From Trichlorobacter ammonificans (GTDB lineage: Bacteria; Desulfobacterota; Desulfuromonadia; Geobacterales; Pseudopelobacteraceae): DNA of 64,000 nt. Numbering within the stretch: position 1 is the stretch's first letter; each line of letters starts with the position of its first letter. Made by a program: the position numbers and the translations under genes. This document shows, piece after piece, positions 1 to 64,000 of this stretch. The stretch is taken from contig NZ_OW150024.1 of the NCBI RefSeq assembly GCF_933509905.1, positions 2,034,001 through 2,098,000 on the forward strand. Reading direction: 5' to 3'. The notes under the pieces were generated by a model. That model was given only the letters and a program-made list of their open reading frames with translations. It was not told the origin of the DNA and did no database searches.

Positions 1-2291
1 TGCCCGATATCGACGTGGACTTCTGCCAGGACCAGCGGGAAAAGGTGATCGACTACGTGGTCAACAAGTACGGCCGCGACCGGGTCTGCCAGATCATCAC
101 CTTCGGGACCATGAAGGCCAAGGCGGTGGTGCGGGATGTGGGGCGGGCTCTGGACATGACCTACGGCGACGTGGACCGGATCGCCAAGCTGATCCCGGAC
201 GACCTGAAGATGACCATTGAGAAGGCCATCAAGCAGGAAGCCCAGCTGCGGGAACTGGCCGAAAGCGATCCCAAGGTGAAGGAGCTGCTGGAAACCGCGG
301 TCTGCCTGGAGGGACTCACCCGCCACGCCTCCACCCATGCCGCGGGCGTCGTGGTGGCCCCCAACCGGATGGAGGAGTTTCTGCCGGTCTACAAGGACCA
401 GAAGACCGGCTCCATCAACACCCAGTACTCCATGAAGTACGTGGAGATGGTGGGCCTGGTGAAGTTCGACTTCCTGGGTCTCAAGAACCTCACCGTGATC
501 CAGAACGCGGTACGGCTGGTGCGGGAGGGGAAGGACCCGAACTTCGACATCGCGGTTCTGCGGGACGACGACAAGGCCAGTTACGACCTGATCTCCTCCG
601 GCAACACCACCGGCATCTTCCAGCTTGAATCCAGCGGCATGAAGGAGATGCTGGTCAAGCTGAAACCCTCCTGCTTCGAAGACGTCATCGCCGCCTGCGC
701 CCTCTACCGTCCCGGCCCCCTGGGCTGCGGCATGGTGGACGACTTTATCGAACGCAAACACGGCCGCCAGAAGGTGGTCTACGACCTGCCCCAGCTGGAG
801 CCGATCCTGAAGGACACCTACGGGGTCATCGTCTACCAGGAGCAGGTCATGCAGATTTCCCGCTCCCTGGCCGGCTACTCCCTGGGACGGGCCGACCTCT
901 TGCGCCGCGCCATGGGAAAGAAGGACCCAGCGGTCATGGCCAAGGAAAAGGAGCCGTTCCTGGCCGGGGCCAAGGCCCAAGGGATCGACCCCAAGAAGGC
1001 CGAGGCGATTTTCGACCAGATGGCCAAGTTCGCCGAGTACGGCTTCAACAAGTCCCACTCCGCCGCCTACGCGCTGATCGCCTACCAGACCGCCTATTTG
1101 AAGGCCCACTACCCGGTGGAGTTCATGGCGGCCCTGCTGACCTGCGACATGGACAGCACCGACAAGGTGCTGAAAAACATCAGCGACTGCCGCGAACAGG
1201 GGATCGAGGTGCTGCCGCCGGACATAAACAGCTCCGGCCAGTCCTTCACCGTGGTGGGGAACTCCATGCGTTTCGGCCTGGGGGCCATCAAGGGGGTGGG
1301 AGCCGGTGCCGTGGAGTCGATCATCGAAGCCCGGGCCGAAGGCCCCTTCACCGACCTGTACGACTTCTGCGAGCGGGTGGACCTGCGGCGGGTCAACAAG
1401 CGGGTGCTGGAAGCGCTGATCAAGTGCGGCGCCTTCGACTCCCTGCACAGATGGCGGGCCCCGCTGATGGCGGCCCTGGACGACGCCATGGCCACGGGCC
1501 AGAAGTTCCAGGAAGAGCGGGACAGTGCCCAGGTGTCGCTCTTCGGCGACATGCCCGCCGCAACGGCGCCCCGTAGCGGCCGCAAGCTGCCCAACGTCGA
1601 GGAGTGGCACGACAAGGAAAAACTGGGCTACGAAAAGGAGGCCCTGGGCTTCCTGATCACCGGCCACCCCCTTGACCGCTATGCCGCGGACATCCAGCGT
1701 CTTGCCAGCAGCACCATCACCGGCCTCTCCGACCTGCCGGACGGCAGCGAGGTGCGCTTGTGCGGCATCGTCACCGCCTGCAAGGAGATCACCACCAAAA
1801 AAGGGGACCGGATGGGGTTCGTCACCCTGGAGGACCTGACCGGCGCCATCGAGATCACCGTCTTCTCCGACATGTACGTCCCGGCCGTGGGGCTGCTTAA
1901 GTCCGACGATCCGCTGGTGATCACCGGCAAGCTGGAAAAGGGGGAAAAGGGGTGCAAACTGCTGGTGATGAAGCCCCAGGAGGGGAACGGCCGCAAGTTT
2001 CAGCAGGGGGGCAACGGCGACATCCGCCTGCTGCACGACGTGCAGGCCCAGGCCACCACCCGGGTCCGGCTGGCGCTGCGGCTGCCGGAGCTCTCCAGCG
2101 ACCGGCTGCAGCCGATCCGGGAACTGCTGGAGCGGTACCCCGGGAACCTGCCGGTGCAGGTGCAGTTTGAAATCCCCAACCGCAGCCGCACCACCATCAA
2201 GCTGCCCGATCACCTGAAGGTGGCGGCCAGCGATGAATTTAGGGTGGCGGTGGAGCGGTGTGTCGGCTATAATGCCGCAATTTTCGAGTAG
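1..2291 (+). CDS. dnaE: DNA polymerase III alpha subunit, C-terminal part (5' end outside window)
   Basis: Replicative polymerase catalytic subunit, cut off by the window start. The reading frame is open from base 3, and the first visible residues are PDIDVDF, which carries two of the catalytic aspartates of the C-family polymerase palm, so a GTG at 15 is not the real start. About 760 residues follow: palm/fingers, a helix-hairpin-helix stretch around residues 440-500 of the visible part, and an OB-fold (VRLCGIVTACKEITTKKGDR) near residue 580. The PHP domain must lie upstream of the window. Normal stop at 2291. Confidence 0.97.
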   Translation, partial: PDIDVDFCQDQREKVIDYVVNKYGRDRVCQIITFGTMKAKAVVRDVGRALDMTYGDVDRIAKLIPDDLKMTIEKAIKQEAQLRELAESDPKVKELLETAVCLEGLTRHASTHAAGVVVAPNRMEEFLPVYKDQKTGSINTQYSMKYVEMVGLVKFDFLGLKNLTVIQNAVRLVREGKDPNFDIAVLRDDDKASYDLISSGNTTGIFQLESSGMKEMLVKLKPSCFEDVIAACALYRPGPLGCGMVDDFIERKHGRQKVVYDLPQLEPILKDTYGVIVYQEQVMQISRSLAGYSLGRADLLRRAMGKKDPAVMAKEKEPFLAGAKAQGIDPKKAEAIFDQMAKFAEYGFNKSHSAAYALIAYQTAYLKAHYPVEFMAALLTCDMDSTDKVLKNISDCREQGIEVLPPDINSSGQSFTVVGNSMRFGLGAIKGVGAGAVESIIEARAEGPFTDLYDFCERVDLRRVNKRVLEALIKCGAFDSLHRWRAPLMAALDDAMATGQKFQEERDSAQVSLFGDMPAATAPRSGRKLPNVEEWHDKEKLGYEKEALGFLITGHPLDRYAADIQRLASSTITGLSDLPDGSEVRLCGIVTACKEITTKKGDRMGFVTLEDLTGAIEITVFSDMYVPAVGLLKSDDPLVITGKLEKGEKGCKLLVMKPQEGNGRKFQQGGNGDIRLLHDVQAQATTRVRLALRLPELSSDRLQPIRELLERYPGNLPVQVQFEIPNRSRTTIKLPDHLKVAASDEFRVAVERCVGYNAAIFE

Positions 2292-2343
2292 GGGAATGGT
2301 CTTTTTCCGCCCTGGCCGCGTCAAGCGGCGGCGTTACTTGTGC

Positions 2344-2364
2344 GGCGTACCACACGGGTACGCC
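2344..2364. repeat. perfect hairpin in the dnaE-accA gap
   Basis: GGCGTACC and GGTACGCC pair around a 5-nt loop. Outer segments GTTAC and GTAAC can extend it into a larger cruciform. No T-run follows, so it is either a weak dnaE terminator or an intergenic repeat. The 178-bp gap holds no other convincing feature apart from the accA ribosome binding site. Confidence 0.45.
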
Positions 2365-2469
2365 TCCGCGTAACACCTTGCCTGCCGCAACCAGAACGAA
2401 AAAATCCACATTCCTGCGCCACTATTGTAGCGTATATCAATTAAATATATCTGATCATGAGGTGCTGAT

Positions 2470-3426
2470 ATGGCAGCCACTGTCTACATGGAGTTTGAAA
2501 AGCCGATTGCGGAACTGGAGAAAAAGATCGAGGAGCTGCGCAAGCTGGCCGGCGACGGCATGGACTTTTCCACCGAGCTGGAGGCTCTGGAAAAAAAGGT
2601 GGAAAACGAGCGGATCGAGATTTTCAACAACCTCACCCGCTGGCAGAAGGCCCAGGTGGCCCGCCATATCAACCGTCCCTTTACCCTGGACTATCTCAAG
2701 CACCTGTTCACCGATTTCTCCGAACTGCACGGCGACCGTAACTTCGGCGACGACCATGCCATTGTCGGTGGCCTGGCCCGCTTCGACGGCCAGCCGGTGA
2801 TGGTGGTGGGACACCAGAAGGGACGGGACACCAAGGAAAAGGTCTTCCGCAACTTCGGCATGCCCAACCCGGAAGGGTATCGCAAGGCGCTACGCCTGTT
2901 CCAGATGGCGGAGCAGTTCGGGCTGCCGATCATCACCTTTGTGGACACCCCCGGCGCCTATCCCGGCATCGGCGCCGAAGAGCGGGGCCAGGCGGAAGCC
3001 ATTGCCCGCAACCTGCGGGAGATGGCCCGTCTGACCGTGCCGGTCATTGTATGCGTCACCGGCGAAGGCGGCTCCGGCGGAGCCCTGGCCATTGCCGTGG
3101 GCAACCGGGTGCTGATGCTGGAGCACTCCGTCTATGCCGTTATCTCGCCGGAAGGATGCGCCGCCATCCTCTGGTCCGACGGCACCAAGGGACAGCAGGC
3201 AGCCGAGGCGCTGAAGCCCACTGCCCAGGACATCATTCAGCTCGGTGTCATCGACGAAATCATCCACGAGCCGGTGGGTGGCGCCCACCGCGATCACGAA
3301 GCCACGGCCCAGGCCCTGGGTTCAGCCATCCGTCGGCACCTGGCCGAACTGCAGCAGATGACGCCGGAACAGCTGGTTGAGGACCGCTATCAGAAGTTCC
3401 GGGCCATGTCCCGCTTTGTGGAGTAG
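2470..3426 (+). CDS. accA: Acetyl-CoA carboxylase carboxyltransferase subunit alpha
   Basis: With AccD it transfers carboxyl from biotin-BCCP to acetyl-CoA, giving malonyl-CoA for fatty acid synthesis in the cytoplasm. The 318 residues match the family length. The N-terminus has the typical [16 protein letters not shown] helix, and the crotonase-fold core has the glycine-rich [20 protein letters not shown] and [10 protein letters not shown] segments. The ATG is preceded by GAGGTG at a suitable distance. It lies downstream of dnaE, an arrangement common in many proteobacteria. Confidence 0.97.
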
Positions 3427-3463
3427 TCCGCGGCCCGGGAAATCGTTGTGCATCACCTGCCCT

Positions 3464-3493
3464 GGAAGAGGCGGCCCGACGGCCGCCTCTTCC
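3464..3493 (+). terminator. strong hairpin after accA
   Basis: A 13-bp perfect stem (GGAAGAGGCGGCC with GGCCGCCTCTTCC) around a CGAC loop, 38 bp after the accA stop. No clear T-run follows, so it may protect the 3' end rather than terminate on its own. Confidence 0.5.
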
Positions 3494-3521
3494 GGTCTCA
3501 CGTTCAGGAAAGGAACACCCC

Positions 3522-4520
3522 ATGACACCGGACCTGCACACCCCTGCCGACCTGCTCCAGCTTTCCGGCAGCTACTGGGCCACCTGCGCACTGCATGCCG
3601 GGGTCGCCCTTGACCTGTTCACTCCCCTGGCCGGGCAGCCCGGCACGGCAGCAGAGCTGGCCGAGCGTCAGCACCTGGAACCGCGGGCTCTTGCCATGCT
3701 GCTGGACGCCCTGACCGCCCTGGGGCTGCTGACAAAACAGGCTGACCGCTACGAGGCGCAGCCGGCAGCGTCCCGCTTTCTCTCCCGCTCCTCTGCGGAG
3801 TACCTGGGACATATCATCATGCATCACCATCACCTGATGGCCGGCTGGTCCCGGCTGGATGAAGCGGTGCGCAACGGCGGCCCGCTGCGGGACCCGGTGA
3901 TCAATGCCTGCGACGACTCGGTGCGGGAGAGCTTCCTGATGGGGATGTTCAACCTGGCCTCCCTGCTGGCCCCCCGCATTGCCGCCGGCATCGACCTGAC
4001 CGGCAGGAAGCGGCTGCTGGACCTGGGAGGCGGCCCCGGCACCTATGCCGTGGCCTTCTGCCGGCAGTATCCCGGCCTGACGGCAACGGTCTACGACCTC
4101 CCCTCCACCCGCCCCTTTGCCGAGCGGGTCATCGGCGCCGCGGCCTTAAGCGACCGGGTTGCCTTCCATGACGGCGACTACCACCAGAGCGACATCCCCG
4201 GCGGCTTCGATGTTGCCTGGCTTTCCCACGTGCTCCATGCCGACGGTCCCGAGCACTGTGCCCGGATGCTGGCCAAGGCCGTTGCCGCCCTTGAGCCGGG
4301 CGGCCTGCTGCTGGTGCAGGAGTTCATCCTTGACGACTCCAAGGACGGCCCCCTCTTTCCGGCGCTGTTCTCTCTGAACATGCTGCTGGGAACCTCGCGG
4401 GGACAGTCCTACTCCGGGGCGGAACTGACGGAACTGATGACTGCGGCCGGTCTGCGCGACGTCGGGCGTCTGCCCCTGGAGCTGCCCAACGGTGCCGGTA
4501 TCATGGCGGGAACCGTCTGA
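3522..4520 (+). CDS. SAM-dependent O-methyltransferase, plant-type family 2
   Basis: A 332-residue class I methyltransferase with the layout of acetylserotonin/hydroxyneurosporene O-methyltransferases. An N-terminal winged-helix dimerisation domain (about residues 10-90) is followed by a Rossmann domain with the SAM motif LLDLGGGPGTYAV near residue 165, the acidic DLPSTRP loop, and a DVAWLSHVLHADG segment where family members place active-site residues. The substrate cannot be told from sequence. It stands alone between accA and prfB with its own ribosome binding site (AGGAAAGG). Confidence 0.85.
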   Translation: MTPDLHTPADLLQLSGSYWATCALHAGVALDLFTPLAGQPGTAAELAERQHLEPRALAMLLDALTALGLLTKQADRYEAQPAASRFLSRSSAEYLGHIIMHHHHLMAGWSRLDEAVRNGGPLRDPVINACDDSVRESFLMGMFNLASLLAPRIAAGIDLTGRKRLLDLGGGPGTYAVAFCRQYPGLTATVYDLPSTRPFAERVIGAAALSDRVAFHDGDYHQSDIPGGFDVAWLSHVLHADGPEHCARMLAKAVAALEPGGLLLVQEFILDDSKDGPLFPALFSLNMLLGTSRGQSYSGAELTELMTAAGLRDVGRLPLELPNGAGIMAGTV

Positions 4521-4610
4521 GTGTCGGGCGACACCGCAGGACAAACCCCTTGACGGGTCGCCACCTGTCGGACGATAGTAGCCACTGATTTTCATACCCA
4601 GGGAGTTTTC

Positions 4611-5730
4611 ATGTTTCGTGAAGAACACACACTGCTCGACGACCTGACCGGTCGTATTTCATCGCTCCGGAGGTCCCTTTGACCTTGATGTCAAACGGGA
4701 AGAACTGCAGGAGCTGGACGCCCGGATCGCCGCCCCCGGCTTCTGGGACGACCCTGCCGGGTCCCAGGATATTCTGAGAAAACGGACCACCCTGGAAAAA
4801 CTGATCACCACCTGGGACAGCCTGAACCGTCAGGCCGAGGATGTGCGGGTGATGATCGAACTGGGGGAAGAGGCGGCTGACGAGGAGACCCTGGCTGAAG
4901 TTCACCAGATGAACGACAAGTTGCGGGAGGGAGTTGAAGCGGCTGAATTCCAGCGCATGCTCTCCGGCTCCCACGACCGAAACGGCTGCTTCGTCTCGGT
5001 GAACTCCGGCGCCGGCGGCACCGAGTCCCAGGACTGGGCCGGCATGCTGCTCAGGATGCTCTTGCGCTACTGCGAGAAGAAGGGATGGAAAACCACCATC
5101 ACCGACTACCAGGACGGCGAGGAAGCGGGACTTAAATCCGCCACCTTCAGCGTCAGCGGCGAATACGCCTACGGCCACTTGAAGGCCGAGGCCGGAGTAC
5201 ACCGGCTGGTGCGCCTCTCCCCCTTTGACAGCAACAACCGCCGTCACACCTCCTTTGCCTCGGTGTTCGTGTTTCCCGAGATCGAGGAGGAGGAGATCGA
5301 CATCAAGGTGCCGGATTCGGACCTGCGGGTGGACACCTACCGCTCCAGCGGCGCCGGCGGCCAGCACGTCAACACCACCGACTCGGCGGTGCGGATCACC
5401 CATATCCCCACCGGCATCGTGGTGGCCTGCCAGTCGGAGCGCAGCCAGATCATGAACCGGGCCACGGCCATGAAGGTGCTGCTGGCCAAGCTCTACGAGC
5501 GGGAACTGGAGGAACGCAGCTCCAAGGCGTCGGAACTGGCCGGCGAGAAGAAGGAGATCGGCTGGGGCAGCCAGATCCGTTCCTACGTGCTGCACCCCTA
5601 CAAGATGGTGAAGGACCTGCGTACCGGTGTGGAGTCCCCCACCCCGGACGTGGTGCTGGACGGCGATCTGGATCAGTTCGTGATCCCCTTCCTGATGGGA
5701 GTGCGCCGCGACGTGAAGGACGAGGACTAA
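4611..5730 (+). CDS. prfB: Peptide chain release factor 2 (programmed +1 frameshift)
   Basis: RF2 terminates translation at UGA and UAA. A short first frame from ATG 4611 (23 sense codons, MFREEHTLLDDLTGRISSL then RRSL) ends at an in-frame TGA at 4680. Skipping one base at CTT-T joins it to DLDVKREEL in the next frame, giving about 372 residues, close to the family's usual 365. The body has the stop-codon recognition tripeptide SPF (in LVRLSPFDSNNRR) and the GGQ peptidyl-hydrolysis motif (SGAGGQHVNTTDSAV). Conventional ORF callers would wrongly start it at 4843. Confidence 0.96.
4669..4683 (+). promoter_or_regulatory. RF2 autoregulatory +1 frameshift site
   Basis: GGAGG (an internal Shine-Dalgarno), a 3-nt spacer TCC, then CTT TGA C. 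This is the canonical arrangement of bacterial prfB: low RF2 makes the ribosome pause at UGA and slip +1 on CUU. Spacing and slippery codon match the E. coli site. Confidence 0.95.
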
Positions 5731-5736
5731 CGTGCC

Positions 5737-6657
5737 ATGAACCATGCCGTACGTACAGGAGTGCTGATTGCAGCCATCATGACCCTGACCGCCGCCCCGG
5801 GCTGCGCCACGCCGCCGTCCCTCAAGCGCGGCAACGCCGAGATCAGGTCCGGCAGCAGCGTGAAATATGCCAAAGGGGTCAGCAGTCTGGGGTTCGCCAT
5901 CCAGATGGGAGCCTTTTCCGACGTCAAGAATGCGGAGCGATTCACCACGCAGTTGCAGGCCAAGGGGATCGAGGCGTTCTACTACCGCAAGGACAACGGC
6001 ATCTACGCCGTCCGCTTCGGTGATTTTCCCAGCAGGGAGAAGGCGCGGGCCGCGGCCAACCGCCTGGTGGCCGACCGGTTGATCGAGAGCTACTACATCG
6101 CTCCGCCCCGGGAGGTGGTGTTCAGCGCCTCCAAGCCAGCCCCGACACATCGCCCGGCCACCGACACCCGGCTGCCCGGTTACCGTCCCCCTGCTCCCGC
6201 CGGTCGCACCAACGAGCTGGGGCTGCCGGTGGAAGCGCCGGAAACCGCTCGCCCCGCCCCGCCTCCGAAAGCGGGAGAACGGGACATGGGCTTCATCGCC
6301 GCCCGTACCGCCGAGCGGTTCGTCGGTATTCCCTACCAGTGGGGCGGAGACACGGTGGTGGACGGCATGGACTGCAGCGGCTTCACCCGGGCCGTCTACA
6401 ACCTGTGCGGCATCAACATTCCCCGTACTTCCCGCGAGCAGTTCAAGGCGGGCAATGCGATTCCCAAAGAGGAGCTGCGGGACGGCGATCTGGTCTTCTT
6501 CGGCACTTCGGAAAGCTCCATCAACCATGTCGGCATCTACGTCGGCAACGGCAAATTCGTCCACGCCCCCCGCCGGGGTGAGGAAATCCGTACCGCCTCC
6601 ATCGGCGAATCCTATTTCGAGCGCCGTTTTGTCGGCGCCCGCCGTTATTTCCAATAA
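5737..6657 (+). CDS. SPOR-domain NlpC/P60 family lipoprotein (cell-wall endopeptidase)
   Basis: A 306-residue predicted lipoprotein. The signal peptide ends in a lipobox (TAAPGC, Cys at about residue 27). A SPOR peptidoglycan-binding domain (about residues 45-120, starting SLGFAIQMGAFSDVKNAERF) is followed by a Pro-rich linker and a C-terminal NlpC/P60 domain. The catalytic triad is visible: Cys213 in GMDCSGFTR, His264 in INHVGIYVG, and a third His near residue 276 in KFVHAP. It probably cleaves peptide stems of peptidoglycan, possibly at septal glycans recognised by SPOR. It starts 6 bp after prfB. Confidence 0.9.
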   Translation: MNHAVRTGVLIAAIMTLTAAPGCATPPSLKRGNAEIRSGSSVKYAKGVSSLGFAIQMGAFSDVKNAERFTTQLQAKGIEAFYYRKDNGIYAVRFGDFPSREKARAAANRLVADRLIESYYIAPPREVVFSASKPAPTHRPATDTRLPGYRPPAPAGRTNELGLPVEAPETARPAPPPKAGERDMGFIAARTAERFVGIPYQWGGDTVVDGMDCSGFTRAVYNLCGINIPRTSREQFKAGNAIPKEELRDGDLVFFGTSESSINHVGIYVGNGKFVHAPRRGEEIRTASIGESYFERRFVGARRYFQ

Positions 6658-6675
6658 CCAGGAGAGATTGTTACC

Positions 6676-7917
6676 ATGGCACGCATCAGACCTTTCATGG
6701 CGCTCCGTCCCCCCGTCCATCTGGCCGCCCGGGTAGCGGCACTCCCCTACGACGTCATGGATGTGGAGGAGGCCCGCGCCATGGCGGCGGGCAACGCCGA
6801 TTCCTTCCTGCACGTCTCCCGGCCCGAGATCGATCTGCCGGCCAGTGTCGATCCCTACGATGAGCAGGTGTACCGGCAGGGAAAAACCAACCTGGCCGAT
6901 TTCCTGAACCGGCGAGTGCTGATCCAGGACCCGGCCCCCTGCTACTACATCTACCGTCAGCGGATGGGGTCTGTGGTTCAGACCGGCCTGGTGGCCTGCG
7001 CCGCCGTGGACGACTACCAGTCCGGGGTGATCAAGAAACACGAGCAGACCAGGGCCGACAAGGAAGAGGACCGGGTCCGGCATATCGACCTGCTGGATGC
7101 CAACGACGAGCCGGTCTTCTATATCTTCCGCAGCAACCCGGAGGTGGAGGAGATTCTGGCCGCTGCTACCTTTGAACAGCCCGATTACCATTTCACCACC
7201 TCCGACGGCGTCTCCCACACCCTCTGGGTGGTGCCGGACCAAGAGGTCATCGACCGGCTGACCGGATTGTTTGCCGCCATTCCCCGGTTGTACGTTGCCG
7301 ACGGCCACCACCGCAGCGCCGCCGCCTCACGGGTGCGGGATCTGCGCAAGGCTGTCAATCCGGCCCACAGCGGTGAGGAGGAGTACAACTACTTCCTCAC
7401 CGTCATCTTCCCGGAAAGCCAGTTGAACATCATGCCGTACAACCGGGTGGTGAAGGACTTAAACGGCCGCGATAGCGCGCAGTTCCTGGCGGAGGTGGGC
7501 AGCGCCTTCACGGTGGAGGAGGCGGCCGCGGCGGTTGCCCCCACCTGCCGCCACCAGTTCGGCATGTACCTGGGGGGACGCTGGTACCGGCTGACGGCCC
7601 GACCGGAACTGGTGGACGAGAGTAATACCGTGGAGCGGCTGGATGTCTCCATCCTGCAGCAACGACTGCTCAACCCGGTACTGGGGATCGAGAACCCCCG
7701 CACCGACAAGCGGATCAACTTCGTGGGGGGGATCCGGGGGCTCGACGAGCTGGTACGGCTGGTGGACGGCGGTGACTATGCCGTGGCCTTTTCCCTGCAT
7801 GCCACCTCCATCACCGAGCTGATCGAACTGTCCGACGAGGACCGGATCATGCCGCCCAAATCCACCTGGTTTGAGCCGAAGTTACGCAGCGGGCTGTTCG
7901 TGCATCTGCTGTCGTAA
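6676..7917 (+). CDS. DUF1015 family protein
   Basis: A 413-residue cytoplasmic protein of the conserved DUF1015 family, recognised from the N-terminus MARIRPFMALRPPVHLAARV, the ALPYDVM segment and the central YVADGHHRSAAA motif. Function is unproven; members are often found near serine/phosphoglycerate metabolism genes, but no such neighbour is present here. An AGGAGAG ribosome binding site precedes the ATG, 18 bp after the NlpC/P60 gene. Confidence 0.85.
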   Translation: MARIRPFMALRPPVHLAARVAALPYDVMDVEEARAMAAGNADSFLHVSRPEIDLPASVDPYDEQVYRQGKTNLADFLNRRVLIQDPAPCYYIYRQRMGSVVQTGLVACAAVDDYQSGVIKKHEQTRADKEEDRVRHIDLLDANDEPVFYIFRSNPEVEEILAAATFEQPDYHFTTSDGVSHTLWVVPDQEVIDRLTGLFAAIPRLYVADGHHRSAAASRVRDLRKAVNPAHSGEEEYNYFLTVIFPESQLNIMPYNRVVKDLNGRDSAQFLAEVGSAFTVEEAAAAVAPTCRHQFGMYLGGRWYRLTARPELVDESNTVERLDVSILQQRLLNPVLGIENPRTDKRINFVGGIRGLDELVRLVDGGDYAVAFSLHATSITELIELSDEDRIMPPKSTWFEPKLRSGLFVHLLS

Positions 7918-7926
7918 ATGTATAAC

Positions 7927-8040
7927 AAGCAATGGCATGCGGATAACGCGGATCGGGCGGATTCACGCTGATTTATTTTCATTCTCCGGTTTATCCGCGC
8001 ATATCCGCTGAAATCAGATTTGATCCGCGTGCCATTGCTT
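7927..8040. repeat. 114-bp imperfect palindromic repeat, copy 1
   Basis: Bounded by perfect 11-bp terminal inverted repeats (AAGCAATGGCA / TGCCATTGCTT). The interior is built from GCGGAT / ATCCGC units and is partly self-complementary. A degenerate second copy lies at about 42055-42170. It fills the 170-bp gap between the DUF1015 and EVE genes. It has no coding capacity and resembles a small non-autonomous repeat family. Confidence 0.7.
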
Positions 8041-8087
8041 CTGATTTTTTCAATGGTTTCCAGCTCGTCCGGCACAGGAGGCGTTCC

Positions 8088-8552
8088 ATGCGCTACTGGC
8101 TCTTCAAATCCGAACCGGCCTGTTTCTCCTTCACCAACCTGCAAGCCCGTCCCGGCGGTATCGAGCACTGGGACGGAGTCCGCAACTTTCAGGCCCGCAA
8201 TTTCCTGCGCGACGAGATCAAGAGCGGCGACCGGGTGCTGTTCTACCACAGTTCCATTCCGGAGCCGGCGGTGGTGGGGCTGTGCACCGTGGTGCGGGAC
8301 GGCTACCCGGACCACACCGCCCTGGATCCCCGCGCCGACCACTTCGATCCCAGAGCAACCGCCGAAAAACCGATCTGGTACATGGTGGATGTGCGGGCCG
8401 ACCGGCCGCTGCCCCGGGAAGTACCGCTGGCAGTGATCCGTGAGCATCCGCTTCTTGCCGCCATGCCGCTGGTGAACCGCAGCCGTCTCTCGGTGCAGCC
8501 GGTAACCGAAGAACAGTTCAACCTGATTCTGCACCTGGGAGGGCTCCGATGA
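8088..8552 (+). CDS. EVE domain-containing protein
   Basis: A 154-residue single-domain protein of the EVE/PUA-like superfamily (thymocyte nuclear protein 1 family). It shows the hallmark start RYWLFKSEP, the segment IEHWDGVRNFQARNFLRDEI, and GDRVLFYHSS. EVE domains bind modified bases in RNA or DNA in characterised relatives; the ligand here is unknown. The ATG follows AGGAGGCG. The stop overlaps the start of the next gene (ATGA), suggesting coupling. Confidence 0.9.
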   Translation: MRYWLFKSEPACFSFTNLQARPGGIEHWDGVRNFQARNFLRDEIKSGDRVLFYHSSIPEPAVVGLCTVVRDGYPDHTALDPRADHFDPRATAEKPIWYMVDVRADRPLPREVPLAVIREHPLLAAMPLVNRSRLSVQPVTEEQFNLILHLGGLR

Positions 8553-9520
8553 ACGTACGTCACCTGCTCATAGTCCTGACCTATTTTGTCATGACGTCGA
8601 CCGCCATGGCTGCTCCGCGTGAAATCACCGTGTACAGCGACGGCATTCTCATCGAGCAGGAGGTAACGGTCCGCAAGGGAGGCACGGAGTTTTCCCTGCC
8701 GGCACCGATCCGGGAGAACAGCCTGCGGGTGAAGCCGTTGGACGGCGGCAGCATCGGCCGGGTGGAACTGGTTCCGTTCAGGCTGCCGGAAAAACAGCAG
8801 AAGGAGCTGGACAGCCTGACCGAGCAGAAAAGCCGCCTGGAGGACCGCCTGAAGGCGCTGGACACTCGCGAGGAGATATTCGCCGCTGCGGCAAAATCCC
8901 AGAGTTCCAAAACTCCGCGCAAGACCAAGACCAACCCCGATCCCCTGGCGGCGGTGCGCCAAGGGACCGATTTCGCCATCGCCCAACTGGAGGCGGTGAA
9001 TACCTCCCGGCGCCGTACCATCCAGGAACTGAAACGGGTCGAAGCCCGCCTCGCCGCGGTGCAGAAAGCGGTGACCGGCGGCCCCACCGTCAGGATCACG
9101 GCGCCGGCCCCCCGTATCAGGATCGCCGCCGTGCTGGCGGAAGGCGCCTGGACCCCCTCCTACGATATCCGTCTGCAGGGGGACGGCTTCGCCCTGCTGA
9201 CCCTACTGGCCCGGCTTCCCGTTCTGCCGGAGGGGTACGCTGTCCGGGTGGTCAACGCTTCCCTGGGCGGCAGCCGGCAGGAACAGGCACTGCCGGTAAC
9301 GGCCGCCGGCCCGGTCCGCCTGGCGCAGTGGCGTCTGCCGGTGGAGCAGGAGCGAACAGTCAACGCCCCCCTCCCCTCCTGCCAGTTCCTCATCAGAAAC
9401 AACAGCGGCACCCCCCTGGCCGCCGGCGAGGCGGCGCTCTACGTGGCCGGCGAATACCTGGGCACCGTGCTGCTCCCCGCCCTTGCCGGCGACGCCACGG
9501 CAAAGATCTCACTTCCCTGA
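8549..9520 (+). CDS. MuiA-like (DUF4140/DUF4139) exported protein, short form
   Basis: A 323-residue protein with an N-terminal signal peptide (cleavage near TAMAAP). A DUF4140-like beta domain (EITVYSDGILIEQEVTV) is followed by a coiled-coil stretch (about residues 80-170) and the beginning of a DUF4139-like domain (AEGAWTPSYDIRL). This is the order of the mucoidy-inhibitor MuiA family, but those proteins are usually about 500-600 residues, so the C-terminal half is reduced. Function unknown. It overlaps the EVE gene by 4 bp and is followed by cydD after 6 bp. Confidence 0.65.
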   Translation: MNVRHLLIVLTYFVMTSTAMAAPREITVYSDGILIEQEVTVRKGGTEFSLPAPIRENSLRVKPLDGGSIGRVELVPFRLPEKQQKELDSLTEQKSRLEDRLKALDTREEIFAAAAKSQSSKTPRKTKTNPDPLAAVRQGTDFAIAQLEAVNTSRRRTIQELKRVEARLAAVQKAVTGGPTVRITAPAPRIRIAAVLAEGAWTPSYDIRLQGDGFALLTLLARLPVLPEGYAVRVVNASLGGSRQEQALPVTAAGPVRLAQWRLPVEQERTVNAPLPSCQFLIRNNSGTPLAAGEAALYVAGEYLGTVLLPALAGDATAKISLP

Positions 9521-9526
9521 CGCACC

Positions 9527-11227
9527 ATGCCTGACGAACGCCCCGCAACAAGCGGCACTGCCCCTGCGGATGCCGAACAGTGGCTGCGCGGCGAGGCCCG
9601 TTCCGTTCACCGCCACCTGCGCTGGATCGTGGGCTGTGCCGCCGTCACCGGGCTTCTGACCATCGCCCAGGCCCTTCTGCTGGCAACGGCCTGCCAACGG
9701 CTGATCATGGAAAAGAGCGCGCCGGCGGCCATCATTCCCCTGGCGGTTCTGCTGCTGGTGCTGGCAGCGGGGCGCGGGATGGTGGCCATCGTTCTGGAAC
9801 AGCGCTCTGCCGCTGCTGCCGCCCGTATCAAGCAGTCGATCCGCAACCGCCTCTACCGGAAGCTCCAGTCACTGGGCCCGGCCGGACTGGTGGGGCATGA
9901 GAGCGCGCCCCTGGCCGAGACGGTCACCACGGGGGTCGACGAGCTGGAGCCCTACATCACCCGCTTCCTGCCCCAGGCCGTGCTGGCGGCGTTGCTCCCC
10001 TGCCTGTTCCTGCTGGTCGTGCTGCCTGCCGAATGGCGAGCCGGGCTGGTACTGCTTTTTTCCGCCCCGTTCATCCCCCTGTTCATGGTTTTGATCGGTC
10101 GGGGGTCGGAACGCCTCCACCGCCGTCTCTGGGAACGCCTCTCCCGCATGGCCGGTCATCTGCTGGACCTGGTGCAGGGCCTGCCGGATCTACTCATCTT
10201 CGGTGCCGTCAAGCATCAGGCAGCGGCGGTGGCCCGCATTTCAGCCGACTACCGCATCGCCACCATGGCGGTGCTGCGGGTCGCCTTTCTCTCCGCCCTG
10301 GCGCTGGAATTCTTCGCCACGGTGGGTACCGCCGTGGTGGCGGTGATCATCGGATTCAGGCTGCTCTGGGGTGTTCTCTCCCTCCAGGAGGGGCTGTTCG
10401 TGCTGCTGCTGGCCCCTGAATTCTACCTGCCGTTGCGCAGCCTGGGGCTTTCCTACCATGCCCGGCTGCAGGGCGCAGCCGCTGCGGAGCGGATCGCCCC
10501 CCTGCTGTACCGACCGCTGCCCGCCGGTTTCGAGGGCACGCTCCCTGCCGCGACCACTCCCCCTGCGGTGACCTTCGAGAACGTCTCATTCCGGTACGGC
10601 GGCTCGCGGGGCGGTGTGCGGGAGATCACCCTGATCCTGCCGGCCGGCGGCATCACCGCCCTGGCCGGGGAAAGCGGCGCCGGCAAGACCACCCTGGCCC
10701 GGCTGCTGGCCGGTCTGGTGCGTCCGGAAGCGGGCCGCATCCTGATCGACGGCCGCGATCTGAACGAGTGTGCTCCGGCCTCCTGGCACGCCCGCCTCGC
10801 CTGGGTTCCCCAGGCGCCCTATTTTACCGCCGCCACCATCCGTGAAAACCTGCTGCTGGGGAGCCCCGACGCCGATGAGGCCGAGATTGCCGCCGCGCTG
10901 GAAGCAGCGTCCGCCGCTTCGTTCATCGCGCGGCTGCCCCAGGGGCTGGACACCCGCCTGGGGGACCGGGGCGCCGGTCTCTCCGGCGGTGAACTGAAAC
11001 GGCTGGCCCTGGCCCGGGCCTGCCTGCGCCGCGCCGTCCTGCTGATCCTGGACGAGCCGACCGCGGGACTTGATGCCGACAACGAACGGCTGGTCTGCCA
11101 GGCCCTGCAACGGTTGGCCGGCAAGCGGACCGTGCTGCTGATCAGCCACCGCGAGGCGACACTGGCCTGCGCTGACCGGGTGGTGGAGCTGGTCGACGGA
11201 CGGATCGACCGGGGAGGTGAACGGTGA
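9527..11227 (+). CDS. cydD: Thiol reductant ABC exporter subunit CydD
   Basis: One half of the heterodimeric CydDC exporter, which moves cysteine/glutathione to the periplasm and is needed to assemble cytochrome bd. The 566 residues comprise six membrane segments followed by an ATPase domain: Walker A GESGAGKTT at 381-389, signature LSGGELKRLALARA near 485, and Walker B LLILDEPTAGLD. Adjacent cydC and cydAB support the assignment over a generic exporter. Confidence 0.93.
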   Translation: MPDERPATSGTAPADAEQWLRGEARSVHRHLRWIVGCAAVTGLLTIAQALLLATACQRLIMEKSAPAAIIPLAVLLLVLAAGRGMVAIVLEQRSAAAAARIKQSIRNRLYRKLQSLGPAGLVGHESAPLAETVTTGVDELEPYITRFLPQAVLAALLPCLFLLVVLPAEWRAGLVLLFSAPFIPLFMVLIGRGSERLHRRLWERLSRMAGHLLDLVQGLPDLLIFGAVKHQAAAVARISADYRIATMAVLRVAFLSALALEFFATVGTAVVAVIIGFRLLWGVLSLQEGLFVLLLAPEFYLPLRSLGLSYHARLQGAAAAERIAPLLYRPLPAGFEGTLPAATTPPAVTFENVSFRYGGSRGGVREITLILPAGGITALAGESGAGKTTLARLLAGLVRPEAGRILIDGRDLNECAPASWHARLAWVPQAPYFTAATIRENLLLGSPDADEAEIAAALEAASAASFIARLPQGLDTRLGDRGAGLSGGELKRLALARACLRRAVLLILDEPTAGLDADNERLVCQALQRLAGKRTVLLISHREATLACADRVVELVDGRIDRGGER

Positions 11228-12888
11228 AGAGCCTGCTGCGCTTCCTGCGGCTCTCCCGCGGCCAGTGGTTCTGGATGATCTGCGGCATCCTGCTGGGCAT
11301 GCTGGTCATGTCCGCCAATGCACTGCTGATGGCCCTGTCCGGCTGGTTCATCGCCTCCATGGCCGTTGCCGGCGCCAGCGGGACAGCCTTCAACTTCTTC
11401 TTCCCCTCGGCCGGCATCCGTTTCCTGGCCATTGTCCGCACGGTGGGACGCTACGCCGAACGCCTGGTGACCCACGGGGCCACGTTCAGGATCCTCGCTT
11501 CCCTACGGGTATGGCTCTTCAACCGGCTGGCACCGCTGGCACCGGCCGCGCTTGAACGTCATGCCGGCGGCGACGTGGCCGGACGGCTGCGTGCCGACGT
11601 CGATGCCCTGGAAAATCTTTATCTGCGCATCCTTGCCCCCCTGGTCACCGGCTGGTTCACCCTGGCCGGCGGTCTCCTCTTCCTTGCCTGGTTCAGCCCT
11701 CCCGCCGCCCTGGCACTGCTGCCGTTTCTGGTCGGTGCCGGCGTCCTGCTGCCGCTGGTACTTCGCAGCCGCTCCGAGGGACCGGGACGGGAAGCGGTCC
11801 ACCATGCCGCCGAACTGCGCAGCCGGGTAACGGAGGGGCTGCAGGGGATCGAGGAGTTGATCCTCCTGGGCGCGGTGGAGCGGCAGGCCGCAACCGTCGA
11901 GGAACTCTCCGCCCGACTGGTGGCCAGCCAGGAACGGCTGGGCCGGATCGGCAGCTTCTCCAACGGCGGCATGCAGGCCTGTGCCGGCGCGGCCGGCGCG
12001 GCGGTTCTGCTGGCAGCCGGCGTGCAGGTGGCTGCCGGCGAAATTCCCGGCCCCTGGCTGGCCATGCTGCTGCTCTGTGCCGCCGCTCTCTTCGAAGCGG
12101 TAAGCCAGCTTCCCGCCGCCCTGCACCTGCTCCCCGGAGCCCTGGCGGCAGCAAACCGCATTTTTGAGCTGGCCGACGCCCCCCTGCCGGTTGCCGATGC
12201 AGCCGGGCCGGCCCCCATCCCACGGGACGCCAGCGTGGTTTTCCGACAGGTCTCCGCCTCCTACCTGCCGGAGCAGCCGGTGCTGCAGGATCTTCGCCTG
12301 ACCGTGCCGGCGGGAGGCAGCGTCGTCTTCACCGGTCCCAGCGGCAGCGGTAAAAGCCTGCTCTTTGACCTGCTGCTCCGTTTTCGTGACTATGACGGCA
12401 GCATCCTCCTGGGGGAGGTGGAGTTGCGCGACCTGCCAAAGGATGCCCTGCGCACCATGATCACGGCGCTGCCCCAGCGCCCCCACCTGCTGAACGGCAC
12501 CATCCGGGACAACCTGACGCTGGATGGAAGCGAACTGCCGGAAGAAGCGCTTGAACAGGTGCTTGTGGACAGCGGTCTGCACTCCTGGATTGCGTCCCTT
12601 CCTCAGGGACTGGATACGCCGGTGGGCATCAACGGCTCGGCGGTCTCCGGCGGCGAAGCCCGCCGTATCGCCCTGGCCCGGACACTGCTCAAGAAAGCTC
12701 CCATCGTGCTGCTGGACGAACCGACCGAAGGACTGGACGCGGCAACCGAGCAGGAAGTGGTGACGTGCCTGCAGCGACGATTCCGACATTCCGCAGAAAC
12801 CACCCTGCTGGTGATCAGCCACCGCCCCGCCTGCCTGGCATTGGGCGACACGGTGGTCCGTCTGGGACGGCCCAGCTCTCCCCCGTAA
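11224..12888 (+). CDS. cydC: Thiol reductant ABC exporter subunit CydC
   Basis: Partner of CydD. 554 residues with an N-terminal membrane domain (about 1-310) and an ATPase domain with Walker A GPSGSGKS at about 371, signature VSGGEARRIALA at 474, and Walker B IVLLDEPTEGLD. It starts at GTG overlapping the cydD stop (GTGA), which implies translational coupling for one-to-one assembly. Confidence 0.93.
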   Translation: MKSLLRFLRLSRGQWFWMICGILLGMLVMSANALLMALSGWFIASMAVAGASGTAFNFFFPSAGIRFLAIVRTVGRYAERLVTHGATFRILASLRVWLFNRLAPLAPAALERHAGGDVAGRLRADVDALENLYLRILAPLVTGWFTLAGGLLFLAWFSPPAALALLPFLVGAGVLLPLVLRSRSEGPGREAVHHAAELRSRVTEGLQGIEELILLGAVERQAATVEELSARLVASQERLGRIGSFSNGGMQACAGAAGAAVLLAAGVQVAAGEIPGPWLAMLLLCAAALFEAVSQLPAALHLLPGALAAANRIFELADAPLPVADAAGPAPIPRDASVVFRQVSASYLPEQPVLQDLRLTVPAGGSVVFTGPSGSGKSLLFDLLLRFRDYDGSILLGEVELRDLPKDALRTMITALPQRPHLLNGTIRDNLTLDGSELPEEALEQVLVDSGLHSWIASLPQGLDTPVGINGSAVSGGEARRIALARTLLKKAPIVLLDEPTEGLDAATEQEVVTCLQRRFRHSAETTLLVISHRPACLALGDTVVRLGRPSSPP

Positions 12889-13256
12889 ACAGCACCTGCC
12901 ACATTTTTCTATTGACAATTTGATTTTCCAGATTAAGGATAAAAAAGGTCTTATTTGTTTTTATTCAAAAACACCGGACCCAAATTCCAGTTCATTACCG
13001 ATTTTTCGTGTACCGATACTTGGCGTGCTGTCGCGTGTTCCTGCCGACTGTTTCGGTGGGGATCCCGTTTGACGCTGGTTCCCCCAGCTCCGCGCACGGA
13101 TGGGATCAAGGCGGTGCCGCGCACCTGCGACCGTACGTCGAAAAGCCAACGAAGCTATCGCCCTACACTGGAGAGGGGCCACATCGAAATCCGGATTCGC
13201 ACGACACGTTACCGGAGGTATGCACCTGCGGTACAATCTATGCTCGGGGAGGAAGT
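12889..13256 (+). other. 368-bp leader/promoter region upstream of cydA
   Basis: This gap holds no convincing gene. Near its start is an AT-rich segment with TTGACA at 12912-12917, followed at 17 bp only by a poor -10 (AAGGAT). The remaining 300 bp are GC-rich and fold locally, for example GGTGC-CGC-GCACC and CGAC-CGTAC-GTCG around 13112-13140. If transcription starts near 12945, cydAB mRNA has a leader of about 300 nt. Confidence 0.4.
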
Positions 13257-14603
13257 ATGAATGTAGTCACGCTCAGTCAGTTGCAGTTTGCGGCAACCGG
13301 TATGTTTCACTGGATATTCGTACCGTTGACGCTCGGCCTGTCCATCATGACCGCCTGGATGGAAACCAAGTACGTCACCACCGGCGACGAAACCTGGCTG
13401 CGCATGACCAAGTTCTGGGGAAAGTTGTTTCTGATCAACTTCGCCCTAGGGGTGGTCACCGGCATCACCATGGAGTTCCAGTTCGGTCTGAACTGGTCGG
13501 AGTACTCCCGGTACGTGGGTGACATCTTCGGCGCCCCCCTGGCCATCGAAGCCACCCTCGCCTTCTTCCTGGAGTCTGTCTTCATCGGCGTCTGGATCTT
13601 CGGCTGGAACAAGGTCTCCAAAAAGGTCCATGCAACCGCCATCTGGCTGGCCGCCATCGCCACCAACCTCTCCGCCCTCTGGATTCTGCTGGCCAACGCC
13701 TGGATGCAGCACCCGGTCGGCTTTGCCATCCGCAACGGCAGGGCGGAAATGACCGATTTCCTGGCCGTGGTCACCAATCCCTACGGCTGGATCAAGTTTT
13801 TTCATACCTTGTTGTCGGGCTATGCCCTGGCCGCTTTCCTGGTCATGGGGGTATCCGCCTGGCACCTGCGGCGCAACAACGAGGTGGAGTTTTTCAAACG
13901 CTCCTTCCGGATGGCCGCGGTCTGGGGCTTTGTGGCTTCGATCATCGTTGCCGTTTCCGGCGACTTCCACGCCGTTGATATCGCCAAGACCCAGCCCACC
14001 AAGTTCGCCGCCATGGAAGCCCAGTGGGAAACCCAGCGCGGTGTGGGTATGAACCTGCTGCTCTTCCCCGATGTGACCAATGAATGCAACTCCGTTGAGC
14101 AGGTCTGTATTCCGAATGCTCTCAGCTTCCTGGCATTCAAGGATCCCAACGCCGAAATCAAGGGACTCAAGGACTTCCCCAAGGAGTTGCGCCCCCCCGT
14201 GCTGCCCACCTTCCTCAGTTTCCGGCTGATGGTCGGCATCGGCACCTTCATGATCCTGGCCAGCCTGGTCGCCATTATTCTCTCCCGCAAGGAGAACTTC
14301 ACCGAATACCGCCGTTTCCTGTTGATCATGGTGCTGGCGATTCCCGCCCCCTACTTGGCCCAGCAGCTCGGCTGGCTGGTCGCCGAGCTGGGACGGCAGC
14401 CCTGGATCGTCTATGGCGTGATGAAAACCGCCGACGCGGTCTCCAAATCGATCACCGCCACCCAGGTGGCCCTGTCGCTGCTCGGCTTCACCGTGCTGTA
14501 CGGCCTGTTGGGCGCCGTCGACATCTACCTGCTGACCAAATACGCGAAAAAGGGTCCCGACACGGACACCTCAAAAATTCTCAATCTCGGCGAGGGGGCA
14601 TAA
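13257..14603 (+). CDS. cydA: Cytochrome bd ubiquinol oxidase subunit I
   Basis: Quinol oxidase subunit carrying hemes b558, b595 and d in the inner membrane. The ATG at 13257 was chosen because it follows GGGGAGGAAG and gives the conserved start with His18 in MFHWIFVPLTLG; the frame is open further upstream but non-conserved. At 448 residues it is shorter than E. coli CydA (522), consistent with a short Q-loop form. The GRQPW motif (ELGRQPWIVYGVMKT) and the transmembrane segments are intact. Confidence 0.96.
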   Translation: MNVVTLSQLQFAATGMFHWIFVPLTLGLSIMTAWMETKYVTTGDETWLRMTKFWGKLFLINFALGVVTGITMEFQFGLNWSEYSRYVGDIFGAPLAIEATLAFFLESVFIGVWIFGWNKVSKKVHATAIWLAAIATNLSALWILLANAWMQHPVGFAIRNGRAEMTDFLAVVTNPYGWIKFFHTLLSGYALAAFLVMGVSAWHLRRNNEVEFFKRSFRMAAVWGFVASIIVAVSGDFHAVDIAKTQPTKFAAMEAQWETQRGVGMNLLLFPDVTNECNSVEQVCIPNALSFLAFKDPNAEIKGLKDFPKELRPPVLPTFLSFRLMVGIGTFMILASLVAIILSRKENFTEYRRFLLIMVLAIPAPYLAQQLGWLVAELGRQPWIVYGVMKTADAVSKSITATQVALSLLGFTVLYGLLGAVDIYLLTKYAKKGPDTDTSKILNLGEGA

Positions 14604-14606
14604 ACC

Positions 14607-15662
14607 ATGGATATATCCGTCTTTCAAATCACCTGGTTCGTACTGTGGAGTGTGCTCTGGGCCGTCTATTTCATGCTGGACGGCTTCGTGCTGGGTACCG
14701 GCTTCCTCTCCTCCTTCATTGCCAAGGATGACACCGAGAAACGCATCCTGATCAACGCCGTGGGACCGGTCTGGGACGGCAACGAAGTCTGGCTGCTCAC
14801 CGCCGGCGGCGCCACCTTTGCCGCCTTCCCCACAACCTACGCCCTGATGTTCAGCAACCTCTATTCGGCCTTGATCCTGCTTTTGTTCAGCCTGATCGTC
14901 CGTGGCGTCTCCTTCGAGTTCCGCGGCAAACTTCCGGGGGACTCCTGGAAGGGGCTGTGGGATAAGGCGATTGTGGTCTGCAGTTTCTTGCCGGCACTGC
15001 TCTTCGGTGTCGCCTTCGGCAATATTTTCCGGGGCATTCCGATGCGCAACGACTTTGCCACCCTGCAGTTCAGCTACGAGGGCTCGCTGCTCGGTCTGCT
15101 CAACCCGTATGGTCTGGTGACCGGTGTCCTCTTCGTGCTGCTCTTTGCCGTGCACGGCGCCCTCTATATTTCGCTCAAGACCACGGGGGACCTGAGCGCC
15201 CGGGCCGCCGCCATGGCCAACAAGCTCTGGCCGGCCCTGTTGTTCATCGCCGTGGTCTTCCTGGGCTACACCTGGCCCGCCACCCGGCTGTACGACAACT
15301 TCCTCAAGGTACCGCTGCTGCTGGTGATTCCGGTGGTGGCCGTTGCCTCCCTGCTGCTGGTGAAGCTGTTTGCCGGCAAACAGGAAACCGGCAAGGCGTT
15401 CATCTTCTCCTGCCTGACCATCGTCTTCGTGGTGTTCACCGGGGTGACCGGTCTGTTCCCGAACCTGCTGCCGTCAAACCTTGATCCGGCTTCGAACCTG
15501 ACCATCTTCAACTCATCGTCCAGCCTGCTCACCCTGAAGATCATGACCGTGGTGGCACTGATCTTCGTACCGATCGTGATCTGCTACAAGATCTGGGTCT
15601 ACCGCATCTTCAGGGCACCGCTGCGTCGCGAGGATGTTCTTCAGGACCCCCATGCCTACTGA
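14607..15662 (+). CDS. cydB: Cytochrome bd ubiquinol oxidase subunit II
   Basis: Second structural subunit of the bd oxidase, 351 residues, strongly hydrophobic with about eight to nine membrane segments. The opening FQITWFVLWSVLWAVYFMLD and the GPVWDGNEVWLLTAGGA motif are diagnostic. It starts 3 bp after cydA. The cydDC-cydAB order puts exporter and oxidase genes in one block, though the 368-bp gap before cydA allows separate control. Confidence 0.96.
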   Translation: MDISVFQITWFVLWSVLWAVYFMLDGFVLGTGFLSSFIAKDDTEKRILINAVGPVWDGNEVWLLTAGGATFAAFPTTYALMFSNLYSALILLLFSLIVRGVSFEFRGKLPGDSWKGLWDKAIVVCSFLPALLFGVAFGNIFRGIPMRNDFATLQFSYEGSLLGLLNPYGLVTGVLFVLLFAVHGALYISLKTTGDLSARAAAMANKLWPALLFIAVVFLGYTWPATRLYDNFLKVPLLLVIPVVAVASLLLVKLFAGKQETGKAFIFSCLTIVFVVFTGVTGLFPNLLPSNLDPASNLTIFNSSSSLLTLKIMTVVALIFVPIVICYKIWVYRIFRAPLRREDVLQDPHAY

Positions 15663-15694
15663 AGCACTGGTCTGACGGCCTGCTTCCCCCCCTG

Positions 15695-15726
15695 CTGTGG
15701 CCATCTCCGAATGGGGATGGCCACAG
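15695..15726 (+). terminator. hairpin after cydB
   Basis: An 11-bp perfect stem (CTGTGGCCATC / GATGGCCACAG) with a 10-nt loop, 33 bp past the cydB stop. No immediate T-run; the nearest T6 is about 30 bp further on. Likely marks the end of the cydAB transcript. Confidence 0.5.
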
Positions 15727-15803
15727 TGCTTCCCACAGTCCGCTCCAGCACATTGATTGTTTTTTAAGCACATAGTCCCGGCATCCCCGAAAACACTGCC
15801 GAA

Positions 15804-15823
15804 AAACCATGCAATTAAACCAT
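15804..15823. promoter_or_regulatory. direct repeat AAACCAT / ATTAAACCAT upstream of ccoN
   Basis: Two AAACCAT units start 13 bp apart (15804 and 15817). The second lies within ATTAAACCAT, the same 10-mer that flanks the assT promoter at 26444. Located about 90 bp before ccoN. A regulator site is inferred only from repetition and position. Confidence 0.35.
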
Positions 15824-15913
15824 TGTTCTATGGATATGGGGTTGAAATCAATATTTTTTAGGATAAACTTACTCCGATTACGCAGACCGCATCATTACCG
15901 CCAGGAGGTCACC

Positions 15914-17317
15914 ATGAAACAGCAGGAAGGGTATGTGGATGACGTCGTCAAGGGATTCGTCACCTGGAGTATCATCTGGGGAACGGTTTCCATACTTCTG
16001 GGAGTGTTCATCTCCCTGCAGTTGGCGTATCCCGAGCTGAACATCCCCCCCTATCTCACCTACGGACGGCTCCGTCCGATCCACACCAACGCCGGTATCT
16101 TCGGCTGGGGAATCGGCAGCTTCATGGCCTTCTACCTCTACATCACCCAACGGCTCACCAGGACGCCGCTCTGGAGTCCCGGACTGGCCAAGTTCCAGCT
16201 CTATCTCTTCAACGTGGTGATCGCGCTGGCGGCGGTGACCCTGTTGTTGGGCATGAACCGCTCCAAGGAATATGCCGAACTGGAATGGCCGGTGGCCCTG
16301 CTGGTGGTGGTACTCTGGGTGATCTTCTCCATCAACATCATCATGACCGTTATCAAGCGTAAAGAGGAGCAGATGTACATCTCCCTCTGGTATATTCTGG
16401 CCAGCCTGATCGGTGTGGCGGTGCTCTACCTGGTGAACAACGCCGCCATTCCGGTGTCGCTCTTCAAATCCTACTCGGCCTTTGCCGGCTCCAACGACGC
16501 CAACGTGCAATGGTGGTACGGCCATAACGCCGTAGCCATGGTGCTGACCCTGCCGCCCCTGGCCATATTCTATTACTACCTGCCCAAATCCACCGGTGTA
16601 CCGATCTACAGCCACCGCATGGGGGTGATCGCCTTCTGGTCCCTGATCTTCATGTACCTCTGGACCGGTGCCCACCACCTGCTCTGGACTCCGATCCCCG
16701 ACTGGGTCCAGACCCTGGCCATGGCCTTCTCCATCATGCTGATCGCCCCCTCCTGGGCGGCGGTATTCAACGGCTACTTCTCCATGAACGGCCAGTGGCA
16801 CCAGATGCGGGAAAACTATCTGGTCAAGTTCCTGATTTTCGGCATCACGTTCTACGGTCTGCAGACCCTGCAGGGTCCCTCCCAGGCCATCCGCACCTTC
16901 TCCGCCTTCATCCACTACACCGACTGGGTACCCGGCCACGTCCACATGGGTACCCTGGGCTGGGTCTCCCTGGTGCTGTTCGCCGCCATTTACTATACCG
17001 TTCCCAAGCTGTACAGCCGCGAGATCTACAGCGTAGCGCTGGTGAACCTGCATTTCTGGCTGGCAGTGATCGGCCAGTTGATCTTCTCCGTCACCATGTG
17101 GATCGCCGGCGTGCAGCAAGCTGCCATGCTGAACGCCACCAATACCGACGGCAGCCTGCACTACACCTTCATGGAGACTCTGGTGGAGCTCTACCCCTAC
17201 TGGCAGGGACGGGCGGTGGGCGGCATCATCTACTTGGTCAGCCTGCTGATCTTCCTCTATAACATCATCAAGACCATCAGCGGCGGCTCCAGCGTTGCGG
17301 TCGAAACCAAAGCCTAG
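15914..17317 (+). CDS. ccoN: cbb3-type cytochrome c oxidase subunit I
   Basis: Catalytic heme b/b3-CuB subunit of the high-affinity cbb3 oxidase. The ATG at 15914 follows AGGAGG; the longer frame upstream lacks conservation. 467 residues with about 12 membrane helices. Conserved His-bearing segments are present: IHTNAGIFGWG, QWWYGHNAVAMVL, GAHHLLWTPIPDWVQ and HYTDWVPGHVHMGTLGW. First gene of a ccoNOQP-GHI-S cluster. Confidence 0.97.
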   Translation: MKQQEGYVDDVVKGFVTWSIIWGTVSILLGVFISLQLAYPELNIPPYLTYGRLRPIHTNAGIFGWGIGSFMAFYLYITQRLTRTPLWSPGLAKFQLYLFNVVIALAAVTLLLGMNRSKEYAELEWPVALLVVVLWVIFSINIIMTVIKRKEEQMYISLWYILASLIGVAVLYLVNNAAIPVSLFKSYSAFAGSNDANVQWWYGHNAVAMVLTLPPLAIFYYYLPKSTGVPIYSHRMGVIAFWSLIFMYLWTGAHHLLWTPIPDWVQTLAMAFSIMLIAPSWAAVFNGYFSMNGQWHQMRENYLVKFLIFGITFYGLQTLQGPSQAIRTFSAFIHYTDWVPGHVHMGTLGWVSLVLFAAIYYTVPKLYSREIYSVALVNLHFWLAVIGQLIFSVTMWIAGVQQAAMLNATNTDGSLHYTFMETLVELYPYWQGRAVGGIIYLVSLLIFLYNIIKTISGGSSVAVETKA

Positions 17318-17330
17318 GAAAGGAGATATC

Positions 17331-18191
17331 ATGACCATCGAGAAAAAGCCGCTCCTGTTTCTGCTGCTCGCTACCGCCACCATCCTGGTCGGCACGATCA
17401 TCACCATGATAGCTCCCTTCAAGTGGATCAACGATCCGAAGTTGAAGATCGCGTCGGTCAAGCCATACACTCCGCTGCAGCTTGAGGGTCGGGACATCTA
17501 CATCCGTGAAGGCTGCAACAACTGTCATACCCAGACGGTGCGGCCGCTTCTGTCGGACGTGGGACGTTACGGCGACTATTCAAAAACCGGAGAATTCATC
17601 TACGACCAACCCCATCTCTGGGGGTCCCGCCGCACCGGTCCCGATCTGGCCCGTATCGGCGGCAAGTATCCGGATGCCTGGCACTACAAGCATATGGCCG
17701 ATCCCAAGTCCATGGTGCCCAAGACCAACATGCCGGCCTACGCCTTCCTGAACCGCCCCTTGGACAGCAGCCTGAGCGAGCGCAAGATGAAGGCACTGAA
17801 ATTTCCCTACACCCCGGCCGACCTGGAGGCGTTGAAAGGGAAAACCGAAATGGACGCCCTGGTTGCCTATATGCAGAAGCTGGGCAACGACATCCCCTGG
17901 CGTAAGGCGAAGCAGGCCGCCCTTACCGGCGACCTGAAGAATCCCCATGCCCAGAAGGATACCGTCGTGCTGAACGAGGGCAAGGCGATCTACGCCCGTG
18001 AATGCGCCCAGTGCCACGGAGCCGACCTGAAGGGAGAGGTGGGCCCCGGTCTGCTCAAGAGCGGCAAGGCCGATGCCGACCTCTTCAAAGCTATTTACAG
18101 CGGCATCGACGAGAACGGCATGCCGGCCTACGGCGACACCCTGGGCACGGACAAGGTATGGAAACTGGTCACCTTCATTCAGGCACAGTAG
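17331..18191 (+). CDS. ccoO: cbb3 oxidase subunit II (CcoO) with an extra C-terminal cytochrome c domain
   Basis: Membrane-anchored c-type cytochrome passing electrons to CcoN. The ATG at 17331 follows AAGGAGATAT. 286 residues: one N-terminal helix (about 8-28), the CcoO domain with heme motif CNNCH at 62-66 and the family motifs YGDYSKTGEFIYDQPHLWGS and RTGPDLARIGG, then an added class I cytochrome c domain (about 205-286) with CAQCH at 225-229 and a possible Met ligand in NGMPAYG. Standard CcoO is about 200-240 residues with a single heme. The extra domain resembles a CcoP heme domain, and the downstream CcoP has lost one. Confidence 0.93.
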   Translation: MTIEKKPLLFLLLATATILVGTIITMIAPFKWINDPKLKIASVKPYTPLQLEGRDIYIREGCNNCHTQTVRPLLSDVGRYGDYSKTGEFIYDQPHLWGSRRTGPDLARIGGKYPDAWHYKHMADPKSMVPKTNMPAYAFLNRPLDSSLSERKMKALKFPYTPADLEALKGKTEMDALVAYMQKLGNDIPWRKAKQAALTGDLKNPHAQKDTVVLNEGKAIYARECAQCHGADLKGEVGPGLLKSGKADADLFKAIYSGIDENGMPAYGDTLGTDKVWKLVTFIQAQ

Positions 18192-18204
18192 GAGGGAAGC
18201 AGCC

Positions 18205-18393
18205 ATGATGCTGGCAAGTATCTACTACCTGGGCGTCACCCTGCTGTTATTCGCCATCTTCGCCTGGATCGTGGCGAGAACCTACAGCAGCAGGAACCGG
18301 GAACGGGGGGAGCTCCCCAAGTACCGGATGCTGGATGAGGATGAACCCGCAGCAACCGCAACGCATGACATGCCGGCTTCACACCACAGATGA
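18205..18393 (+). CDS. ccoQ: Small cbb3 oxidase subunit, CcoQ/FixQ-like
   Basis: A 62-residue protein with one membrane helix (about residues 4-24) followed by a charged tail ELPKYRMLDEDEP. Position between ccoO and ccoP and this architecture fit CcoQ, which stabilises the complex. The ATG-ATG start follows GGAGGGAAGC. The tail motif (PKYRMLDED) is echoed in CcoS here (PKHRMLDDD), so a CcoS-like origin cannot be excluded. Confidence 0.7.
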   Translation: MMLASIYYLGVTLLLFAIFAWIVARTYSSRNRERGELPKYRMLDEDEPAATATHDMPASHHR

Positions 18394-18438
18394 GAACGCT
18401 TTGATCTGGAAGCGGAAGCACACACCAGGAGGTTAGCG

Positions 18439-18933
18439 ATGTCCGATGAACATAAAGAGTATGACGGTATCAGTTACAAGGCCGACGACCGGATGCCGGC
18501 GGTGTTCAAACTGCTCCTGGCCGGCCTGTTGGTCTGGGGGGTCTGCTTCATGGGCTACTACCTGTTCAGCGGCTGGAGCTCCGAAGCGGAATTCGCCGCG
18601 AAAAAGGCGGCCCAGGAACAGGCGATTGCTGCCAACGCCGCAGCTTCCGCACCGCAGACCGGCGGAGCCGGAGCCCACAAGGAAGGAGCCCTGGCCGACT
18701 ACATCGCCGCGGGCAAAAAGGAGTACGCAGCCCGCTGCGCCGCCTGCCACGGCGCCGACGCCAAGGGGGGGATCGGTCCCGACCTGACCGCAAAGCAGTA
18801 TAAGTATGGGCGTTCGGAACAGGCGGTCACCGAATCGGTGGCAAACGGCCGCCCCGGCGGCATGCCCGGCTTCAGGAACGACCTTTCCCACGAAAAGTTG
18901 GAAGGCGTGGTCAAATACCTCCTTTCGCTGTGA
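18439..18933 (+). CDS. ccoP: Monoheme CcoP-like subunit III of cbb3 oxidase
   Basis: 164 residues: a soluble N-terminal stretch, a membrane helix (about residues 24-45), an Ala-rich linker and a single cytochrome c domain with CAACH at 100-104 and a likely Met ligand in GGMPGF. Canonical CcoP is about 280-300 residues with two CXXCH domains; only one is present. An AGGAGG lies just upstream of the ATG. Together with the two-heme CcoO the operon still encodes three c-hemes. Confidence 0.85.
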   Translation: MSDEHKEYDGISYKADDRMPAVFKLLLAGLLVWGVCFMGYYLFSGWSSEAEFAAKKAAQEQAIAANAAASAPQTGGAGAHKEGALADYIAAGKKEYAARCAACHGADAKGGIGPDLTAKQYKYGRSEQAVTESVANGRPGGMPGFRNDLSHEKLEGVVKYLLSL

Positions 18934-19069
18934 CGTAACGGTTGTATGACGACGGCATACCGATTTCAGAGCAACAATGGAGTCAAAATGGCGAAAAGCA
19001 CGACTCCGCCAGCGTACATGATAGTACGCCGGGGAGCCGACAACGAGCCCACAAAGAAGACACGGTGAT

Positions 19070-20281
19070 ATGGAATCGGTCGTTCGTATCGCCCCCTACC
19101 GGAAGCTGGTCCAATGGCTCTCCACCCTCCTACTGCTGCTCGTTCCCTTCCTGCAGGTGGGTGGAGAGTCGCTGCTCCGGCTTGACGCCGCCAGCCGCAC
19201 GCTCCACGTTTTCGGTGCCGCGCTGCGGATCGAGGAGTTCTACCTCTTCCTGCTCGTCACCCTGCTGCTGGTCTTTCTTTTTCTCTTTGTCACCATGATG
19301 TTCGGCAGGGTCTGGTGTGGCTGGCTCTGTCCCCAGACCACGCTGTCGGACCTGGCGGAGTTCCTGACCCGTCAGAGTGGCCGGCTACTGCCCGGCACCC
19401 TGCTCCCCCGCCTGACGTGTCAGCTGCTCTTTCTCATTCTCGCCTTCCTGGTGGGGGCGAACCTGGTCTGGTATTTCATCCCCCCGGCCGAGTTCCTCGA
19501 ACGACTGCTGAGCGGCCGCCTGGGCATGGTAGCCGGTATCTCCCTTGCCGGCACCATGCTGCTGGTCTATCTGGATCTGGCCCTGGTGCGCCGGACCTTC
19601 TGCACCACGGTCTGTCCCTACGGCAGGATCCAGGTGATGGCCATGGACCGCAACACCCTCACCCTGGAGATGAACCCCGCCCGAAAGGCTGAGTGCATCC
19701 GCTGTGGCGCCTGTGTACGGGCCTGTCCCACCGGCATCGACATCAGGGACGGCCTGCAGATTGAGTGCATCAACTGCGGCCGCTGTCGCGACGCCTGCCA
19801 GGCCGTGATGGAGAAGCGGGGCACCACCAGCCTGATCCACTATACGTTCGGCACCATGGCCCAGGGAGGAGGACGGCCCCTCAACCTCCGCTCCCTGGTG
19901 CTGGGCGGTCTCGTGCTGGCACTCTGCGCCGCACTGGCGGCGGGAGTTCTCACCCGTCGTGAGGCGACCCTCAAAGTCCGTCGCAATGATACGGTCCAAG
20001 CGCAGCGGATGCCGGACGGCAGGCTGCTCAACTTTGTGACGGTCTTCATCGAAAATCGCTCCCGCCATGCTGCGGTCTACGACCTGAGTGCCGCCCTGCC
20101 GGAGGGCGCGGTTGACCTGCTGGGGCCGAGCAATGTCCGCCTTGCAGCCAACGACAACCGCCGGGTGGATCTGATACTGCGCGTCGACGGCGCCCTGCCG
20201 CAGGGAAGTACCGTCAGGCTGCTGCTGCAGCGACAGGGCACCACGGTGGCGGTGGCGACACTCACCATTCTCGAACCCTAG
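19070..20281 (+). CDS. ccoG: cbb3 oxidase accessory ferredoxin-like protein CcoG (FixG/RdxA)
   Basis: Membrane-bound iron-sulfur protein implicated in copper reduction during cbb3 assembly. 403 residues: several membrane helices, the GRVWCGWLCPQTTLSDL segment, two 4Fe-4S motifs (CIRCGACVRACP from residue 209 and CINCGRCRDAC from 233), and a C-terminal Ig-like periplasmic domain (about 290-400). Preceded by a 136-bp gap containing a small GCGTAC/GTACGC hairpin. The ribosome binding site is weak. Confidence 0.92.
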   Translation: MESVVRIAPYRKLVQWLSTLLLLLVPFLQVGGESLLRLDAASRTLHVFGAALRIEEFYLFLLVTLLLVFLFLFVTMMFGRVWCGWLCPQTTLSDLAEFLTRQSGRLLPGTLLPRLTCQLLFLILAFLVGANLVWYFIPPAEFLERLLSGRLGMVAGISLAGTMLLVYLDLALVRRTFCTTVCPYGRIQVMAMDRNTLTLEMNPARKAECIRCGACVRACPTGIDIRDGLQIECINCGRCRDACQAVMEKRGTTSLIHYTFGTMAQGGGRPLNLRSLVLGGLVLALCAALAAGVLTRREATLKVRRNDTVQAQRMPDGRLLNFVTVFIENRSRHAAVYDLSAALPEGAVDLLGPSNVRLAANDNRRVDLILRVDGALPQGSTVRLLLQRQGTTVAVATLTILEP

Positions 20282-20293
20282 GAGCAACCGACC

Positions 20294-20485
20294 ATGACGA
20301 AAAGATCGGGCGGCACCCCCTGGAAAATCATCCTGGCCGCGCTGGTGGTGGTGTTCATCGGCGCCCAGATCGTGACGCTGATCATTGCCGCACGCAAGGT
20401 CAGCCCGGTGGTTGACCCCGACTACTACCGCAAGGGCCTGCACTATGGCGAAACCGTGCGGCAGGAGCAGGTGAACCGGCCGTGA
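20294..20485 (+). CDS. ccoH: Minimal FixH/CcoH-like protein
   Basis: 63 residues: one membrane helix (about 11-33) followed by VSPVVDPDYYRKGLHYGE, the conserved segment just after the helix in FixH/CcoH. Typical FixH has about 150-170 residues with a periplasmic domain, absent here. The stop overlaps the GTG start of ccoI. Position between ccoG and ccoI supports the call. Confidence 0.75.
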   Translation: MTKRSGGTPWKIILAALVVVFIGAQIVTLIIAARKVSPVVDPDYYRKGLHYGETVRQEQVNRP

Positions 20486-22905
20486 CCGTATCGCCGGACC
20501 TGTGCTACCACTGCGGCGCCGCGATACCGCCGGGCGTGGTAGTGGAGGAGCAGCGGGGCGCCGAGAGACTGCGCTTCTGCTGCAAGGGGTGCTGGGGGGC
20601 CTACCTCCTGATCAGCGGGGCCGGGCTTGACGCCTTTTACCGCCGCCGCGACTGGCGGGAACCGGGGGTATCCTCCGACGCCTTTGACGACACCTTCGAC
20701 GATGACCGGCTTGCCCCCTGTGTGCGCCGCTCCGGCTCCCTCGCCTCGCTGGACCTGATCATTGACGGCATCCGCTGCGCAGCCTGCGTCTGGCTCAATG
20801 AGAAATTCATCGCACAGCAGGAGGGAGTGACCGGCGTACGGGTGAACTACGCCACCAGCCGCGCCCATGTCAGCTTTGACCCGGACAGGATCACGCCGGC
20901 GGAACTCTGCCGCCGGATCAGCTGGCTCGGCTACCACCCCCGCCCCTATTCCCGCTCGGCTGCGGAAGAGAGCGCGGCCCGCGAGCAGCGCGACCTGCTG
21001 ATCCGGTTCGGCACCGCCTTCTTCCTGACCATGCAGCTCATGGCTTACTCCTTTGCCCTCTACGCCGGCTACCTCCAGGGGATCGGCCCGGAGATCAAGC
21101 AGGTTCTGCAACTGTTCTCCCTGCTGGTGACGACCCCGGTGATCTTCTATGCCGGCTGGCCCTTTCTGGCCGGTGCTTGGCGCGGCCTGAAAAACGGCGC
21201 CCCCACCATGGATCTGCTCATCGTCATCGGCGCCCTTTCCTCCTTCTGCTACAGCATCCACGCCTCCCTGAGCGGCGGCGAGGTCTACTACGAGACCGCC
21301 GCCATGATCGTCACCCTGATCCTGGCCGGCCGCCTCATGGAAACTCATGCCAAGCGGCGGGCCTGCAGCGGAACGGAGCGACTGCTGCAACTCATCGCCG
21401 GACGGGCGGTGCGCTTGGTCGGGCATCGCCAGGAAGCGGTGGAGCTGTCCGACATACGGGTCGGCGATCTGCTGCTGGTGGGGGCCGGGGAACGGTTCCC
21501 GGTGGATGGCAGGCTCCTGGAGGGATCGGCCGATGTGGACGAATCGCCGGCCACCGGCGAGGCGGTGCCGGTACCGAAACAGCCGGGGGACGGCCTGATC
21601 GCCGGCAGCATCAACCTTACCGGTACGGTGCGAATGATCTGCGAACGGCCGGCAACGGAAAGCTTCGTGGCCCGGGTGGCGCGGCTGGTTGAGGAAGCCC
21701 AGAGCCGCCGGGCGCCGATCCAGGGACTGGCGGACCGGATTGCGGCGCTGTTCGTGCCGGTGGTGCTGATCCTGGGCCTTGCAACCTTTGCCTGGTACTA
21801 TCTGCACCTGGGTACTCCCTTTGCCCCGGCTCTGATGACCTCCCTGGCGGTGCTACTGATCGCCTGTCCCTGTGCCCTGGGGCTGGCCACCCCCACCGCC
21901 ATCGTGGCCGGTACCGGTGCGGCCGCGGCCCGGGGCGTGATTTTCAAGGGGGGCGACATTCTCGAGCATTTGAGCCGGATCGACACGGTACTCTTCGACA
22001 AGACCGGCACCGTCACCTGCGGCACGCACCGGGTGGAGGAGATTCGCCCTGCTGACGGGCTCACCGCACAGGAGCTGCTGTCCCTGGCGGCTGCCGTGGA
22101 AAGCGGCACCCGCCACCCGGCCGGCATCGCCATCACCCTGCAGGCCCGGGAATCCGGCCTGCCGTCCCTACAGGCCACGGAACTGCGCACCGTGGCAGGG
22201 GGCGGCGTCACCGGCAACGTGGACGGACGGCCGGTAACGGTGGGCAGCGCCCGCTTCCTTCAGGAGTGCGGCGTAACGGGTCTGCCGGACCTGCCGCTTC
22301 CCTCCCCCGGCGGCACCGTGGTCCTGGCGGGCCGTGACAGCCGCTATGTCGGCTGCATCCTGCTCAGCGACCGCTTGCGGCCGGAGGCTCCCGGTGTGGT
22401 GCACTACTTCCGCCGGCAGCGGGTCAGCGGTCTGCTGCTGTCCGGTGACCGGCAGGAAACGGTGGACTTCACGACGTCGGCCCTCGGCCTGGCGGACGGC
22501 ATGGGGGAACTCTCCCCGGCCGACAAGACCGCCATTGTCGAGCAGCGGCGCAGAGCGGGGCACACCGTGCTGATGGTGGGGGACGGCATCAACGACGCTC
22601 CGGCCCTGGCCGCTGCCGATGTGGGCTGCGCCATTGCCGGCGGCACCGACATCGCCATCGAAACCTCCGATCTGGTGCTGGCCCGCCCCGACCTGCAGCG
22701 GCTGGTCACGGCGCACCGCATCGCCCGGCGCACCATGGCGGTGATCCGCCAGAACCTGGGCTGGGCCTTCTGCTACAACCTGGTGGGGATCCCCCTGGCC
22801 ATGAACGGCACCCTCACCCCGATCTACGCCGCAGCGGCCATGGCCTTAAGTTCGCTGTGCGTGGTGGGCAATTCAGTACGTTTAACGGTGAACCGCCATG
22901 GATGA
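20482..22905 (+). CDS. ccoI: Copper-translocating P1B-type ATPase for cbb3 assembly
   Basis: Exports copper for the CuB site of cbb3 oxidase. 807 residues: an N-terminal Cys-rich metal-binding module (CYHCGAAIP and FCCKGCWGAY), an HMA domain with IRCAACVWLNE, eight membrane helices, the CPCALG ion-binding motif at 462-467, phosphorylation site DKTGT with Asp506, and GDGINDAPAL in the P-domain. Starts at GTG overlapping the ccoH stop; its last codons overlap the ccoS start. Confidence 0.95.
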   Translation: MTVSPDLCYHCGAAIPPGVVVEEQRGAERLRFCCKGCWGAYLLISGAGLDAFYRRRDWREPGVSSDAFDDTFDDDRLAPCVRRSGSLASLDLIIDGIRCAACVWLNEKFIAQQEGVTGVRVNYATSRAHVSFDPDRITPAELCRRISWLGYHPRPYSRSAAEESAAREQRDLLIRFGTAFFLTMQLMAYSFALYAGYLQGIGPEIKQVLQLFSLLVTTPVIFYAGWPFLAGAWRGLKNGAPTMDLLIVIGALSSFCYSIHASLSGGEVYYETAAMIVTLILAGRLMETHAKRRACSGTERLLQLIAGRAVRLVGHRQEAVELSDIRVGDLLLVGAGERFPVDGRLLEGSADVDESPATGEAVPVPKQPGDGLIAGSINLTGTVRMICERPATESFVARVARLVEEAQSRRAPIQGLADRIAALFVPVVLILGLATFAWYYLHLGTPFAPALMTSLAVLLIACPCALGLATPTAIVAGTGAAAARGVIFKGGDILEHLSRIDTVLFDKTGTVTCGTHRVEEIRPADGLTAQELLSLAAAVESGTRHPAGIAITLQARESGLPSLQATELRTVAGGGVTGNVDGRPVTVGSARFLQECGVTGLPDLPLPSPGGTVVLAGRDSRYVGCILLSDRLRPEAPGVVHYFRRQRVSGLLLSGDRQETVDFTTSALGLADGMGELSPADKTAIVEQRRRAGHTVLMVGDGINDAPALAAADVGCAIAGGTDIAIETSDLVLARPDLQRLVTAHRIARRTMAVIRQNLGWAFCYNLVGIPLAMNGTLTPIYAAAAMALSSLCVVGNSVRLTVNRHG

Positions 22906-23056
22906 ATCCCTGATCCTGCTGATGATCCTCTCCCTGTTCCTGGGCTGCGGCTGCTGGTTGTTTTTTGTCTGGGGGGTAAAAAAGGGTGAGTTCGACGATC
23001 TGGAGCGCCCCAAGCACCGCATGCTGGATGACGACGACGAAGGAGAGAAAAAATGA
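22898..23056 (+). CDS. ccoS: cbb3-type oxidase assembly protein CcoS
   Basis: 52 residues: MDESLILLMILSLFLGCGCW begins a single membrane helix, and the acidic tail ERPKHRMLDDDDEGEKK is typical of CcoS, which is needed for cofactor insertion into CcoN. It overlaps the end of ccoI by 8 bp and the start of the next gene by 4 bp (ATGA). Confidence 0.9.
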   Translation: MDESLILLMILSLFLGCGCWLFFVWGVKKGEFDDLERPKHRMLDDDDEGEKK

Positions 23057-23739
23057 CCGAAATCTGGCTCGCCTTTCTGGCCGGACTGGCCGGCAGCTTT
23101 CACTGCATCGGCATGTGCGGCGGCATCGTGGCCGCCCTGTCCATGGCCGCCAGCAGCGGCTCCAGTCGTTCCCGCGCCCTGTCGCTGCTCATGTACAACA
23201 TCGGCAGAATCACCACCTACACCCTCCTCGGCGTGGCGGCCGGACTCATCGGCGCCTCCCTCAGCCTGCCCGCCATGCGGGCTGTCGGTGTCTGGCTGGG
23301 GCTGGCCGCCAACCTCATGGTTATCACCATCGGGCTTGCCTCGGCCTTCGGCTTTTCCTGGGGACTGAACTCCCTTGAAAGCGGTTCCGCCCGATTCTTT
23401 GCCGGACCGCTGCGGCGGGCCGTTTCCGGTGATTCTTCCCTGGCCTTTCTGCCGGTGGGGCTGTTGCTCGGTTTTCTTCCCTGCGGCATGATCTACGGCC
23501 CCCTGGCCGTGGCTGCGTCAAACGGCAGCCCCCTGCGCGGGGGGGTGATGATGCTGGCCCTGGGATTGGGAACCGTACCGATTCTGATGGTCTTCGGCTC
23601 AGCCACCGGTGCGATCTCCGCTGTTTTCAGGAGCGTCATGTTCCGGCTGCTGGGGGTACTTATCGCCGCCATCGGCCTGATGGGGCTGCTACGGGTGCTG
23701 AAGCGGATGGGAATGATCTACGGGTTTAACCTGTGGTGA
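23053..23739 (+). CDS. Sulfite exporter TauE/SafE-family membrane protein (cytochrome biogenesis-type)
   Basis: 228 residues with about six membrane helices. The signature FHCIGMCGGIVAALSMA near the N-terminus, with a repeated LPCGMIYGPLAVAA in the second half, marks the family often called 'sulfite exporter TauE/SafE' next to ccoGHIS genes. A role in copper or thiol handling for cbb3 maturation is inferred from context. Its start overlaps the ccoS stop. Confidence 0.85.
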   Translation: MTEIWLAFLAGLAGSFHCIGMCGGIVAALSMAASSGSSRSRALSLLMYNIGRITTYTLLGVAAGLIGASLSLPAMRAVGVWLGLAANLMVITIGLASAFGFSWGLNSLESGSARFFAGPLRRAVSGDSSLAFLPVGLLLGFLPCGMIYGPLAVAASNGSPLRGGVMMLALGLGTVPILMVFGSATGAISAVFRSVMFRLLGVLIAAIGLMGLLRVLKRMGMIYGFNLW

Positions 23740-23777
23740 CGTGATTCGCGGGGTGGCCATGCATCACGCGGTTCTAC

Positions 23778-24449
23778 CTACTCCAGATAATCCAGACCTT
23801 CAGCAAGACTGCTCATTTCAGTATTCAATTTGTACGCGCCATTCTTGATCCGCACCAGCACACCATTTTCAATCAACGACTGGAACGCGCTGACGACGGT
23901 GGGCTTGCTGGCGTTGAGTGCCGCAGCAATCTCATCGTAGGTCCCATAAAAGACCAGATCCTTATCAAGCTTGGAAAAAATATACTCGATGATTTGCACC
24001 CGCTTGCCGCCGATGGTGTTGAGCAGCCTCAGCAGCAGGTTCTTCTGGTCGAGTTCGGTTTTGACCATCTTCTGCTCAGCAATTTTTGACAACTGTTCCA
24101 GCAGTTCATACAGGTTGATCGGCTTCATCAGGTAGCCGTCGGCTTTCAGGCGTATGGCCGCCAGCAGATACTCCACCTCGGAATGGGCCGAAACAATCAC
24201 CACCGCTATCTCAGGATAGCGGGATCTGACTGCTTCAAGCAGCTCGATCCCCGACATATGGGCCATCCGCACATCGGTCACAACAATGTCGGGAGGTTCG
24301 GCCTCAATCATCTCCAGTGCCTTCTCCGCACTCCCCACGCAGATCGTGCTTTTGCAGAAACTGTGCAGCGCAAGATGCATCTGTCCCAGAGCATCCGGTT
24401 CGTCATCGACACAAATGACCGCAATATCCTTGAGAGCTTTGACGTTCAT
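23778..24449 (-). CDS. Response regulator with RepL-like winged-helix output domain
   Basis: 223 residues. The receiver domain (about 8-125) has the acidic pair D15-D16, phosphoacceptor Asp59 (DIVVTDVRM) and Lys in MKPIN. The C-terminal domain (about 140-215, FYGTYDEIAAALNASKPTVV then ENGVLVRIKNGAYKLN) looks like a Crp/RepL-type winged helix rather than OmpR, NarL or Fis outputs. The ATG at 24449 follows AAGGAG; it sits 4 bp after the kinase stop. Likely the DNA-binding partner of that kinase and candidate regulator of divergent assT. Confidence 0.85.
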   Translation of the reverse strand: MNVKALKDIAVICVDDEPDALGQMHLALHSFCKSTICVGSAEKALEMIEAEPPDIVVTDVRMAHMSGIELLEAVRSRYPEIAVVIVSAHSEVEYLLAAIRLKADGYLMKPINLYELLEQLSKIAEQKMVKTELDQKNLLLRLLNTIGGKRVQIIEYIFSKLDKDLVFYGTYDEIAAALNASKPTVVSAFQSLIENGVLVRIKNGAYKLNTEMSSLAEGLDYLE

Positions 24450-24453
24450 GGAG

Positions 24454-26187
24454 TTACTCCTTGGCAGCGAGCCGGGAAAACTGCAGGCAGATGCAGGCAC
24501 CGAAATAGTGCGTACCGTTCAGCTCGAACGGACTATTCTCCGCCCAGACTTTTCCGTTATCAAGATTTTCAGCAATCTGCTGGCACAGGTACAGTCCCAG
24601 CCCGGTGCCATCAGCCTTGTCTTTTGTTGTCACATACGGCTCGAACACCCGTTTCAGTAAGTGCTGTGGAATGCCGCCAGCGCTGTCCTGAAACCTGACC
24701 GTCACCATTCTGTCGTTTTCCTCGCTACAGGTGATCAGGATCACGCGCCCCCCCTCTATCATGCATAACTGGTCCTTGGCGTTCAACAGGAGGTTTACCG
24801 ACAGCTGCATCAGGTCGTTCACAAACCCCATGGTCAGCACCGGAGCACTGATCCGGTTTTCGATGGTGATCCGGTTTTGTTCCATAATCGGGCGGACCAC
24901 GGAGATGGCGCGTTCGACAGATGCCTGCAGGTCAATCTCCTGCCGGCTGCTGCCGGACATCAGCAGGGCGCGCCAGTCATCAATGATATGTGACATGTAG
25001 CTGATGTTCTGGTTGGCCAGATCGACCTGCTGCCTGAGCAGCGCCTCGTCCAGCTGTCCCAGCCGGCTGTGCAGTTCGATGTTCTGCACCGCAAGAGAAA
25101 GGGTATGCAGCGGCTGCCGCCATTGATGGCCGATATACCCAATCATCTCGCCCAGGGCCGCGTTCTTCGACTTCTGCGCCAGTTGACGATTTTTTTCGTT
25201 AATGATCTTTTCGTGTTTGCGGAAACCGATGTAGATCACGGTCAGCAACATGACGATGGCCGGCAGGAAGAACATGAGACGGGTGTACAGGTATACCCAC
25301 TGTTTCTTCTTGAAGCTGGTCATGTTGTAGGCCACGAGAAATCGGCCGGCCTCCTGACCGTCATGACTATTGAAGCGCAACGAGGGGCTGACCAGAAAAT
25401 GCTCCTGCCCTACCGTGACTTCCGAAAAGTCAGAACTCATGGCGACCTGTGGCATGACGTCGGAAAAAAACTGCACATCTTTCAGTGGCAACACTGTCTT
25501 TTCGATGAAACGGTAGCAGGCCAGCGTAGTATTTTCAGGCGTGCATCCTTGCAGTGTCGTGTCCTTAACAACCATGGCGGATCTGAGACCTTCAAAGACC
25601 CAGCCTAACTTGAACTGGAACCATTCGGGATCCAGCCCCACCTCAAGCGCACCAACCATCTGCCCGGTCTTCGTGTCGATGATCGGGAATCCGGAGTCAT
25701 ACCAAAACGGTAAAAAATCACTTTCAAAGCCGGAAACCTGCCGTTTGTGCTCCAGAACATGTTTTAAAGTGCCGGATATTCTGCCTTCCATCCCTTGGTC
25801 AACGGCCATGTCCGATTTGCGGTACAGGACGCGCCCTTGCGCATCGACGACGGTGAGCAGAATGACCGGCACCAAACGGTGCCTGAAATTGGCATATACC
25901 GGGTCATATACCTTTTTCAACGCTTCGACGTTGTTATCACGCACCATCCCGGCAATGTCATTATCCCGGAAGATGGCCTTCATATAATTAGTCTTTCGCT
26001 TGCTGAGCTGCTCAACCTCGCTCTTGAACGACTGGTCGATCATGGAAAAGACGGACTTCGAATAAAACCTGTAGTCAGACAGCCGGTAGATGTAGTCGAC
26101 AACCGTAATTGCAGTGAAAAGGCAGAACGAGAGCATGAAGGTGATAACTATCACGATGTTCTTGTTGGTCAGCACCAAGTGCCACAT
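24454..26187 (-). CDS. Membrane sensor histidine kinase with Cache-like periplasmic domain
   Basis: 577 residues. Helix 1 (about 11-32), a periplasmic domain of about 260 residues with double-Cache features (VVDAQGRVLYRKS, IIDTKTGQMVGALEVGLD), helix 2 (about 300-322), then HisKA with phosphorylatable His354 in YIGHQWRQPL and a C-terminal HATPase domain (GTGLGLYLCQQI). Two periplasmic cysteines, 215 and 224, are close enough to form a disulfide. The ATG at 26187 follows GAGGTGGGGG. Divergent from assT across a 333-bp gap. Confidence 0.9.
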   Translation of the reverse strand: MWHLVLTNKNIVIVITFMLSFCLFTAITVVDYIYRLSDYRFYSKSVFSMIDQSFKSEVEQLSKRKTNYMKAIFRDNDIAGMVRDNNVEALKKVYDPVYANFRHRLVPVILLTVVDAQGRVLYRKSDMAVDQGMEGRISGTLKHVLEHKRQVSGFESDFLPFWYDSGFPIIDTKTGQMVGALEVGLDPEWFQFKLGWVFEGLRSAMVVKDTTLQGCTPENTTLACYRFIEKTVLPLKDVQFFSDVMPQVAMSSDFSEVTVGQEHFLVSPSLRFNSHDGQEAGRFLVAYNMTSFKKKQWVYLYTRLMFFLPAIVMLLTVIYIGFRKHEKIINEKNRQLAQKSKNAALGEMIGYIGHQWRQPLHTLSLAVQNIELHSRLGQLDEALLRQQVDLANQNISYMSHIIDDWRALLMSGSSRQEIDLQASVERAISVVRPIMEQNRITIENRISAPVLTMGFVNDLMQLSVNLLLNAKDQLCMIEGGRVILITCSEENDRMVTVRFQDSAGGIPQHLLKRVFEPYVTTKDKADGTGLGLYLCQQIAENLDNGKVWAENSPFELNGTHYFGACICLQFSRLAAKE

Positions 26188-26398
26188 ACCCCCACCTCGC
26201 GTCGTGCTTCTGTCATGCTCCGTTGCGCCGGCCGGCACACGCCCCCCCACACAACCAAAACAGGCTGGTCACTGCAGCCGGCATCTGCTGTTTCGGCTGC
26301 TGAACACCCGCCCTGCGTACGGCCCAGTAAACCAAAAAACAACTTCACAGTCAAGGAACCAAAACCGAGCAGCGACATTAAGTTAAATTTATTATGCA

Positions 26399-26453
26399 AT
26401 GGTTTAATTTTTTTCTTGACCGCACACCATAATAGTTTTATTTATTAAACCAT
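26399..26453 (+). promoter_or_regulatory. putative assT promoter framed by 10-bp inverted repeats
   Basis: TTGACC at 26416-26421 and TATTTA at 26439-26444 with 17-bp spacing form a plausible sigma70-type promoter. A perfect inverted repeat brackets it: ATGGTTTAAT at 26399-26408 and ATTAAACCAT at 26444-26453. The rest of the 333-bp gap (26188-26520) is AT-rich near here, with a strong AGGAGG before assT and no gene. Confidence 0.45.
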
Positions 26454-26520
26454 GATGGCACTAAGGCAATAGTTATACGGCCCAGACCAACAGTGCCAAA
26501 CCAAACTTAGGAGGGTTCAC

Positions 26521-28329
26521 ATGGCAGCGATTCATTTCAAGCGGATGGCTTCCTCGATCGCTCTGGCAACCATGCTGGCAGCAGGCGCCACGATGGTGGT
26601 TGCCCCTGACGCCCATGCGGCGGTTTTCGAGCGCAAAAAGGAAACACAGGGGGAGCTGGGCAAAGTTATCGTCAACCCGTACAAGGTTGCGCCGCTGACG
26701 GCGGTGATCGAGCGGGAGGGGAAGGACCCAAAGAACATCAGGGTTACTGTGCTGGGCAAACCGGGCGGCGGAGTGGATATTTCCTACCCGGTATCGGAAG
26801 GTGCGCTCCTGAACCACGACGGCATCCCGATTTTCGGCCTGTACGATGATTACGTCAACCAGGTAAAGGTCGAGTACACGCTGGACGGCAAAAAAATCAG
26901 TACGGTCTACAAAATCAGGACCAACCCCTTTACCGCCCGCCCCTTTGAAGGACGGTACGAGCTGAAGCCGAAAGTTGAAAAGGCCAAAGCTGTCAAGGGA
27001 TTTGAAGGACGCCTCTACATGCTGACCATGATGGGCAACGCCGACAACAAGGAATGGGCCTGGGCACGCCCGGACCACAAAGCGCACGGGGCGGGCGAAT
27101 GGTTGGAACCGGCCGAGATTTACATGGTCGACACCAAAGGCGAGATCCGCTGGTTCTTCGACAGTGAGCAGTTCTACGACAAATATGGTCGTTCCATCGA
27201 CGACCAGGGGCGCATCATGAGTATGCACCAGATGCCCAACGGCGACCTGGTGTTCGGAATGGCCCAGAAATATTTCCGCTATACCCTGATGGGCGAGCCT
27301 TCCTTTGCCCGCAAGCTGCCGCGCGGCTACATTGACCTGAGCCATGAGGTTTTGCCCATGGACAATGGCCACATGCTCCTCCGCGTTGCCAAGACCAACT
27401 ACAACATTCCCGGCACCAAAGAAGTGGCTCATACCGTGCGTGACCACATCATCGAGGTCGATGACGGCGGACGCGTGGTCGAAGAATGGGACATGGTCGA
27501 AATCATGGGCAAAAACCAGTTCCGCAAAGATTTGATCGTTGGTCTTGATGCCCGTGCCGTCTGCCTGAACATCGACATGAGTGCCGATCACCCGGTTGAA
27601 GTCAAGGAAAGCATCCCCTACGGCGACAACACCTCCACCGGCGCCGGCCGCAACTGGGCGCACATCAACAGCATCAGCTACGACAAAAAGGATGATTCAA
27701 TCATTCTTTCCCTGCGCCATCAAGGCATTGTCAAGGTTGGCCGCGACAAGCAGGTGAAATGGATTCTGGCACCCAATGTCGGCTGGACCAAGGATATGGC
27801 GGCCAAAGTGCTGACCCCGGTAGACCGTAACGGCAAAAAACTCAATTGTGAAAATGCGACCTGCAAGGACACCGACTTCGACTGGAGCTTCACCCAGCAC
27901 ACCGCCTGGATCAGCGAGCGGGGTGAAAACAATGCACGCTTTGCAACTATCAGTGTCTTCGACAACGGCGACGGTCGCGAGCATGAGCAGCCGGCTGTTT
28001 CCCAGGACAAATGGTCACGGGCCGTTGAATACAAGATCGATGAAAAAAACATGACGGTCCAGCAGACCTGGCAGTTCGGCAAGGAGCGCGGATGGGACTG
28101 GTACAGCGCGGTTACTTCCAATGTCAAGTGGGATGCAGAAAAGGGAACGTACTGGATGCTGAGCGGCAACGTCCATCTGCTGAGCCCAGAACGTACCCAG
28201 GGCATTATCAACGAAGTCGACCCGAAAACCGGCGAAGTGAAGGTTGAACTGGTGCTTTCCAATGACAAGAAGCCGGCCGTTTATTACCGCAGCCACCTGG
28301 TAAAACCTGAAAACCTGTTCAGGTACTAA
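26521..28329 (+). CDS. assT: Periplasmic aryl-sulfate sulfotransferase
   Basis: PAPS-independent enzyme that moves sulfate from one phenolic sulfate to another phenol. 602 residues with a signal peptide of about 33 residues (ending DAHA). The beta-propeller body carries the catalytic His in FTQHTAW (His460), 12 residues after a Cys pair Cys443/Cys448 that matches the structural disulfide of the E. coli CFT073 enzyme. The downstream dsbL-dsbI genes, as in uropathogenic E. coli and Salmonella, strongly support the call. The physiological substrate is unknown. Confidence 0.93.
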   Translation: MAAIHFKRMASSIALATMLAAGATMVVAPDAHAAVFERKKETQGELGKVIVNPYKVAPLTAVIEREGKDPKNIRVTVLGKPGGGVDISYPVSEGALLNHDGIPIFGLYDDYVNQVKVEYTLDGKKISTVYKIRTNPFTARPFEGRYELKPKVEKAKAVKGFEGRLYMLTMMGNADNKEWAWARPDHKAHGAGEWLEPAEIYMVDTKGEIRWFFDSEQFYDKYGRSIDDQGRIMSMHQMPNGDLVFGMAQKYFRYTLMGEPSFARKLPRGYIDLSHEVLPMDNGHMLLRVAKTNYNIPGTKEVAHTVRDHIIEVDDGGRVVEEWDMVEIMGKNQFRKDLIVGLDARAVCLNIDMSADHPVEVKESIPYGDNTSTGAGRNWAHINSISYDKKDDSIILSLRHQGIVKVGRDKQVKWILAPNVGWTKDMAAKVLTPVDRNGKKLNCENATCKDTDFDWSFTQHTAWISERGENNARFATISVFDNGDGREHEQPAVSQDKWSRAVEYKIDEKNMTVQQTWQFGKERGWDWYSAVTSNVKWDAEKGTYWMLSGNVHLLSPERTQGIINEVDPKTGEVKVELVLSNDKKPAVYYRSHLVKPENLFRY

Positions 28330-28339
28330 GACGACAAAT

Positions 28340-28371
28340 CTGTGGGGGAGCAGCATTCTGCTCCCCCACAG
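28340..28371 (+). terminator. 14-bp perfect hairpin between assT and dsbL
   Basis: CTGTGGGGGAGCAG pairs with CTGCTCCCCCACAG around CATT. No T-run follows, so read-through into dsbL is likely; the hairpin may stabilise assT mRNA and lower dsbL expression relative to assT. Confidence 0.55.
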
Positions 28372-28434
28372 CAGAAGAAAGCGTTCACATCTGCAGACGT
28401 ATACCACGGCACGTACAACACAAGGAGAATAAAC

Positions 28435-29100
28435 ATGCTACGCACAATCTTCAAAACGCTCGCAAGCTCGGCAGCACTGATAGCCTTTCTGGCCGGCGCA
28501 GCCTTCGCGTTCAGCGAAGGCACCGACTACGTCAAACTGGCCAAACCGATCCCCAATGCACAGGGGACCCTGATCAAGGTTTTCAGCTACGACTGTCCTT
28601 TCTGCTACAAGTATGACAAGCAGGTCACTCCTAAACTGGTCCCCAAGCTCCCGAGTGATATTAAATTCCGGCCATTTCACCTCAAAACCAAGGGCAAGTA
28701 CGGCGTACAGGGGAGTGAGTTGTTTGCCGTCCTGCTGGTCAAGGATCAGGCAAGCGGGCTTTCAGACCGGGATCTGTACGGCGAGAAGTCGCTCCTGAAA
28801 AAAGCCAAGATGGCCTACTACACCGCTTACCATGACAAGAAAGAGCGGTGGGACGCAGGTCCAGACGCTTTCCTTAAAACCGGACTTGATGCAGTTGGCA
28901 TGTCCAAAGCCGATTTTGACAAAGCCAAGAACGATCCCAAAGTAAAAGCGCTGATTAAAGAGTGGGAAGCTTCTTACGATGTCGCCAAGGTGCAAGGGGT
29001 TCCCGGCTTCGTGGTGAACGGCAAGTACCTGATCATGACCAAGAGCATCACCTCGGTTGATGGCATGCTGCAGCTCATCAACGAACTTAAGGCCAAATAG
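28435..29100 (+). CDS. dsbL: DsbA/DsbL-type thiol oxidase dedicated to AssT
   Basis: 221 residues with a cleavable signal peptide (about 1-26, ending AAFA). Thioredoxin-fold active site C54-P-F-C57 (SYDCPFCYKY); CPFC is the motif reported for DsbL of the AssT system, unlike CPHC of DsbA. A cis-Pro segment, VQGVPGFVVNGKY, is near the C-terminus. The ATG at 28435 follows AAGGAG. It presumably oxidises the AssT Cys443-Cys448 pair. Confidence 0.92.
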   Translation: MLRTIFKTLASSAALIAFLAGAAFAFSEGTDYVKLAKPIPNAQGTLIKVFSYDCPFCYKYDKQVTPKLVPKLPSDIKFRPFHLKTKGKYGVQGSELFAVLLVKDQASGLSDRDLYGEKSLLKKAKMAYYTAYHDKKERWDAGPDAFLKTGLDAVGMSKADFDKAKNDPKVKALIKEWEASYDVAKVQGVPGFVVNGKYLIMTKSITSVDGMLQLINELKAK

Positions 29101-29124
29101 GACGGGCTGTTTTCAGGCTGAGAA

Positions 29125-29165
29125 CTGCCGGACCGGTGAGGAATGTGCGCCTTACCGTCCGGCAG
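29125..29165 (+). terminator. hairpin between dsbL and dsbI
   Basis: CTGCCGGAC pairs with GTCCGGCAG, and the stem extends inward through GGT/ACC and AGG/CCT. Same kind of stable element as after assT; no T-run. Probably an mRNA-stability or processing element. Confidence 0.5.
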
Positions 29166-29200
29166 GCCCGGAATGCGAACGAGAACAAAGGAGAGCAACA

Positions 29201-29899
29201 ATGGGACTCTTAGATAGTTTCACTCACTTCAAATCAGACCCGGTGGCAACCATCTCAGAAATGCAGGACCACCGGCTCCCCTGGATACTGATGGCCGCCA
29301 TCAGCCTCCTGATGGTGATCGTGGCCCACTCGGTATTTCAGGTTTGGCTCTACATGAGGCCGTGCGAGCAGTGCGTCTACGTCCGCTTCGCCTTTTTCTG
29401 CATGGTCTTCGGCGGTGTCGTCGCCGCGCTCAGCCCCAAGAACGTCGTCCTTAAACTGGTCGGCTACGTCTTTGGTTTCTGGGGAATCATTCAGGGGCTC
29501 CGCTATAACTTCAAACTCAACAAGATCCACCACGCCGCCCATTCCGACGATCCGTTCGGAGTTCAGGGATGCTCTGCCGAACCGACGTTTCCCTTCAATC
29601 TGCCGCTTGACAGGTGGTTTCCCGAATGGTTCAAGCCGACCGGCGACTGTGGCTTCGACAACCCGATCATCCCCGACGGCACCACACTGAGCACCATGCA
29701 GCAAGCACTCACGGACTTCTACAAAGATGGCTGGTACCTGTGGCCTCCTACCCACTTCCTGAACATGGCGCAAGTACTCCTGATCGTGTTCGGTGTCTGC
29801 CTGGTATTTCTTTCCGTTTCAGCCATCTGCTGGCTGATCACGCTCCTTCGCAAACGCCACGTGACTGCCGCAACACGCCTAACCGAGCAGCCGCTGTGA
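29201..29899 (+). CDS. dsbI: DsbB/DsbI-type disulfide oxidoreductase
   Basis: 232-residue inner-membrane protein with about four to five helices that passes electrons from DsbL to quinone. First Cys pair C55-E-Q-C58 (MRPCEQCVYV); second pair Cys124 and Cys150 in the long periplasmic loop (VQGCSAEP, GDCGFDN). The ATG at 29201 follows AAGGAGAGC. It completes an assT-dsbL-dsbI operon. Confidence 0.92.
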   Translation: MGLLDSFTHFKSDPVATISEMQDHRLPWILMAAISLLMVIVAHSVFQVWLYMRPCEQCVYVRFAFFCMVFGGVVAALSPKNVVLKLVGYVFGFWGIIQGLRYNFKLNKIHHAAHSDDPFGVQGCSAEPTFPFNLPLDRWFPEWFKPTGDCGFDNPIIPDGTTLSTMQQALTDFYKDGWYLWPPTHFLNMAQVLLIVFGVCLVFLSVSAICWLITLLRKRHVTAATRLTEQPL

Positions 29900-29917
29900 C
29901 GGTACGCCGAATCAACT

Positions 29918-29952
29918 CCCTCCGGCTGAACGCTCGTCTGTCAGCCGGAGGG
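29918..29952 (+). terminator. terminator-like hairpin after dsbI
   Basis: A 12-bp perfect stem (CCCTCCGGCTGA / TCAGCCGGAGGG) 19 bp after the dsbI stop; a T5 run begins about 17 bp later. Likely end of the assT operon. The remaining 200 bp before recO hold nothing recognisable. Confidence 0.6.
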
Positions 29953-30160
29953 CGAATGCTACCCTCGATTTTTCGTTCTCCATATCAGCTTGGAGACGCA
30001 TGCCGACGTGGCTTCACCGACCATCCCGTCAACCATCCACAGTGCACAGCTCCGGCTGCGGCCTGCAGCTGAAATTCCGAATAAAGCTGCACACCTCCCT
30101 GGCTGACCGCACTTTACTTCAGATTGCCTTTTTCCGTTGCCTGTGCAACTATGCTCCCCC

Positions 30161-30784
30161 ATGATCGCCGAACAGTGTCACGGTATCGTGCTGTCAACCC
30201 TTGCCTACGGGGACAACGACGTGGTGGTGTCGCTCTTCACCCTGGAGCATGGCCGACTGCGGGCCTTTGCCCGCAGTGCCCGCACGAGCCGGAAACGGTT
30301 CGCCGGTGCCCTTGAACCGGCCACCCATCTTGCCCTGATGATGAAGATCAAACCGGAGGGGCTCTGCTCCCTGGAACGTGCCGAGCAGCTCGCCCCGCCT
30401 CCCGGACTGGCCAGCCGCCTGGACGCCCTGGCCCTGGCCCTGTACGGTTGCGAACTGGTGGAACAGCTCACGCCCGAAGGACAGCCGCTGCCCCGTTTGT
30501 ACCGCCTGCTCTCCACGATGCTGGAATATCTGGCAACAGCGGCGGCGGGACAGGAGATCCGGCGTTTTTTCGAGATCAACCTGCTCAACATTCTGGGGTA
30601 CCGTCCGCCACTGGAAGAACCGCTGCTGACACCGCTCCGTGCCTGTCTCGCTACCGGCAGGTTCAGCGCCGTCCCTTTCTCCGCCCCCCAACTGGAGGCT
30701 GCCGGACGACTTCTGGACCGGGAGCTGGAGCGACACTGTCCGCGCAGCCGGCGCAGTCTCGAATTTCTGGAAGGAGTTATCTGA
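30161..30784 (+). CDS. recO: DNA repair protein RecO
   Basis: Mediates RecA loading on gapped DNA with RecF/RecR. 207 residues: an N-terminal OB-fold (GIVLSTLAYGDNDVVVSLFT, then HGRLRAFARSAR) and a helical C-terminal domain. The length is slightly below the usual 230-250, and the zinc-finger cysteines of some homologues are absent. The ATG at 30161 aligns with the family start; a GTG 24 bp upstream is an alternative. Neither has a strong ribosome binding site. Confidence 0.88.
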   Translation: MIAEQCHGIVLSTLAYGDNDVVVSLFTLEHGRLRAFARSARTSRKRFAGALEPATHLALMMKIKPEGLCSLERAEQLAPPPGLASRLDALALALYGCELVEQLTPEGQPLPRLYRLLSTMLEYLATAAAGQEIRRFFEINLLNILGYRPPLEEPLLTPLRACLATGRFSAVPFSAPQLEAAGRLLDRELERHCPRSRRSLEFLEGVI

Positions 30785-30786
30785 TC

Positions 30787-31488
30787 ATGTGTTCTGTCCT
30801 CACCCGTGCCTGCTGTCTGCTCTGCGGTCTGCTGGTGTCCTGTATCGCCTGGGCCGCCGACCCCAGTTTCGAACTGCCGCTGAAGGAGCTGAAAAAGCCG
30901 TCGTTGCCACCATCCTCCAAGAAGACGGCAGTGGGTAGCGGCACGAAGTCCGCTGCCAAGAGTTCGGAGGGGGCACGGAGCGGCAGGAAATCCCGCAGGC
31001 ACCGTACGGGGAAAGCCGAGGCGATGACAGCGGCCGCTCCCGACGTGCCGACACCGGCGGTGGCGTCCGCACCGGTTCCCGCAGCTGACGTGACGTCGAC
31101 CGTTGAAGAGGTGTTGCTGACGCCGGGACTGCCCTGCTGGTTCGCCGGCCAGGTCGCCGGTGTGCTGGCGGCGCCGGCACCGGCCGCCCCCCTGCTGCGC
31201 GGTTTCAAACTGGCGCCGGTGGCACTGCCCCGCCACGAGGGAGCGACCGTGGTCATCACCTGCGGCCTGCCGGCCGCCGAAGCCTACACCACGGCGCGGC
31301 TGCTGGAAACCCGCCATCTGAACCTGCTGAATCTGGAAGGGAACGAAGCACCGGAACGGGTGCTGGAACAGGTACTCGACAGTCTCGGGTTTTCCTACGT
31401 CGTGGAGGGGAGTGCAGAGGAACGACAGTACCTGGTCTCTCTGGACAACGACCCGGAAACCCTGCTGCGGCTGGTCATCAAGCCCTGA
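30787..31488 (+). CDS. Secreted hypothetical protein
   Basis: 233 residues, no family recognised. The N-terminus has a signal peptide (about 1-23, ending AWA). Residues 30-90 are Lys/Ser/Arg-rich and low-complexity, then Ala/Pro-rich to about 110; the C-terminal 120 residues look folded (VVITCGLPAAEAYTTARLLE, ERVLEQVLDSLGFSYVVEG). It begins 2 bp after recO, so it is probably co-transcribed. The ATG follows GGAGTTAT. Confidence 0.7.
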   Translation: MCSVLTRACCLLCGLLVSCIAWAADPSFELPLKELKKPSLPPSSKKTAVGSGTKSAAKSSEGARSGRKSRRHRTGKAEAMTAAAPDVPTPAVASAPVPAADVTSTVEEVLLTPGLPCWFAGQVAGVLAAPAPAAPLLRGFKLAPVALPRHEGATVVITCGLPAAEAYTTARLLETRHLNLLNLEGNEAPERVLEQVLDSLGFSYVVEGSAEERQYLVSLDNDPETLLRLVIKP

Positions 31489-31500
31489 CCGACCGGTCGG

Positions 31501-32883
31501 TCAGGCACGGCAGGCGGCGGCCAGGGCCGCCACCGTGGCGGGATTGCTGCCGAAATGAAGATGCACATAGGAGGCCAGGCAGCGGGCGCTGCCGTATCCC
31601 TCATCCCATCCCGCCTCGCCGGGGCGGGACACCCGGTAGTCCCGTCGGATACCCGCCGGCATCTCCCCGATGCGTGAATAGTGGAATTCATGCCCCCGCA
31701 CCAGCTCCCCCGCCCCTCCCAGCAGGCAGTCACGCAGCAGCGTCACCTCGCGATAGCCCAGCGCGGCGCGGCGCGTTCCCATCCGAGCGGTCACCGGAAA
31801 CACCCCGACAAAGGGGTGGGCCGGGTCATCCGCATCCATCCCCTCACTGTCGGCAATACCGTTGGTCAGGTAGACCAAGCCGCCGCACTCGGCATAGACC
31901 GGCAGCCCCGTTGCCACGGCGGCGCGAAGTGCCGCCAGCATCGGCCGGTTTTCAGCGAGCTCCTCGCGATGCAGCTCCGGATACCCCCCGGGCAGGTAGA
32001 TTCCCCGGCACCCCGGCGGCACCACCCTATCCGCGAGGGGAGAGAAGAAGCAGGGCTCCAGCCCCGCCCGCCGCATCAGGCGCAGGTTATCCTCGTACAG
32101 AAAACAGAACGCCCGGTCCCGGGCAACCGCAATCGGCACGGGTTGCCTCTCCGCCGACTCCCACTCCACAGGTTCCCCGACAGGCATCAGCGTACCGCTG
32201 CAACAGCAACGCTCCAGAAGCTCCAGGTTGATGTGGCGCTCCACGGCATCGGCCAGCCTGTCGACGAACGCTGCCGGCAGCGGATTGTCCGCAGCGGTGA
32301 CCAGTCCCAGGTGGCGGGAGGGGATGACCAGTTCCTCGTCACGGGGAAGTGCCCCCAGGAAGGGAACATCGGGACAGTGGTCGGCCATGGCCCGGGCAAG
32401 GAGCTGCGCATGGCGTTCGCTGCCCACGTTGTTGAAGACCACGCCGGCCAGCCGGACCGCGGGATCGAACCGGGCAAAACCGGTCATCAGGGCGGCGGCG
32501 CTGGCCGCCATGCCGCGGGCGTTCACCACCAGCAGCACCGGCGCGCCGGTCAGCCGGGCGATTGCCGCAGTGCTTCCCTGGTCGGCAGTAGCACCCAGAC
32601 CATCGAACAGCCCCATCACCCCCTCGATCACCGCCCAGTCGCAGCCACCCGTGTGGTGCCGGAAGGTTTCCCGAACAAAGGAGGAAGGACAGATCCAACT
32701 GTCCAGATTGACCGAGGGGCGCCCGGTGATCAGGCGATGGTAGCCGGGGTCGATGAAGTCGGGGCCGGCCTTGAAGGGGGCCACCCGTTGTCCGCGACGG
32801 GTAAGCAGCGCAAGCAGCCCCAGGGTGACGGTGGTCTTGCCGGAACCGCTCTGGGGAGCGGCTATAACGAGGGTCTTCATCAT
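31501..32883 (-). CDS. cbiA: Cobyrinic acid a,c-diamide synthase
   Basis: Amidates carboxylates a and c of (hydrogeno)cobyrinate with glutamine and ATP in cobalamin synthesis. 460 residues: an N-terminal P-loop ([12 protein letters not shown]), the family segment [13 protein letters not shown], and a C-terminal class I glutaminase domain with nucleophile Cys in [12 protein letters not shown]. Starts at tandem ATGs (32883, 32880); the first overlaps the tonB-like stop. No other cobalamin genes are in the window. Confidence 0.92.
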
Positions 32884-33752
32884 CAACGCAGCCTGCCGCG
32901 GGCATTGCCATACTGGAAGAAGGCGATCAGGTGGAATTCGTCCTTGGGGTAGGTCCGGGGCAGGCTGCCCATGGGTCCCAGCAGGCGCAGGGTACGAAAG
33001 ACCTCGTCATCCAGCAGCTTGCTGCCCGAGCTTTCCAGCAACCGGATGTTCACGATCTCGCCGTTTCTGTTGAAGGTGATCCTGACCGGCGTCACCCCCT
33101 CGATCCCCTTGAGCGCCGCCTCCTGGGGATAGCGCCAGACGCCGTACACCGCGGTCTCGAAGCGGCGCAGGAAGGAGCCGAACATGACGTCGTCGCTGTT
33201 CAGGAACCGGGTGTCCCCGTCGGCAACATCGTCGGCAAAGCGGCGGCGGTAATTTTCCTCGATCTGGGCCATCCGGCCGGCACTGGGCATCAGCCGGGCC
33301 ATGTCGGGTTGCCGGGACGCCTGCGGCTGCGGGGAGCGACGGCGCAGCAGTTCACCGGCGGAACTGCCTCCCGGTTCCGGTTGCCGGGACGGGGGCTGCT
33401 CGGTCGAGGGACGGGAGGGGGTCGAAGTGACCGGCGGTGCGGGTGTCAACCGGGGCTGACGGGGGGCTGTTTCCCGCTCGACCCGTTGGCGTCGGTCGGA
33501 AGGACGGATCTTCTCCGGTTGCACCCGAGCCTCGGGAAGGGGAAGCTGCTGCAGGTCCTGCAAGTCGATGAAGGTCGGTTCGGGCATGGCCGGAGCGGCG
33601 GGCCGCCAGAGGTAGAGCAGCGTAAAGCCGATAAGGTGCAGGAGTAGCGAGACCGCCAGCAGGGAGAGGAACGACGGCTCGACATACCGGTTGGAAAAAA
33701 CGCCCTGAGACAGAGGACCCCTCCTGAAACCGAAGAGGGGATGCCCTGGCAT
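32883..33752 (-). CDS. TonB-family energy transducer protein
   Basis: From the ATG at 33752, 289 residues: a single membrane helix ([19 protein letters not shown]), a long Pro/Arg/Gln-rich periplasmic spacer, and a C-terminal TonB domain ([37 protein letters not shown]). The start is uncertain: the frame is open to 33875, and the ATG at 33752 lies inside a strong hairpin. Coupling to cbiA (1-bp overlap with ATG 32883) suggests a role in corrinoid or metal uptake, but that is inference. Confidence 0.8.
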
Positions 33753-33762
33753 CCCCTCTTCA
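33733..33762 (-). promoter_or_regulatory. 14-bp inverted repeat covering the tonB-like start
   Basis: GAAGAGGGGATGCC and GGCATCCCCTCTTC are separated by 2 bp. On the minus-strand mRNA it buries the candidate ribosome binding site GAAGAGGGG and the ATG. The 3' arm (CCCCTC) could alternatively pair with a downstream GAGGGG. Looks like translational control or a leader hairpin; no ligand motif recognised. Confidence 0.4.
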
Positions 33763-34013
33763 TCAGCACGTCGTCTCTCCACCCTGCCGTCAGCTCCAAG
33801 GGGCCTCTGGCGAGTTCCCTTAAGGTGGGCACCGATATACCGCTTCAGGCAATTCCCGCGTACAGAGGGCAGCACACCACGGTAGAGAAAGGTCCCCGGT
33901 TTATTCAGTATTCCGCCCGGGCGCTACAGGAACAAAAACAAACAGGGCAGAGAGCGAAGTGACTACGGTGGTATCCTAGTCCCACCTCAGTTTTTTTTCA
34001 AGCGGTTTGTAAA

Positions 34014-35024
34014 CTACCCGGCCAAGTAGGCGCGCAGGCGGACCATATCGGCCATGAGCCGTTCGAACCCGTCAAAGGTGAGGGACTGGGGACCGTCGGA
34101 CAACGCCTTTTCCGGTTCCGGGTGCACCTCCACCAGCACCCCGTGGGCGCCGGCAACCAGAGCGGCCCGGGACATGGGCGGCACCAGACTGCGCTTGCCG
34201 GTGGCGTGGGACGGGTCCACCATCACCGGCAGGTGGGTCATTTCCTTCACCAGCGGCACCATGGCCAGGTCCAGGGTGTTGCGGGTGGCGGTCTCGAAGG
34301 TACGGATCCCCCGTTCACACAGGATTACCTGCTCGTTCCCCTCGGCCAGGATGTACTCGGCAGCCGCCAGGAACTCCTCGATGGTGGCGCTCATCCCCCG
34401 CTTCAGCAGCACCGGTGTGCGGATTTTCCCCAGTTCCCGCAGCAGGTCGAAGTTCTGCATGTTGCGGGCCCCCACCTGCAGCAGGTCGGCATACTCGGCC
34501 ACCAAGCCAACGTTGTCGGGGCTCATCACCTCGGTCACGATCGGCAGCCCGGTGGCTTCGCGGGCCTTGGCCAACAGCTTCAGCCCTTCCTCCCGCATCC
34601 CCTGGAAGGTGTGGGGGCCGGTGCGCGGCTTGAAGGCCCCGCCCCGCAGCAGGTCGGCACCCGCCTGCTTCACGAACCGGGCGGTTTTCATGATCTGCTC
34701 TTCGCTCTCCACGGCACAGGGACCGGCCACCACCACCGGCCGCTGCCCCTCGCCGATCTTCACCCCGGCCACATCAACGATAGTATGGTCCGGGTGGAAA
34801 TCCCGGGAGACCAGCTTGTACGGCTTGGAGACATGAATGGCTTGCTGCACGCCGGGAAGATCGCGGATGGTGGTATCGTCCACATACCCCTTGTTCCCCA
34901 GCACGCCGATGGCGGTACGCTGGCTGCCCGGAATGGGAGCGGCGGTGTACCCCATCGCCTCGACGGTCGCGATGACCCGGTCGATATCCGCCTGACTGGC
35001 GGTATGGCTCATGACGATAAGCAT
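34014..35024 (-). CDS. aroF: 3-deoxy-7-phosphoheptulonate synthase (DAHP synthase)
   Basis: First step of the shikimate pathway: PEP plus erythrose 4-phosphate to DAHP. 336 residues of the I-beta type: an N-terminal ferredoxin/ACT-like regulatory domain (about 1-70) and a TIM barrel with [28 protein letters not shown] and metal-binding [12 protein letters not shown]. The ATG follows GGGAGAGAAG. Downstream of tkt, which supplies erythrose 4-phosphate; a shared metabolic logic is possible. Confidence 0.95.
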
Positions 35025-35067
35025 GATCTTCTCTCCCTCTGCCGGCGCCGGGAACGGGCAACAGCCG

Positions 35068-35757
35068 TTACTGTTGGCGCTCGGCCAGCTTCTGCAACCG
35101 CTCCATCTGCAGGATGGTTACCTTGCGGGCTTCCATCTCCAGGATTCCCTCTTCCTTCAGCTTGCGGAAGGTCCGGGAGATGGTCTCGCCGGCGGTGCCC
35201 AACTGGGCGGCCAGCTCCCCCTTCTTGATCCCCAGCTCCAGATAGGTGATGCCGCCGTAGGTGGTGGACTTTTCGGCGGCCCGCTTCACCAGGAAGGAGG
35301 CCAGCCGGGAGGTGACGTCGGCAAAGGTCAGCTCTTCGATCTGGCGGGCAAAGCGTCGCAGGGAGAGGGAGAGGGAGACCACCAGGTTCATGGCGAAGCG
35401 GGGATTACCGGTCATCAGCTCCATGAACCCCTGGCGGGGAAGAAAGAGCGCTTCTCCCGCCTCCAGTGCCCGGGCCTCCGCCGGGTAGCGCCCATCGCCG
35501 AAAAAGGCAGCTTCGGCAAATGTCTCGCCGGGCCGCACGAAATGGAGCACCTTCTCCCGTCCTTCCGCCGACACCCGACAGAGCTTGAGATGTCCCTCCA
35601 CCAGCAGGTAGAAGCCGGTAGCCTCATCCCCTTCGGCAAACAGCGCCTCTCCCTTGCCGAAGGTACGACGCACCGCGATGGCGGTCAAAGCCGTCAGGTC
35701 GGTGTCGTCAAGACCGGAAAACAGCAACGATTTTTTCAGATGCTCGATCAGCTCCAT
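35068..35757 (-). CDS. Crp/Fnr-family transcriptional regulator
   Basis: 229 residues: an N-terminal cyclic-nucleotide-like beta-roll (about 15-120), a dimer helix, and a C-terminal HTH_Crp ([20 protein letters not shown]). The N-terminal FNR cysteines are absent, so it is not an oxygen-sensing FNR; the recognition helix ([14 protein letters not shown]) resembles the Dnr/HcpR group. Sits between tkt and aroF on the same strand, 16 bp after tkt on that strand's order. Targets unknown. Confidence 0.85.
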
Positions 35758-35773
35758 ACCCCCTCTTTCCTGA

Positions 35774-37777
35774 TCATCCCTGATTCAGAAAATCAGCTAC
35801 CTTGTCGGCCACCTGCATCGGGGTCAGGCCGAACTGCTCCGCCAGCACCTCAGCCGGGGCCGAGGCACCGAAGTGCTCAACACCGATGAACAGCCCCTCC
35901 TCGCCCAGAAGGCGTCCCCAGGACTCGCCGCGGCCGGCCTCAATGGCCACCCGCTTGACACCGGCTGGCAACAGTGCGCGACGGTACGCAGCCGGCTGGG
36001 CCAGGAAGGTGGCCATATCCGGCACCGAAATCACCCGGCAGGCAATACCCCTGCCGGCCAGCAGCCCGGCGGCATCCAGTGCCAGGGAGACCTCAGACCC
36101 CGAAGCCATGAGCGCTACCGCCGGGTTTTCGGCATCGGCCAGCAGATAGCCCCCTTTCAGCGGCAGGGTCCGGTCGAATCCCTCTGTCCGGGGCAGGAGC
36201 GGCAGCTTCTGGCGGGTCAACACCAGGACGGTGGGGCCGTTGTGATATTTCAGGGCCGCGTACCAGGCCAGGGCGGTTTCCAGGCCATCGGCGGGACGGA
36301 TCACCTGCACGCCGGGGATCATGCGCAACGATGCGGTATGCTCGATCGGCTGGTGGGTAGGCCCGTCCTCCCCCACGGCGTAGGAGTCGTGGGTGAAGAT
36401 GTAGATTACCTGCTGCTGCATCAGGGCCGACAGGCGCACCGCCGGGCGGCAGTAGTCGGAGAAGACCAGGAAGGTGGCACCGAAGGGGATGAAGCAGCCG
36501 TAGAGGGCCATGCCGTTGCAGACCGCCCCCATGGCATGCTCGCGGATACCGAAATGCAGGTTGCGGCCGGCGAAGGTCCCGACCTGCACGGAACCGGCCC
36601 CCTTGATATCGCTGTTGTTGGACGGCGCCAGGTCGGCGGAACCACCCACCAGTGCCGGCACCAGGGCGGCGGCTTTCTGCAGCACGGCGCCGGACAGGGC
36701 GCGGGTGGCGCCATCCTTGCCGGCAACCGCCGCGATCAGCTCCTCGGCAACCTGCTCAGGCACCTGCTTCTGCCACAGGGCATCCCAAAGGGCGGCCTTG
36801 TCCGGGTTGGCCGTACGCCAGGCGGCAAAACCGGCCTGCCAAGCGTCGTACTCCTTCTGCAATGTGCCAACGCGGGCTGCACAGGCTTCTGCCACATCGG
36901 CCGGCACCGTAAACGGCGCCTCGTTCCAGCCCAGGTTGACGCGGGTGGCCTCGATCTCGTCCTTGCCCAGCGGCGAGCCGTGGGCACCGGAGGAATCCTG
37001 CTTGCCGGGAGCGCCGTAGGCGATATGGCTGGTGGCGATAATCAGCGACGGACGGTCGGTCTCGTCGATACCGGCCCGGAGGGCGGCACTCACCTGCTGG
37101 TGGTCGTGACCGTCCACGCGTTGCACGTGCCAGCCGGCCGCCTCGAAACGCCCGGCCACATCCTCGGACCAAGCCAGATCGGTTTTTCCTTCAATAGTGA
37201 TGCTGTTGCTGTCGTAGAGGTAAATCAGGTTGCCCAGCTTCAGGTGTCCGGCCAGGGCAGCCGCCTCGTAGCTGATCCCCTCCTGCAGGTCGCCGTCCCC
37301 CACCAGGGCGAACACCCGGTGGGTGATGGGGGAAAAGTCGGGAGTGTTAAACCGCTCCGCCGCCATTTTTGCGGAGAGCGCCATCCCCACGCCGTTGGCC
37401 ACCCCCTGCCCCAGCGGGCCGGTGGTCACCTCCACGCCGGGGGTGTGGCCGAATTCGGGGTGGCCCGGGGTTTTGCTCCCCCACTGGCGGAAGTTCTTCA
37501 ACTCCTCCATGGACAGGTCGAAGCCGAACAGGTGGAGCAGGGAATAGAGCAGCATGGAGCCGTGGCCGGCGGAGAGAATGAAGCGGTCGCGGTTGGCCCA
37601 GGCGGTATCGGCGGGATTGAAGCGCAGGAAGCCGCTCCAGAGCGCGACCGCCATGTCGGCGGCCCCCATGGGCAGGCCGGGATGGCCGGAATTGGCTTTT
37701 TCAACGGCTTCGGCGGAGAGGAGACGGACGGCATTGGCACAGCGCAGGGCCTGCTGGGGGGTGAAGACGGTGGACAT
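35774..37777 (-). CDS. tkt: Transketolase
   Basis: Thiamine diphosphate enzyme of the pentose phosphate pathway. 667 residues, usual length. Visible motifs: [10 protein letters not shown], the ThDP-binding GDGDLQEG at 160-167, [11 protein letters not shown], and the pyrimidine-domain segments [14 protein letters not shown] and [17 protein letters not shown]. The next gene upstream is thiL, which makes thiamine diphosphate, its cofactor. Confidence 0.96.
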
Positions 37778-37803
37778 CGGTACTGGTTCCTTTCAGATGG
37801 ACG

Positions 37804-38817
37804 TCAAAAATGAGTATAGCCGGATGCGGGCGGCTGGAAGAGCGAGCCGTCGGGCATGATCGCCTGGACCCGCCCGAAAGAACGGGTAACCTTACCAACA
37901 ACTGTCAGCGGAATGCCAGTGTTTTTTCCCACACCCGCGATTGCGGCACGCTGCTCCGGTGCTGCGGTGAAACAGAGCTCGTAATCCTCGCCGCCGGCTG
38001 CCGCCAAATGCCAGGGATAGTCGGGAAAGACACCGGCAAGCTCTTCAAAGGCGGGGGAGCGCGGCAGTTCCTTCAGCCATACCTCCGCGCCGCAGCCGGA
38101 CTGCCGGCAGACGTGTCCCAGGTCGGCCAGCAGGCCATCGCTGATATCGATCATGGCGCTGATCAGTCCCGACTCCGCAAGCCTCTGCCCAAGACGGCAG
38201 CGCGGCGTGGGATCGAGGTGCCTGCTCACAACAAATTCCGCCGCACTGCCATCAGCAAGCCCGGTATGGTTCTGCATCAGAATAGTGAGGCCGAGTGCGG
38301 CATCCCCCAGGGTGCCGCTGACCCAGATATCATCCCCCGGACGCGCCCCGCTTCGGGTGACCAGCAGTTCCGGAACCTGCTCCCCCATGATGGTGACCGA
38401 GATTACCAGCCCACTTTTCGAGCCGCAGGTATCGCCACCGGCAAGAAGGCAGCCGTGGTCAGTGGCCTGCTCGGCCAAGCCGTCCAGGATCGCTTCGATC
38501 CCCGCGAGCGGAAATCCGGCGGGAAGGGCCAGGGAAAGAAAAAACCAGCGCGGCACGGCCCCCATGGCGGCCAGGTCGGACAGATTAACGGCCAGGGATT
38601 TTCGCCCCAACAGCCGGTCGGGGCCGCAGGAGCGGTCAAAGTGGACCCCTTCGGCCAGCAGGTCGGTAGAAACAGCCAGCTGTCTGCCGGGAGCGGGGAC
38701 GAGCAGAGCGGCATCGTCACCGATCCCCAGCTCGGGAGGAGAGGGCTGGGGAAAACGGGTACGGATCAGGTCGATCAGACCGAACTCCCCGAGGGTTGAA
38801 AGTGAAGAACCATACAT
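37804..38817 (-). CDS. thiL: Thiamine-monophosphate kinase
   Basis: Phosphorylates thiamine monophosphate to the diphosphate. 337 residues of the PurM/ThiL superfamily: GIGDDAALL near residue 32, STDLLAEGVHFDR, NLSDLAAMGAVPRW, and GGDTCGSKSGLVISVT. The ribosome binding site is poor. Directly upstream of tkt by 26 bp, so the two are probably co-transcribed. Confidence 0.94.
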   Translation of the reverse strand: MYGSSLSTLGEFGLIDLIRTRFPQPSPPELGIGDDAALLVPAPGRQLAVSTDLLAEGVHFDRSCGPDRLLGRKSLAVNLSDLAAMGAVPRWFFLSLALPAGFPLAGIEAILDGLAEQATDHGCLLAGGDTCGSKSGLVISVTIMGEQVPELLVTRSGARPGDDIWVSGTLGDAALGLTILMQNHTGLADGSAAEFVVSRHLDPTPRCRLGQRLAESGLISAMIDISDGLLADLGHVCRQSGCGAEVWLKELPRSPAFEELAGVFPDYPWHLAAAGGEDYELCFTAAPEQRAAIAGVGKNTGIPLTVVGKVTRSFGRVQAIMPDGSLFQPPASGYTHF

Positions 38818-38845
38818 TAGTACATTACTCTATCGTCGAAGGTAA

Positions 38846-39214
38846 TCACAGTTGTCGTACCCGTATCCTGTGCTCATCAAGCACCACAAGAGATCCGGGC
38901 TGAAAATCGGGGTTCATTGTGCAGAGTACGGACAGTGCTGAAATGACATTGGCAGCAGAGAGCTGATGAAGGCGCAGGTAGATGATGCCGTAGCAGGGGT
39001 GAGCGTTGTTGATGACCAATGTACCGAAATCAGAATCGTGCGTCACCACAAAGCGTTGGTGCTCGTACGCCAGAGCCAGCAGCTGCTGATCGGTGGCTCC
39101 CTGTAAACCTGATTCCTTGACATCATGGACATCAAAGCCGTGTGCGCGAAAAAACGAGACAACTTTTGAAGATATGTTTTCATCTGTCAATAGCTTTATC
39201 TGAGCAAAACGCAT
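38846..39214 (-). CDS. DUF5615 PIN-like protein (putative toxin)
   Basis: 122 residues of the DUF5615 PIN-like family: IKLLTDENISSKVVSFFRAH carries the first acidic residues, then FVVTHDSDFGTLV with DSDFG as the second acidic motif. Probably an RNase-like toxin partner to the DUF433 protein; enzymatic activity is inferred from the fold. The ATG at 39214 overlaps the DUF433 stop (ATGA), typical of coupled pairs. Confidence 0.8.
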   Translation of the reverse strand: MRFAQIKLLTDENISSKVVSFFRAHGFDVHDVKESGLQGATDQQLLALAYEHQRFVVTHDSDFGTLVINNAHPCYGIIYLRLHQLSAANVISALSVLCTMNPDFQPGSLVVLDEHRIRVRQL

Positions 39215-39441
39215 CAAGCAGCCTTCAAATCGAGATAAATTTCGTTTTTCATGGCGTGTGCCGCATAGGTAAGACAGGCACTCAGTGCTTCCGGAGTCAG
39301 GTGCGGGTAATCGGCAAGAATCTCCTCTCTGGAAACACCTGCCGCATAGAGTTCCAGGATAAAATCAACGGAAATACGGGTGCCGCGAATTATCGGTTTT
39401 CCACCAAGAATTGCCGGGTCTGCTGTTATAAGTGATGCCAT
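39214..39441 (-). CDS. DUF433 protein (putative antitoxin)
   Basis: 75-residue DUF433 family protein with the hallmark ILGGKPIIRGTRISVDFILE and a short helical tail. The family has a winged-helix fold and is commonly paired with DUF5615 as a VapB-like antitoxin. The ATG follows AAGGAG by 8 nt. The pair sits between thiL and the divergent doxX-like gene. Confidence 0.85.
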   Translation of the reverse strand: MASLITADPAILGGKPIIRGTRISVDFILELYAAGVSREEILADYPHLTPEALSACLTYAAHAMKNEIYLDLKAA

Positions 39442-39626
39442 GGCAAAACTCCTTTCGTATCAGAAATTCACACTACCACAGTTTCAAGCACCGTAGAACA
39501 GGGATTTTTCCGCGAATACGGCTAACTTAAATGGTCATTGTAGTCCGGAATAAGATATGGTACAGATAAACAGTTTGGGGGACTTGCGGGTCCCCGTTTC
39601 TATTTCCCGTTGCGGGGGAGTTTCAT

Positions 39627-40058
39627 ATGGCCAAAGGTGGACTCGCGCTGGCCGATGCCGTTGCACCGCTCTGTATCCGCATTCCGCTGGGACTGATCTT
39701 CCTGGCCCACGGCTCCCAGAAGCTCCTGGGACTGTTCGGCGGCAACGGCCTGACCGCCACGTTCCGTATCTTCGAGGAAAAGATGGGAATTCCCCCCATC
39801 TTCACGCTGCTGGCGATCATCGCCGAGTTCGGCGGCGGCCTGGGGGTGCTGACCGGTTTCCTCACCCGGGTTTCCGCTGCCGGGATCGCCGCCGTCATGG
39901 CGGTGGCCATCTACAAGGTCCACTGGGCTCACGGCTTCTTCCTGAACGCCGCCGGCCAGGGGATCGAGTTCACCCTGGCCCTGTTCGGCATGTCCCTGTA
40001 CCTGGTAATCAACGGCGGCGGCAACTGGTGCATCGACCGCCTGATCTTCAAAAGCTGA
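39627..40058 (+). CDS. DoxX-family membrane protein
   Basis: 143 residues, four predicted helices. RIPLGLIFLAHGSQKLLGLFGG, LLAIIAEFGGGLGVLTGFLT and the terminal helix around FTLALFGMSLYLVI match DoxX. Function in this lineage is unclear; relatives are linked to thiosulfate:quinone reductase or oxidative-stress membrane complexes. The ATG follows GGGGGAG. The upstream 185-bp gap holds a small GGGGAC/GTCCCC hairpin near 39577. Confidence 0.88.
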   Translation: MAKGGLALADAVAPLCIRIPLGLIFLAHGSQKLLGLFGGNGLTATFRIFEEKMGIPPIFTLLAIIAEFGGGLGVLTGFLTRVSAAGIAAVMAVAIYKVHWAHGFFLNAAGQGIEFTLALFGMSLYLVINGGGNWCIDRLIFKS

Positions 40059-40078
40059 ACGCAGCGTCACCGTTCAGC
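40056..40078 (+). terminator. weak hairpin after the doxX-like gene
   Basis: CTGAACG and CGTTCAG pair around a 9-nt loop across the stop codon. No T-run. Only a tentative transcript end; the following 150 bp before prfC hold nothing else recognisable. Confidence 0.3.
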
Positions 40079-40227
40079 GCTGACTTCGCTGGCTCGTCAA
40101 AAGCTCCTCGACAGAGCATCAATCCATGCCTTTCGTCGCTTTCCTTGTCACGAGGTCATCACCTGAAACCTGACGCTGTTCTTCGGAGTAAACCCACCGT
40201 ACGCCAGACGGTTCAAGGAGTAGGTTT

Positions 40228-41814
40228 GTGAGTACCCTGCACTACCAGGACGAAGTCGACAAGCGCCGCACGTTTGCCATCATCAGCCATCCCGACGCCG
40301 GCAAGACCACCATCACCGAAAAACTGCTGCTCTTCGGCGGCGCCATCCAGCAGGCAGGAGAAGTCCGCGCCCGCAAATCGGGACGCCACGCCACCTCGGA
40401 CTGGATGGAGCTGGAGAAGCAGCGGGGAATTTCGGTCACCTCCTCGGTGATGAAATTCTGTTACGACGGCTACGAGATCAACCTGCTGGACACGCCGGGC
40501 CACAACGACTTTTCCGAAGACACCTACCGCGTGCTGACCGCCGTTGACTCGGCCCTGATGGTGATCGACTCCGTCAAAGGTGTGGAGAGCCAGACCAGGA
40601 AACTGCTGGAAGTCTGCCGTCTGCGGGACACCCCGATCATGACCTTCATGAACAAACTGGACCGGGAAGGGCAGGAACCGCTGGACTTGCTGGACGACGT
40701 GGAAAAGAACCTGGGGATGCAGACGGCGCCGATCACCTGGCCCATCGGCATGGGCAAGCGGTTCAGGGGTACCTATCACCTCTACAGCAAGGAGGTGCAC
40801 CTGTTCGATCCCGAAGCTGAACACGGCACCGGTCAGGCCGTAACGGTCAAGGGGCTGGACGACCCGCTGCTGGACGAGCTGCTGGGGAGCCAGGCCGACG
40901 AGTTGCGCACCGATGTGGAACTACTGGAGGGAGCGGCTCATCCCTTTGACCTGCACGAATACCTGGCGGGTCGCCAGACCCCGGTCTTTTTCGGCAGCGC
41001 CATCAACACCTTTGGCGTGCAGCAGTTGCTGGACACCTTTGTGGAGTTCGCCCCGCCCCCCCGCGAGCGGGGCACCCTCACCCGCAGCGTCTCCCCCTAT
41101 GAAGCGCCGTTCACCGGTTTTGTCTTCAAGATTCAGGCGAACATGGATCCGGCCCACCGGGACCGGATCGCTTTTTTCCGGATCTGCTCCGGCCGCTTCG
41201 AGCGAGGGATGAAGGTACGCCACCTGCGCCTGGGGCGGGAGGTGCAGATCAGCAACGCCACCATCTTCATGGCCCAGGATCGCACCAACGTGGAGGAGGC
41301 CTTTGCCGGTGACATCATCGGCATTCACAACCACGGCACCATCAAGATCGGCGATACCTTCACCCAAGGAGAAGATCTCAAGTTCACCGGCATCCCCAAC
41401 TTCGCGCCGGAGCACTTCCGCAAGGTGCGGCTCTTGAACCCGATGAAGTCAAAGGCGCTGGAGAAGGGACTGGTGCAGCTGGCGGAGGAAGGGACCACCC
41501 AGGTGTTCAAACCGATCTTCGGGGCGGAATGGGTGGTGGGGGCCGTGGGGGTCCTGCAGTTCGAGGTGGTGCTGCACCGTCTGGAATTCGAGTACGGCGT
41601 GAAGATCCTCTATGAACCGGTCAGCTATGCCACCGCCCGCTGGGTCAGTGGCGAGAAAAAACTGCTGGACGACTTCGAGAAGAAGGAAAAGATGAACCTG
41701 TACCGCGACGGCGAGGGGAAGCTGACCTACATGGCCTCCAGTCAGTGGCGCCTGGACAACACCCTGGAAAACTGGCCGGACCTTACCTTCAGCGCCACCA
41801 GCGAACACAGCTGA
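40228..41814 (+). CDS. prfC: Peptide chain release factor 3
   Basis: GTPase that recycles RF1/RF2 from the ribosome. 528 residues: the P-loop SHPDAGKTT at 20-28, G2/G3 region with [18 protein letters not shown] guanine-specificity motif (FMNKLDRE), then domains II and III. Starts at GTG after AAGGAGTAG. Length and motifs distinguish it from EF-G (about 700 residues). Confidence 0.95.
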
Positions 41815-42006
41815 ATGAAGCACTGGAGTTTCAGCGCCACCTGGCGGGCTCTAACCGCGCTTCCCGTTGACCACTTCCCGTTGCTGCTGCCCGGCGTGCA
41901 CCGCGCTGCCGCCTTCTTCATCCTCATGCGGCTGAAACGGCTGGGCTACTCAAACTGCCGCGTGGAGTGCAGCGGAAAGGGGCTGGTCGTCCACGCCCGG
42001 CGATAA
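41815..42006 (+). CDS. Small hypothetical protein downstream of prfC
   Basis: A 63-residue frame whose ATG directly abuts the prfC stop. Slightly basic (LKRLGYSNCRVECSGKGLVV), no family recognised. There is no separate ribosome binding site, so translation would depend on coupling to prfC. It may be a chance frame. Confidence 0.3.
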   Translation: MKHWSFSATWRALTALPVDHFPLLLPGVHRAAAFFILMRLKRLGYSNCRVECSGKGLVVHARR

Positions 42007-42054
42007 ACGGCATCACCTGCTCACGCGGGGGTGCGGAGAACATCGAACATCAAA

Positions 42055-42170
42055 GGCAATGGCACGCGGATTACGCGGATGGGACGGATGTACGCAGATT
42101 TCAGAGTCTTCTTCCGTTGTGGTGTATCCGCGTATCTCCGTTCAACAAACCCGGCTTGTTCCGCGTACTA
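42055..42170. repeat. imperfect palindromic repeat, degenerate copy 2
   Basis: Begins GGCAATGGCACGCGGATTAC, closely matching the left end of the copy at 7927, continues with GCGGAT-like units, then inverted TATCCGCGTATCTCCG. The right terminal repeat is eroded. No coding potential. Confidence 0.6.
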
Positions 42171-42198
42171 CTGCACTGGTGGCGAAACATACAAATCG

Positions 42199-42250
42199 CA
42201 GGGGCGAACGTTATGTTCGCCCAATCCGGGCGATCACAAGGATCGCCCCT
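42199..42250. repeat. double-hairpin intergenic repeat
   Basis: Two 8-bp hairpins in tandem: GGGCGAAC-GTTAT-GTTCGCCC (42202-42222) and GGGCGATC-ACAAG-GATCGCCC (42228-42248). The outer arms AGGGGCGA and TCGCCCCT can also pair with each other. The design matches a widespread class of REP-like intergenic elements with GGGCGA cores. It lies just before the convergent gspB end. Confidence 0.7.
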
Positions 42251-42303
42251 ACCGCAGGATTTAACTATTTAGACACCGGATCAAGATCAAGGTTTTCCGA
42301 GAG

Positions 42304-43056
42304 CTAGCGCAGCAGCGGTACTTCGAAGACACTGCCGTTTTTCTCGAACCTGACCGCCGTCGGCCTGATCTCCACCACGGTGGCCCCTCCGACCTGCACC
42401 CCCTCACCCACCAAGATGTCATTGATCACGGCCCGCCGCAGCTTTTTGCTCTCCTGCCAGGCAATGCCGGTCAGCTTGATCCCGTCCGGGGCAGACGTAA
42501 CCACGGGCGCGGCAGCAGGCGTCGCTGCCGGCACCGGTTCCGGGCGCACAGCGGCAGCAGGCGCCGCAGTAACGGCTGCGGGAACAGGCGCGGCAGCCTC
42601 GCGTCCCCGGCGACCGCTACGCCTGCGCGTCTCTCTTTCCTCTTCGTCATCACCCGGCGTGGGGGTCGCCAGCGATGCAGCCTTGGCAGCCGGAGCGGAT
42701 TGCGGTGCCGGAGCAGAGGCGGCAGGCGAGGCAGCGGAAGGTGGTACGGAAGCCACCGGCGGCGGGACAGTGGCAGCAGGAGCCGGCACGGAGTCCGGCG
42801 CTGTCGGCCCCGAAGGAGCCGTACGCTCCGCAACCGGCTGCGGCACCGTTTTCCGGGACGGGCCGTAGAGCAGCCAGCCAACAACGGCCAGCAGCACCAC
42901 GCCCGATCCGATCATACCCCAGACACGGGTGGTCATGCCGCCGTACCGCGTCGTACCGCGCCGAGCGATCAAGGCATCACCACCGGCTACGGAGCTGCGG
43001 GGCTTTCCGGTTGTTTCATCCTGCGCCTTGCGCAAAGCATCAAGTATGTGACTCAT
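42304..43056 (-). CDS. gspB: General secretion pathway protein B-like (GspB)
   Basis: 250 residues: a cytoplasmic N-terminus (MSHILDALRKAQDE), one membrane helix (about 46-65), a long Ala/Pro-rich periplasmic linker, and a C-terminal GspB domain (GIKLTGIAWQESKKLRRAVI, NDILVGEGVQVGGATVVEI). GspB works with the ATPase GspA to place the type II secretin through the peptidoglycan. It overlaps the gspA-like gene by 4 bp. Confidence 0.85.
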   Translation of the reverse strand: MSHILDALRKAQDETTGKPRSSVAGGDALIARRGTTRYGGMTTRVWGMIGSGVVLLAVVGWLLYGPSRKTVPQPVAERTAPSGPTAPDSVPAPAATVPPPVASVPPSAASPAASAPAPQSAPAAKAASLATPTPGDDEEERETRRRSGRRGREAAAPVPAAVTAAPAAAVRPEPVPAATPAAAPVVTSAPDGIKLTGIAWQESKKLRRAVINDILVGEGVQVGGATVVEIRPTAVRFEKNGSVFEVPLLR

Positions 43057-44645
43057 GGTTTGACCTTTTCGGCTTTCTCAAGAGTGGGCGCCCGAAAATC
43101 GGCGGAGCGCCGGTACAGCATCATCAGGGTCTGTTCACCGGCAGCACCGTCGGTTTCCAGTCCCTGTTGCTGCTGAAAGAGACGAAGAGCATCACGGACC
43201 AGCGTTTCGTGCACGGAGGGCAGATCCTTCTGCAACGCACCGGCCGCGACCAGCAGGCGTACCAGCAGCGTACGCTGATCCTCATTGATCATGTACGGGG
43301 TCGGTATGGTCAGCCCCAGCATGTTCTTCCAGGGAACAATGGCCCGTCCGCTCCAGGCCCGCTCCAGTTCGGCGGGAGAAATCTCAATCAGCTGCCCTGC
43401 CTCGTTTGCCACCAGAGCGTGACTGCTGGTCAATCCGGCGAATACCAAATGGCTCTTCCTGCCCGGTCCCCGCAGCAGTTCCAAGACTGCCGGATAGTCC
43501 ATGCGTGCCAGCCCCCCCAGACTTCCTGTGTAGCGATGCAGTTCGAAACCAGCCTGTTTCAGGGCGGCCTCCAGGGAGTCCGGCAGGGCAGCCGCCGGGG
43601 GAGCCACCTGCCAAGCCTTCAGGATGGTTTGCACCGCCTCTCGCGCCATATCCGTTTCCTGATGGCGCTGCAGCATCAACGCCAGGGAGACCGGCTGCGG
43701 GGGCTGCGGCAGGGGAGCGGCACTTCTGGCGCCGGACCGGGAGAACATCAGTACGCCCACGACAGCAAGCAGCAGTAAAACGCCGGCAGCCACGGCCGCA
43801 CCGATACGCAACCGCCGGTGGGAGCGGCGCTGCTTGGCCGGTGATACCTCGCCAAGAGCCTTGCGGGCCTGTGGCGCCTCGATTTTACGGATTTCAGCGG
43901 TGTACCCGATCAGCAGCGCCCGGTCGGCCACGGCATTCACCAGCCGGGGCAACCCCCCGGCAAAACGGTGGATGACCTGCACCGCGTCGTCGCAAAATCG
44001 CACCATGTCCGGTGTGCCGCCGGCAACCCGCAGGCGATGGGCGAGATAGGCACGGGTATCGGCGGCGTCCATGGGGGTCAGATGGTAGCGCACCGTGATC
44101 CGCTGGTTCAATTGACGCAACTCAGGTCGCGAGAGGAGCGTTTCCAGTTCCGGCTGCCCCACCAGGATGATCTGGATCAGCTTCTCCCGGGCGGTTTCAA
44201 GATTCGAAAGCAACCGCACCTGTTCCAGCACCTCAGGCTCCATATCCTGGGCCTCATCGATAACCAGCACCACCGTGCGCCCCGCTTCCTTCTGCTCCAG
44301 CAGGAAGCGGTTGAGGGTTTCCACCAGTTCCGCCGGTTCGTTTCCTCCATCGTCGATGCCGTATTCACGATTGATGGTTTTCAACAGCCCCAGGGAGGAG
44401 AGCATCGGATTGAGCACCAGCGCGGTTGCGTAGGCTTCCGGATCAAGGCGGGTCAGCAGGGTACGCATGACCGTGGTCTTGCCGGCCCCCACCTCGCCGG
44501 TGAGCGCAATGAAACCGACCTTCTGTTCGATGCCGTAGATCAGGTGGGCAAAGGCTTCCTGATGCGCCCTGCCGAGAAAGATGAAATCGGGATTGGGTGT
44601 CAGGGTGAACGGTCGTTCTTTCAGTCCGTAGAAGGCGCAATACAT
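43053..44645 (-). CDS. gspA: GspA/ExeA-family ATPase with peptidoglycan-binding domain
   Basis: 530 residues: an AAA ATPase with the family start MYCAFYGLKERPFTLTPNPD, Walker A TGEVGAGKTT at 49-58, Walker B TVVLVIDEAQDM, a membrane helix (about 278-298), and a periplasmic part ending in a PG_binding_1-like domain (about 455-515). It forms a complex with GspB to widen peptidoglycan for secretin assembly. Other gsp genes are absent nearby, so the pair is an orphan locus. Confidence 0.88.
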   Translation of the reverse strand: MYCAFYGLKERPFTLTPNPDFIFLGRAHQEAFAHLIYGIEQKVGFIALTGEVGAGKTTVMRTLLTRLDPEAYATALVLNPMLSSLGLLKTINREYGIDDGGNEPAELVETLNRFLLEQKEAGRTVVLVIDEAQDMEPEVLEQVRLLSNLETAREKLIQIILVGQPELETLLSRPELRQLNQRITVRYHLTPMDAADTRAYLAHRLRVAGGTPDMVRFCDDAVQVIHRFAGGLPRLVNAVADRALLIGYTAEIRKIEAPQARKALGEVSPAKQRRSHRRLRIGAAVAAGVLLLLAVVGVLMFSRSGARSAAPLPQPPQPVSLALMLQRHQETDMAREAVQTILKAWQVAPPAAALPDSLEAALKQAGFELHRYTGSLGGLARMDYPAVLELLRGPGRKSHLVFAGLTSSHALVANEAGQLIEISPAELERAWSGRAIVPWKNMLGLTIPTPYMINEDQRTLLVRLLVAAGALQKDLPSVHETLVRDALRLFQQQQGLETDGAAGEQTLMMLYRRSADFRAPTLEKAEKVKP

Positions 44646-44721
44646 GGAAGCTGTTTATACCTTAAAACGCAGTGCGGTACAATGGCCTGCTGTCACCGCT
44701 CCACGCAGTCGCCACAACGCA

Positions 44722-44751
44722 CAACGCCGCCCTCCAGGGAGAGCGGCGTTG
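44722..44751 (-). terminator. hairpin after the cytochrome cluster
   Basis: A 9-bp perfect stem (CAACGCCGC / GCGGCGTTG) 29 bp past the last cytochrome stop on the minus strand, before gspA. No T-run; moderate support. Confidence 0.45.
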
Positions 44752-44779
44752 CAGATGGCACGACAGACCGAAAATCAGA

Positions 44780-45355
44780 CTACCGATGGCAGAGCGTGCA
44801 GGCCGGACCGCTCCGCTCCACCCCTTGCCCCTGGGGACCGTGACAAACGATATTGGTACAGGAAGCCGGGCCATTTGCCTGAACATAAAGACCATGGCTG
44901 TTGGCGGCAGTCCAGCTTGCAGGGTGGATAGCATGCGTCCCCCCCAGGTGGCACTTGGTGCAGGAAGGACCTGCGGCACCGCTCAGAGTACTGCCGTGGC
45001 AGGCCGACGTCGCACAGGACGTGGTACCGTTGCTTTTTACGTAGGCGCCATGCTCGGAGTAGACAAAGCTGCCCCAGGCAACCGGATGGATCGTGCGTTC
45101 GTTGCCCATATGGCACGACGTGCAGGCCACATTAACCTTGCCACCGGCGTAGTCGGCACCATGGCACTCGGTACAATTGACGATATTTGCCGTCGCGGCG
45201 GCCTTATGCCCGCTGGGCAACCAGCCGGACGGATGCTTGCCACTGTCCGAGGAAAGCGTGGATTGTTTTGTCGATTCACCGCAGCCGGCAATGAACAGCG
45301 CCGTAACACAGAGGCACAGCAGGATCATAGTCAGGGCAGTTCTCACTTGTGGCAT
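44780..45355 (-). CDS. Multiheme c-type cytochrome lipoprotein (4 CXXCH + 2 CX4CH)
   Basis: 191 residues from the ATG at 45355, which follows GAGGGGTG; a GTG at 45364 is an alternative. The signal peptide ends in lipobox FIAGC (Cys25). Heme-type motifs in order: CTECH, CTSCH, CATSACH (CX4CH), CTKCH, CTNIVCH (CX4CH), CTLCH. Up to six hemes if both CX4CH sites are used. Last gene of the porin-cytochrome block; likely sits on the outer membrane as an electron carrier. Confidence 0.88.
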   Translation of the reverse strand: MPQVRTALTMILLCLCVTALFIAGCGESTKQSTLSSDSGKHPSGWLPSGHKAAATANIVNCTECHGADYAGGKVNVACTSCHMGNERTIHPVAWGSFVYSEHGAYVKSNGTTSCATSACHGSTLSGAAGPSCTKCHLGGTHAIHPASWTAANSHGLYVQANGPASCTNIVCHGPQGQGVERSGPACTLCHR

Positions 45356-45786
45356 CGTTTGCACCCCTCATTATTTTGTCGGCCATGGCACCTGAAGCAG
45401 GAGGTCGGGTTGATCTTCCCGTCTATCTTATGCTGGCTCAGATAATTACCGCGATGGGGCATTGAGCGTTCCGGCGATGTCGGATACTTGGTGCCGGGCT
45501 TGAGCTCTTCCTTGCCGGCATGGCAGTCGGTGCAGAAGGACGCTGCATGGCATGAGTTACAGGCATAGCCCTTGGTGGCGGCAAAATACTTGTGCTTGGC
45601 ATAGAAGTCCGGCGCTTTATGGTTCCAGGCAGCCCAGCCATCATCAGAGTGGCATTCGGCACAATTGGGCGGCCCGGTAAATTCCATAAAATGCTTCCTG
45701 GACACGCTCGTGGTATTTGCACAGGCATACAGGACGCAGAGCGCAACGGGAATCAGGATAGTTGCTGCGAGCTTGCTGGTTTTCAC
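45343..45786 (-). CDS. Pentaheme c-type cytochrome lipoprotein
   Basis: 147 residues with a signal peptide ending VLYAC (Cys22, acceptable but not ideal lipobox). Five CXXCH motifs: CAECH, CNSCH, CTDCH, CFRCH, CKRCH, with many extra His (e.g. WNHKAPDFYAKHKYF) for bis-His ligation. Starts at GTG after GAAGGGAG. It overlaps the next cytochrome by 13 bp and lies 16 bp after the outer-membrane barrel, suggesting a functional conduit. Confidence 0.88.
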   Translation of the reverse strand: MKTSKLAATILIPVALCVLYACANTTSVSRKHFMEFTGPPNCAECHSDDGWAAWNHKAPDFYAKHKYFAATKGYACNSCHAASFCTDCHAGKEELKPGTKYPTSPERSMPHRGNYLSQHKIDGKINPTSCFRCHGRQNNEGCKRCHK

Positions 45787-45802
45787 GCGTCACTCCCTTC
45801 TG

Positions 45803-47098
45803 CTACGGTTTGAAATCAAAAGCATAGGACAGCTTGACCAGTCCCCGCAGCTCGTTTTTGAACTCGGGGTTCCGCGAATAGTCCACGTCGCCCGTCAGCT
45901 TCAGGGCGCTGGTCAGCTTGTAGGATGCGGCGGCAATGACGGTGAAGGCATTTTTTTCTCCGTTAACCGCGCGATCGTAAAAAAGGTTGATCAGGTCTGC
46001 AGCCAGTTCAAATTTTTCGAACTTCTTGCCGGCATAGAGACGACACTCGGTATACTGCAGTTCCTTGACCCGGCCATCCATACGATACACCGAAGCTCCT
46101 GCCGAGTATCCCCGGTCACTGCTGTAGCTCAACCCGGCCCCGTAGTAGTGGGCTGTTCTGGCAATATCATAGGAGTTGTTGGTATACCGAGCCACCACTG
46201 CCACGTTGCCGGTGGGCTGATAGGCAGCCGTACCGCCGAGGGAAAGCAGCTTCTCGTTAGGATCGAGGTTTTTACCCATAAGGCGGAAGACGCTGCTGGT
46301 GGAGCCGTAGAAAAAGTCACGGTAGTTGACATTGGAAAGATCGGCTGACAGGCGAAACCTGTCGGACGGCAGATAGGAAAGCGAGTAGGTATGCTCCATC
46401 CAGCCGTCGGTCATTGAGTTGTAGGAGGAGCGGCCAGCCACGGCGATCTGACTGATCGGCTGAGCAACAAGGTCTATTCCCTCCTCCTCGCGGAAACGGC
46501 GATCCCCTTCCCGGGTCTGCAGGGCACTGACGCCGATGGTGTACTTGGTACCCAGCGAATGGGTCACCCTGCCGCCATAGATGAGGCTGCCCCCCTTCGC
46601 GGAAGGCTCGGTCACCACCGGAGAGCCGACAAAGCCGGCGGCACCGAAGCCACGCGCCAGATCGCTGCGCAGGTACAGACCGTCAAACTTTTCGGTCATC
46701 ACCCCTTCGGCAGTAAACTGACGGCCGACGCTGACCACCAGATTATTCTTGCTGTGCTGGTAGGTCAGGTAGCCGTAGCGCAGGTCGCCGTCCTGATACC
46801 GGTCGCGGGTCTTGCTTGCCAGGTCGGTCCTCCCCCATCCACCGAAGTGAAAAGAAAGTCCGTCATCCTTGGACAGGTTGGTGGCGGAGAGTTGCAGGTA
46901 TTCATATACGGGATAATAATCTTTTTTATCCGACCCCTGCCCCATTCTGAGGATAGTGGAGGCTTCTCCCGAAATCACAACCGACTCCGCCTGCGCAACC
47001 GCGGCAGAGCCGAGCAGACCGGCCAGCGAAAGCCCCAACGCCATCCGCAGGTAGCGGCGCGACACGACACGCTTCATGCTCATCTGGTGGGTGTCCAA
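45803..47098 (-). CDS. Outer-membrane beta-barrel protein of a porin-cytochrome cluster
   Basis: 431 residues starting at TTG 47098, chosen because AAGGAGG lies 7 nt upstream; ATGs at 47083 and 47077 are too far from it. Signal peptide ends near AVAQA. The mature part alternates hydrophobic and polar residues with many aromatic girdle positions and ends in a C-terminal strand LVKLSYAFDF plus KP. Tight linkage to two multiheme lipoproteins suggests the channel of an Ext/Pcc-like electron conduit; no heme motif of its own. Confidence 0.82.
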   Translation of the reverse strand: MDTHQMSMKRVVSRRYLRMALGLSLAGLLGSAAVAQAESVVISGEASTILRMGQGSDKKDYYPVYEYLQLSATNLSKDDGLSFHFGGWGRTDLASKTRDRYQDGDLRYGYLTYQHSKNNLVVSVGRQFTAEGVMTEKFDGLYLRSDLARGFGAAGFVGSPVVTEPSAKGGSLIYGGRVTHSLGTKYTIGVSALQTREGDRRFREEEGIDLVAQPISQIAVAGRSSYNSMTDGWMEHTYSLSYLPSDRFRLSADLSNVNYRDFFYGSTSSVFRLMGKNLDPNEKLLSLGGTAAYQPTGNVAVVARYTNNSYDIARTAHYYGAGLSYSSDRGYSAGASVYRMDGRVKELQYTECRLYAGKKFEKFELAADLINLFYDRAVNGEKNAFTVIAAASYKLTSALKLTGDVDYSRNPEFKNELRGLVKLSYAFDFKP

Positions 47099-47167
47099 AG
47101 TAAAACCTCCTTACCTGATAGTTGAAGAGAGAGTAGAGCCCTGAAACGGCATAAAACTGCGTCGGCC

Positions 47168-47196
47168 ACGTTACCTGTTTCCGTATACGTTGTCAA
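47168..47196 (-). promoter_or_regulatory. putative promoter for the porin-cytochrome operon
   Basis: On the minus strand TTGACA (47196-47191), 17-bp spacer, TAACGT (47173-47168). The -35 is perfect and the -10 poor. Located about 70 bp before the TTG start, downstream of the terminator at 47274. Confidence 0.4.
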
Positions 47197-47267
47197 CGCC
47201 GAGCGTTGCGCAAAGGCATGCTACAGCTGCATCCGGCAACAACCTGTCGAACCACCACGGTTGTCAC

Positions 47268-47297
47268 AAAAAAGGCGTTCCGAAGAACCGGAACGCC
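47268..47297 (-). terminator. intrinsic terminator after the HhH gene
   Basis: On the minus strand an 8-bp perfect stem (GGCGTTCC / GGAACGCC, loop 8) is followed by six T. Well-formed rho-independent terminator, 33 bp after the stop at 47330; it separates the HhH gene from the porin operon. Confidence 0.85.
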
Positions 47298-47329
47298 TGT
47301 AAGTTTTATCCGGAATCCTGAAGTCCCGA

Positions 47330-47731
47330 TTACTTTTTCTGCCCGCCCTTCTGTTGCTGCAGCTGCTGCAGAGCAGCCTGCGGATTCTTGACGGCAATCA
47401 GGCCCCTGATGGCTTCATAATTGGCCTCGGGTACGACCTTGTTGGTTACAAGCCATGCCTTGCTTGCATACGGCCGACCGGCAATAATTTTGTCCGCAAG
47501 CTCATCGGTAATGGTCGGCAGCTTTTTCAACTCTGCCTTGGAGGCGGCATTAATATCCACCAGCTTGGAAAGAGGTACTTTCGATTTCTTCTTCACATCA
47601 GTCTTCTTGACTGGCTTTACCACTTTCCTCGGCTTACGCGGTGCCTCGTCCTCCTCAACGGCTCGAACCACCGTTGCCGAAAGCCCGAGAATAGCGACAC
47701 AGCAGATAATCCCAACGAGTTTACGTTTCAT
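47330..47731 (-). CDS. Secreted helix-hairpin-helix (ComEA-like) protein
   Basis: 133 residues from the ATG at 47731 (a TTG one codon earlier is possible), after AGGAGG. Signal peptide about 1-25 (ending VVRA). A Lys-rich linker precedes a ComEA-type helix-hairpin-helix: LVDINAASKAELKKLPTITD followed by ELADKIIAGRPY. A Gln-rich tail ends the protein. ComEA domains bind DNA in the periplasm during competence; here the role is uncertain. It is a monocistronic unit between two strong terminators. Confidence 0.82.
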   Translation of the reverse strand: MKRKLVGIICCVAILGLSATVVRAVEEDEAPRKPRKVVKPVKKTDVKKKSKVPLSKLVDINAASKAELKKLPTITDELADKIIAGRPYASKAWLVTNKVVPEANYEAIRGLIAVKNPQAALQQLQQQKGGQKK

Positions 47732-47816
47732 CAACAGGCAACCTCCTGACCCAATGTATGGACATCAACCGAAACCGGCGTCTGTACCTAGCATATTCAA
47801 ACCATTAACCGCAATC

Positions 47817-47857
47817 ACAAAACGACCCGGAGACGCAAAGTCTCCGGGTCGTTTTGT
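47817..47857. terminator. 18-bp perfect stem terminator downstream of the decaheme gene
   Basis: ACAAAACGACCCGGAGAC pairs with GTCTCCGGGTCGTTTTGT around GCAAA. With A-rich and T-rich ends it can act in both directions; for the minus-strand decaheme gene it ends in TTTTGTG. Confidence 0.85.
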
Positions 47858-47922
47858 GTACATCTCACGCTTCGGGATACGGACAGGCCGTCTCCCGACA
47901 TACAGCATACTTCCAGAACTGC

Positions 47923-49992
47923 TTACTTGCTGTGAACCTTCTTGATGTCGCCAATCTTACCCGAGCCGTGGCAAGCCATGCAAGCCTCGGTATTGACAGC
48001 CACACCACCGACCAAGGTCGTAGAACGCTTCACGTACAGCTTACCGCCATTTTGCTGCATATGGGCAACTGCACTGCTTGTGTCATGGCAGCCGAAGCAA
48101 GAAGCGGTGATCGGCGAAATAACCAAGTGGTTAGCACCTGCGCCAACGCTATAATCTTCGTAGCCGTTGCCAAAGGACTTCACCCACGGAGACAGACCGA
48201 TAACGGTATTGGCGCCCGGGTCAGGGAAGTTACCACTCAGAGCGGCAGACCACAGCAGGCCAGTCAGTGCGTTTTTGCTGGCAGTGTTCGAGAAGTCATA
48301 GCTGCCGGCAACGTGGCACTGCTCGCAGTTTTTCAGTACGCCCGGATAGGTTACATGGCCAAAACCGGCCGGATTGGAAGCTGTTGCCTCATAGCTGTAA
48401 TCTACCGTACGCTTACCCGAGCCATGGATACCGTGCACCAGATCCTTGGCACTGACGGACCAGCCGCCGCCGTAGTTATAGCTAGCGCCGACATGGCCGG
48501 TAGCGCGGCCATTGTAGTGGCAGACTGCGCAGCCTTCACCGTTGTTACGGGTACCACCATGGAAGGACGGACCAGTGCCCAGCTGTCCGTGGCAAGCGTT
48601 ACACTTGGCAGCGCTCACGATGGAACGGCGGGGATTGTAACCATCTGCAACCTTCATCGGGAAGACGGCATCGTTCAGCCTGATGCCCTGCGGATATGCC
48701 GGGTGGTTCAGTTGCACAAAACCGCTGTAGTCGATACCAACCAAGCCGGTTACCATGGTTGCAGTGTCAGGAATAATAGTTGCAAGCGTAGCTGTGTAAT
48801 AACCATCGGCATCCGGACCGGTCTGGCTGTTGCCGCCTACGCCATCACGGACATTCTTGACCGAGACGTTGAAAGAGGTGGTCCAATCCGCCGGTGCAGC
48901 AACACCAAAGGTGTTGGCTGCAGCATAGGCAATATAGAGACCGGGGCTGCCGTCAACGTTATCGATCAGGTAGCCGCTGCTGCGCAGGGTCACCGGCTGG
49001 CCGTCCTTCAGAATGCGATAGGTAATCTGAGCCTTCTTGGCGCCAGCTGCACCTACCACCTTAACAGACTTGATTTCATAGGCGATCTTGTAGACACCGG
49101 AGGGCAGATTCAGCTGGGAAGCCAGCGGAATGGAGGGACCCTGACCAGAAGGATAGCCATTGGTTGGAACGTTTACTGCGGTATTCAGCGGGTAACCGGC
49201 GCGACCGTTTGCACCGGTGGGATCAACGGTTACGTGGTAGCGAGTGATGTCGGCGGTCTTGTGGCAGAGGGCGCAGTTGGCGTCATTGCTAGCAGAGCCA
49301 CCAATATGGCCGGCGCCAGTGGACCAGTTGATACCGTCGTGGCAGCTACCGCAAGCCAGACGGCTGGGGACGGAGCCCCAGTTAGCAGCCTGGGTGGCTT
49401 CTGCGCCACTGTGGCACTTCACGCAGTTGTTGACCGGCTGGGGATACGTAATGTGATTGTACTGCACGCCGGCATAGTTATAGCCGGTCTTGGTCAGCGC
49501 CTCACCTGCATGCAGCTTGTGGATGAAGACCGGGAAATCGCCCTGTACTTCACCATCGGCGATGTAGGGGCTACCAGTGAAAGCACCACCAGTAGAGGCG
49601 GAGTTGGTCCGGCCGAACTTGCGCTGGTCGGTATGGCAGACCACGCAGATACGGGCGTCGTTCCGGGAACCGCCGTGGAAACCAAGGCCATTCAGCTTGC
49701 TGTGGCAAGAGTTGCAGCTCTCGGTGGACACAACGTTGCGCTGGGCGTTGGCGCTGGTGACTGCCTTACCGGTAGCGGGAACAAAGTCGTAGATGATGTT
49801 GGCCGGATCAGCGATGTTGGCGGAGGCAACACCACTGTTTGAACCGTCGGCGGTGTTGCTGCCGGTACCGCGGGCGGCGCCAGAAATCTGGATCACCAGA
49901 CGGTGAGTCAGGGTCGGATCATAGGTCAGGTCGCCAAGGTCAGCAGCAACGTTGGGAGCCGTCAGGGTCATGGCGGCAACCTGATCCTTCAC
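47923..49992 (-). CDS. OmcA/MtrC-family decaheme cytochrome, C-terminal fragment (all hemes)
   Basis: 689-residue frame carrying ten CXXCH motifs: CNSCH, CVVCH, CVKCH, CGSCH, CALCH, then CNACH, CAVCH, CEQCH, CFGCH, CMACH. The two pentaheme groups are separated by a beta-rich domain (about residues 265-430), as in MtrC/OmcA. It has no signal peptide; its GTG start overlaps the stop of the upstream frame (GTGA). The natural N-terminus is the frame 49989-50489, displaced by a 2-nt insertion. Without that insertion the gene encodes about 854 residues. Confidence 0.9.
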   Translation of the reverse strand: MKDQVAAMTLTAPNVAADLGDLTYDPTLTHRLVIQISGAARGTGSNTADGSNSGVASANIADPANIIYDFVPATGKAVTSANAQRNVVSTESCNSCHSKLNGLGFHGGSRNDARICVVCHTDQRKFGRTNSASTGGAFTGSPYIADGEVQGDFPVFIHKLHAGEALTKTGYNYAGVQYNHITYPQPVNNCVKCHSGAEATQAANWGSVPSRLACGSCHDGINWSTGAGHIGGSASNDANCALCHKTADITRYHVTVDPTGANGRAGYPLNTAVNVPTNGYPSGQGPSIPLASQLNLPSGVYKIAYEIKSVKVVGAAGAKKAQITYRILKDGQPVTLRSSGYLIDNVDGSPGLYIAYAAANTFGVAAPADWTTSFNVSVKNVRDGVGGNSQTGPDADGYYTATLATIIPDTATMVTGLVGIDYSGFVQLNHPAYPQGIRLNDAVFPMKVADGYNPRRSIVSAAKCNACHGQLGTGPSFHGGTRNNGEGCAVCHYNGRATGHVGASYNYGGGWSVSAKDLVHGIHGSGKRTVDYSYEATASNPAGFGHVTYPGVLKNCEQCHVAGSYDFSNTASKNALTGLLWSAALSGNFPDPGANTVIGLSPWVKSFGNGYEDYSVGAGANHLVISPITASCFGCHDTSSAVAHMQQNGGKLYVKRSTTLVGGVAVNTEACMACHGSGKIGDIKKVHSK

Positions 49993-50489
49993 CTTGGTGA
50001 TGTCGCGGTAGAAGAGGTGTAGGTGTAGGTACCGTCGCCGTGGTCAACCAGCGTACCGGTGTTGTCCGTGGTGGGACGGGTAGCGGTGGCGGCGGTGGTG
50101 GTGGTCGGCACCGTGGTCACAATGTAGCTGACCCACTTGCTGGGGGAACCGTTGGTGCCGGGAACCAGCTTGGCCAGCGCAAAGGACACGTTGGAATAGC
50201 TGGCCACCGTGGCGGTTGAGCTCTTGGAGCTATTGCCAAGGCCGACCAAGGGGTTGCCGTTGGCATCGGTCACCTTGAACTTGACCACCGGCGGACTGTT
50301 GATGGAAACACTCAGAACCTCACCCTTGGGAGCGAGATCAGACCACTGGTCCGTTGTCAGGCTGGCCACGCTGACCGGTGCTGCCGTAGCGTCCCTGCCA
50401 TCACGGCCATCCTTGCCGTCTTTGCCGCAGCCTGCAAGCAGCAGGGAACCCGCTGCAATACAGAGCGCCAAACGAGTAAACATGTTCAT
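49989..50489 (-). CDS. Decaheme cytochrome lipoprotein, N-terminal fragment (frameshifted)
   Basis: From the ATG at 50489 (after GGAGG) comes a clear lipoprotein signal (LLLAGC, then GKDGKDGRDGRD) and an Ig-like domain typical of OmcA/MtrC N-termini. The frame runs to DHGDGTYTYT and then into SSTATSPR-stop. In the next frame the expected FYRDITKVKDQV follows. A GTG at 50540 with AAGGAG is an alternative start but gives an atypically long n-region. Read alone it would be a short heme-less lipoprotein. Confidence 0.85.
   Translation of the reverse strand: MNMFTRLALCIAAGSLLLAGCGKDGKDGRDGRDATAAPVSVASLTTDQWSDLAPKGEVLSVSINSPPVVKFKVTDANGNPLVGLGNSSKSSTATVASYSNVSFALAKLVPGTNGSPSKWVSYIVTTVPTTTTAATATRPTTDNTGTLVDHGDGTYTYTSSTATSPR
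50009..50018 (-). other. 2-nt insertion causing frameshift in the decaheme gene
   Basis: On the coding strand ACCTCTTCTACC occurs where ACCTTCTACC would keep the frame (Thr-Phe-Tyr). The extra dinucleotide lies within a TCTTCT run, consistent with slippage, a real mutation or a sequencing error. Confidence 0.75.
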
Positions 50490-51229
50490 ACACAAGCCTC
50501 CGGGTAAACTTTTGATTGGATACTTCGCCACACTGCTCACATTACTCCTTACGCCACGCGTGCTTCCAATAATCCGACCCGTTCACCTCCTTTTTTCGTT
50601 GGGCTCGTACAACAACACCCTGAACTCGATTGGTGCTGCTTTCCCATTCAATATCGAAACAGTCACAGCACCGGCTAAACTCCTACAAATACGGTACAGT
50701 ATAGATACATCAAGCCCCTCCTGGCTGCAATGCGATTCTGGACAGTGAAGAACGGCGCCATTCCCAGACAAAAATAAAATATTTTAAGACACTTACACAG
50801 CCACCCCCCCACACACCCACGCCATCCGAAACACCGAAAGCAAAAAACGCGCCAAACAAAAAAATTATATAAAAATACATTAATTTCAACATATTAAAGC
50901 AAACCACCCCTGCCACACCCCACAGAACCGTTGTTCATAATTCGGCACACCAAACAGCCACCAATTTAGCCAAAAACGTTTATATAATTAATTTTATTAA
51001 TAATATTTAATAAAAATAGATGTTCAATTTTCGACACCGCCAACTATGGGCGCCGTGCTGCACTGTACCGAACTCAATACATCAGCCGACATCCTATTTA
51101 TAAACCATGGTCTGTCTGTGTCGGAGCCGGAGAGGCCTGCAGGGAAAAAACAGACTGACAAACGGCCCATCAGGAAAGGTGAGATATCAGAAGAATACCA
51201 GGAGAGTACCGCCAGCTCAGCGGGGGAGA
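50490..51229. other. 740-bp non-coding region with AT-rich island and inverted 18-mers
   Basis: 50490-50740 is the decaheme leader and contains an extra strong Shine-Dalgarno-like AAGGAGGTGA (coding strand, near 50585). 50760-51045 is strikingly AT-rich compared with the rest. Two 18-bp copies in inverted orientation, 16 of 18 identical, bracket it at 50742-50759 (ACAGTGAAGAACGGCGCC) and 51049-51066. No convincing gene was found; small frames here lack support. Confidence 0.6.
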
Positions 51230-52597
51230 TCAGGGTTTTCTAATACTGTATTTTTCCATCTTGCCGTAGAGCGTACCGCGGGCGATATCCAGTGCGTCGG
51301 CGGCCTGTTTGAGGTTCCACTGTTTTTCTTCCAGAACCCGCCTGATCAGTGACGCTTCCACATCTGCAAGGGTTGTCGATGGGCTGGTCAGCGTCACACT
51401 GCTTTTCGGCTGTGCCGGCTGACGAAGCAGTTCGGGGAAGTCGCCCGGGGAGAGCATCCGGTTGCGACTGAAGACCACGGCATGTTCAACGATGTTAGCC
51501 AGTTCCCGGCAGTTGCCGGGCCACTGATAGCGACAGAGCAGCTCCATGGCGTCGGCAGTGAACCCCTCGATCTGTTTGCCGGAGAGCGCACGGAACCGGT
51601 CAAGGAAGTAGTTGGCCAGCAACGGGATGTCGGAGGTGCGTTCACGTAGCGGAGGGGCTTGCAGGGAAACAACGTTGATACGGTAGTAAAGATCTTCGCG
51701 GAATTGCTTTTCCGTCACCGCCCTGGCCAGGTCGCGGTTCGTGGCGCAAATCAGCCGGACGTCGGCCCGGAGCGTCTCCGTGCCGCCGACCCGCTGAAAA
51801 ACGCCCAGCTCCAGGATGCGCAGCAGCGCCACCTGCGTGGTCATCGAAATATCGCCGATTTCATCGAGGAAAAGTGTTCCCCCCGACGCCTGTTCGAACA
51901 ATCCCTTTTTCTGACCAACGGCACCGGTGAAGGCGCCCTTTTCATGACCGAACAGCTCACTGCTCACCAGACCGTCCGACAGTGCGGCACAGTTGACCTG
52001 CAGAAAGGGGCCATCCTTGCGGGAGCTTTTGGCGTGGATGGCGGCAGCGATCAACTCTTTGCCGGTTCCGCTCTCACCGGTAATCAGTACCGTTGCGGAA
52101 GTCTGGGCCACCTGATTGATTTTTTCGTAGATTTCGAACATCTTGCGGTCCTGGCCGATGATGTTCTCGAAGCTGAAGCCGCGCCGCTGCGCATCATCGG
52201 GGGTAGCGTGGGACCGGAAGGCGCTGCGGTGGGCACAAACGGTTTCTATGGCTCGCTCCACCATGTCGAAATCCAGCGGTTTCAGGAGATAGTCGTAGGC
52301 GCCGGCCTTCATCGCCTTCACTGCCTGGGAGGTGGAGTCAAGGCCGGTCAGAATCAGGACGAACAGATACGGATACCGGTTTTTAATCTCCGTCATCAAT
52401 TCAATGCCGTCCATGAACGGCATCTGCAGATCGGTGAAGACCATGTCGGCAGGAAACTGCTGCAGACGCAGGAGCGCTTCCTCGCCACTCTGGGCCGTTT
52501 CCACCAGAAAGCGGGGATCCCGACCGATCCGGCTGCGAAAAATGCGACAATAAGCTGGTTCATCATCGACAAACAGGATACGAATCTTCTCGCTCAC
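51230..52597 (-). CDS. Sigma54-dependent NtrC-family response regulator
   Basis: 455 residues: a receiver with Asp56 (MVFTDLQMP), an AAA+ domain with Walker A GESGTGKE from 174 and the sigma54-contact motif GAFTGA at 221-226, and a C-terminal Fis-type HTH (LKQAADALDIARGTLYGKM). Starts at GTG overlapping the stop of the upstream receiver gene. Candidate activator of the neighbouring cytochrome cluster, though I could not find a clear -24/-12 promoter there. Confidence 0.94.
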   Translation of the reverse strand: MSEKIRILFVDDEPAYCRIFRSRIGRDPRFLVETAQSGEEALLRLQQFPADMVFTDLQMPFMDGIELMTEIKNRYPYLFVLILTGLDSTSQAVKAMKAGAYDYLLKPLDFDMVERAIETVCAHRSAFRSHATPDDAQRRGFSFENIIGQDRKMFEIYEKINQVAQTSATVLITGESGTGKELIAAAIHAKSSRKDGPFLQVNCAALSDGLVSSELFGHEKGAFTGAVGQKKGLFEQASGGTLFLDEIGDISMTTQVALLRILELGVFQRVGGTETLRADVRLICATNRDLARAVTEKQFREDLYYRINVVSLQAPPLRERTSDIPLLANYFLDRFRALSGKQIEGFTADAMELLCRYQWPGNCRELANIVEHAVVFSRNRMLSPGDFPELLRQPAQPKSSVTLTSPSTTLADVEASLIRRVLEEKQWNLKQAADALDIARGTLYGKMEKYSIRKP

Positions 52598-53001
52598 GTC
52601 GTAGTTGCTCCCTCTCCCATTCCGCTCCTGCAGCGCTTCCCTGCCGCCCGGATCAGGGCCTTCAGTTCATCCCGCTTCCAGGGTTTGTGAAGGAATCCCA
52701 TGATATCACCCTGCTGCAGAGCGCCGGCAACGGCAGGTACCTCCACAAATCCGGAGATGACGATTCCCGAAATCCACGGCCACCGGGCATGCACTTCGTG
52801 AAGAAAATCAAGGCCGTTCATCCCCGGCATCTGATAATCGGAAACAACCACATCCACCGGCTGGTTCTCCAGCAGCTCAAGCGCTTGGGCTGCCGAGGTG
52901 GCGCTGTGCATGCTGATGCCTTCGTTTCGGCAGAAACGCTCCAGCGTACGCAGGATATGCACTTCGTCATCAACGCAGAGCAGACGCAGTCTATCGGACA
53001 T
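52594..53001 (-). CDS. Stand-alone receiver-domain protein
   Basis: 135 residues, receiver only: acidic pair DDE at 11-13, phosphoacceptor Asp55 (VVVSDYQMPGMNG), and Lys in LHKPWKRDEL. The KPW variant resembles receivers of the RpfG/HDOD-signalling group. The ATG at 53001 follows GGAGG. It overlaps the kinase upstream (11 bp) and the NtrC gene downstream (4 bp), so all three are coupled. Confidence 0.9.
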   Translation of the reverse strand: MSDRLRLLCVDDEVHILRTLERFCRNEGISMHSATSAAQALELLENQPVDVVVSDYQMPGMNGLDFLHEVHARWPWISGIVISGFVEVPAVAGALQQGDIMGFLHKPWKRDELKALIRAAGKRCRSGMGEGATTT

Positions 53002-55102
53002 TGCCGCCTCCGGCAACTGCTGAAAACGAGACAACGGATCCGACATTTGCCCCTGCACGACCACCGGACACAACTTCGTCGCCGGTGTCCAGCGGCAGCC
53101 GGATGATGAAGGTCGTACCGGCGCCGGGAACGCTCTCCACACGGATTTCACCGTGATGCTGGCTGACGATGTCGTACACGATGGAAAGCCCCAGCCCGGT
53201 CCCCTGCCCCACATCCTTGGTCGTGAAGAATGGCTCGAATATCCTGGACAGATTTTCCGGCGCAATGCCGCTGCCGGTATCGGCGATGGAGATAAAGACC
53301 GCATCGTCTGCAGCCCAGGTACTGACCGTCACCTCGCCGCGCTTCTCAATGGCATGGGCGGCGTTGATCAGCAGGTTCATGAACACCTGGTTGAGCTGTT
53401 GCGGGTAGCAGCGGATTTTCGGGATCGTGCCGAAGCGCCGATGCACCAACGCTTTGTGTCGCAGTTCATGGTGGGTAATGGCGATGGTGCTCTCCAGGCA
53501 TTCGTTGATGTCGGCACGTTTATACTCCACGTCGTCGACCCGGGAAAAATTGCGCAGGTTCCTGACAATGCTGCTGACACGCCCCGCCCCTTCCAGTGAC
53601 TCGGCGATCAGGGTATCGAAATCCTCGAAGATGAGGTCGACCCCCAGCTCATGCCGCTCCCGCGCAAGGTCTTCCAATTCCTGCGCGTCGGAGCAGCGCC
53701 CGGCAACCGCCTGCTGCAGCTCGAGAAAACGTTGCAGGCGGGTCATGTACACCCGCAGCTCTTCAAGGTTGTTGGTGACAAAGCCGATCGGATTGTTGAT
53801 ATCGTGGGCCACGCCGGCGGCCAACAGACCGATGCTGGCCATCTTGTCCTGATGCAGGATCACCGCCTGCCGGGATTTCAATTCCGTATAGGCCTGCTCC
53901 AACTCGTTACGCCCCTGCTCCAGCTCCCGGCTCATAGCTTCAAGGGTCCGGGTCCGCTCCGCCACCCGCTCTTCCAGGTGATCGTTCAGGTGGATCAGTT
54001 CGGCTTCAACCCGTTGACGCTCGGCGACTTCCTGCTCCAGCAGGGTATTGGTCCGGTTGACGTTGGCAACCTCATCGGCAAGCTTCTGCTGGGCAGTCTG
54101 CAATCTGGCTTCCACCTGGCCGAGAATCCGCCAGGCAAAGGCAAACAGGACGGAGCAGATACCCAGCCCCAGCAGCACGACCTTCAGCACGAAGTTAGAG
54201 AAGTCCTTGGCAATCCGGGTGGTGTCGTGCAGCAGGACGAATTCCCCCACCACCCGTCCGCCGGTTTCCACCAGAGGAAAACGCTTGGCCGCAAACCGGC
54301 GGTCATCGAGACGGATGTTCTTCCATCCCTGGCCATCGAACGAACGGGCAGCCGGCTGCGACAGCATGGCAACCAGGCCATCGGGAATACGCGGCAGGGA
54401 GTGACCGGACACCACCTTGGCCGGTAGCAGATCCCAGGAGGAGCGCTGCCCCGCCCCCTTTACCGACGCCTCCCATATTTTTCGGTCCAGCAGTGATTTG
54501 TCGAGGCCCACCAGATAGTCAACATGGCTGATGGCGGCCAGCTTGCGCATGGTTCCGCCGATTTCCGACCCCAGCTCAATGAACCCCAGCAGGCCGGTCG
54601 CGTCATACCAGGGGATCACCAGCCGCAGGGCCAGCATACCGGAGGGGGCCAATTCGAGGCCGTGGGCGGGGCGACCGCTTTCCAGGGCCCGACGCACGGT
54701 GTTCCCGGCCGTGCCGCCGACATGTTCACGCGGTGCGTGAATACTGAGCACCGTTGCGGCATCGGGACCATACACCGTGAGATGGCTGATTCCCTCGGGC
54801 CCGGCCATGCGGCGGTAGTAGGGCAATGCCTGCCGGTAGAGCGCGGTCCGGTCGCCGTGGCGCATGGCGTTTTTCAGGAAAGGGTCGATAACGATCGGCT
54901 CCGCCGTGGCGATCATCCATTCCGACCTGATGGAGAGAAGTTCGTTGAAGAGGGACTGCGCTTCGTGATAGTGCCGGTCAAGGGCATCGGAGATGGTGTT
55001 GCGTCTGATGGCATAGGCACTGTACAGGAAACTGCCCAAGAGCACCAAAAAGGTGAGGGTCAGCGGAACCAGTACCTGTCGACGAAGGTTGGAGAATATC
55101 AT
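52991..55102 (-). CDS. Membrane sensor histidine kinase with Cache-like sensor
   Basis: 703 residues. Helix 1 (about 9-30), a periplasmic dCache-like domain of about 270 residues, helix 2 (about 305-325), a long coiled coil (about 330-415), HisKA with His433 in GVAHDINNPIGFV, and a HATPase domain (GTGLGLSIVYDIV). No receiver is fused. Partners are the two response regulators encoded immediately downstream. Confidence 0.93.
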   Translation of the reverse strand: MIFSNLRRQVLVPLTLTFLVLLGSFLYSAYAIRRNTISDALDRHYHEAQSLFNELLSIRSEWMIATAEPIVIDPFLKNAMRHGDRTALYRQALPYYRRMAGPEGISHLTVYGPDAATVLSIHAPREHVGGTAGNTVRRALESGRPAHGLELAPSGMLALRLVIPWYDATGLLGFIELGSEIGGTMRKLAAISHVDYLVGLDKSLLDRKIWEASVKGAGQRSSWDLLPAKVVSGHSLPRIPDGLVAMLSQPAARSFDGQGWKNIRLDDRRFAAKRFPLVETGGRVVGEFVLLHDTTRIAKDFSNFVLKVVLLGLGICSVLFAFAWRILGQVEARLQTAQQKLADEVANVNRTNTLLEQEVAERQRVEAELIHLNDHLEERVAERTRTLEAMSRELEQGRNELEQAYTELKSRQAVILHQDKMASIGLLAAGVAHDINNPIGFVTNNLEELRVYMTRLQRFLELQQAVAGRCSDAQELEDLARERHELGVDLIFEDFDTLIAESLEGAGRVSSIVRNLRNFSRVDDVEYKRADINECLESTIAITHHELRHKALVHRRFGTIPKIRCYPQQLNQVFMNLLINAAHAIEKRGEVTVSTWAADDAVFISIADTGSGIAPENLSRIFEPFFTTKDVGQGTGLGLSIVYDIVSQHHGEIRVESVPGAGTTFIIRLPLDTGDEVVSGGRAGANVGSVVSFSAVAGGGNVR

Positions 55103-55145
55103 AAAAGGACGTTTCTACGGTACACGTACATGGCTCGTCACACCG

Positions 55146-56384
55146 CTACGCGAATCTGCTGCGCCACTGATAGGCCCGTTTCTGACACGCCAACACCGCA
55201 GCAGGGGAAACGCCCAGCCGTTCGAGACACTGGGCAGCCTCGTCCAGTTCCAGTCGTTCCATCATTTCACTGACGCAGAGCAGGGTACCCAGGTCGCCGC
55301 CCCGGTGCACCAGCGCATCCCGCAGTTCCTCGGACAGGTTGAGGTTGGCGACGATCTCGGCCATGTCGATCTCGTAAATATCCTTCAGGATTGACAGAAT
55401 CCCCACCATGAACGCCTCCTCGGGAAGAACCTGACGCACCAGCCGGGTGTTGCCCAGGTCGAGGCGGGCCATTTCTTCCATGAAGGCGGCCCGGACCGCC
55501 GCCATGTCCAAGAGGGGATTGTTCAGACTCGAACCGCTGTCGTCGGCAAATATGGCAAGCTGTACCCAGCGTTTGAGATGCTCCAGCCCCACCTGGGTGA
55601 TGGCATGGCGAACCGTGCGAATCTTCTCGCGGGTGGCGAAGGCGAGCGAATTGACCAGGAGGAGCAGCTTGTACGTAAGCGCCGGACTCTGCTTGAAGGT
55701 TTCCTCGATCTCGTCGATATCCGCCTCGCCGGAAAGTTGCTGCATCAGACGAAAGAACGAGGCGGAAGCGTTGGCCATGCGGGTTTTCTGCACCAGGGTC
55801 GGACGGGCGAAAAAATATCCCTGGAACAGCTCAAATCCCATCTTGCGGCTGCGCAGGTACACGTGCCGGCTGTCCACTTTCTCCGCCAGCAGCTTGACCG
55901 GATAGCGCCTGAACAGTCCGACCTCACGGTACACTTCTTCCAGCGGTGTGGCGATCAGGTCCAGCTTGACGATATCGACAATCCCCTGGTAGAGCGGTTC
56001 ATACTCGGGGGCATAGCAGTGATCGTCCAGCACCAGCAGACAGCCCATCTTTTTCAACTCTCGACAGCGTTCGACGATCTCCGGCGTGATGATCAGATCT
56101 TCCAGCAGTTCCAGCCCGATGCTCTCCGTGGGCAGCAGTTCGATGGCATCGCTCATCAGCATGTCCGCATCGACGTTGATGAATCCGCGGTGCTCCCCCA
56201 GAACGTCCCGCACCCCGAAACTGGAGAGAATATCAAAAATAACCTGTGAGGTGGCCCTGACGGGCGACGGGATCTCCGCCGCCCCCAGCGAGGCGGGACA
56301 GCGAAAGAGCAACTCAAAGCCCACGATCTCCTCAAGCCCGTTCAGGATCGGCTGCCTGCCCATCAGATGCTTGGAATGGTCCAC
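55146..56384 (-). CDS. EAL-HDOD signalling protein (YuxH-like)
   Basis: 412 residues: an N-terminal degenerate EAL domain (GRQPILNGLEEIVGFELLFR, later LLVLDDHCYAPEY and LLAEKVDS) and a C-terminal HDOD domain (about 210-400). ELLFR keeps the ExLxR signature, but several metal ligands of active phosphodiesterases are not evident, so it is probably a non-catalytic c-di-GMP effector. Upstream of the kinase gene on the same strand, 43 bp away. Confidence 0.87.
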   Translation of the reverse strand: MDHSKHLMGRQPILNGLEEIVGFELLFRCPASLGAAEIPSPVRATSQVIFDILSSFGVRDVLGEHRGFINVDADMLMSDAIELLPTESIGLELLEDLIITPEIVERCRELKKMGCLLVLDDHCYAPEYEPLYQGIVDIVKLDLIATPLEEVYREVGLFRRYPVKLLAEKVDSRHVYLRSRKMGFELFQGYFFARPTLVQKTRMANASASFFRLMQQLSGEADIDEIEETFKQSPALTYKLLLLVNSLAFATREKIRTVRHAITQVGLEHLKRWVQLAIFADDSGSSLNNPLLDMAAVRAAFMEEMARLDLGNTRLVRQVLPEEAFMVGILSILKDIYEIDMAEIVANLNLSEELRDALVHRGGDLGTLLCVSEMMERLELDEAAQCLERLGVSPAAVLACQKRAYQWRSRFA

Positions 56385-56512
56385 CGTGGAGCTCCTTGAA
56401 CCAGCCGACGGGAAGTCAGTACGCGCCCCGAAACCATCGGCGTCCCTGCGACAGCAGCGGCACCGTTAGCCGCCCGAAAACTCTGCTGCTGCGCAACACT
56501 CCTGCTGAGGCA

Positions 56513-56538
56513 GGGCGCACGGCACCGACCGTGCGCCC
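56513..56538 (-). terminator. hairpin after ppx/gppA
   Basis: A 10-bp perfect stem (GGGCGCACGG / CCGTGCGCCC), loop CACCGA, 15 bp past the ppx stop on the minus strand. No T-run. Separates the ppx operon from the EAL-HDOD gene. Confidence 0.5.
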
Positions 56539-56552
56539 GACGACGCCCCGAC

Positions 56553-57473
56553 TCAGGTAACGGCTCCGGCAGCGAGCAACCCTTCCAGCAGTCCGAAATC
56601 GCTGACCGTCATCTGCTCGAATCCGAAACACTCCATGGTGTGCAGCGTGATCAGTATGCCGGCGATGATCAAATCTTCGCGCCCCGGCTCCAGCCCCGGT
56701 ACGGTCAGACGTTCCGCAGGGCCAAGCGGGGCAAGGCGCTCATAAATTCTCCGGATGTCGTTCCGGGTCAGCACATGGTTGTTGACGCGACGGTAATCGT
56801 AGTCGCGCATTTCCAGGTTAATGGCCGCCAGAGTGGTGGCGGTGCCGGCAGTGCCCACCAGCACGGTTCCCGACGGGTCGGGGATGAGCCGGGCGACTTC
56901 CATTCGCTGCTGCATCTGCGCCAGCTCGCGGCCGATCTTCTCGCCCATGGCCGCTTCGTCTCCCTTGCCCTCGGTCAGACGCACCACCCCCAAGGGAAGG
57001 CTTTCCACGAAAAGAGGGCGACCACTCCGAGCTAGGCTGTACTCGGTGCTGCCGCCCCCTACATCGAACATGAACAGCTCTTCCGGATTTCCCTCCAGCC
57101 CGGCGGTGATTCCCCGCAGCGTCAGACGGGCCTCAACCTCCCCGCCGATCACCGCCAGCGGAATGCCGGTTTCCCGGCGGACCCGCTCAACAAACAGGGC
57201 ACCATTGGCGGCATCCCGCACCGCACTGGTGGCGACGGCCCGCACGTCCGTCACTCCGCGGTGATCGATCTGGCGACGAAACTCGTACAGACAACGCATG
57301 GCCCGCTCAATGGCTTCATCGGCCAGACCGGTCTGGCGGCTGAAGCCGCCACCCAGGCGGATGATGACCCGGGACAGGACCAGTTGCTCGAAACGGCCGC
57401 CGGGATAACAGTCGGCAATCAGCAGCCGTGCGGTATTCGTTCCCAGGTCAATGGCCGCGACTCTGCATGCCAT
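56553..57473 (-). CDS. Ppx/GppA-family phosphatase
   Basis: 306 residues of the ASKHA exopolyphosphatase/guanosine pentaphosphatase family. The start AAIDLGTNTARLLIADC is the first phosphate-binding motif; VRAVATSAVRDAANG and MFDVGGGSTEYSL are the others. It is the short (about 300-residue) form without the C-terminal HD-like domain, so polyphosphate versus pppGpp specificity cannot be assigned. Starts 2 bp after ihfB. Confidence 0.9.
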   Translation of the reverse strand: MACRVAAIDLGTNTARLLIADCYPGGRFEQLVLSRVIIRLGGGFSRQTGLADEAIERAMRCLYEFRRQIDHRGVTDVRAVATSAVRDAANGALFVERVRRETGIPLAVIGGEVEARLTLRGITAGLEGNPEELFMFDVGGGSTEYSLARSGRPLFVESLPLGVVRLTEGKGDEAAMGEKIGRELAQMQQRMEVARLIPDPSGTVLVGTAGTATTLAAINLEMRDYDYRRVNNHVLTRNDIRRIYERLAPLGPAERLTVPGLEPGREDLIIAGILITLHTMECFGFEQMTVSDFGLLEGLLAAGAVT

Positions 57474-57475
57474 GC

Positions 57476-57757
57476 CTACTTACCGTCCAGAATCCGTTCC
57501 TTCAACTCCTTGCCCACCTTGAAAAAAGGAAGCTTTTTGGGTTTCACCTCAATCGGCTCGCCGGTCTTGGGATTGCGGCCGGTATAGGCACCGTACTCCT
57601 TGACCACGAAGCTGCCCAGTCCCCGGATCTCGATCCGGTCGCCGCTGATCATCGCTTCACTCATGGAGTTGAAAATCATGTTGACTACTTCCTCCGCCCG
57701 TTTATGGGAGATGTCCCGCTGGGCGGCAAAGGTTTCGATCAGTTCGGACTTGTTCAT
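57476..57757 (-). CDS. ihfB: Integration host factor / HU-family DNA-binding protein, beta-like
   Basis: 93 residues: MNKSELIETFAAQRDISHKR matches IhfB N-termini, GLGSFVVKEYGAYTGRNPKT carries the beta-arm Pro of the IHF/HU fold, and the tail ends with LKERILDGK. The ATG follows an AAGGAG-like AAAAGGAGCATG context. Bends DNA as a dimer with an alpha-type partner encoded elsewhere. Confidence 0.9.
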   Translation of the reverse strand: MNKSELIETFAAQRDISHKRAEEVVNMIFNSMSEAMISGDRIEIRGLGSFVVKEYGAYTGRNPKTGEPIEVKPKKLPFFKVGKELKERILDGK

Positions 57758-57799
57758 GACAGCATGCTCCTTTTGATATCGAGTAATGACTCGTAACGT

Positions 57800-59110
57800 T
57801 TATGACAGGGAAAAGAGTGCCACGGTTTCCAAGTGGGCGGTCTGGGGAAACATGTCCACCGGTATCGCGCGCTCCAGCCGGTACCCATGGCCGGCGAGCA
57901 CTGCAGCGTCGCGGGCGAAGGTAGCCGGATCGCAGGAAACGTAGACCAGTCGCTCTGCCTGCAGCGGTCTCAGCCGACAGACCACCTCGGCGGCACCGCT
58001 ACGGGGTGGGTCCAGCAGCACCGCTGCGAAACGCTCACCGGCAGCCACCAACCGCTCCACCTCGTCCACAGCGGAACGGCATCTGAAAGTGCTATTGTTT
58101 ACACGAAGTTGACGTGCATTGTCAATCGCCGATGCGATGGAGGGGGGGTATTCCTCGACGCCGACCAGCTCCGTGACCAAGCCGGCCAGCGGCAGCGAGA
58201 GGTTGCCGTTGCCGCAGTAGATATCCAGCAGCCGCTCGTCAGGACGCACTGCCAGCAGCTCCCGCACCAGATTCACCAGCACCCGGTTCTGTCCCCGGTT
58301 CACCTGGGAAAACCCGCCGATATCGTAGCCAAGAGGCATGGGGGTTTCCCCGGCAGCGCCCCCCGGCACCAGATAGGTCAGACGTCCCCCGCCGAACACG
58401 GCCAGCAGACTCTCTTTGCGCCCCGGCTGCACCCACAGGCCGGCAAGTCCCAGTTCAGCCTGCCGCTCCAGCAGCAGGGCACGGAGACGCTCCGGCTCCC
58501 GGCCGATGTAGTGAACCACCGCAACGACCCCCTCCTCCCCTTCCTCGATACTGAGCTGGGGGATGCGGTTACGGTCCGGCAGCAGGGTGAGCACCAGCCG
58601 TAGCCGTTGCATGGCGGTGTTGATGGCCGGCGTCACCACCGGGCAGCCGTCCGGGAGATCGATCACATAACGGGAGCCGCGCCGATAAAAGCCGACCGCC
58701 AGCCTTTCCGCCGCGGAGAACAGCTTGAATTGGGCGCGGGCACGGTAGCCGTACGGGTGCGGGGCTGCAACGGTCTCCTCCACCGGCGGCGCGACAAGCC
58801 GGGCGATCCGCTCAAGGCTCTCCACCAGAAGGGCACGCTTTGCCCGGCATTGCAGGGCATAATCGATATGCTGCCAGCTGCAGCCGCCACACTGGCCGAA
58901 AACCGGACAGGAAGGCTCCGTCCGCCAGGATGATGGTTCCCGCAACGCCGACAGCTCTCCTTCCAGGTACGAACGCTTCCGGCTGGTAACCCGCAGGGTC
59001 AGCCGGTCTCCCGGCGCCGTGAACGGCACAAAACAGGCCACGCCGTCCAGTCGTCCGACACCGTTACCGCCGACAGCCAGCCGTTCAATGATGATTTCGG
59101 GCTCACTCAT
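57800..59110 (-). CDS. rlmD: TrmA/RlmD-family RNA (uracil-5-)-methyltransferase
   Basis: Makes 5-methyluridine in RNA. 436 residues from the ATG at 59110, which overlaps the previous stop. An N-terminal TRAM domain (EIIIERLAVGGNGVGRLDGV), the Fe-S motif CPVFGQCGGC with a fourth Cys in YALQCRAK, the SAM motif LLDIYCGNGNLSLPLA, and catalytic Cys in VYVSCDPATFARD. The TRAM plus Fe-S layout is that of RlmD/RlmCD; the target base is not provable here. Confidence 0.9.
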   Translation of the reverse strand: MSEPEIIIERLAVGGNGVGRLDGVACFVPFTAPGDRLTLRVTSRKRSYLEGELSALREPSSWRTEPSCPVFGQCGGCSWQHIDYALQCRAKRALLVESLERIARLVAPPVEETVAAPHPYGYRARAQFKLFSAAERLAVGFYRRGSRYVIDLPDGCPVVTPAINTAMQRLRLVLTLLPDRNRIPQLSIEEGEEGVVAVVHYIGREPERLRALLLERQAELGLAGLWVQPGRKESLLAVFGGGRLTYLVPGGAAGETPMPLGYDIGGFSQVNRGQNRVLVNLVRELLAVRPDERLLDIYCGNGNLSLPLAGLVTELVGVEEYPPSIASAIDNARQLRVNNSTFRCRSAVDEVERLVAAGERFAAVLLDPPRSGAAEVVCRLRPLQAERLVYVSCDPATFARDAAVLAGHGYRLERAIPVDMFPQTAHLETVALFSLS

Positions 59111-59499
59111 GCCGGCACGGGGATGCCACGCACCACTTTCCGGCGGCACTTGGCGGATTTACCGGCAATGAAACCGGCGGCAAATCGGGGATGGGAAAGA
59201 AAGGGTACCACGTGGTGCTCAAAACGCTGGACAAGCTCCCGGCGCACCGGCTCCAGCAGATCCTGGCGCACCGCCATCCGTTCCAGCCGCTGCACATACA
59301 TGACGCATTCCCCCAACAGATGCCGAGCCTCGTCGCAGGCTGCGGGGCCGTCGAACAGTTCGGGACGCAGCGCCACCGGACAGCGGGCTTCCAGGGCCAC
59401 CTGCCAGTAGCCGCCGAAATAGTGACGGGAGACATCCCACAGTTCCACCCGCAGTCCGTTGGATAGTTCCCGCGCAAAGAGCAGCAACGGCTCAACCAT
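59107..59499 (-). CDS. Conserved hypothetical protein
   Basis: 130 residues, LSNGLRVELWDVSRHYFGGY near the start and basic at the end (SAKCRRKVVRG). No named domain. Chosen over an overlapping frame of the same length because its composition is protein-like and its ends couple by ATGA-type overlaps to both neighbours (creatininase gene upstream, rlmD downstream). Probably an RNA-metabolism accessory by context, which is inference. Confidence 0.75.
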   Translation of the reverse strand: MVEPLLLFARELSNGLRVELWDVSRHYFGGYWQVALEARCPVALRPELFDGPAACDEARHLLGECVMYVQRLERMAVRQDLLEPVRRELVQRFEHHVVPFLSHPRFAAGFIAGKSAKCRRKVVRGIPVPA

Positions 59500-60214
59500 G
59501 GCGCTCCTCCTCCATCCGGCGCACCAGCCCCACTACTTTTTCCACCACCAGCTCTTCAAGCAGGCGCCCTTTCTCCGCCGACGCCTTCGCGGGGTTCCCC
59601 CAGACGCCGCCGGGCCAGTAGCGCCGCTTGTCCCGCACCAGCAGCCCCACCGGAAAGGTCGGATACTCCTCCGGCGCACTCCCCCGCACCAGCTGGGGAT
59701 GGCTGTGCAGGATACGGGAGGTCTCGATTTCACCGGCATGGGCGTCACCGGCAGTCTCCACCAGTCCCCTGCCCGCCTCCCGGGCCAGCTCGTATTCGGT
59801 GGCAACGGCCATGGCCAGCTCCGGCAGTTCATCCAGCAGCTCCTCACCGGCATCCTGCAACGCCATCCGGTGGGCGCCGCCCGCATGACCGGTTAACGCC
59901 AGCACGGTACGGAATCCCTGCCGGTAGAGGGAGCGGACGATATCCTTCAGCAGTGCTTTGAGCGTGGCGGTGGAAATGGAGACGGTTCCGGGGTGAGCGG
60001 CGGTGGAGCGGCAGTTGCCGTAATGGACCGGCGGCGCCACGAAAAGCGGTGTCCGCTCCGCTGCGCGACGGGCCACCTCCATCGCCTGGATGGTGTCGGT
60101 GGACAACGGCAGATGCGGCCCGTGTTCTTCCAGCGCACCAAAGGGAATAACAACGGATTGACAGGTCTTGAGCGCTTCTTCGACCTGGGTCATGGTCATC
60201 TCGGCCAAGATCAT
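59492..60214 (-). CDS. Creatininase-family amidohydrolase
   Basis: 240 residues from the ATG at 60214. The N-terminal metal site VIPFGALEEHGPHLPLSTDT (Glu30, His31, Asp40 as candidates), a second site around LTGHAGGAHRMAL, and DAHAGEIETSRIL are typical of the family (creatininase, FAPy deformylase ArfB, MftE). The substrate is unknown. It overlaps queE by 4 bp, which raises the possibility of a deazapurine or formamide-hydrolysing step. Confidence 0.87.
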   Translation of the reverse strand: MILAEMTMTQVEEALKTCQSVVIPFGALEEHGPHLPLSTDTIQAMEVARRAAERTPLFVAPPVHYGNCRSTAAHPGTVSISTATLKALLKDIVRSLYRQGFRTVLALTGHAGGAHRMALQDAGEELLDELPELAMAVATEYELAREAGRGLVETAGDAHAGEIETSRILHSHPQLVRGSAPEEYPTFPVGLLVRDKRRYWPGGVWGNPAKASAEKGRLLEELVVEKVVGLVRRMEEERHG

Positions 60215-60963
60215 GCCACCCCCAGCATCCGGTGGGTCTGGGGAATCACCCGCACCTCGCGCACAAGCGACGCAGCCAGGGCCTGCCAATGCAAGAGCCG
60301 TGACGGCGCAACCGTCACGCGCCCCCCATGGCCGGTTACCGGCTGAATGATCAGCGGGATGCCGGCATCGGCCTCCGACACCAGGTCGCAGGCTATCAGC
60401 AGCTCCTGATCCGTGGTCGCCTCCCCCACGATCACTTTCACCGCCAGGTTCGCCTCACCGGCCAGCTCCAGAAAGCGACGGTGCTGTTCCCAGAGAGGTG
60501 GCAGGCCGGTTGAGGAGGGAAGCTTGATATCCATGCTGATATGATCAACCAGGGGAAGCAGCAGGGGCAGGGCATCGGAAAGGGTGCCGTTGGTCTCCAG
60601 ATGTACCGGCAGGATTTCTCGCAACCGGGGAAGCCAGACCGCCAGAAGCTCGCCATGCAGCAGCGGCTCGCCGCCGGTGATGCTGAAGGAGTGATGGGCG
60701 CCGGGCAGCTCGCTGCACCAAGCCTCGGCCAGATCGCACACCCTGGACAGTGTCACCGGCTGGGGAATCTCGCGAAACAGGCCGCTGCCGGGCTCCGTCT
60801 CAATCCGGCACCTCTCCGGCGCCAGCAGGGCGGTATCGCAGTAGCTGCACTGGAGGTTGCATCCCGGCAAGCGCAGGAAAATCTGGCGATACCCAAGATA
60901 CGCTCCCTCTCCCTGCAGGGAAGAGAACAGCTCGATCAGGTCGGTGGCGCTGTCAGTCTTCAT
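60211..60963 (-). CDS. queE: 7-carboxy-7-deazaguanine synthase
   Basis: Radical SAM enzyme turning 6-carboxytetrahydropterin into 7-carboxy-7-deazaguanine for queuosine. 250 residues: substrate-binding FSSLQGEGAYLGYRQIFLRL, the 4Fe-4S triad Cys35, Cys39, Cys42 (CNLQCSYCDT), and SITGGEPLLHGELL. Overlaps queD by 11 bp and creatininase gene by 4 bp. Confidence 0.94.
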   Translation of the reverse strand: MKTDSATDLIELFSSLQGEGAYLGYRQIFLRLPGCNLQCSYCDTALLAPERCRIETEPGSGLFREIPQPVTLSRVCDLAEAWCSELPGAHHSFSITGGEPLLHGELLAVWLPRLREILPVHLETNGTLSDALPLLLPLVDHISMDIKLPSSTGLPPLWEQHRRFLELAGEANLAVKVIVGEATTDQELLIACDLVSEADAGIPLIIQPVTGHGGRVTVAPSRLLHWQALAASLVREVRVIPQTHRMLGVA

Positions 60964-61324
60964 AATATTCAGCGCAGGCGTTCTCCGACTCCCAGACCCC
61001 GATCCGCTCCACCGCCACGTTGCCGTTGTTCAGGCGAACCGAAAGCTGCTGGTACAGGTAACGGGCGATATTCTCCGACGACGGGGAAATGTTTTTGAAA
61101 AACTCGTGTTGATTGACGTACTTGTGATCCAGCTCCTCAAGCAGCAGATTGGTTTCACGCTTCAACACCTTGAAGTCGATGGCAAGGCCTGCCTGATCGA
61201 GTTCCCGGGCCACGATGGTCACTTCCACTTTCCAGTTGTGGCCGTGGAGGTTTTCGCAGTCCCCCTGGTAGTTGATCAGATTGTGGGCGGCGGCAAAGCC
61301 GGTTTTGATGGTCAGACGGTACAT
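60953..61324 (-). CDS. queD: 6-carboxy-5,6,7,8-tetrahydropterin synthase
   Basis: Makes 6-carboxytetrahydropterin from dihydroneopterin triphosphate. 123 residues, one T-fold domain: zinc ligands from GFAAAHNL and the HGHNW motif, catalytic Cys in GDCENLHGH, and a terminal acidic pocket (WESENACAEYYED). First gene of queD-queE-creatininase-hypothetical-rlmD. Confidence 0.94.
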   Translation of the reverse strand: MYRLTIKTGFAAAHNLINYQGDCENLHGHNWKVEVTIVARELDQAGLAIDFKVLKRETNLLLEELDHKYVNQHEFFKNISPSSENIARYLYQQLSVRLNNGNVAVERIGVWESENACAEYYED

Positions 61325-61372
61325 GGTTAACGACTCCTTGCGACAAGTGGTTCATCATACTACACAAAAGAA

Positions 61373-61394
61373 GGGGCAACCGCAAGGTTGCCCC
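61373..61394 (-). terminator. intrinsic terminator of metY
   Basis: A 9-bp perfect stem (GGGGCAACC / GGTTGCCCC), 4-nt loop, followed on the minus strand by TTCTTTTGTG. It lies 35 bp past the metY stop and upstream of queD. Confidence 0.8.
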
Positions 61395-61428
61395 GGGACT
61401 ATCAGAACTGTGCGTGGCGCGGGCTTGC

Positions 61429-62745
<1,317 letters not shown>

Positions 62746-62780
62746 TTACCATAGTTTCAGTCAAAATACACCACCCGCAA

Positions 62781-63869
62781 TCACAACAGCAGCTTGGTCA
62801 GGTTACCGGAAAAAGAACAGACCCGGTCGCGTCCCGCCTCCTTCGCCTCGTACATGGCCGAGTCGGTCACCCGGATCAGGCTTTCCCGGTCAGTGGCGTC
62901 ATCGGGAAAGGTGCCGACGCCGAAGCTGGCGGTAATCGGGATCCTGGTGCCGTTGTCGGTGAGGAAACGGTGGGCATGGAACCGCTCCAACATGTTGTGG
63001 GCCACGGTCATGGCCCCCTGCTTGCCGGTGTTGGGCAGCACGATGATATACTCGTCTCCGCCGTAACGGGCACCGCGGTCTGACGACCTGATATGGTTCC
63101 TGACCAGGTGTCCCACCTCCGCGATCATCCGGCTCCCCACCAGGTGGCCGTAGGTATCGTTTACGGACTTGAACCGGTCGAGATCGAAGAACAGCAGCGA
63201 TACTTGGCTGTTGTAGCGCCGCGCCCGATCTATTTCATATTCCAGCAGTTCCTGAAAATAGCGGGCGTTGTAGAGACCGGTCAGGTCGTCGGTGATGACC
63301 AGCTCGCTGACCCGTTTGTAGTTGCGGGCGTTGTCGATGGCAATGGCGGCAAAGTCGGCCACGGCTCCCAGAAGGGGCAAATCCGCCTCCTCGAAACTGC
63401 GCTCACTGGCAGAGTTGATCAGCTCGATCACCCCCAGCACCCGATCACGGATTTTGAGCGGCACGCAGAGGATGGAACTGACCGGATACTCCACGGCATC
63501 GGCCACATGGCGGGCAAACCGTTCGTCCCGCATCACATCCGGGATCAGGAGCGGCTCGCCGTGCTGCGCCACCCAGCCGGCAATCCCCTCCCCCATCTTC
63601 AGGTTGATCCCCTTCAGTTCGTTGGCCACCGGCGACACGGCGATTTCGAAGTGCAACTCGCCGGTGGAATCGTTCACCAGCAGGAGCGACCAGGTTTTGG
63701 GCTGCAGCAGCCGCTCAACCTGGGACATGATCTCCTGCAGCACGTCCCGCAGCTCCAGGGAAGAGATGATGGTCTTGCCGATTTCCAGCAGCGAGGCAAG
63801 CTCGGCATTCCGCCGGGCCAGCAGTTCCAGCATCCGCTCCGGATCGTGCGCTTGATCAATGGTCATCAT
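62781..63869 (-). CDS. GAF-GGDEF diguanylate cyclase
   Basis: 362 residues: a short coiled N-terminus, a GAF domain (about 25-180; GEGIAGWVAQHGEPLLIPDV), and a GGDEF domain (about 195-355) with LTDDLTGLYN-like VITDDLTGLYNARYFQEL and the active-site variant YGGDEY. An I-site RSSD lies five residues upstream, so product inhibition by c-di-GMP is likely. No membrane segment. Starts at tandem ATG codons. Confidence 0.93.
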   Translation of the reverse strand: MMTIDQAHDPERMLELLARRNAELASLLEIGKTIISSLELRDVLQEIMSQVERLLQPKTWSLLLVNDSTGELHFEIAVSPVANELKGINLKMGEGIAGWVAQHGEPLLIPDVMRDERFARHVADAVEYPVSSILCVPLKIRDRVLGVIELINSASERSFEEADLPLLGAVADFAAIAIDNARNYKRVSELVITDDLTGLYNARYFQELLEYEIDRARRYNSQVSLLFFDLDRFKSVNDTYGHLVGSRMIAEVGHLVRNHIRSSDRGARYGGDEYIIVLPNTGKQGAMTVAHNMLERFHAHRFLTDNGTRIPITASFGVGTFPDDATDRESLIRVTDSAMYEAKEAGRDRVCSFSGNLTKLLL

Positions 63870-63890
63870 GGACGTACCTCGGCAGCCGCT

Positions 63891-64000
63891 TTATCCGAGT
63901 ATTCGGGCAAGATCGCCCGAGCCTTCACGAAGAATTTCAATGCGATCCCCCACCAAGCTGACCACGGAACTGACATCGGTGGTGAGCAGTCCACCGTCGA
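63891..64000 (-). CDS. L-threonylcarbamoyladenylate synthase (Sua5/YrdC/YciO family), C-terminal end
   Basis: Only the last 36 codons are inside the window (stop at 63891). The visible peptide, DGGLLTTDVSSVVSLV then GDRIEILREGSGDLARILG, matches the Sua5/YciO/YrdC C-terminus (family pattern of a small-residue strand followed by ILREG). The family makes threonylcarbamoyl-AMP for tRNA t6A. The gene starts outside the window, 21 bp upstream of the GGDEF gene. Confidence 0.75.
   Translation of the reverse strand, partial: DGGLLTTDVSSVVSLVGDRIEILREGSGDLARILG

Follow-up and report, generated by a model that had tools for sequence, protein, structure and literature searches.

Decaheme cytochromes of the OmcA/MtrC family (TIGR03507), with MtrF (3PMQ) and MtrC (6R2Q/7O7G) as references, carry a lipoprotein-like signal and ten CXXCH motifs. 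Multiheme cytochrome genes also occur as frameshift pseudogenes, in which a single indel interrupts an otherwise conserved gene and paralogues are left. In Geobacter, multiheme cytochromes and a barrel protein are encoded together in porin-cytochrome (pcc) gene clusters, the kind of cluster that a passage of PMC11389400 describes as deleted.

The 64-kb stretch of Trichlorobacter ammonificans DNA analysed here (the window) holds a locus that can be compared with each of these. In the sequence as given, one of three decaheme genes carries a real, single-lesion frameshift. The gene shares with the OmcA/MtrC family the lipoprotein-like signal and the ten motifs, with two matches to PF22113, the MtrC/MtrF domain II/IV profile, and MtrF matched over four stretches, but its frame is broken ahead of the first heme. 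In an alignment with MtrC chain 6R2Q_C, the break lies well ahead of the first heme motif, in what we take to be 'domain I'. The difference from the frameshift pseudogenes is that this break is known from assembled sequence rather than at the level of reads. The locus resembles the pcc clusters in kind, with multiheme cytochromes and a barrel candidate encoded side by side; here, an OmcA/MtrC-type outer cytochrome, now broken, is joined by two small lipoprotein-like cytochromes. The MtrB/PioB porin (PF11854) has no match in the T. ammonificans genome at E 0.01, so the locus is not classed as MtrCAB proper.

The gene lies on the reverse strand and is divided between two frames. The N-terminal fragment (49989..50489, 166 aa) starts at an ATG at 50489 with GGAGG upstream and terminates at TGA 49991-49989. 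It encodes the lipoprotein signal MNMFTRLALCIAAGSLLLAGC, with the lipobox LLAGC recognized by eye, and the N-terminal part of the first domain, while its last 8 residues are read out of frame before the stop. The C-terminal fragment, the ten-heme body (47923..49992, 689 aa), runs from a GTG at 49992 to a TAA ending at 47923. It contains the remainder of the first domain, the heme body and all ten CXXCH motifs, and a signal peptide of its own is absent as judged by eye. The stop of the N-terminal frame and the start of the ten-heme frame overlap as GTGA. The earlier note had placed the lipoprotein start and the ten-heme body in different frames overlapping in this way, and the coordinates, the frames and the overlap are all confirmed. 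The lipoprotein signal and the ten motifs are thus both encoded, but they are united only when the gene is read across the break. Reading across it yields a single protein of 854 residues, in agreement with the restored frame of about 854 codons proposed before, and the gene has no other stop or frame break. At gathering thresholds, Rfam finds no RNA family near the split gene.

Both fragments match TIGR03507, the first at E 7e-23 and the second, which also matches PF22113, at E 1.9e-139. In a whole-genome search they occupy profile positions 3-99 and 97-672 respectively, so that little or no profile is lost between them. Because the two halves cover adjoining stretches of one profile, their pairing is not due to chance. 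The C-terminal frame alone scores 466.2 bits with TIGR03507, against a curated cut-off of 209.3. None of 14 named control genomes was matched by this profile in the survey described below, and E. coli stayed under the cut-off in another search. PF22113 is less specific, with E. coli exceeding its cut-off.

The genome (3,058,983 bases in one contig) contains two intact decaheme paralogues, at 416.6-419.0 kb and at 2245.8-2247.9 kb. Around the break, the split gene and the 416 kb paralogue share 77% DNA identity over 1,217 alignment columns (blastn). Here the split gene has two bases more than the paralogue, at 50013..50016 on the reverse strand, and the 28 bases after the gap are identical. The exact placement of the surplus is ambiguous within these four positions. 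They meet the TCTTCT run that had been pointed out near the break, which we find at 50015-50010 on the reverse strand. A six-frame coding-potential Viterbi analysis, trained on about 103 kb of the genome's own DNA and free of homology, switches frame at 50015/50016. We also aligned 20 homologous frames, taken from this genome, from the genomes of relatives and from named public contigs. The set excludes repeat copies of one gene from overlapping loci, frames that a locus or contig end truncates ahead of the site (e.g. L020_+_0_696) and fragments that fall short of it. All 20 traverse the junction unbroken with the pattern F-x-x-(D/N/S) and none has an extra residue; YTF stands at the junction in 16 of them, and a different residue pair precedes the F in the other four. 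A loss of one nucleotide rather than a gain of two was considered and rejected, as it would demand an additional residue after the conserved F, which no homologue has. Together, the shorter paralogue DNA and the unbroken homologues bear out both the 2-nt insertion and the split decaheme OmcA/MtrC gene that the earlier note had proposed.

A wider survey with TIGR03507 covered 277 genomes of the class, 63 of which matched at 1e-15, with no more than four candidates scored per genome. It listed 111 matches, some genes giving two. Profile positions 85-115, which include the break site, are spanned in one frame by 79 of these, while 29 fall short of the site. The sole frame break in this interval among the listed matches is the one between the two pieces of the T. 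ammonificans gene; the other edge found there belongs to a match in G240 that starts at contig base 4. One or two internal stop codons occur somewhere in six of the 79 spanning matches (from G005, G078, G082, G126, G138 and G256).

The genes on either side of the split gene all lie on the reverse strand. Upstream lie a sensor histidine kinase with a dCache-type sensor domain (52991..55102; PF02518, PF14827), a single-domain response regulator (52594..53004, start approximate) with 62% identity to its counterpart in G005, and a sigma-54-dependent response regulator of the NtrC type (51230..52597; PF00158, PF00072, PF02954). A sigma-54-type promoter candidate, TGGCGC-N5-TTGCT, is found at 50839..50854. 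It has one mismatch and is the only such site in the window, which holds none with zero mismatches; perfect matches occur close to where the 416 kb paralogue and the decaheme gene in the second G005 module described below begin. At two or fewer mismatches, the window has 20 sites against 36.8 expected by chance, and we therefore regard the candidate as no more than suggestive. Downstream of the ten-heme body lies the gene for a small ComEA-like protein of the helix-hairpin-helix kind, which opens with a signal-like stretch (47330..47734; PF12836). Searched at E 1e-4, the operon regions of G005, G029 and G012 (L027, L098, L099) gave no match to it. A terminator-like hairpin of 11 pairs followed by T5 (47273..47298) separates the decaheme and helix-hairpin-helix genes from the porin gene, although such sites in the whole scan (9, against a shuffle mean of 13.1) are not above shuffles. 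The outer-membrane beta-barrel (porin) candidate (45803..47098) has homologues of 47-48% identity in the corresponding operons of G029 and G012; it has no Pfam match at E<=1, and a signal-peptide-like start and a C-terminal aromatic residue were recognized by eye. It is followed by a five-heme lipoprotein-like cytochrome (45343..45786), with 53% identity in G012 and 59% in G029, and by a second small multiheme lipoprotein-like cytochrome (44780..45364) with four CXXCH and two CX4CH motifs.

In G029, which belongs to another family of the order, the decaheme, porin candidate, five-heme and second small cytochrome genes stand in the same order, and the decaheme gene is intact. An outer cytochrome, a barrel candidate and further cytochromes are thus encoded together, in conserved order, in both the T. 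ammonificans window and G029. We read the split gene as encoding the presumed surface cytochrome of a porin-cytochrome operon with four genes, of which a relative has an intact version.

Within the genus, the arrangement differs. G012 keeps the regulators (the NtrC-type one is 89% identical), the porin candidate and the small cytochromes, and the expected place of the decaheme gene is occupied by genes for an HTH regulator and an ATPase on the opposite strand (L099 6129-7919, reverse strand). After its small cytochromes, at the contig end, G012 has a decaheme-like lipoprotein start of only 32 residues (E 0.011), which makes a move of the gene more likely than its loss. A repeated loss of the decaheme at the syntenic place was therefore dropped. 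G005 has two tandem modules of sensor kinase, receiver, sigma-54 regulator and decaheme (L027 2946-17984, L028 187-6764). The second module type is found in the T. ammonificans genome 1.66 Mb away, at 412-419 kb, where the 416 kb paralogue has matching regulators alongside. The barrel in G005 shows 21% identity and is distant or unrelated. Since no porin match lies within the 20 kb examined around the 416 kb paralogue, the intact porin of the split operon might serve that paralogue. Among 14 other species of the genus that were examined, the ten-heme part was matched in three (G005, G012, G014) and the porin in one (G012). By these matches, the decaheme and porin genes appear patchy in the genus, so the absence of one decaheme is in itself unremarkable.

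Upstream and downstream of the break alike, it is at the third codon position that the split gene differs most often from the 416 kb paralogue. Before it, the three codon positions differ 31/31/68 times over 157 codons (dN/dS ~0.31), and after it 190/163/320 times over 657 codons (dN/dS ~0.26). In a tree of 21 proteins, the split copy groups with this paralogue with support of 100/99. Its end branch measures 0.17, while that of the intact paralogue measures 0.46. Of the two, the broken copy is thus better conserved, and its conservation lasted until recently; rearranged segments may account for part of the length of the paralogue's branch. With dS at 0.8-1.2, the distance to the paralogue is too high for the break to be dated by it. 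As the gene has no further lesion, either the break happened very recently or the sequence is in error. The recent inactivation suggested in the earlier note gains support from both the lack of a second stop or frame break and the short branch.

The best explanation, and one we consider probable, is a recent inactivation of the decaheme gene by one 2-bp tandem duplication. Three other biological readings can be set against it. The GTGA overlap might mark a natural two-part protein, with separate lipoprotein and heme subunits coupled in translation, but AAGGTGAAGG is also present in the intact paralogue, where it codes K-V-K internally, so the overlap is not an evolved coupling site. By eye, no ribosome-binding site precedes the GTG and no signal peptide stands on the heme part. 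No second family member is split at this site, either among the 20 aligned homologues or among the matches listed in the 277 genomes, so the naturally two-part homologues that the earlier note had named as grounds against a split gene did not appear, and a two-part protein is highly improbable. The surplus, two bases duplicated in tandem, would also suit phase variation, in which slippage in the tract switches the surface cytochrome between an on and an off state, for instance as a guard against phages using it as receptor; OmcA of Shewanella is named as a phage target in a passage of PMC12977616. The tract, however, consists of two TCT units only and is far too short for a phase-variable repeat, and the four related loci whose DNA was compared at the break site show no repeat. 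Runs of this kind are common here: the 64 kb contain TCTTCT 31 times, whereas shuffles average 18.5 and only 2 in 100 get to 31. The phase-variable tract raised in the earlier note is thus not upheld, and we hold this reading to be very unlikely. Programmed ribosomal -1 frameshifting would yield the full protein from the split gene, and the second frame is formally -1 to the first, with an overlap of about 55 nt (50043-49989, as read off the open frame of 706 codons). No X XXY YYZ heptamer falls on the codon positions within this overlap, though, the RNA fold is not unusually stable (z -0.42 and -0.95), and every aligned homologue is unsplit. Frameshifting is therefore extremely improbable.

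A sequencing or assembly error, with one intact frame in the living strain, is a more serious candidate, which we nevertheless consider unlikely. Apart from the break, the 2,567 bases of this well-conserved gene carry no lesion, and a gene otherwise so intact is expected equally from an error and from a very recent mutation, the break being known here from the assembly and not from reads. Against an error stands the nature of the surplus, since two additional bases outside a homopolymer are not known as a typical indel error in long-read sequencing. We also scanned 46 window proteins, a part of the window's ORFs, with NCBIfam; nine had no match (7 of 40 at 1e-8, 2 of 6 at 0.01), and recO matched only profile positions 2-148 of 239. 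The only other clear frame break in this set is that of prfB, the standard programmed site CTTTGAC at 4677, which serves as a good positive control for the scan. This result makes a careless assembly unlikely, while it does not bear on the break site itself.

Under the preferred reading of a recent inactivation, the OmcA/MtrC-type decaheme lipoprotein would have stood at the surface end of an electron conduit made of porin and cytochromes and controlled by a two-component system. One recent tandem duplication of two bases (CT or TC), presumably arising by slippage, would break the frame upstream of the heme-coding part, and translation would end after 166 residues. Cytochrome c maturation adds the hemes in the periplasm. 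A ten-heme part started anew at the overlapping GTG would still lack an export signal and so could not receive its hemes, and it would be expected to stay in the cytoplasm, heme-free. The porin and the two small cytochromes are unbroken and may work with the two decaheme paralogues that are intact. With these paralogues present, the break alone need not abolish extracellular respiration. A relaxation of selection, in a lineage limited to respiring nitrate, is the probable background.

The physiology reported for the species can be set beside these findings. The G+C content of 61.2% over 119 kb of own DNA compares with 61.3% given for T. ammonificans (PMC10811743), and the species tested negative for Fe(III) forms, AQDS and MnO2 as electron acceptors (PMC10811743). 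The sole PF02335 gene of the genome encodes an 8-heme cytochrome; a molybdopterin oxidoreductase with a Tat signal, which we infer to be NapA, is encoded 2.2 kb upstream of it. This agrees with a passage of PMC11972089, according to which T. ammonificans lacks the pentaheme NrfA and has an octaheme enzyme that works together with Nap. In view of the negative tests, the break may belong to a loss of respiration outside the cell. Damage to a surface cytochrome fits these tests, but with two intact paralogues it is no more than a possible cause of them. In kind, a broken cytochrome gene is ordinary: part of PMC12977616 reports the multiheme cytochromes of Geobacter as fast-evolving and suggests a high rate of acquisition and loss, so a single broken copy is unsurprising.

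Only tentatively, and as a rather doubtful reading, do we suggest that the break is a recent step in losing extracellular respiration in a nitrate-ammonifying Trichlorobacter. A Geobacter-type conduit would then be caught at the start of its decay, its conserved decaheme-porin operon having just lost the surface cytochrome while the regulators, porin and small cytochromes are still intact. If real, the break would offer a testable genetic cause, or partial cause, for why a relative of Geobacter is reported not to use Fe(III), AQDS or MnO2, together with a simple way into how metal respiration gets lost. There are also consequences for annotation. Called alone, the ten-heme ORF would be listed as a cytochrome despite having no export signal, and annotation of prfB from ORFs alone would truncate that gene.

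Other features of the window were observed in passing. In the stretch 30137-31488 on the forward strand, the recO match is followed directly by a coding segment in another frame, which is without a family match. Genes for cytochrome bd and a cbb3-type oxidase stand together at 13008-18933 on the forward strand; T. ammonificans is described as an obligate anaerobe (PMC10811743). A 6S RNA gene (Rfam RF00013, 68.5 bits) lies at 33772-33956 on the reverse strand and overlaps the start of a TonB-like ORF at 32883-33875.
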